Source: a virus. From it: a stretch of 22,497 nucleotides of DNA. The notes under the pieces were generated by a model. The model saw only the letters and a list, made by a program, of their open reading frames with translations. It was not told where the DNA came from and did no database searches. The stretch spans positions 1-22,497 of IMG/VR virus record IMGVR_UViG_3300024324_000094. One strand, given 5' to 3'. Below are positions 1-22,497 of this stretch, in pieces. A program made the position numbers and the translations under genes. Positions within the stretch are counted from its first letter, which is position 1. The number at the start of each line of letters is the position of its first letter.

Positions 1-1
1 G

Positions 2-757
2 TCATACAGTCCCGAGAGAATGTTGCATCCCCTTAACCAACAAAAATCAATGTGGAAGGGTCAAATTGGAGTAGTTAAAAGTCCAGTACCATATGATTAC
101 GCTTTCACATTGTCAGTGTTTGTAAAAAATGCGGATGACGGAACACAAATAATTGAACAGATAGTACCGTTTTTTCAACCCGATTTTACAGTAACTATAA
201 ATGCACTTCCAACAATGGGAATCAAGTTAGATGTTCCTATTATTTTAAATGGTGTTAATATTGAAGATTCATATGAAGGTGATTATCAAACACGAAGAGC
301 AATAGTTTGGACATTAGATTTTACAGTTAAGGGTTTTCTTTATCCGAATATTAAAGGTAAAGGATTTGGTGACGGTAGTGATGATCAGGCAACAGCATTA
401 ATACGCACATCAATTATCAATTTTCATATAATGCCGTATAGAGATCCAGGCTCGGTAGACGCCGAAAGAATTTTATTAGAATCAGATACAGGGTTTGGAA
501 AAGGTAGGGATGAAATATTAAATGAAGATGATTCCAAAATGTTATTAGAAACAACTAGAACAGATATTAATGCAACATTAGTAAAATCAAGATTTACATC
601 TAAAGTACCTATAGATGTACCAGCTGGCGATGATTATTATGAACCAACAGAAACAAGAGATTTCTTTGCAGAAGGTCTTGAATGGGATCCAGCTACAGGT
701 ACTGATACAATGGGTGGTACATTAGATATAAACGCATTCGGTAATTCAAACAAATGA
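2..757 (+). CDS. 15: Tail sheath stabiliser / tail completion protein gp15 (5' partial)
   Basis: This protein caps the top of the contractile tail, stabilises the sheath and provides the surface to which the head joins. The frame is open from the first bases, so the N-terminus lies outside the window; 251 residues are visible, while T4 gp15 has 272 including an N-terminal part with no counterpart here. The Met at position 20 is therefore probably internal. From memory of T4 gp15, the segment IIEQIVPFFQPDFTVTI matches its VEQILPYFQPHF region, and the later YEGDYQTRRAIVWTLDFTVKG matches the DGDNLSRRRIEWSLTFEVNG region, in the same order and spacing. The next gene, the small terminase, starts in an ATGA overlap with this stop, as expected for the T4 order 15-16. 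Confidence in the identity is high. Confidence 0.88.
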   Translation, partial: SYSPERMLHPLNQQKSMWKGQIGVVKSPVPYDYAFTLSVFVKNADDGTQIIEQIVPFFQPDFTVTINALPTMGIKLDVPIILNGVNIEDSYEGDYQTRRAIVWTLDFTVKGFLYPNIKGKGFGDGSDDQATALIRTSIINFHIMPYRDPGSVDAERILLESDTGFGKGRDEILNEDDSKMLLETTRTDINATLVKSRFTSKVPIDVPAGDDYYEPTETRDFFAEGLEWDPATGTDTMGGTLDINAFGNSNK

Positions 758-1209
758 TTAAAGATAAAATGGAAACTATTGAAAATATTGATAAGCAGGT
801 TGACCCTAAAACGGTTGATACAAAATTAGATGAGGTATTTGAGATTACACCAACATCTAAAAATGAACCTGTTGTATATAAAAAACCAGAAGTGAATGAT
901 GATGGAATGGATACTGATTTTCAGTATGCACGAGAAAATATATATAATGTGATAGAGAGAGGGTCTGACGCCATGGAGGGCTTACTTGAAGTAGCTAGGG
1001 AAACAGAACACCCGAGAGCATACGAAGTAGTAGGTCAGTTAGTTGATAAGTTAACAAATGCAAATAAAGAGTTAATGGGATTACATAAAACAAAAAAAAG
1101 CATGTCAGATGAAGTCGTAAGGTCACCTCAAAATGTTACTAACGCACTATTTGTAGGGAGTACAGCTGATCTTCAGAAGATGCTGAAACAGAAATCTAAG
1201 GAGGCGTAA
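754..1209 (+). CDS. 16: Terminase small subunit gp16
   Basis: The small terminase subunit recognises concatemeric DNA and stimulates the ATPase and nuclease of the large subunit during packaging. The 151-residue length fits T4 gp16 (about 164). The central helical region, roughly residues 50-118, matches the T4 pattern: ARENIY, then a helix ending ARETEHPRAYEVV, then LVDKLTNANKELMGLHK, which parallels [27 protein letters not shown] in T4. Near the end, ALFVGSTADLQKML matches the T4 segment VFMGSPTELMD. The start overlaps the gp15 stop by four bases (ATGA), which suggests translational coupling; a second ATG at 769 is possible. Unlike T4, the large subunit does not follow directly but lies 5.6 kb downstream. 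Confidence 0.85.
   Translation: MIKDKMETIENIDKQVDPKTVDTKLDEVFEITPTSKNEPVVYKKPEVNDDGMDTDFQYARENIYNVIERGSDAMEGLLEVARETEHPRAYEVVGQLVDKLTNANKELMGLHKTKKSMSDEVVRSPQNVTNALFVGSTADLQKMLKQKSKEA
1198..1204 (+). promoter_or_regulatory. Strong Shine-Dalgarno supporting a GTG start
   Basis: AAGGAGG lies seven bases upstream of the GTG at 1212, inside the last codons of the small terminase gene. It fixes GTG as the start of the membrane protein that opens the accessory insert. Confidence 0.7.
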
Positions 1210-1211
1210 GC

Positions 1212-1562
1212 GTGGAATCGCTATTCAGTGCGGTAAATATAACAATGTTTGGGATTATATTATTTTCCTCATTGTTCATATTTCTATTCAACTACAGACA
1301 CGATAATAAAGACAAGTATCAGGGCAAGTATTCTCTAATTGTATTTGATCTTTTCATTAACATGGGTATGTCAATTACTGGTTATATTTTAGTATGGCTA
1401 GTATTTGAAAACGTTCCACAATTAGCTCCATTTAACACTTATAGATTTCCAGTAGGATATATGTTTGGTTTGACTTCTAATATAAGCATTCCAATTGTTT
1501 TGAAGTGGTTTACATCACAAATCACTAAAAAGTTAAATGAAGCAGTGAAGAAAGGAGTATAA
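1212..1562 (+). CDS. Small integral membrane protein, possibly holin-like, unknown function
   Basis: I do not recognise a family. The 116-residue protein starts with GTG behind a strong ribosome binding site. It has three hydrophobic stretches at about residues 8-27, 41-65 and 80-100, and a short basic C-terminal tail (KKLNEAVKKG). A small size, three helices and a charged tail are compatible with a holin, but also with a membrane partner for the next gene. Its stop overlaps the start of the cytochrome-domain gene (TAATG), so the two are probably translated together. That coupling is the main hint that it may work with the cytochrome and binding protein rather than in lysis. Confidence 0.7.
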   Translation: MESLFSAVNITMFGIILFSSLFIFLFNYRHDNKDKYQGKYSLIVFDLFINMGMSITGYILVWLVFENVPQLAPFNTYRFPVGYMFGLTSNISIPIVLKWFTSQITKKLNEAVKKGV

Positions 1563-2020
1563 TGGCGGTAAAACCTAAACAAACTACTGCTCCTGAAGAA
1601 GTTGCGGACGAACATGTCGAGGTAATGGAATTAGAACCAGTAAAAGCCATTGAAATAGAAACTAAAAATCTAGTAGCATCAAGTAGAATATTCATATACA
1701 CTATAATAGGATTACTGGCATATTTAATTTTCTTAGTAATACCAGATATTTCCGAGAAGGTTACATGGGTGGAAAAGGATCTTAATTCTGTATTAGTACA
1801 ATCAGAAAGATTCAAAAAATCCACCAGAGTATTTGCAAGAGATAATCAATGTGCATCTTGTCACTTAGAGCCTGATTATCTTCTTCATAATCTCTTAACG
1901 AAGTATCCTAGTTTTTCAGATATTAAATCATTTATGTCTGTAGGACATCAACGATATTATACAATGACTCAACCTATATCAGATGCTGAACTCTTAGCAA
2001 TTTATAGGACTTTACAATGA
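1562..2020 (+). CDS. Membrane-anchored monohaem c-type cytochrome-domain protein
   Basis: The protein has 152 residues. Residues 1-42 are acidic and probably cytoplasmic. One transmembrane helix spans about 43-60 (RIFIYTIIGLLAYLIFLVI). A linker follows, then a compact C-terminal domain with a haem-c attachment motif CASCH at residues 97-101. Met135 in YTMTQPISDAELLAIYRTL is a good candidate for the distal ligand, because Met followed by Pro and then a final helix ending in Tyr-x-x-Leu is typical of class I cytochromes c. The domain is short, about 60 residues. Haem attachment would need the host maturation system in the periplasm. The gene overlaps both neighbours (TAATG upstream, ATGA downstream). 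The role is inferred to be electron transfer or interference with a host respiratory complex; structure and haem binding are untested. CXXCH can occur by chance, but here it coincides with the right topology and C-terminal helix. Confidence 0.75.
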   Translation: MAVKPKQTTAPEEVADEHVEVMELEPVKAIEIETKNLVASSRIFIYTIIGLLAYLIFLVIPDISEKVTWVEKDLNSVLVQSERFKKSTRVFARDNQCASCHLEPDYLLHNLLTKYPSFSDIKSFMSVGHQRYYTMTQPISDAELLAIYRTLQ

Positions 2021-3138
2021 TCATGGTTGGCAAACTTCTTGCATTTTTAATATTTTTAGTTATATCAGCATATCCCGGTAAAGCCAAAGATTCTCCTCAT
2101 GATCGTACTGGCGCAGTAGTTAGCAAAATAAAACAAATAGAATACATTCCAACATATGGATCAACGTTTAAAAGAGTAAAAGAACGTGGTCATATAATAT
2201 GTGGTGCCAAAGATTCTATGCCAGGTTTTGGAGAAGAGCTTTGGGATGCAGAAACAGGCGTATTAAAATTTCAGGGCTTTGATATAGATATTTGTAGGGC
2301 AATTGCTACTGCAGTATTCGGAGATAAGGAAAAGGTTGAATATGAAATAATAGATGGTAAAACAAGATTTAGTTATTTAATAGATGGAACGGTTGATGTG
2401 GTATCGGCTACTGTTACATACACATATACTAGAAATGTTCTTAAAAAATTAGAGTTCATGCCCACTACATATTATGATGGACAAGGATTTATTGTTCGAA
2501 AGACTCTTGGTGTATCATCTGCAAAGCAAATGGATGGTGCAAGAATATGTTATAGTTCAACCGGAACTGCCGCAAAAAATACTAAGGATTTTTTTACAAA
2601 ACATTTTCTTAATTATGTTCCAGTTGTGGTGCCAGTTGGAGAAAAATCTAAAGATTATTACTTAGATCGTAAATGTGATATGTATGGCACAGATCGCTCC
2701 GGTTTAGCATCTAATAGAATTGGTTTTAAAAATCCGGAACAACATGTGATCCTTCCAGAAATTATTTCAAAAGAACCTCTTGGTCCAGTAGTAAAATATG
2801 GAGATCAACAATGGTCTGATATTGTAAGGTGGACAATATATGTTCTGTTCATTGCAGAAGAAATGGGATTAAATTCAAATAATATATCTAAATTTAAAAA
2901 TAATATAGATCCAAGTATACAACGATTTATGGGCGAATTAAATGGTAATGATCATCCTCATCTAGGGGCTAAATTAGGATTAGATGCTACATGGGCATAT
3001 GAAGTTATTAAACAAGTTGGAAATTATAAAGAAATATATGAAAGAAATCTTGGTGAAAATACACCTCTAGCTCTTAAACGTGGGCTAAATAAATTGTACA
3101 CTGAAGGTGGTTTATTATATGCACCTCCATTAAAATAG
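2017..3138 (+). CDS. aapJ: Periplasmic general L-amino-acid-binding protein, AapJ-like (SBP family 3)
   Basis: Substrate-binding proteins of this type capture amino acids in the periplasm and hand them to the AapQMP ABC permease. Residues 1-23 look like a signal peptide: a hydrophobic core LLAFLIFLVISAYP and a GKA site before KDSP. The mature part follows bacterial AapJ closely in my recall: ICGAKDSMPGFG, FQGFDIDICRAIATAVFGD, TYYDGQGFIVRK, CDMYGTDRSGL, ILPEIISKEPLGPVV, VGNYKEIYERNLG and a C-terminal GGLLYAPPLK. Candidate ligand contacts are kept: Thr138/Arg139, the STGT turn at 181-184 and Asp226. AapJ's SRNTTWT segment reads SATVTYT here. At 373 residues it is slightly longer than typical AapJ (about 340). 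No permease or ATPase gene is present, so it would work with host components. The start overlaps the cytochrome gene stop (ATGA). Confidence 0.9.
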   Translation: MIMVGKLLAFLIFLVISAYPGKAKDSPHDRTGAVVSKIKQIEYIPTYGSTFKRVKERGHIICGAKDSMPGFGEELWDAETGVLKFQGFDIDICRAIATAVFGDKEKVEYEIIDGKTRFSYLIDGTVDVVSATVTYTYTRNVLKKLEFMPTTYYDGQGFIVRKTLGVSSAKQMDGARICYSSTGTAAKNTKDFFTKHFLNYVPVVVPVGEKSKDYYLDRKCDMYGTDRSGLASNRIGFKNPEQHVILPEIISKEPLGPVVKYGDQQWSDIVRWTIYVLFIAEEMGLNSNNISKFKNNIDPSIQRFMGELNGNDHPHLGAKLGLDATWAYEVIKQVGNYKEIYERNLGENTPLALKRGLNKLYTEGGLLYAPPLK

Positions 3139-3145
3139 GGAAAAA

Positions 3146-3463
3146 ATGCCAGATGAATTAGTCGATAAAATGTCAAATGAAATAGCCGCAGCAGAAGATA
3201 ACTTACGAATATGGACAGAAAAATATGAAATGGAAGTTAGGCGTGAAGCAGTGACTGCACAAGCGGATGCAAAGATGGCACTTGACGCGGCAAAAATAAG
3301 ATTAGAGAAGTTGACAGCACAATATAAACCAGAATATTTAACTAGGTTTGAAGCACTTCCAGTTCCACCAAAGTTTAAGCCACCATTGCCTGTAATACCA
3401 GAAGAAATTAAAAAAGAAATTCTACCAAAGGTAACCAGAAGTAAGAAGAAAAAGAAAAAGTGA
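3146..3463 (+). CDS. Coiled-coil protein with proline-rich linker and polylysine tail, unknown function
   Basis: No family is recognised. The 105-residue product has a long charged alpha-helical or coiled-coil segment (about residues 5-60, rich in Ala, Glu and Lys). A proline-rich stretch follows (PVPPKFKPPLPVIPEE, about 72-87), and the protein ends in RSKKKKKK. It starts eight bases after the AapJ-like gene, with GGGAAAAA before the ATG. No signal peptide or membrane helix is seen, so it is probably cytoplasmic. The basic tail could bind nucleic acid or anionic membrane surfaces. It reads as a real gene because it is tightly packed in the operon and has coherent low-complexity domains. Confidence 0.6.
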   Translation: MPDELVDKMSNEIAAAEDNLRIWTEKYEMEVRREAVTAQADAKMALDAAKIRLEKLTAQYKPEYLTRFEALPVPPKFKPPLPVIPEEIKKEILPKVTRSKKKKKK

Positions 3464-3502
3464 GTTAATAAAATATAAACATTATAATTAAAAAAGGATG
3501 AT

Positions 3503-3727
3503 ATGTCTTGGATTGGGAATATAATTAAAAAAGTTTTTAAAAATGAAGGTTTAAAACAACCAGAACCTGAACCTAAAAAAGCTGAGAAAAAAGTAAAAAA
3601 GAAAAATTTGAAAAGTATGACAAAAAAACAATTAGAGTCATACGGTAGAGAATTAGGTGTCGAATTGGATAGACGACATAATAAAGCTAAATTAATTGCA
3701 CGACTGGAAGAGGCGGTTGCAAATTAA
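3503..3727 (+). CDS. Small SAP/HeH-like domain protein
   Basis: This 74-residue protein has an N-terminal amphipathic stretch (MSWIGNIIKKVFKN), a Lys/Glu/Pro-rich linker, and a C-terminal helix-extended-helix motif at about residues 36-73. That motif contains the pattern SMTKKQLESYGRELG, a basic turn, then KAKLIARLEEA. The pattern fits SAP or HeH/LEM-like domains, which often bind DNA and occur in many phage proteins. AAGGATGAT precedes the ATG. The end of the gene overlaps the likely start of the holin gene. Its role is unknown; DNA binding is inferred from the domain type only. Confidence 0.6.
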   Translation: MSWIGNIIKKVFKNEGLKQPEPEPKKAEKKVKKKNLKSMTKKQLESYGRELGVELDRRHNKAKLIARLEEAVAN

Positions 3728-4001
3728 TAATACAATAAAAGAGTATTGGCGCGATTGGGCTGCACTCGTTTATTTGTTTATCTGCTTAGTAGATTTTTTT
3801 GTAGCGCCTTTGATATGGAACTTAATGATGGCGGAATATTGTGACACACATGATTGTATAAAAGAAGGTGTAACACGATGGATTCCTTTGACACTTGAAA
3901 GTGGCGCCATGTTTCATCTTTCATTCGGAGCAATCCTTGGTGCAACGTCATTTAATAAACATAAAGAGATTCACGCTAGCACTAAGTCTACTGATACTTA
4001 G
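3717..4001 (+). CDS. Putative holin of the 3TM type
   Basis: Holins form holes in the inner membrane and time lysis. The product resembles the 3TM holins of gene transfer agents and many tailed phages. It has an N-terminal RDWAALVYLFICLVDFFVAPLIW helix (about residues 12-36), a short soluble loop with two Cys, then WIPLTLESGAMFHLSFGAILGATSF (about 55-79) and a polar tail. The signature is the order LxLCLxDFxxAP, then LTLxxGxxFHLxxGAILG. There is no ATG. TTG at 3717 behind GGAAGAGG gives 94 residues and a short overlap with the preceding gene; TTG at 3696 would give 101. The last 60 or so bases also encode the start of the lipase lipoprotein in another frame. Confidence 0.72.
   Translation: MQINNTIKEYWRDWAALVYLFICLVDFFVAPLIWNLMMAEYCDTHDCIKEGVTRWIPLTLESGAMFHLSFGAILGATSFNKHKEIHASTKSTDT
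3927..3930 (+). promoter_or_regulatory. Internal ribosome binding site for the lipase lipoprotein
   Basis: GGAG lies within the holin gene, six bases before TTG 3937 and nine before GTG 3940. It supports initiation of the lipase gene inside the holin frame, and so a start much later than the first possible one at 3895. Confidence 0.5.
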
Positions 4002-4683
4002 TGGATGTGCTGAAAATAAAACTGATTCAAATAATGATCTTGATAGTGGAGATAAATCAAATCTACCAGTCACAATATCATCTCTGATTGAACACGCAGA
4101 GTATTGTAAAGTAATTTACGATAGTGGTGGTAATCAAAAAGATGAAGTTGCATTTGATGTAAAACAAGATAGTGGAATAACAATAATTATTATTAGGGGC
4201 ACTGCCAATGCAGAAAATGTCCAATCTGATATTGATGTAAGATTAGTAGATGATGCAGTCACAGGAATCAAACTTCATAAAGGATTCAGAGATGCGTCTT
4301 TAGGTGTTATGGAGATTATTGATAGAGATCATACAGTTGAACATACTGTACATATTACAGGTCACAGTTTAGGTGGAGCTATTTCACAAATAATAGGAAT
4401 GTGGCTTCATAAAAGAGGTCACAATGTTCAAATCTATTCTTACGGATCACCAAAAGTTACTTATCAAATTATGTCTGGAGGACAGCCCACTCATTGGCGT
4501 GTGGTTCGTCTTAGCGATCCTATCCCTTTTACTCCTCCCTGGCCTTATGCTCATACCGGTCTTTTTATAGATAGTCAGACTTTAGATTGGGGTCCAGATA
4601 ATGATAATGGATTAATTTCTCAAACAGATGGCTTGACTCACGCCATAGCAAAATATGTGGAAACATTGAAAGCCGCTCAATGA
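3940..4683 (+). CDS. Class 3 lipase lipoprotein
   Basis: Class 3 lipases hydrolyse acylglycerols or phospholipids with a Ser-Asp-His triad. Starting at GTG 3940 (or TTG 3937), the 247-residue product begins with a clean lipoprotein signal: QRHLINIKR, hydrophobic FTLALSLLIL, and lipobox LSGC with Cys23 as the lipidation site. A polar linker leads to the lipase fold: IIIIRGTAN for the oxyanion region, LHKGFRDA, then GHSLGG with nucleophile Ser143. It continues with YSYGSPKV, Asp193 in RLSDPIPFTPP and His205 in YAHTG. All three catalytic positions are present. Residue after Cys is Ala, so outer-membrane sorting is plausible. The start is nested in the holin gene in another frame, and the stop overlaps the PycTM-like gene. 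An attack on envelope lipids during lysis, in place of spanins, is inference. Confidence 0.85.
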   Translation: MQRHLINIKRFTLALSLLILSGCAENKTDSNNDLDSGDKSNLPVTISSLIEHAEYCKVIYDSGGNQKDEVAFDVKQDSGITIIIIRGTANAENVQSDIDVRLVDDAVTGIKLHKGFRDASLGVMEIIDRDHTVEHTVHITGHSLGGAISQIIGMWLHKRGHNVQIYSYGSPKVTYQIMSGGQPTHWRVVRLSDPIPFTPPWPYAHTGLFIDSQTLDWGPDNDNGLISQTDGLTHAIAKYVETLKAAQ

Positions 4684-5402
4684 AGGGTGAAGAAAGACCT
4701 TACTTAAAAAAATATGGAATAGAAGAAAAGGTTAACCCATTTGAAAACATTCCAGAAGATAGAACAGCCGTAGATAACATTTTAAGAGTGAATCACGGTA
4801 ATCAAATGAGATTAAACTTGATGGCTGATGCTAAAGCTAATATTATGATTACTGTTTCTTCTATTGTTTTTTCAGTCACTATAGCTAATTTAGATAATGA
4901 AATAATGAAATGGCCTTTAATAACATTTGCAGTTGGAAACTTTTTTACATTATTATTTGCCATATTTGCAATTATTCCAAAAACAGCTTATCCTAAGCTA
5001 CCACATTCCAATGAAATTGATAGAAAATCGCCTTGGTTTAATCCTTTATTTTTCGGACATTTTGCACATATTGATATTGATGAATATAAAAAAGATTACG
5101 CAGAAAAATTGTTGACTGATGATAAAATATATGATACTATGGTAGGAGATATATATGGCCAAGGAAAAGTACTTGCACTTAGTAAATATAAGTATCTCAA
5201 ATGGTCATATAATTGTTTTCTTGGAGGGATGGCATCAGCAATGGCAGTTTTTGCATTACAAGGGGCTGCAGCAGATTTTATATTAGAGTATGGATTATGG
5301 TTAAAAGATATTATATTTGAGGAAATATCATTTACTTTTGATGGACTGAGAGAAGTAGCCTGTCAAATAAGTACTCCATGTCGACAGAAATATAACTTAT
5401 AA
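4680..5402 (+). CDS. PycTM/DUF5706-like membrane protein (Pycsar effector-like)
   Basis: Pycsar effectors of the PycTM type are membrane proteins that disrupt the inner membrane when cUMP or cCMP is made during infection. This 240-residue phage product shares the family pattern as I recall it. NQMRLNLMADAKANIMITVS (residues 41-60) parallels the NHxRLSxIADxKANIxISxN signature at the start of the first helix. Two helices lie at about 54-70 and 79-100, the second ending AIFAIIPKT. A soluble region follows with NPLFFGHFA (121-129), DIYGQG (147-152) and KYKYLKWSY, then a third helix at about 176-200. A short C-terminal extension ends the protein. The start overlaps the lipase stop (ATGA). No cyclase gene is visible. 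It may act as a decoy, a lysis factor or an exclusion protein; the family call is by eye. Confidence 0.75.
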   Translation: MKGEERPYLKKYGIEEKVNPFENIPEDRTAVDNILRVNHGNQMRLNLMADAKANIMITVSSIVFSVTIANLDNEIMKWPLITFAVGNFFTLLFAIFAIIPKTAYPKLPHSNEIDRKSPWFNPLFFGHFAHIDIDEYKKDYAEKLLTDDKIYDTMVGDIYGQGKVLALSKYKYLKWSYNCFLGGMASAMAVFALQGAAADFILEYGLWLKDIIFEEISFTFDGLREVACQISTPCRQKYNL

Positions 5403-5405
5403 ATA
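5398..5405 (+). promoter_or_regulatory. Late promoter TATAAATA
   Basis: This is an exact match to the T4 late promoter -10 element recognised by gp55. It overlaps the stop codon of the PycTM-like gene and lies 31 bases before the next ATG. It would give separate late expression of the downstream membrane protein genes and the terminase. Confidence 0.6.
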
Positions 5406-5436
5406 TGATATACAGATAACTTTATGGAACGTATAA

Positions 5437-5817
5437 ATGAGTATATTGAATAGAAGTAAACGTCAAGGTGACGATAAAATAAATACTGTTAAGGAATTGA
5501 TTATTACATCAGAAGATAAATTATGGGAAAGTGATCCAATGAAAGCATTGACATTTGAAGGTACGGAACGTCGCAAAAAATTGAACTGGTGGACAAGAAC
5601 ATTTTTATCCATTGTTATAGTTCTTACTTTTTTATTCTTAGTGTGGTTACTCTTTATGGAGGACCTGCCTGATGCATCTCGCGATTTAATAAATATAATG
5701 ACCGGGGCGTATGTGGCGGTACTCGCCAAAGCAACGGACTACTGGTTCAAAGATAAAGATGATCCAGAACACAAAGAAACAGAACGAGAATTAGCAAAAG
5801 ATGCTAGCGTAAGCTAA
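5437..5817 (+). CDS. Two-helix membrane protein, holin-like
   Basis: The 126-residue product has a polar, charged N-terminal region of about 50 residues. Two transmembrane helices lie at about 53-74 (TFLSIVIVLTFLFLVWLLFM) and 82-104 (INIMTGAYVAVLAKATDYWF), joined by a short loop, and the C-terminal tail is strongly charged. The helical hairpin and charged tail resemble class II holins or other small phage membrane proteins, but I see no diagnostic motif. A late promoter lies just upstream. Because a better holin candidate lies at 3717, this could be a second holin, an antiholin or an unrelated envelope protein. Confidence 0.65.
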   Translation: MSILNRSKRQGDDKINTVKELIITSEDKLWESDPMKALTFEGTERRKKLNWWTRTFLSIVIVLTFLFLVWLLFMEDLPDASRDLINIMTGAYVAVLAKATDYWFKDKDDPEHKETERELAKDASVS

Positions 5818-5845
5818 TAAATTAAAATCTAAAAAAAGTAAAGCT

Positions 5846-6121
5846 ATGTCTTTAGAAAAAGAAAATTTAGAGGCCCATGTTGACTTATGTGCGGAGAGGT
5901 ACCAGCGCTTGGAAGAAAAGTATCAACTGCTGAAAGATACTATTGATAAAAGTAATACGGTTATTCACGAAAGAATTTCCAAAATGAAAGATAGTATGGA
6001 CGAAATGAAAGCATTATCAATAGAACAACATTTTAAACTAAATAGAATAATAATAACTACTGCTGTTGCTGTTATAGGTACTATTGTTGCCGCAGTTATT
6101 CAACAGTTGATCCATAATTAG
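5846..6121 (+). CDS. Tail-anchored coiled-coil membrane protein (XhlA-like architecture)
   Basis: This 91-residue protein has a long charged coiled coil (about residues 1-65, beginning MSLEKENLEAHVDLCAERY) and a single C-terminal transmembrane helix (about 66-88, IIITTAVAVIGTIVAAVIQQLI). Only three residues follow the helix. Proteins starting with a similar EAHVDLCAERY segment are common hypothetical proteins in marine T4-like phages. The layout resembles haemolysin XhlA-type lysis accessory proteins. It lies among holin-like genes, so a role in lysis or membrane scaffolding is possible but not shown. Confidence 0.65.
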   Translation: MSLEKENLEAHVDLCAERYQRLEEKYQLLKDTIDKSNTVIHERISKMKDSMDEMKALSIEQHFKLNRIIITTAVAVIGTIVAAVIQQLIHN

Positions 6122-6127
6122 GTTAAT

Positions 6128-6595
6128 ATGTTAACATTGATTGATATAATAGAAGAAGAACTAGATGAATTATTAGAGCTTGAAGAAGATCTTGCTGAAG
6201 ATGGTTTAACTTTAGAAGATTTCTATGAGTGGACTGATCAATTAGATGAAAAAGAATCCCAAGCAAATTATATTAATAGAATGAAAAAATTGGGTAGAAA
6301 AGCCAGACGTATAAACAAGTTATCTTCAACGAAAAGAAAAAAGAAAAGATCTCAATTAAGACGAAAGACTGCTGCTAAGATTCAAAAATCAGCCCTACGT
6401 AAGGCCCAAGGTGATGTAATACCAAAAGCAGTAATGAAGGCTACAGGTACTGGTGGAATGATTAAAAGAAAAAGATGGAAAGAAATGAAAAAGAAAATGG
6501 TTGATAGAAAGAAAGTAGTAAAAGCCCGTGAAGTTAAAAGAGGCGAACCCGCAAGGATGAAAGCAGCCCGTAGATCAATGGCCAAACGAGGATAA
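6128..6595 (+). CDS. Bipolar acidic/basic protein, unknown function
   Basis: I do not recognise a characterised family. The 155 residues split sharply. Residues 1-45 are very acidic (repeated Glu/Asp/Leu, such as IIEEELDELLELEEDLAED). Residues 50-155 are very basic, with runs such as KRKKKRSQLRRKTAAK and KRKRWKEMKKKMVDRKK. No membrane segment is present. The basic part could bind DNA or RNA, with the acidic part shielding it or holding a partner. The position shortly before the large terminase is compatible with a packaging or core protein, but this is conjecture. The stop is followed by a near-match to the late promoter (GATAAATA, 6591-6598). Confidence 0.6.
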   Translation: MLTLIDIIEEELDELLELEEDLAEDGLTLEDFYEWTDQLDEKESQANYINRMKKLGRKARRINKLSSTKRKKKRSQLRRKTAAKIQKSALRKAQGDVIPKAVMKATGTGGMIKRKRWKEMKKKMVDRKKVVKAREVKRGEPARMKAARRSMAKRG

Positions 6596-6597
6596 AT

Positions 6598-6801
6598 ATG
6601 CATCATATTTCAGTAAAAGAAAAAATTGAACATACAAAGTCATACAGTTCTGATGGTGGAAGAAATGTTCGTAAAGTTATAAAAAAAAGAATTGTTTCCC
6701 GAAGAAGGACCGCAGTCACAGAATCAGGTGCTGAATTATTGAAAACCGCTCCAAAAGATGAAAACGGTCAAACCAATTGGAAAAAAATAATGAATAGCTA
6801 A
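6598..6801 (+). CDS. Small basic protein, unknown function
   Basis: The 67-residue product is basic in its middle (GRNVRKVIKKRIVSRRRTA) and polar throughout, with no membrane segment or recognisable domain. It begins two bases after the previous stop, and the large terminase ATG follows its own stop immediately. This tight packing and a complete frame support a real gene. The arginine/lysine-rich core suggests nucleic-acid contact, but nothing more can be said. Confidence 0.55.
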   Translation: MHHISVKEKIEHTKSYSSDGGRNVRKVIKKRIVSRRRTAVTESGAELLKTAPKDENGQTNWKKIMNS

Positions 6802-8454
6802 ATGCCAAGTACACATTATCTCGGAAATCCAAAATTAAAATCTGCTAATGTTCCAGTAGAATTTGCTGAAGAAGAATTAGCTGAGTATATAAAATGTCAA
6901 AGTGATCCTGTATATTTTATTAAAAAATATGTAAAGATTATTCATGTTGATAAAGGCTTAGTGCCTTTTGATCTATATTCTTTTCAAGAGAATATGGTAG
7001 AGACATTTCACGACAATAGATTCGTGATTTGTAAGATGCCACGACAGTCTGGTAAGTCAACCACTATTATTGCATTCTTTTTACATTACATACTTTTTAA
7101 TGAAAATGTACAAGTAGGTATTCTTGCTAATAAAGGTTCACTCGCTAGAGAATTATTAGATAGATTAAAACTATCTTATGAAAATTTACCCATGTGGTTA
7201 CAGCAGGGTATTTTAGCATGGAATAAAGGTAATATAGAATTAGAGAATGGTTCAAAAGTATTAGCGGCTGCTACATCATCATCCGCGGTACGGGGATCAT
7301 CATTTAATATAATCTTCCTAGACGAGTTCGCCCACGTTCCAAAAGAATTAGCAGAAGAATTTTTTACTTCAGTATATCCAACTATTTCTTCTGGGCAAAC
7401 TACCAAAGTCTTTATTGTATCTACACCTTTAGGGTTAAATCAATTCTATAAGATGTGGGTTGATGCAGAAGAAAAAAGAAGTAATTATATACCTATAGAT
7501 GTTCATTGGTCTGAAATTCCAGGTAGAGATTCAAAATGGAAAGAAGAGACCATTCGAAATACCAGTGAAAGACAATTTTCACAAGAATTCGAAACTGAAT
7601 TTGTTGGTAGTACACAGACACTTATAGCAGGTTCTAAATTAAGACAATTGCCGTTTAAGACACCAATACATTCGCAAGAAAATATTGATATATTTGAAAA
7701 TCCAATAGAAAAACATTCGTATACTATATGTGTTGATACGGCAAGAGGACAGGGATTAGATTATTCCGCACTTACAGTTATAGATTCAACTGAAGTCCCT
7801 TATAAACTTGTAGCGAAATATAGATGTGATACTATATCACCTTTACTATATCCTAACATAATTTATAAAATAGCTAAACATTATAATGAGGCATATGTAT
7901 TAGTTGAAGTAAATGATATAGGCGAACAGGTAGCAGTTACCTTACACCAAGATTTAGAATATGAAAATATGATGATGATGACTTGGAAAGGCAGAGGCGG
8001 ACAACAGCTGGGCGGTGGGTTTGGTAAAAATGCTCAGTGGGGTGTAAGAACTACTAAACAAGTTAAACGTTTAGGATGTGCTACATTAAAGAGTTTAATC
8101 GAAGAAGATAAGTTAGTTATTACAGATTATGATGTAATATATGAACTTACTTCATTTTCAGCAAGAAAAGATTCATACGAAGCTGAAGAAGGTCATCATG
8201 ATGACTTAGTAATCACGTTAGTCATCTTTGCGTGGTTAACTAATCAAGAATATTATAAAGAATTAACAGATGTAGATTTACGTGAAAAGATGTACTCAGA
8301 AAAAATGAAAGAAATTGAAGAAAGCTATTTACCGTTTGGAATTATAGATGATGGATTGGAAGAAGAAGAAATCGTCGATAATGAAGGAAATAGGTGGCAA
8401 GTTGACCGAACCAATAGAGTTTTAGAAGATACAGGTCATCATACTTTTTTCTGA
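6802..8454 (+). CDS. 17: Terminase large subunit gp17
   Basis: This is the packaging motor ATPase and headful nuclease. The 550 residues are slightly shorter than T4 gp17 (610). The N-terminal ATPase has Walker A RQSGKST (81-87), Walker B IIFLDEFAHV with Asp174/Glu175, and a coupling motif IVSTP (about 205-209). The C-terminal RNase H-like nuclease begins with CVDTARGQGLDYSA (Asp322). It continues with VEVNDIG, which holds a candidate second acidic residue, and GHHDDLVITLV, which holds the third. The start directly abuts the preceding stop, and the sheath gene follows behind a late promoter. The separation from the small subunit gene by 5.6 kb is unusual compared with T4. Confidence 0.95.
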   Translation: MPSTHYLGNPKLKSANVPVEFAEEELAEYIKCQSDPVYFIKKYVKIIHVDKGLVPFDLYSFQENMVETFHDNRFVICKMPRQSGKSTTIIAFFLHYILFNENVQVGILANKGSLARELLDRLKLSYENLPMWLQQGILAWNKGNIELENGSKVLAAATSSSAVRGSSFNIIFLDEFAHVPKELAEEFFTSVYPTISSGQTTKVFIVSTPLGLNQFYKMWVDAEEKRSNYIPIDVHWSEIPGRDSKWKEETIRNTSERQFSQEFETEFVGSTQTLIAGSKLRQLPFKTPIHSQENIDIFENPIEKHSYTICVDTARGQGLDYSALTVIDSTEVPYKLVAKYRCDTISPLLYPNIIYKIAKHYNEAYVLVEVNDIGEQVAVTLHQDLEYENMMMMTWKGRGGQQLGGGFGKNAQWGVRTTKQVKRLGCATLKSLIEEDKLVITDYDVIYELTSFSARKDSYEAEEGHHDDLVITLVIFAWLTNQEYYKELTDVDLREKMYSEKMKEIEESYLPFGIIDDGLEEEEIVDNEGNRWQVDRTNRVLEDTGHHTFF

Positions 8455-8466
8455 AACCGGTTTGTT

Positions 8467-8474
8467 TATAAATA
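8467..8474 (+). promoter_or_regulatory. Late promoter TATAAATA
   Basis: An exact late -10 octamer lies in the short gap between terminase and sheath genes, 49 bases before the sheath ATG. The sheath gene also has a good ribosome binding site (ATAGGAGAAGAAG). Confidence 0.65.
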
Positions 8475-8523
8475 ATCTTAGTAACTAATAATACATGAAC
8501 TTAATGAATCATAGGAGAAGAAG

Positions 8524-10719
8524 ATGGCATTTACAGTAAGTCCAGGAGTAGTTACTCGTGAGATTGATTTAACTACAATTGTGCCTGAGACTGGAACAAC
8601 TGCAGGTGCTTTTGCTGGGGCTTTTCGCTGGGGACCCTTAGAAGAGGTTGTCAATGTTAGCAGTGAAGATCTACTCGTAGAAAATTTCCAGAAGCCTGAC
8701 TCTTCAACATATCTATCTTTTTTCACAGCGGCGAACTTCTTAGCCTACGGTCAAAATTTAAATGTTGTTCGAGTAGCAAATTCACAAGCATATAACGCAA
8801 CGACAGATGCGGCAAATACTGTCTTAATTAAAAGTGACACAGCCTATTACAATACATATTACACCGAATTTGGAGGCTCAGGAGCTTCTGATAATTACGG
8901 TGAATTTGCAGCGAAATATGCAGGGGAACTAGGTAACTCACTTAAAGTCGGATTATGTGGTGCTGACATACCAGAGCTAATTTTGACAGGAGCTGTAGCT
9001 ATTGCCTTTTCAGGAAATGAAGGTACTGTTACAGGAACGTCAACTCTTTTTACAATGGAATTACAAGTCAATGACGTTATTAAAAATAACGATGCTAGCA
9101 CATATTTCATAGTAACAGCAATAGCGTCCGATACATCAGCAACAGTTCAGTCTTCAAGTAATACTGCTGTGACTGGTTCAAATTTATTTACTAGAATGAA
9201 ATCATCACATTACGAATCACCATCAACAAGTGTAATGGGAACAGTTCAAGTTTCCGATACCGCACGAAAAGTAATGACTGGAACAGGAACATATTTTGAT
9301 ATCAACTTGATAGCCGGTGACAAAGTAACACTTAATGGTGAAACACATTCAGTAGCTTCTATTACAAGTAATACAAGCGCAACCTTAGAAACAGCAATTT
9401 CACCAAGTTCGACAGCAATTTCAGGTTCAATTGCATGGTCCAGAGAATGGGAGTTCGCAGGTAATTTTGATTATGCGCCTACCACTTCAGACTTTGGAAC
9501 ACGAAGAGGTGTAACACGAGATGAAGTTCATGTAGTTGTAGTAGATGAGGACGGAGAATGGACAGGTGTTAAGGGAACAGTATTAGAAACTTTTCCAGCA
9601 CTGTCCGTTGCCTCAGATGCTAAATCAGAAGATGGTCAAGCACTTTATTATAAAGAAGCTATTAATAGACGGTCTAAATACATTTGGTGGATGAAACACC
9701 CTTCAGGAACGGCTGCGAGTACAGCACCTAATACTGCACTATGGGGAACTTCCGCTAATTCAGCTTCCAAGCCTGCATTTACACAGAATAGAATAACTGT
9801 TAATGCAAGCATGACAGGTGGAGCAGATGGTCAAACGTTAACTGATGCTATTACAATTACAGGATTCGATAAATTTAAGTCTTCAGAAGACATAGACATT
9901 TCATTAATGATTGCTGGATCTTGTTCTTCAACAGTTGCCAGTTATTTAATTAGTAATATTGCTGAAGTTCGAAAAGATTGTATGGTATTCATCAGTCCAG
10001 AACAAAGCGATGTTGTTAATAATGACGGCGGAGAAGTTACAGCAATTAATGATTTTAGAAATAATTTACCTAGCACATCATATGCGGTTATTGATTCTGG
10101 ATGGAAATATCAGTATGATAAATACAATGATACGTTCAGATATGTTCCGTTAAATCCAGATGTCGCCGGACTCGTTGTACGAACAACATTGGAAAGAGAT
10201 TTTTTCTTCTCACCAGCAGGCTTTAATAGAGGCCAGGTTAAAAATGTTGCTCGCCTCGCATGGAATCCTAATAAAACGGAAAGAGACAATCTTTATAAAA
10301 ATGGTGTAAACCCAGTTGTTTCGTTTTCAGGTCAAGGTACATTATTATTCGGTGACAAAACATTGTTGGCTAAGCCTTCGGCATTTGACCGTATTAATGT
10401 ACGTAGATTGTTTATTACTTTAGAAAAATCAATTGCTATCTTCGCACAATTTTCAATGTTTGAATTTAACGATGATTTTACGCGTTCATCATTTGTTTCG
10501 GCAGTAGAACCTTTCCTTAGAGATATTCAAGGAAGAGGTGGAATTACAGATTTTGCTGTAATTTGTGACGAATCAAATAATACACAGGAAGTTATAGATA
10601 GAAATGAGTTCATCGGAAGTATATTCGTGAAACCAACCAAATCTATTAACTTCATCTTACTCAACTTTGTTGCTGTTAGAAGCGGTGTAGAGTTTGAAGA
10701 AGTTGTGAATGCTGTATAA
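8524..10719 (+). CDS. 18: Contractile tail sheath protein gp18
   Basis: The sheath surrounds the tail tube and contracts to drive it through the envelope. The N-terminus (FTVSPGVVTREIDLTTIVP, then GAFAGAFRWGP) and the C-terminal domain (a VRRLFITLEKSI helix, FVSAVEPFLRDIQGRGGI, and a final strand pair around INFILLNFVAVRSG) are characteristic of T4-like sheaths. At 731 residues it is longer than T4 gp18 (659). The extra length is at least partly an insert of two similar beta-rich repeats at about residues 157-224 and 239-307. A late promoter and a strong ribosome binding site precede it. The stop codon lies inside the next late promoter. Confidence 0.95.
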   Translation: MAFTVSPGVVTREIDLTTIVPETGTTAGAFAGAFRWGPLEEVVNVSSEDLLVENFQKPDSSTYLSFFTAANFLAYGQNLNVVRVANSQAYNATTDAANTVLIKSDTAYYNTYYTEFGGSGASDNYGEFAAKYAGELGNSLKVGLCGADIPELILTGAVAIAFSGNEGTVTGTSTLFTMELQVNDVIKNNDASTYFIVTAIASDTSATVQSSSNTAVTGSNLFTRMKSSHYESPSTSVMGTVQVSDTARKVMTGTGTYFDINLIAGDKVTLNGETHSVASITSNTSATLETAISPSSTAISGSIAWSREWEFAGNFDYAPTTSDFGTRRGVTRDEVHVVVVDEDGEWTGVKGTVLETFPALSVASDAKSEDGQALYYKEAINRRSKYIWWMKHPSGTAASTAPNTALWGTSANSASKPAFTQNRITVNASMTGGADGQTLTDAITITGFDKFKSSEDIDISLMIAGSCSSTVASYLISNIAEVRKDCMVFISPEQSDVVNNDGGEVTAINDFRNNLPSTSYAVIDSGWKYQYDKYNDTFRYVPLNPDVAGLVVRTTLERDFFFSPAGFNRGQVKNVARLAWNPNKTERDNLYKNGVNPVVSFSGQGTLLFGDKTLLAKPSAFDRINVRRLFITLEKSIAIFAQFSMFEFNDDFTRSSFVSAVEPFLRDIQGRGGITDFAVICDESNNTQEVIDRNEFIGSIFVKPTKSINFILLNFVAVRSGVEFEEVVNAV
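8992..9444 (+). repeat. Two diverged protein repeats inserted in the sheath
   Basis: Residues about 157-224 and 239-307 of the sheath share the order GTV, then TGTGT or TGTSTLF, then a hydrophobic GD/ND-V step, then a V-x-SI or V-x-AI strand, then SNTSATLE or SDTSATVQ, and a final SG. Such G-T-V ... S-x-T-S-A-T repeats are known from surface modules of phage tail proteins. The similarity is at protein level; the DNA is diverged. Confidence 0.65.
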
Positions 10720-10722
10720 ATA
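10715..10722 (+). promoter_or_regulatory. Late promoter TATAAATA overlapping the sheath stop codon
   Basis: An exact late octamer contains the TAA stop of the sheath gene (10717-10719). It lies 34 bases before the first tail tube ATG, which has a ribosome binding site TAGGGGA. Confidence 0.65.
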
Positions 10723-10756
10723 AAGATAATTATACAACAATATTAGGGGAATTTAA

Positions 10757-11323
10757 ATGAGTTTTCAAGTTGATGGACAGAATAGTTTCATTTCGAAACT
10801 AGCTAAAGGAGGCGCGAGAGCTTCCCTTTTTGATGTAAATATTTCACTCAAAGGGGATGCGTCAACTACTGGTACCAATCCAAACTTCAAATTTATGTGT
10901 AAAGGTGTGCAAATCCCTGCTAACGCATTAGGTATAACTACTGTTAATTATTTTGGTCGTGCGGTTAAGATTCCAGGCAATAGAACGTTTGAGGATTTAA
11001 CAACAACTGTTATAAATGATGAGGGATATTTCATCAGAAACCAATTGGAAAGTTGGATGCATAAATTGAATTCGCACCAAGGTAATGTACGTGATGCAAC
11101 CATGGTAAAAAAGTTAGATGGTTACACTGCGGATATGACAGTATGGACCTATGCGAAAACAGGGGATTTTGATCAAGGATATAAATTTGAAAATTGTTTT
11201 CCAACTGCACTAGATCAAATTGATGTAAATTGGGATCCAAATGATGCAGTAATGGAATATACAGTTACCTGGTCTTACGATTATTGGGAGCACATAGGTA
11301 TAACCGCTGATTTTGACGGATAA
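10757..11323 (+). CDS. 19: Tail tube protein gp19, first copy
   Basis: Tail tube protein forms stacked hexameric rings that carry DNA to the cell. The 188-residue product matches gp19 in length (163 in T4) and layout: an N-terminal SFISKLAKGGARASLFDVNI strand region, KFMCKGVQIPA, a NYFGRAVKIPGNRTFEDLTTTVINDEG segment, a helical ESWMHKLNSH, and a C-terminal VTWSYDYWEH strand. The neighbouring gene is a clear paralog, so two tube proteins are made. The position between sheath and portal fits the T4 order 18-19-20. Confidence 0.9.
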   Translation: MSFQVDGQNSFISKLAKGGARASLFDVNISLKGDASTTGTNPNFKFMCKGVQIPANALGITTVNYFGRAVKIPGNRTFEDLTTTVINDEGYFIRNQLESWMHKLNSHQGNVRDATMVKKLDGYTADMTVWTYAKTGDFDQGYKFENCFPTALDQIDVNWDPNDAVMEYTVTWSYDYWEHIGITADFDG

Positions 11324-11350
11324 ACGAGATAATTTTTAAGGATAGAAAAA

Positions 11351-11899
11351 ATGCCAGATTTTAGAATAAGCTCTTTTACGAGCAAGTTACAAGGTGGTGG
11401 AGCAAGATCCAATCTCATGGAAATGACATTGGGGACAGTCCCAGGAGGCGGCACTGCTACAGATTGGAAATATTTGTGTAAGGGTTCTCAAATACCACCA
11501 TCAAATATTACACCAATTGAGGTACCTTATTTTGGCCGCCAAGTGAAAGTTGCTGGGGAAAGTAGAGAATTTCCTGCCTTATCTACCATAGTCGTTAATG
11601 ATGAAATGCATACCCTGAAAAGCGCACTTGAGAAGTGGATGGCGATTCTTAACGGCCACAAATCAAATAAGGCCAAAGAAGGCATATTCGCGACCAGAAG
11701 TAGTTATACTACTCAAATGACATTAAAAATGTTTAAAAAAGATGGTGAAAAAGATCAAGAGTGGAAGTTTATCGGCGCTTGGCCATCAAATGTATCAGCT
11801 ATTGATTTAAGTTGGGATTCAGGGAACACAATTCAAGAATTCACCGTAGATTGGCAGTATGACTACTACACACATGAGCAAGCAAACGTTACGTCATAA
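11351..11899 (+). CDS. 19: Tail tube protein gp19, second copy (paralog)
   Basis: The 182-residue product repeats the pattern of the preceding gene: FTSKLQGGGARSNLMEM, KYLCKGSQIPPS, PYFGRQVKVAGESREFPALS, VVNDEM, EKWMAILNGHK and a final VDWQYDYYTHE. It is diverged over its whole length, so the duplication is old and both copies seem intact. AAGGATAGAAAAA precedes the ATG. Whether both build one mixed tube, or one forms a specialised ring at an end, cannot be told from sequence. Confidence 0.88.
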   Translation: MPDFRISSFTSKLQGGGARSNLMEMTLGTVPGGGTATDWKYLCKGSQIPPSNITPIEVPYFGRQVKVAGESREFPALSTIVVNDEMHTLKSALEKWMAILNGHKSNKAKEGIFATRSSYTTQMTLKMFKKDGEKDQEWKFIGAWPSNVSAIDLSWDSGNTIQEFTVDWQYDYYTHEQANVTS

Positions 11900-11938
11900 T
11901 AACCCGTTTGCTTTAATACTTATAGATAGAAATATATT

Positions 11939-13627
11939 ATGAAATTATTTGGATTTAATATTGAGAGAGATCGTAAACCCGACTTACCTGCACTAAGTTT
12001 CCCGGAAAATCAGGAAGGTGCTATCGAAGCCACTTCGGCTGGTGGTGCCTTTGCTTCTTATCTTGATTTAGAGGCATCTGCTAAAACTGACGCTGATTTA
12101 ATAATGAAATATAGGGAAATGGCAGAGCATCCCGAATGTGATATGGCAATTGAAAATATTATTCAGGAAGCCATTGTTACCAACCAAGCAAGAAATCCCG
12201 TTGATTTAGACTTAACTCATACAGATTTATCAAAAAATCTTCAAGATAGAATTTCGGATGAATTTGAAATTATCTTGAAATTACTTGATTTTAATAATCA
12301 AGCATATGATATTTTTAAGCGTTGGTATATTGAAGGTAGAATCTTTTATCATGCAATGATAGATCCAAAAGAAATTGAAAAAGGAATTCAAGAATTAAGA
12401 TTAATTGATTCTTTTAAAATTAAAAAAGTTAGACAAATAATCCCAGATCAAAAACAAGCACCTGGTGTTTTCAAATTACCTAAATTTGAAGAGTATTATT
12501 TGTTCAATGAAAAAGGATTATTAACACCAAGTCAAATGGGTGTTAAGGTAGCTCCAGATTCTATGATAATGGCACATTCAGGAATAATGACAAGAGATAA
12601 GAAATTCGTTGTTTCTCATTTACATAAAGCCATTAAAGGATTAAATCAATTAAGAATGTTGGAAGATGCTGTCGTAATTTATAGAATAGCAAGAGCACCA
12701 GAACGAAGAATATTCTATATTGATGTAGGCAACTTGCCCAAGCAAAAAGCTGAGCAGTATCTAAAAGATATTATGACAAGATATAAAAATAAGCTTGTAT
12801 ATGATGCAGCATCTGGGGAGATCAAAGACGATAGACGACATCAATCAATGTTAGAGGATTATTGGCTTCCACGAAGAGAAGGTGGAAGAGGAACGGAAAT
12901 TTCTACTTTACCTGGTGGACAAAATCTAGGTGAAATGGAAGATGTTGATTATTTCAGAAAGAAATTATATCAATCATTAAATGTTCCTTTATCCCGATTA
13001 GAAGCTGATACACCTTTTGTATTAGGTAGAGCATCTGAAATTAGTAGAGATGAATTAAAATTTTCAAGATTTATTGATAGAATTAGAATAAGATTTTCTC
13101 ATCTATTTTTTCAAATAATGGAAAAGCAATTGATTCTTAAAAACGTTATTCATACATCTGAATGGCCAAAATTAAGAGAAACTATCAGATTTAATTATGC
13201 AATGGATAATCACTTTGCTGAATTAAAAGAACAAGAATTAATGACTGATAGATTAAATATGATGAGGGACGTAGAAGAATTAGTTGGAAATTATTATTCT
13301 AAGCAGTTTGTTAAAGATAAGATTCTTAGACTTACACCAGAAGAACAAAAGAGAATCGAAAAAGAAATTAAAAAAGAAGAAAAAGAAGCTGAAGCAGATG
13401 GTGATCAATATCCGCCACAAGCAGGAATGCCACCGGTAGTTCCACCAGTTAATAAAATTAATGTACAGCCGGGAGCTGATCCAGGTGGTGGAACCTTTAC
13501 GCCGGCGGATCAGGGCCTGGCAACATCTCAAGGAATGCAACAAGCTCAAGATGAAGTACAACCAGAATTATTAGCAGGACAAAATTTATTAACGCTAAAT
13601 AAGAAAAGAATATATGGTGGAAAATAA
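11939..13627 (+). CDS. 20: Portal protein gp20
   Basis: The dodecameric portal sits at the unique head vertex, nucleates prohead assembly and is the channel for packaging. The 562 residues fit T4 gp20 (524). Recognisable portal segments are YREMAEHPECDMAIENII with EAIV, the wing region FNNQAYDIFKRWYIEGRIFYH, HLHKAIKGLNQLRMLEDAVVIYR followed by RAPERRIFYIDVGNLP, and SLNVPLSRLEADTPF. The C-terminus is charged then Pro/Gln/Gly-rich. It follows the tube genes as in T4. Its last bases overlap the start of a small core-like gene. Confidence 0.95.
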   Translation: MKLFGFNIERDRKPDLPALSFPENQEGAIEATSAGGAFASYLDLEASAKTDADLIMKYREMAEHPECDMAIENIIQEAIVTNQARNPVDLDLTHTDLSKNLQDRISDEFEIILKLLDFNNQAYDIFKRWYIEGRIFYHAMIDPKEIEKGIQELRLIDSFKIKKVRQIIPDQKQAPGVFKLPKFEEYYLFNEKGLLTPSQMGVKVAPDSMIMAHSGIMTRDKKFVVSHLHKAIKGLNQLRMLEDAVVIYRIARAPERRIFYIDVGNLPKQKAEQYLKDIMTRYKNKLVYDAASGEIKDDRRHQSMLEDYWLPRREGGRGTEISTLPGGQNLGEMEDVDYFRKKLYQSLNVPLSRLEADTPFVLGRASEISRDELKFSRFIDRIRIRFSHLFFQIMEKQLILKNVIHTSEWPKLRETIRFNYAMDNHFAELKEQELMTDRLNMMRDVEELVGNYYSKQFVKDKILRLTPEEQKRIEKEIKKEEKEAEADGDQYPPQAGMPPVVPPVNKINVQPGADPGGGTFTPADQGLATSQGMQQAQDEVQPELLAGQNLLTLNKKRIYGGK

Positions 13628-13793
13628 TGGTAGAGAAATTATAGCAACAATTATTGATGATATTGTTGCAGGCAGAGATTATAACGCACTGACTTCAGTC
13701 CAGAATGTATTACAAAAAAATACTGCTACAAGATTAACAGATTTTAAAAAAGACCAAGCTGAAACAATGTTTAAGGAAAAACAAGATGTTTAA
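13614..13793 (+). CDS. Small prohead core-like protein, possibly gp67-like
   Basis: ATG at 13614 opens a 59-residue frame that overlaps the portal end by 14 bases and the next gene by 8. The protein reads MVENNGREIIATIIDDIVAG, then RDYNALTSVQNVLQ, then a Lys/Asp-rich end with DQAETMFKEKQDV. In T4, gene 67 (prohead core, 80 residues) lies at exactly this place. Its layout is similar: a helix, a short turn before a second helix (NDLVAARKLFAEAM), then a basic segment and ARNF. T4's acidic tail is missing here. The location and layout are seen; the gp67 equivalence is inference. Confidence 0.6.
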   Translation: MVENNGREIIATIIDDIVAGRDYNALTSVQNVLQKNTATRLTDFKKDQAETMFKEKQDV

Positions 13794-14073
13794 ATACGAT
13801 AGAAAAACCTTTTTACCAACAGATCAACGTCAGGAATTGAATGAAATTAGTGACGATCAAAATCCTGAATTTATGTTTCAAACAATGCATATGAAGCTTG
13901 TGATTGCTATAGCGAATGGAAAAATTAACGCTAAAAAAGCGGCATTAGAAGAGTTGGCTAATCGTGGTTATGATAAAAACGGTAAATGGGTCGGATGGGA
14001 TGAGAATCCTGCAAAAACTGCTCGAGAAACAAAAAGACGCGCAAAATTAAAATGGCTGTACCCTTCCGGGTAG
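13786..14073 (+). CDS. Conserved hypothetical protein in the prohead gene cluster
   Basis: The 95-residue product has no function I can name. It contains a helix LVIAIANGKINAKKAALEEL followed by ANRGYDKNGKWVGWDE, a combination I associate with small hypothetical proteins of marine T4-like phages. A basic end follows (RETKRRAKLKWLYPSG). It takes the place of T4 gene 68 (prohead core) but shows no obvious similarity to it. It is soluble and overlaps the preceding small gene by eight bases, which suggests coupled translation. Confidence 0.65.
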   Translation: MFKYDRKTFLPTDQRQELNEISDDQNPEFMFQTMHMKLVIAIANGKINAKKAALEELANRGYDKNGKWVGWDENPAKTARETKRRAKLKWLYPSG

Positions 14074-14114
14074 GAACGACAGAGCCAGTAAACTACGACA
14101 TTAAATTAGTATAA
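14052..14114 (+). CDS. Possible 20-residue micro-ORF
   Basis: ATG at 14052 opens MAVPFRVGTTEPVNYDIKLV, ending at TAA inside the next late promoter. It overlaps the 3' end of the preceding gene by 22 bases in another frame and covers most of the 69-base gap. No ribosome binding site is clear (the upstream bases are AT-rich), so this is a weak candidate, kept only because it fills the gap and ends as two real genes here do, within TATAAATA. Confidence 0.25.
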   Translation: MAVPFRVGTTEPVNYDIKLV

Positions 14115-14117
14115 ATA
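14110..14117 (+). promoter_or_regulatory. Late promoter TATAAATA
   Basis: An exact late octamer lies 25 bases before the ATG of the small putative structural gene and would drive it together with protease gene 21. Confidence 0.6.
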
Positions 14118-14142
14118 AAACATACACTTTAGAAAGTAGACA

Positions 14143-14409
14143 ATGAAATTAAAAGCTGCAAATACTGCTAGTACAACAACAAATTTGAGTTTAGGAAACG
14201 CTACTGCTGTAGCCGTAACTACTACCGCTGTTACATTAATTACTATTATAGATAGTGACGGAACAGCATCGGGCACAGACGGAACTGTAGTTGGCTCAAT
14301 TTCATTACCTGCTGGTTCAGTACAAATTATACAAAAAGATGCAGACCAGTTTATTAAGGCTAGTGTAACAAATGCGCAGTATACACCGGTTGCTAGGTCA
14401 AGTTATTAA
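14143..14409 (+). CDS. Small Thr/Ala-rich probable virion protein
   Basis: The 88-residue product is rich in Thr, Ala, Val and Gly and looks all-beta: alternating strands such as AVAVTTTAVTLITIIDSDG, then VGSISLPAGSVQIIQKDADQFI. Similar short proteins are found near the capsid genes of marine T4-like phages. Composition and position between late promoter and protease gene suggest a minor structural or decoration protein. No Cys, membrane segment or enzyme motif is present. Confidence 0.6.
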   Translation: MKLKAANTASTTTNLSLGNATAVAVTTTAVTLITIIDSDGTASGTDGTVVGSISLPAGSVQIIQKDADQFIKASVTNAQYTPVARSSY

Positions 14410-14418
14410 GGAAAACAA

Positions 14419-15069
14419 ATGAAACTAATTTGCGAAGTAAATGAAGAAATAGAAACTCTGGTTGAATCAGAGGGAGACAAAAAAGGTTATTTCATTAAAG
14501 GTGTTTTCCTTCAAGCAGAACAGAAAAACAGAAATGGTCGCATATACCCTATGGAGACTATGGCGAAAGAAGTTGATCGTTATAGTAACCAATACATTAA
14601 AACAAATAGGGCTTTTGGCGAACTAGGTCATCCAGATGGACCCACGATTAATCTGGAAAGGGTATCGCACATGATTAAAGAGTTGAAGCAGGATGGACCC
14701 AATTTTACGGGTAAGGCGAAAATCATGGAAACTCCCTACGGGAAAATTGTTAAGAACCTAATTGACGAAGGTGCGAAGTTAGGTGTAAGTTCCAGAGGAA
14801 TGGGTTCTCTGAAAACTACAGGTGGAGCACAAATTGTGCAAAACGATTTTCATCTTGCAACGGCTGGTGATATTGTTGCAGATCCTTCCGCCCCCATGGC
14901 TTTCGTAGAAGGCATCATGGAAGGTAGGGAATGGGTTTGGGATAACGGTATTTTAAAAGAAGCTGAAGTACAAGAAATTAAAAACGTTATAGTTAAAGAA
15001 TTTGCTAAGAAAACGAGGGACGAATCGGTTTACGCTGAGTCTTTTGAAAAGTTTTTATCAAAGCTTTAA
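14419..15069 (+). CDS. 21: Prohead core protease gp21
   Basis: This serine protease matures the prohead by cleaving scaffold and capsid proteins. The 216 residues match T4 gp21 (212). Key segments are GVFLQAEQKNRNGRIYP, AFGELGHPDGPTINLERVSH with candidate catalytic His71, and KLGVSSRGMGSL with candidate Ser at 124-125. DPSAPMAFVEGIMEGREWVW lies toward the C-terminus. These follow the herpesvirus-type protease fold of this family. The gene stands directly before scaffold and major capsid genes, as in T4. Confidence 0.92.
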   Translation: MKLICEVNEEIETLVESEGDKKGYFIKGVFLQAEQKNRNGRIYPMETMAKEVDRYSNQYIKTNRAFGELGHPDGPTINLERVSHMIKELKQDGPNFTGKAKIMETPYGKIVKNLIDEGAKLGVSSRGMGSLKTTGGAQIVQNDFHLATAGDIVADPSAPMAFVEGIMEGREWVWDNGILKEAEVQEIKNVIVKEFAKKTRDESVYAESFEKFLSKL

Positions 15070-15072
15070 TTT

Positions 15073-15080
15073 TATAAATA
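15073..15080 (+). promoter_or_regulatory. Late promoter TATAAATA
   Basis: An exact late octamer lies just after the protease stop, 34 bases before the scaffold ATG. The scaffold gene has the ribosome binding site ATAGGAGAT. Confidence 0.65.
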
Positions 15081-15114
15081 TATACAGTAACTAAAAATTC
15101 ATAGGAGATTGTAA

Positions 15115-16407
15115 ATGTCTGAACAAGAAACTGTCCAAAAACAGCAGTCTCTTGCCAATAGTGTGAACGAACTAGAGACTTTAGCTCAACAAGCATTGGA
15201 ATTAGATGGCGAGGCAAGGGAAGAGCTCGTTGAACAGATTAAAACACGATGCGAAGAAGAGGGTCTGTCTTCCCAAGAAACTGATGAGCTATTGGAAGAG
15301 ATAGGTCTTGTTCAGGAAGCACGAGTGGTACAAGAGGCTGATAATAAACCTAAAGCTGGCAAGGGCGAATCTGCTGAAAAAGTAGATGGCGACCATGGTA
15401 AAGAACAACCTGATCCAAATCAAGTAAAAGGATCTGGTACAGCTATGGGCAACCCAGTTAAGGGAAAAGCAAAATGGAGCGATAAGGGTGAATCAATGGA
15501 AAAGGTAAAAGAAGATTCCTTACCTAAAACAAAAGCCGGTATGATGGCTGCTGTTTATGAGAGATTAGGAAAACTGAAGAAAGATCAGATTTCTTCTAAT
15601 TACGAATCCATTCTAAAATCCTTAGATGTAGTAACAGAAGGCACAGAAGAGTCTACTGATACAAAACCAATTGATGTCGCTGATGATATCAACGCATTAA
15701 CCGAAGGCGAAGAGCTTTCTGATACATTCAAAGAAAAAGCAAGTACTATCTTTGAAGCCGCGGTGCAAGCTAAAGTAAATTCAGTAATAATTGAAAGAGA
15801 GCAAGAACTTGAAGAACAAATGACAGTTCAGCTTTCTGAAGAGATTGACGAATATAAAGAAGAGCTAGTTAATAAGGTAGATAGCTATCTTAACTATGTT
15901 TCTGAAGAATGGGTCAAGGAAAATAAACTTGCCATTGAAAAAGGAATCCGCACAGAATTAACAGAAGGATTCTTAGTTGGTCTTAAAAATCTATTTACTG
16001 AACATTACATTACAATCCCGGAAGAGAAAGTTGATGTTGTGGACGATCTATTTACAAAAGTAGAAGGTCTTGAAGAGCAACTCAACGGTCAAATTCAGAA
16101 AAATGTAGAAGTTCAATCAGAACTTACTAAGTTTAAAAAAGAAAAGGTCTTAGGCACTATTACAAAAGACTTGACGGAAACCCAAAAAGAAAAAGTAGCA
16201 GATTTAGCTGAAAATGTTGATGCTGAAGACGCAGAGGACTTTGAACAGAAGGTTGAAGTACTGAAGGAAAATTATTTTCCATCGGAAGACAAAAAAGTCG
16301 CAATGGTCGAAGACATAGAATCATCAAATGATGATGAATCCAATCCCACTCATTTACAAGAGGGAATGGATAAATACATGTCGGCTATTTCACGACAAGT
16401 TAGATAA
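15115..16407 (+). CDS. 22: Prohead core scaffold protein gp22
   Basis: The scaffold fills the prohead and is destroyed by gp21 before packaging. The product is very acidic and mostly helical or coiled coil, especially from about residue 200 (repeated EQELEEQM-, EEIDEYKEEL- type heptads and a VEGLEEQLNGQIQKNVEVQSEL-like coil). Scaffold character is further supported by the position directly between genes 21 and 23. At 430 residues it is considerably longer than T4 gp22 (269). The extra part seems to be the N-terminal region, with a Gly/Lys-rich low-complexity section around residues 80-125 that contains the near-repeat KGESAEKV and KGESMEKV. Confidence 0.88.
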   Translation: MSEQETVQKQQSLANSVNELETLAQQALELDGEAREELVEQIKTRCEEEGLSSQETDELLEEIGLVQEARVVQEADNKPKAGKGESAEKVDGDHGKEQPDPNQVKGSGTAMGNPVKGKAKWSDKGESMEKVKEDSLPKTKAGMMAAVYERLGKLKKDQISSNYESILKSLDVVTEGTEESTDTKPIDVADDINALTEGEELSDTFKEKASTIFEAAVQAKVNSVIIEREQELEEQMTVQLSEEIDEYKEELVNKVDSYLNYVSEEWVKENKLAIEKGIRTELTEGFLVGLKNLFTEHYITIPEEKVDVVDDLFTKVEGLEEQLNGQIQKNVEVQSELTKFKKEKVLGTITKDLTETQKEKVADLAENVDAEDAEDFEQKVEVLKENYFPSEDKKVAMVEDIESSNDDESNPTHLQEGMDKYMSAISRQVR

Positions 16408-16458
16408 TAATAACAACTTTTTTTAGTAGTTTATAATAAAACATTTAGGAGATTAATA

Positions 16459-17787
16459 ATGTTTTTATCCGAAAATTTACAAGAGAAGTGGGGTCCTGTT
16501 CTTGACCATCCTGATCTTCCTCAAATCAAAGACTCTTACCGAAAAGCTGTTACAGCAGTTCTGTTAGAGAATGAGGAGAAGTCGATCCAGGAAGAAGGCG
16601 GTTCTTCACTTTTATTTGAGAGCTCTCCTACGAACGCTGTTGGTGCCGGTATAGGTAATACAGCTGGAAATATCAAGGGTTATGACCCAGTACTTATTTC
16701 TTTAGTTCGCAGAAGTATGCCTCTCTTAATCGCATACGATGTTTGTGGTGTTCAACCTATGACAGGTCCGACTGGCTTAATTTTCGCCATGAAGTCCCGT
16801 TATGCAAGCCAGACTGGTTCAGAAGCACTTTTCAGTGAGTCTGATTCCGGAGTATCTGGATTGAAAGCTGGTGGAACTTCCGCTCACACATCAAATGGTA
16901 ACCCCGCGGCTGCCTCATCTAGTTCACTTGCATATCTCCCAGGTCGTGGAATGACTACGACTACGGGTGAAGCACTTGGCGATTCAGCTTCCAATGCTTT
17001 CGCAGAAATGGCCTTCTCAATTGATAAGGTAACTGTTACAGCGAAAACACGTGCTCTCAAAGGTGAGTACACGATGGAATTGGCACAAGACTTAAAAGCA
17101 ATTCATGGTCTTGATGCTGAAACTGAACTTTCAAATATTTTGAGTTCAGAGATTCTGTCGGAGATTAACCGCGAAGTTATCCGAACAATTTACGGTAACG
17201 CCAAAACTGGTGCCCAAACCAACGTAGCCTCCGCCGGTACATTCGATATGGATGTCGATTCAAACGGTCGCTGGATGGTTGAGAAATTTAAGGGTCTCAT
17301 GTTCCAGATTGAGCGCGAAGCTAATGCAATCGGGCACGACACACGTAGAGGAAAAGGGAATATCCTTATGACTTCTTCGGATGTTGCTTCCGCACTGCAA
17401 ATGGCAGGAGTGCTTGATTATCAATCTGCCGTTCCAGGTGGATCGTTGAATGTTGATGATACACAATCAACTTTTGCTGGTACTCTTAATGGTCGTTACA
17501 AAGTATATGTTGATCCATATGCAACTATTCAAGACACAAACTGGTTTGTGATTGGATATAAAGGTTCGTCAGCTTATGACGCAGGACTTTTCTACTGCCC
17601 ATACGTTCCACTACAAATGGTACGTGCGGTTGGTGAGAATTCCTTCCAGCCAAAGATTGGATTCAAAACACGATACGGAATGGTATCGAATCCTTTCTCA
17701 ACAGGAACCGCTGCATCCAGTGATGGATCACTCACATATAACACAAACGTTTATTACAGACGATGTCTTGTTACAAACTTGATGTAA
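16459..17787 (+). CDS. 23: Major capsid protein gp23
   Basis: This protein forms the hexamers of the head shell. The 442 residues are shorter than T4 gp23 (521) and about the size of marine T4-like capsid proteins. Signatures include LVRRSMPLLIAYDVCGVQPMTGPTGLIFAMKSRY near residue 75-108, AFSIDKVTVTAKTRALKGEYTMELAQDLKAIHGLDAE, and a final RYGMVSNPF. LLFESSPTN around residues 51-59 fits the family cleavage rule (hydrophobic, two residues, Glu), so gp21 would probably cut after Glu54. Ribosome binding site TAGGAG precedes the ATG. A strong terminator follows. Confidence 0.96.
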   Translation: MFLSENLQEKWGPVLDHPDLPQIKDSYRKAVTAVLLENEEKSIQEEGGSSLLFESSPTNAVGAGIGNTAGNIKGYDPVLISLVRRSMPLLIAYDVCGVQPMTGPTGLIFAMKSRYASQTGSEALFSESDSGVSGLKAGGTSAHTSNGNPAAASSSSLAYLPGRGMTTTTGEALGDSASNAFAEMAFSIDKVTVTAKTRALKGEYTMELAQDLKAIHGLDAETELSNILSSEILSEINREVIRTIYGNAKTGAQTNVASAGTFDMDVDSNGRWMVEKFKGLMFQIEREANAIGHDTRRGKGNILMTSSDVASALQMAGVLDYQSAVPGGSLNVDDTQSTFAGTLNGRYKVYVDPYATIQDTNWFVIGYKGSSAYDAGLFYCPYVPLQMVRAVGENSFQPKIGFKTRYGMVSNPFSTGTAASSDGSLTYNTNVYYRRCLVTNLM

Positions 17788-17807
17788 TCTTGTATTAAAT
17801 TAAGTGA

Positions 17808-17815
17808 TATAAATA
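17808..17815 (+). promoter_or_regulatory. Late promoter TATAAATA abutting a terminator
   Basis: An exact late octamer ends at the first base of the terminator stem. A T4-type start about six bases further would fall inside the upstream arm of the hairpin. It would drive the tail-tube-fold gene, starting at 17862. Confidence 0.6.
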
Positions 17816-17853
17816 AGGGTAAGGGGTCTTAGATTTCCTTACCCTTTTTTTTT
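17815..17853 (+). terminator. Rho-independent terminator after the major capsid gene
   Basis: AAGGGTAAGG (17815-17824) pairs perfectly with CCTTACCCTT (17837-17846) around a 12-base loop, and the second arm runs into nine T residues (17845-17853). It follows the capsid stop by 27 bases and is a textbook intrinsic terminator. Confidence 0.9.
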
Positions 17854-17861
17854 GAGGTTTC

Positions 17862-18377
17862 ATGGCAGCAACAAAACAACCAGACAATATAAATTATCTT
17901 TCGCCTACTGGATTCAGGTTCTCTTGTCAAGCTCTTCCTGAAACACAATTCTATTGCTCACAGGCGGTAATACCTGGAGTATCTATCACAGAAATACCAG
18001 TAGCAACCCCCCACAGACAACATTGGGTAGCAGGTGATAATCTTGTATATGATGAATTTACTATCACAATGATAGTAGATGAATATATGCGAAATTGGCA
18101 AGAAATTCAGGAATGGATACTTGGATTAGGTAAGCCAGAAAGTTTTCAACAATATGAAAGAGCTAAAGCTGCAGATAAAATTAAAACACAAGGCTCTTTA
18201 TTTGTACTCACCGGTTCAAAAAACCCAGCATTAAGATTTGACTTTTATGACCTATGGCCAAAATCAATATCATCAATAAACTTTGATATTCAGGCCTCTG
18301 AAATTACATATGCAACAGCAGATGTAGCTTTTCAATATAACTATTATGAAATGACGAGATTAAAACCATCAATGTAA
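17862..18377 (+). CDS. Tail-tube-fold structural protein (gp3/gp54-like)
   Basis: The 171-residue product starts NINYLSPTGFRFSCQALPET and continues QAVIPGVSITEIPVATPHRQHWVAGDNLVYDEFTITMIVDEYMRNWQEIQEWILGLGKPES. It ends with LRFDFYDLWPKSISSINF and a strand ATADVAFQYNYYEM. The order (strand, Pro-rich turn, a GD-L-x-Y-D/P-L-T-I-T-hydrophobic strand, VDE, N-W/Y-EI-W helix, final FxYNYYE strand) fits the tube fold shared by gp19, gp48 and gp54. T4 gp54 has a related MDSEACNYRAMQDWVNSV helix. In marine T4-like phages the gene between 23 and uvsY is often labelled gp3, a tail terminator. I can support the fold better than the exact role. Confidence 0.65.
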   Translation: MAATKQPDNINYLSPTGFRFSCQALPETQFYCSQAVIPGVSITEIPVATPHRQHWVAGDNLVYDEFTITMIVDEYMRNWQEIQEWILGLGKPESFQQYERAKAADKIKTQGSLFVLTGSKNPALRFDFYDLWPKSISSINFDIQASEITYATADVAFQYNYYEMTRLKPSM

Positions 18378-18378
18378 T

Positions 18379-18822
18379 ATGAAATTAAGTGAAATACAGT
18401 TGTTATGGCAAAAAGATTGTCATATCGACGATACTAAATTAGATGTTGAATTATTAAAAATACCCAATCTTCATAGTAAATATTTGGAGTTATATAATGA
18501 TGAATGTCTCCAACAAAGAAAATATTTCTACGAAAAAAAGAAGCTTCTAAAGTTAAAGACTATTTACTATGCTGGTAAAATGAGTCAAGATGAATTAGAG
18601 GAACTCGGTTGGGAACCATTCATGTATAAAATTATTAAAGGATATGAACCTAAAATAGAAACATATCTTGCCGGTGATAATGATTTAATTAAAGCAGATG
18701 AAAAATTAGACTATATAAAACAGAAAGTAGATTTTCTAGAGTCAATTATCAAGTCCCTAAATACTAGAGGATATAATATTCGATCAGCAATTGACTTTTT
18801 AAGATTTACAATGGGATCATGA
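18379..18822 (+). CDS. uvsY: UvsY recombination mediator
   Basis: UvsY helps load the recombinase UvsX on single-stranded DNA coated by gp32. The 147 residues fit T4 UvsY (137). The start MKLSEIQLLWQKDCHIDDTKLD parallels T4's MRLEDLQEELKKDVFIDSTKL. A central segment ends with TYLAGDNDLIKADEKLDYIK, parallel to T4's VLSADKDVLKVDTSLQYW. The end SLNTRGYNIRSAIDFLRF parallels T4's IKSRGFAIKHIQDMRAF. It abuts the preceding stop and overlaps uvsW (ATGA), keeping the T4 pair together. Confidence 0.9.
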   Translation: MKLSEIQLLWQKDCHIDDTKLDVELLKIPNLHSKYLELYNDECLQQRKYFYEKKKLLKLKTIYYAGKMSQDELEELGWEPFMYKIIKGYEPKIETYLAGDNDLIKADEKLDYIKQKVDFLESIIKSLNTRGYNIRSAIDFLRFTMGS

Positions 18823-20267
18823 AGCTAAGTAAAGTAGATGATGTACATATGTTTATTGATTGTGATGCTTCGCAGGCTGCAGAGCTAAACGACTACTTTA
18901 CTTTTGAAATTCCAAATGCGAAATTTACTCCGTCATACAGAAATGGTTTCTGGGATGGAAAAATCAGATTGTTTGATGTTAGAAAAAGGCAACTGTACTA
19001 TGGGTTATATGAATACGTTAAAAAGTTTTGTGAAACCGGAGACTATGAGTTACAAATTGACGAAGGTGTTACGGTCGGGGATCATAATTTTAGTGATATT
19101 GATTGCACTAGATATAGTGAACGGCTTAATTTAAACTTAACTCCGAGAGATTATCAATTACAAGCTGTTAGGCATTGTATTAATATGGATAGATGTTTAC
19201 TTCTATCACCGACAGCATCTGGTAAATCTTTCATAATATATTTGTTACTTAGGTATTTTAATACAAGAAGTTTAATAGTGGTACCAACTGTATCACTAGT
19301 ACAACAAATGTATACCGATTTTCAAGAATATAGTGATGATTGGAATGTTGAAGAACATTGTCATTTAATCACTGCTGGTACAGAAAAAGAAACCGATAAA
19401 CAAGTTGTAATCTCTACATGGCAATCTATCTATGCTTTGCCTAAAGATTACTTTAAAGAGTTCCGCTTTATGGTTGGCGATGAAGCACATTTATTTAAAG
19501 CAAAATCTTTAACCTCAGTAATGAGTAAGCTAAAAAACTGTCGTTGGAAGTTTGGAACTACTGGAACTTTAGATGATTCCCAAACTCATAAATTGATCCT
19601 TGAAGGGTTATTTGGTCCTGTTTTTCAAGTTACACAAACAAAAGATTTAATTGATGCAGGATACTTAGCTCAATTTAATATACAATGTATAGTATTCAGA
19701 TATACACAAGAAGAAAAGTTATCAGCTAAAAAGTTTAATTACCAAGATGAGATTTCTTTCCTTATTAATCATGAAAAACGAAATAAATTCATTCGTAATC
19801 TTGCATGTGATCAAACAGGAAATACATTATTATTGTATCAATTCGTTGAAAAACATGGTGAAATATTATATAATATAATACAAGAAAAGGTAAATAAAGA
19901 TAGAAAAGTATTTTTTGTTCATGGAGGAGTAGATGGATCAGACAGAGAAGAAATCAGAAGAATTACTGAACAAGAGCGAGATGCTATTATCATTGCAAGC
20001 TTTGGTACCTTTAGTACTGGTATTAATATTAGGAACCTTCACAATATCATTTTTGCTAGCCCTTCTAAATCTAAAATAAGGAACTTACAATCAATAGGTA
20101 GAGGGTTACGAAAAGGAAGTAAAAAAGAGGAAGCTACTTTGTATGATATTGCTGATGATTTGTCTTATAAAACGTATACTAATTATACACTCAAACATTT
20201 TAAAGAGAGAATTTCTCAATATAATGAACAACAATTTAAATATCGTATGTTTCACATTGGAATCTAA
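18819..20267 (+). CDS. uvsW: UvsW recombination helicase
   Basis: UvsW is a superfamily 2 helicase that unwinds R-loops and branched recombination intermediates and helps switch the phage to late replication. The 482 residues match T4 UvsW (about 500). After an N-terminal domain containing FRNGFWDGKIRLFD-like residues (SYRNGFWDGKIRLFD, 39-53) come the motifs: RDYQLQAV (Q-like), SPTASGKS (Walker A, 130-137), DEAH (221-224), TTGTLDD (motif III region) and, near the C-terminus, QSIGRGLRKG (motif VI). The start overlaps uvsY by four bases. A hairpin lies in the gap after it. Confidence 0.93.
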   Translation: MKLSKVDDVHMFIDCDASQAAELNDYFTFEIPNAKFTPSYRNGFWDGKIRLFDVRKRQLYYGLYEYVKKFCETGDYELQIDEGVTVGDHNFSDIDCTRYSERLNLNLTPRDYQLQAVRHCINMDRCLLLSPTASGKSFIIYLLLRYFNTRSLIVVPTVSLVQQMYTDFQEYSDDWNVEEHCHLITAGTEKETDKQVVISTWQSIYALPKDYFKEFRFMVGDEAHLFKAKSLTSVMSKLKNCRWKFGTTGTLDDSQTHKLILEGLFGPVFQVTQTKDLIDAGYLAQFNIQCIVFRYTQEEKLSAKKFNYQDEISFLINHEKRNKFIRNLACDQTGNTLLLYQFVEKHGEILYNIIQEKVNKDRKVFFVHGGVDGSDREEIRRITEQERDAIIIASFGTFSTGINIRNLHNIIFASPSKSKIRNLQSIGRGLRKGSKKEEATLYDIADDLSYKTYTNYTLKHFKERISQYNEQQFKYRMFHIGI

Positions 20268-20320
20268 ATTATATATTCCTCTGTGGCAACAACATATTTA
20301 TTATAACATATCTAAATAAA

Positions 20321-20360
20321 AAAATCAAGGAAAAAATAAAAAAAATAAATCCTTGATTTT
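20321..20360 (+). terminator. Probable terminator hairpin after uvsW
   Basis: AAAATCAAGG (20321-20330) and CCTTGATTTT (20351-20360) are perfect inverted repeats around a 20-base A/T loop with few GC pairs. The second arm ends in four T residues followed by ATTAC. The position in the 114-base gap between two genes fits an intrinsic terminator, though the long loop and AT-rich stem make it weak. The rest of the gap is AT-rich with no further signal that I can name beyond TATAAT at 20375-20380, just before the next ATG. Confidence 0.55.
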
Positions 20361-20381
20361 ATTACAGAAATAGGGTATAAT

Positions 20382-21686
20382 ATGTCATTAAAGAAAAAAT
20401 CCATCGAAGTTTTATTTGAAGATGGTAGGATATTGTTGCCTAATAATAGGTGGACACCTTATCATCAATTAGAACACGAATATATTCATGAGAATAGTAT
20501 TGATTCTACATTCAGAAATACTGTTGATCTAGACTTATCTAAATGGGTCAGTGTTCTCGTAGATTATGGATATGGGGATATAGTTTGTAATTTAAATTAT
20601 TGGTTATGGTTAAATGAAATAAGACCTATTAAAATAAAGATTTTAATTGACATTACCCATGAGAAAAAAAGCTTTAATAATAAAGAATCTACAAAAGATA
20701 AAATTGAATATTTAATACACAAACAATGGCAATCAAATATTGAATATAAGTATGTTACAATACGAAGATCTTTTGGTAATATGTTAAGGACTTATAAAAG
20801 TGCATTCCGTGGTAAGGGATTAATGAAACATACTGATAAGAATTACCGAAGAATGTGGCATAAGTATGTACCTGTTAATTTAGAACAATATTGGTTTACT
20901 CCTCTTTCAATGCAATTAGAATGGTTTCCAACAAAATCACAATGGGAAAATCCTAAAGAAAAAAAAGCAGTATTATATAGATATTCACCTCCTAGAGATT
21001 GGGATCTAATTACAAATTATTCTTTTGCAAATATTGGTGATAAAATGATATCACAAGATGAAAAGGAAGTTAGTAAATATTGGTCTAATTTAGAGAAAGC
21101 TTTAAAGAAAGAAAAATATAGTGTTGAATATCTTGATTATAATATGACACCGAATCAGTTATTTACAAAATTGTCTAAAGCTACAATGTTGATATCATCT
21201 AGAGGAGGCTTTTCATACTTATCGCAGCACATTGGAACCCCCACAGTTACAATTTTTCCTCCTGCGAGTATGGTTCTTAATAGAAATTATAATGGACAAC
21301 ATGTTCAATTTCATAATAGATCAATTAAATTATTCGAACCAGAACATATTGCAAAAGTTGAAATTGATGAATTGGCTAAAAGAAGTACATTAGAAAAATC
21401 TACAGCGTATTGGAAACAAACAGTATATAATACTCTTGAAAAAATGCAAACATTAGAAAATGATGTTGGGTCATTTAATTCAGCTACATCAAAAGTTTAC
21501 AGAGAAGCATTACGAAAAGACGCGAACGAAAAACCGAATGAAGATTTAAGTAAAATACTCCCTATTATTCAATCGAAAGAGAATGAAGATTGGGAAGGGA
21601 AAACTGTGAAATCAAGTATTAAAAAAGCTTTAACCAAAAAACCTAAAAAGAAAAAAGTGAAGAAGGCAAGTGGCAAGAAAAACTAA
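20382..21686 (+). CDS. Putative GT-B/GT9-like glycosyltransferase with basic tail
   Basis: The product has two segments typical of heptosyltransferase-like (GT9, GT-B fold) enzymes. VDYGYGDIVCNLNYWLWLNEI (60-80) resembles the N-terminal GxGD motif. LSKATMLISSRGGFSYLSQHIGTPTVTIFPP (264-294) resembles the C-terminal donor-site motif in which a Gly-rich loop, Leu/His and GxPT/V/I/FGP-type end are usual. Between them lies a linker with a YRYSPPRDWD segment. The 434 residues end in a strongly basic tail, KKALTKKPKKKKVKKASGKKN. The donor and acceptor cannot be named; sugars on phage DNA, virion or host surface are all possible. It is an insertion between uvsW and gene 55 relative to the core order. 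Confidence 0.65.
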   Translation: MSLKKKSIEVLFEDGRILLPNNRWTPYHQLEHEYIHENSIDSTFRNTVDLDLSKWVSVLVDYGYGDIVCNLNYWLWLNEIRPIKIKILIDITHEKKSFNNKESTKDKIEYLIHKQWQSNIEYKYVTIRRSFGNMLRTYKSAFRGKGLMKHTDKNYRRMWHKYVPVNLEQYWFTPLSMQLEWFPTKSQWENPKEKKAVLYRYSPPRDWDLITNYSFANIGDKMISQDEKEVSKYWSNLEKALKKEKYSVEYLDYNMTPNQLFTKLSKATMLISSRGGFSYLSQHIGTPTVTIFPPASMVLNRNYNGQHVQFHNRSIKLFEPEHIAKVEIDELAKRSTLEKSTAYWKQTVYNTLEKMQTLENDVGSFNSATSKVYREALRKDANEKPNEDLSKILPIIQSKENEDWEGKTVKSSIKKALTKKPKKKKVKKASGKKN

Positions 21687-21813
21687 GGGTATTATTCATA
21701 GTATAAAGAAAGGTGTGAAAAAGAGAACTAGTATTGGTAAATCTCGACGTTCAACACCTAAAAATAAATCTAAAAAAGCTAACTTTAAAAAATATAGGGG
21801 GCAAGGAAAATAG
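21670..21813 (+). CDS. Tiny basic conserved protein upstream of gene 55
   Basis: GTG at 21670 opens a 47-residue frame that overlaps the end of the preceding gene by 17 bases and finishes three bases before the sigma factor ATG. An in-frame TGA at 21658 rules out an earlier start, and AAGG is three bases upstream. The protein is strongly basic: MARKTKGIIHSIKKGVKKR, then TSIGKSRRSTPKNKSKKA, then NFKKYRGQGK. The core TSIGxSxxSxPKNKxKKxxxKxYRGQG is, from memory, shared by tiny proteins of many T4-like phages. Its function is unknown; RNA binding would fit the composition. Confidence 0.65.
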   Translation: MARKTKGIIHSIKKGVKKRTSIGKSRRSTPKNKSKKANFKKYRGQGK

Positions 21814-21816
21814 ATT

Positions 21817-22407
21817 ATGGCTAGAAAGAAATCAATACATTATGTAGACAATAAAAAGTTCCATGAGGAAATGGTTGCTTATAAAACCCATTGTGCAGAC
21901 GTGAAAAATGATGATCCTGAAGCATTAATTCCAATTATACCAGATTATATTGGTGATTGTTTTATGAAGATAGCGGAGAGATTGAGTTTAAGACCTAACT
22001 TCGTTAATTATGCATTCAGAGATGAAATGATATCAGATGGCATTGAAAATTGTGTTCAATCTGCTCATAATTTCAATCCAGAAAAATCATCCAACCCTTT
22101 TTCATATTTTACACAAATCATTTACTTCGCCTTTATAAGACGTATTCAAAAAGAAAAGAAACAATTATACATAAAATATAAATCCATACATAATAATAGT
22201 ATGATATCAGATAGTGTTTCAATTTCTGATCATGATAGTGAAGGAGCATATAATGTTGAAGTATTATCTGAAGAACAAAAGGCTAACATATATAAATTTG
22301 TAGGCGATTTTGAAGCTGCTAAAGCTTCTAAGAAAAAACAGACTCCTAAAACGGGGGCAAATACATTAATCCCACATATGGTAGAGGCTACTGAATCCAC
22401 GTCATGA
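21817..22407 (+). CDS. 55: Late transcription sigma factor gp55
   Basis: gp55 directs host RNA polymerase to late promoters with TATAAATA and works with the sliding clamp. The 196 residues match T4 gp55 (185). The start HYVDNKKFHEEMVAYKTHC parallels T4's [20 protein letters not shown]. The middle FVNYAFRDEMISDGIENCVQ, then HNFNPEKSSNPFSYFTQIIYFAFIRRIQKEKKQ, parallels T4's [21 protein letters not shown] and [33 protein letters not shown]. This segment is the sigma region 2 core. The stop overlaps gene 47 (ATGA). Confidence 0.92.
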   Translation: MARKKSIHYVDNKKFHEEMVAYKTHCADVKNDDPEALIPIIPDYIGDCFMKIAERLSLRPNFVNYAFRDEMISDGIENCVQSAHNFNPEKSSNPFSYFTQIIYFAFIRRIQKEKKQLYIKYKSIHNNSMISDSVSISDHDSEGAYNVEVLSEEQKANIYKFVGDFEAAKASKKKQTPKTGANTLIPHMVEATESTS

Positions 22408-22497
22408 GATCAGCTATTATAACCGATACTCATTTCGGTGCCAGAAACGACAGCTTAGCATTTAGTACATATTTTGCTAAGTTTTATAAAGATATAT
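22404..22497 (+). CDS. 47: Recombination nuclease subunit gp47 (3' partial)
   Basis: The first 31 residues, MRSAIITDTHFGARNDSLAF then STYFAKFYKDI, carry the metal-binding DTHFGxRND start of the Mre11/SbcD-type nuclease gp47, which forms with gp46 the complex that resects DNA ends. The gene overlaps the gp55 stop by four bases and continues beyond the window. The order 55-47 is expected in T4-like phages. Confidence 0.85.
   Translation, partial: MRSAIITDTHFGARNDSLAFSTYFAKFYKDI

Follow-up and report, generated by a model that had tools for sequence, protein, structure and literature searches.

The window analysed here, i.e., the whole stretch of 22,497 nucleotides, covers part of the genome of a T4-like phage, and profile matches place the sheath, tube and portal genes after the large terminase, in T4 order. 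Its GC content is 34%, and bases 1-15,399 are 99.99% identical, over the stretch compared, to a 167,436-base IMG/VR contig. The phage group is apparently marine, judging from its kinship to marine phages and from sample numbers. Comparison of the large terminase identifies P-TIM68 and Melnitz (Kyanoviridae), at about 59%, as the closest phages in GenBank. Both share with the window a single order of tail sheath stabiliser, small terminase, large terminase, sheath and tube, but they differ from it between the two terminase genes, where Melnitz carries an F5/8-type C domain gene and P-TIM68 carries tail-fibre and hypothetical genes, in each case without the TM3-CYT-SBP-P genes described below. 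In the window, this region is organised as follows:

20-757, tail sheath stabiliser, at the start of the window
754-1209, + strand, small terminase, left border of the P interval
1212-1562, + strand, TM3, small membrane protein of 116 aa, a conserved neighbour of P
1562-2020, + strand, CYT, single-TM protein whose C-terminal domain has a c-type haem motif (CxxCH)
2017-3138, + strand, SBP, amino-acid-binding protein (SBP_bac_3) with an export signal
3146-3463, + strand, small lysine-rich ORF, lineage-specific
3503-3727, + strand, small ORF with a weak Rho_N-like match, lineage-specific
3696-4001, + strand, HOL, small membrane protein of 101 aa (start codon uncertain), holin-like only by size and hydrophobicity
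3895-4683, + strand, LIP, Lipase_3 protein with, by eye, a lipoprotein-like signal; its start is perhaps the GTG at 3940
4680-5402, + strand, P, PycTM-family membrane protein of 240 aa, from ORF and profile matches
5398-5405, + strand, TATAAATA, T4-type late promoter motif, at the end of P and before the next gene (5437)
6802-8454, + strand, large terminase, right border of the P interval

An earlier note on this DNA had assigned P to the PycTM/DUF5706 family, and profile searches bear this out. Indeed, the Pfam PycTM model PF18967 matches P with an E value of 7.7e-20 (71.7 bits, cut-off 27.2), the PADLOC PycTM models match it with E values as low as 8.4e-15, and all 18 aligned relatives of P (18/18) match PF18967, at E values of up to 0.001. 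The segments which that note quoted are present in the 240-aa ORF. PADLOC models of CBASS 2TM effectors also match P, but more weakly than the PycTM models (best 1.4e-8). PF18967 is the sole Pfam match, and P has no match among PHROG, NCBIfam or PDB sequences; neither an HD domain (Pfam) nor a holin family (Pfam, PHROGs) was found in it. Judged by its sequence, P is genuinely homologous to PycTM, the Pycsar effector, and belongs to the PF18967 domain family.

The protein is laid out as a long N-terminal helix running into TM1, followed by TM2, a two-helix linker, a third long helix and a C-terminal tail. The predicted model (pLDDT 71) shows a helix at 26-69, TM2 at 77-98, two short helices, a helix at 161-194 and a tail helix. 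Hydropathy of the window protein gives two clear membrane segments, the third helix being weaker and below the threshold used. Searches with this model returned no convincing PDB or viral fold match: the best Foldseek E values were 0.11 in PDB and 0.042 in BFVD, and VIA Z values reached 10, a range common for helical bundles. One BFVD entry, the 149-aa viral protein S5VYM5, was returned with a Foldseek probability of 1.00, an E value of 0.099 and a target TM-score of 0.51.

P resembles the PycTM of Pycsar not only by its domain but also by its segments, i.e., ADxKAN before TM1, FFGxF, D-x-Y-x-x-G and K-Y. In a comparison with 28 bacterial rows, from which ten long-branch bacterial rows were left out, the phage proteins are the same at 29 of 42 family-conserved positions and differ at 13. 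The 7 positions invariant in the 28 bacterial rows (D50, K52, A53, P100, F125, K169 and F180) are kept in 16/16 phage rows. On the other hand, the phage proteins differ from Pycsar PycTM by residue changes of their own, among them FFGHF in place of FFGNF and, where TM2 ends, IP in place of RP, and by a pair of cysteines in the tail, present in 60/61 P forms of at least 215 aa and in 5/22 shorter forms. Were the N-terminus cytoplasmic and the membrane crossed three times, the tail would come to lie outside the cytoplasm, and this pair could then, speculatively, be a redox contact. P does not resemble a gene in decay; its dN/dS is 0.14 in what is effectively one comparison (L006, L007 and L018 carry the same protein) and 0.86 in the other, with L019.

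To place P within its family, we built a tree of 54 rows that includes 16 phage representatives of 83 (L134 and the L090 duplicate were left out). Bacterial PF18967 domains came from the class of G009, a Saprospiraceae MAG (31/198 genomes with a match), and from the phylum of G008, a Chloroflexi MAG (5/201 genomes with a match, G008 included). The tree is unrooted, and nine of its bacterial rows sit on long branches; all 16 phage rows cluster together in it (97/91), amid bacterial domains of both the HD-fused and the stand-alone kind. Proteins of the G009 class with an HD domain and a C-terminal PycTM domain share a homologous membrane domain with P and are intermingled in the tree, but they differ by the HD domain and by a length of about 390-450 aa. 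Nineteen bacterial PycTM domains, in proteins of about 390-450 aa (L102-L116, L119, L121, L138 and L139), are labelled HD-fused; among these 19 rows, the HD domain in front of PycTM was confirmed by profile in 5/5 tested. Among the loci listed, an HD-fused PycTM gene has a PF00211 gene within about 2 kb only at L108 and L121.

P also differs from its Pycsar relatives in its setting: it is phage-borne, sits in an apparent late operon and in a clade of its own, and no cyclase was found with it. The earlier note had remarked on the missing cyclase, and we agree: PF00211 is absent from the window and from 7 larger related records (0/7, none of them known to be 90% complete). The search works where a cyclase exists, since it recovers one beside bacterial relatives such as L117. 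This near bacterial relative, 29% identical to P, directly follows a class III cyclase gene (G129:C63). As the adjacent cyclase is absent, the P locus is not Pycsar as a system.

We then asked how widespread P is; the counts given throughout are of related sequences rather than of independent events. In IMG/VR, a scan with six aligned relatives yielded 292 candidates, 115 stretches of which encode a P relative, and 80 of these 115 were kept. No P relative was found at E 0.01 in 50,697 GenBank phage records, and 72,556 plasmids gave one distant match. In the GTDB contig set, 3 of 107 candidates encode a P relative, all on MAG contigs. For two of these (L089 and L091), a bacterial origin was rejected, as they carry gene clusters common to phage contigs; they are probably phage sequence binned into MAGs. 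P is single-copy in each of the 7 larger related records.

The position of P is recurrent. In the clustered set of 85 sequences (84 loci and the window), P lies between the small and the large terminase in 14/14 loci that have both; the large terminase follows P in 37 loci and precedes it in none. The steadier neighbours of P, overlooked in the earlier note, are three envelope genes (1212-3138): within six genes upstream of P, SBP is found in 49/51, CYT in 47/51 and TM3 in 40/51 decidable loci, which had been chosen by P. The two loci without SBP near P are L081 and L090. Because these first loci had been selected for P, we also ran the search in reverse, from CYT and TM3. CYT is encoded by 221/276 and TM3 by 244/302 candidate stretches, and the best 80 of each were kept. 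The resulting 133 loci were reduced to 29 distinct ones, each with SBP and at least 2.5 kb after it, by dropping those with SBP absent on the strand, with less than 2.5 kb after SBP or with identical first 300 bases of SBP. P is present in 29/29 of these decidable loci, 12 of which have the same id as in the P scans, 10 more lie on contigs already retrieved by P and 7 are on new contigs. In 22/29, P starts 0 to 58 bases after SBP. A strictly obligate linkage is rejected: L081 and L090 have P elsewhere, and the MAG contig G009:C53 carries TM3-CYT-SBP followed by a fibre-like gene, with P absent from the 2.2 kb left. In L081 (record G006), P adjoins a lipase, and neither SBP nor CYT was found in the 99-kb record; in L090, P is a few genes away from another membrane gene.

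Of these neighbours, SBP matches SBP_bac_3 with 44.1 bits (cut-off 26.4), and TIGR01096 is found in 8/8 aligned members, the window member scoring 121 bits, under the cut-off of 256 of this model. The 12 matches listed, amino-acid-binding proteins encoded on alphaproteobacterial plasmids and probably of the AapJ kind, share 44-47% identity with it. Only 6 GenBank phage records have SBP relatives, all distant. CYT is probably a cytochrome, on the strength of its motif: CxxCH is kept in 62/62 relatives of at least 138 aa, preceded by one TM segment, its side of the membrane being presumed. No cytochrome profile scores above its cut-off for CYT. SoxA/TsdA matches were obtained for 5/9 members (best E 0.0039), with 15.5 bits for the window member, below the cut-off of 27, and the best single E value (0.0013, one member) is to an unrelated family, FAM209. 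The CYT model (pLDDT 54) is too poor for use, and no CYT match was found in GenBank phage records. TM3 has no convincing Pfam or PHROG match.

The earlier note had instead described a lysis-like cassette in which P is translationally coupled to a lipase and lies next to a holin. The coupling is real in the window, where the stop codon of the lipase overlaps the ATG of P as ATGA. The lipase itself is well supported (Lipase_3, E 3.6e-15; GHSLG in 26/26 LIP relatives of at least 230 aa), but this arrangement is lineage-specific, a lipase being found within three genes of P in 18/37 decidable loci. By comparison, SBP lies within five genes upstream of P in 33/37, and in two of the four misses (L016 and L076) the contig contains just three genes ahead of P. 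On these counts we rejected a lysis cassette as the defining context of P. Since P mostly follows SBP, the lipase coupling appears as a local arrangement and the link to TM3-CYT-SBP as the more general one. The holin finds no support: HOL has one clear hydrophobic segment, and neither it nor three of its relatives match a holin profile in Pfam or PHROGs. As for other lysis genes, a scan for Hydrolase_2 endolysins found one in 4/7 larger records, and in 1 of these 4 it is less than 5 kb away from P; with no holin profile either, the description as a lysis-like cassette holds only in part. The steadiest partners of P are TM3, CYT and SBP, rather than the lipase and the "holin". Two further observations concern this type of gene. 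At 5846-6121 of the window, a small protein with a C-terminal TM segment gives weak PHROG matches to holin and hemolysin (E 0.0047 and 0.015) and is possibly a lysis gene. At L041, a Hydrolase_2 endolysin (13241-13843) is located a few genes past P.

The time at which P is expressed was approached through the late promoter motif. We counted exact TATAAATA motifs from 100 bases before to 20 bases after each ORF start, taken as the first ATG, GTG or TTG. The motif accompanies the start of the sheath gene in 18/21 cases, that of the tube gene in 7/21 and, in the window lineage, that of the gene after P in 12/15, and it occurs in 35/3400 random stretches. Near the start of P it was found in 1/82 loci, and near those of TM3 (0/60), CYT (0/60), SBP (0/68), HOL (0/34) and LIP (0/28) never. 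Since P, TM3, CYT and SBP almost never have a motif of their own, unlike some of their neighbours, P probably belongs to a late operon. Most simply, this operon would start upstream of the tail sheath stabiliser and have P as its last gene or one of its last. The motif is equally missing from TerS (0/31), gp15 (0/23) and TerL (0/40); with TerL lacking it too, its absence is a trait of the whole packaging stretch and not of P alone. Across the whole window, neither TATAAATA (6 occurrences versus a mean of 3.77, with 17/100 shuffles reaching at least that number) nor CTAAATA (6 versus 7.48) is above chance: the signal resides in the placement of the motif across loci, rather than in its number in the window.

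Taken together, P is a PycTM-family member kept as a regular late gene by a group of T4-like phages. Among open-licence papers, as far as their accessible text extends, we found no report of PycTM in such a role. As to its function, we tentatively infer a membrane action of P at a late stage of infection, as a holin-like or lysis-timing protein. Two papers describe PycTM as impairing the membrane when Pycsar fires (PMC11224242, PMC12489823). This property, the apparent late co-transcription and the recurrent place of P make a late membrane use the best explanation. P would be made late, together with the packaging proteins, and would insert in the inner membrane so that the conserved segments ADxKAN and FFGxF face the cytoplasm. 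It might then assemble as PycTM pores are thought to and permeabilise or depolarise the membrane, either as a holin-like actor or as an exit timer, with a cyclic nucleotide, the redox state or its own dose as candidate triggers. TM3, CYT and SBP would monitor or maintain the condition of the envelope. Thus, of the functions proposed in the earlier note, a pore-former adopted for lysis comes closest, a late or lytic membrane role fitting best, and the lytic action itself stays conjectural. Several points count against a lysis role: P has no holin profile, an endolysin is near P in only 1/4 of the records with Hydrolase_2, and neither a solute-binding protein nor a cytochrome is, to our knowledge, a known lysis part. 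PycTM is a bacterial abortive-infection effector, and its occurrence as a regular phage late gene, with no cyclase but with a cytochrome-like and an amino-acid-binding partner, suggests that phages can domesticate the effectors of bacterial defence. Moreover, TM3, CYT, SBP and P constitute a concrete, testable four-gene set.

The main rival, plausible though doubtful in our view, dispenses with killing altogether. According to it, the four genes would support the envelope of the infected cell: SBP would feed amino acids to a host transporter, CYT would help electron flow, and P and TM3 would regulate or stabilise the membrane. The closeness of SBP to genuine amino-acid-binding proteins, the haem motif kept in 62/62 CYT relatives, the membrane or export segments found in all four proteins and the tight linkage of their genes all point this way. 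Cyanophages are also known to carry electron-transport and uptake genes. Tetrapyrrole-synthesis genes are present in pelagiphage-type contigs (PMC11480375). Against it, two papers describe PycTM as membrane-impairing (PMC11224242, PMC12489823), and CYT matches no profile above cut-off. In addition, 5-aminolevulinate synthase (TIGR01821) is found in 0/7 larger records, and support through haem synthesis was rejected on this count.

Two unlikely readings give P other tasks at the membrane. In the first, P would exclude superinfecting phages or protect the cell already infected: kept quiet, it would fire or block when a second phage injects its DNA. The predicted membrane location of P and its kinship to defence effectors suit this proposal, but P belongs to an apparent late operon beside packaging genes, and superinfection-exclusion genes are commonly made early. 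The second, which we regard as quite unlikely, elaborates on the lysis-timing role: SBP and CYT would report the nutrient and redox state to a captured Pycsar-type pore that times lysis, as an envelope sensor-effector. If this were true, a defence effector would have been turned into a lysis clock.

The earlier note had also proposed a decoy that binds cUMP/cCMP. P would then mop up these nucleotides or, as a dominant-negative partner, enter the PycTM assemblies of the host, thereby blunting the host Pycsar. It is true that P keeps the family-conserved residues and that the cyclase is absent from the window and the 7 larger records. However, since P is probably a late-operon gene, a counter-defence sponge is disfavoured, late expression being presumably a poor time for counter-defence. 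The recurrent place of P beside packaging genes, its company with SBP and CYT, and its identity of only 29% to the cyclase-linked bacterial relative L117 also argue against a decoy, and we consider it highly improbable, even with the conserved residues kept. Finally, P as a virion or assembly protein on a PycTM scaffold, which its location between the terminase subunits and its seeming co-transcription with tail and packaging genes might evoke, fits so badly with its three predicted membrane helices, two of them clear and one weaker, and with its membrane or exported neighbours that we give it hardly any credence.

Some P-bearing or related contigs show features of their own. The Saprospiraceae MAG G009 (UBA7328) has four PycTM domains, one of them on the phage-like contig L090, and its TM3-CYT-SBP genes are on another contig. 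In L090, positions 465-1091 encode a multi-TM protein of about 200 aa that belongs to cluster 19 (12 members) and for which no Pfam or PHROG match was found in the L090 member. Members of this cluster frequently occur close to P, including at loci that lack TM3-CYT-SBP. In L081, another P-bearing phage contig, positions 6489-7688 encode a trypsin-like protease with a PDZ domain.
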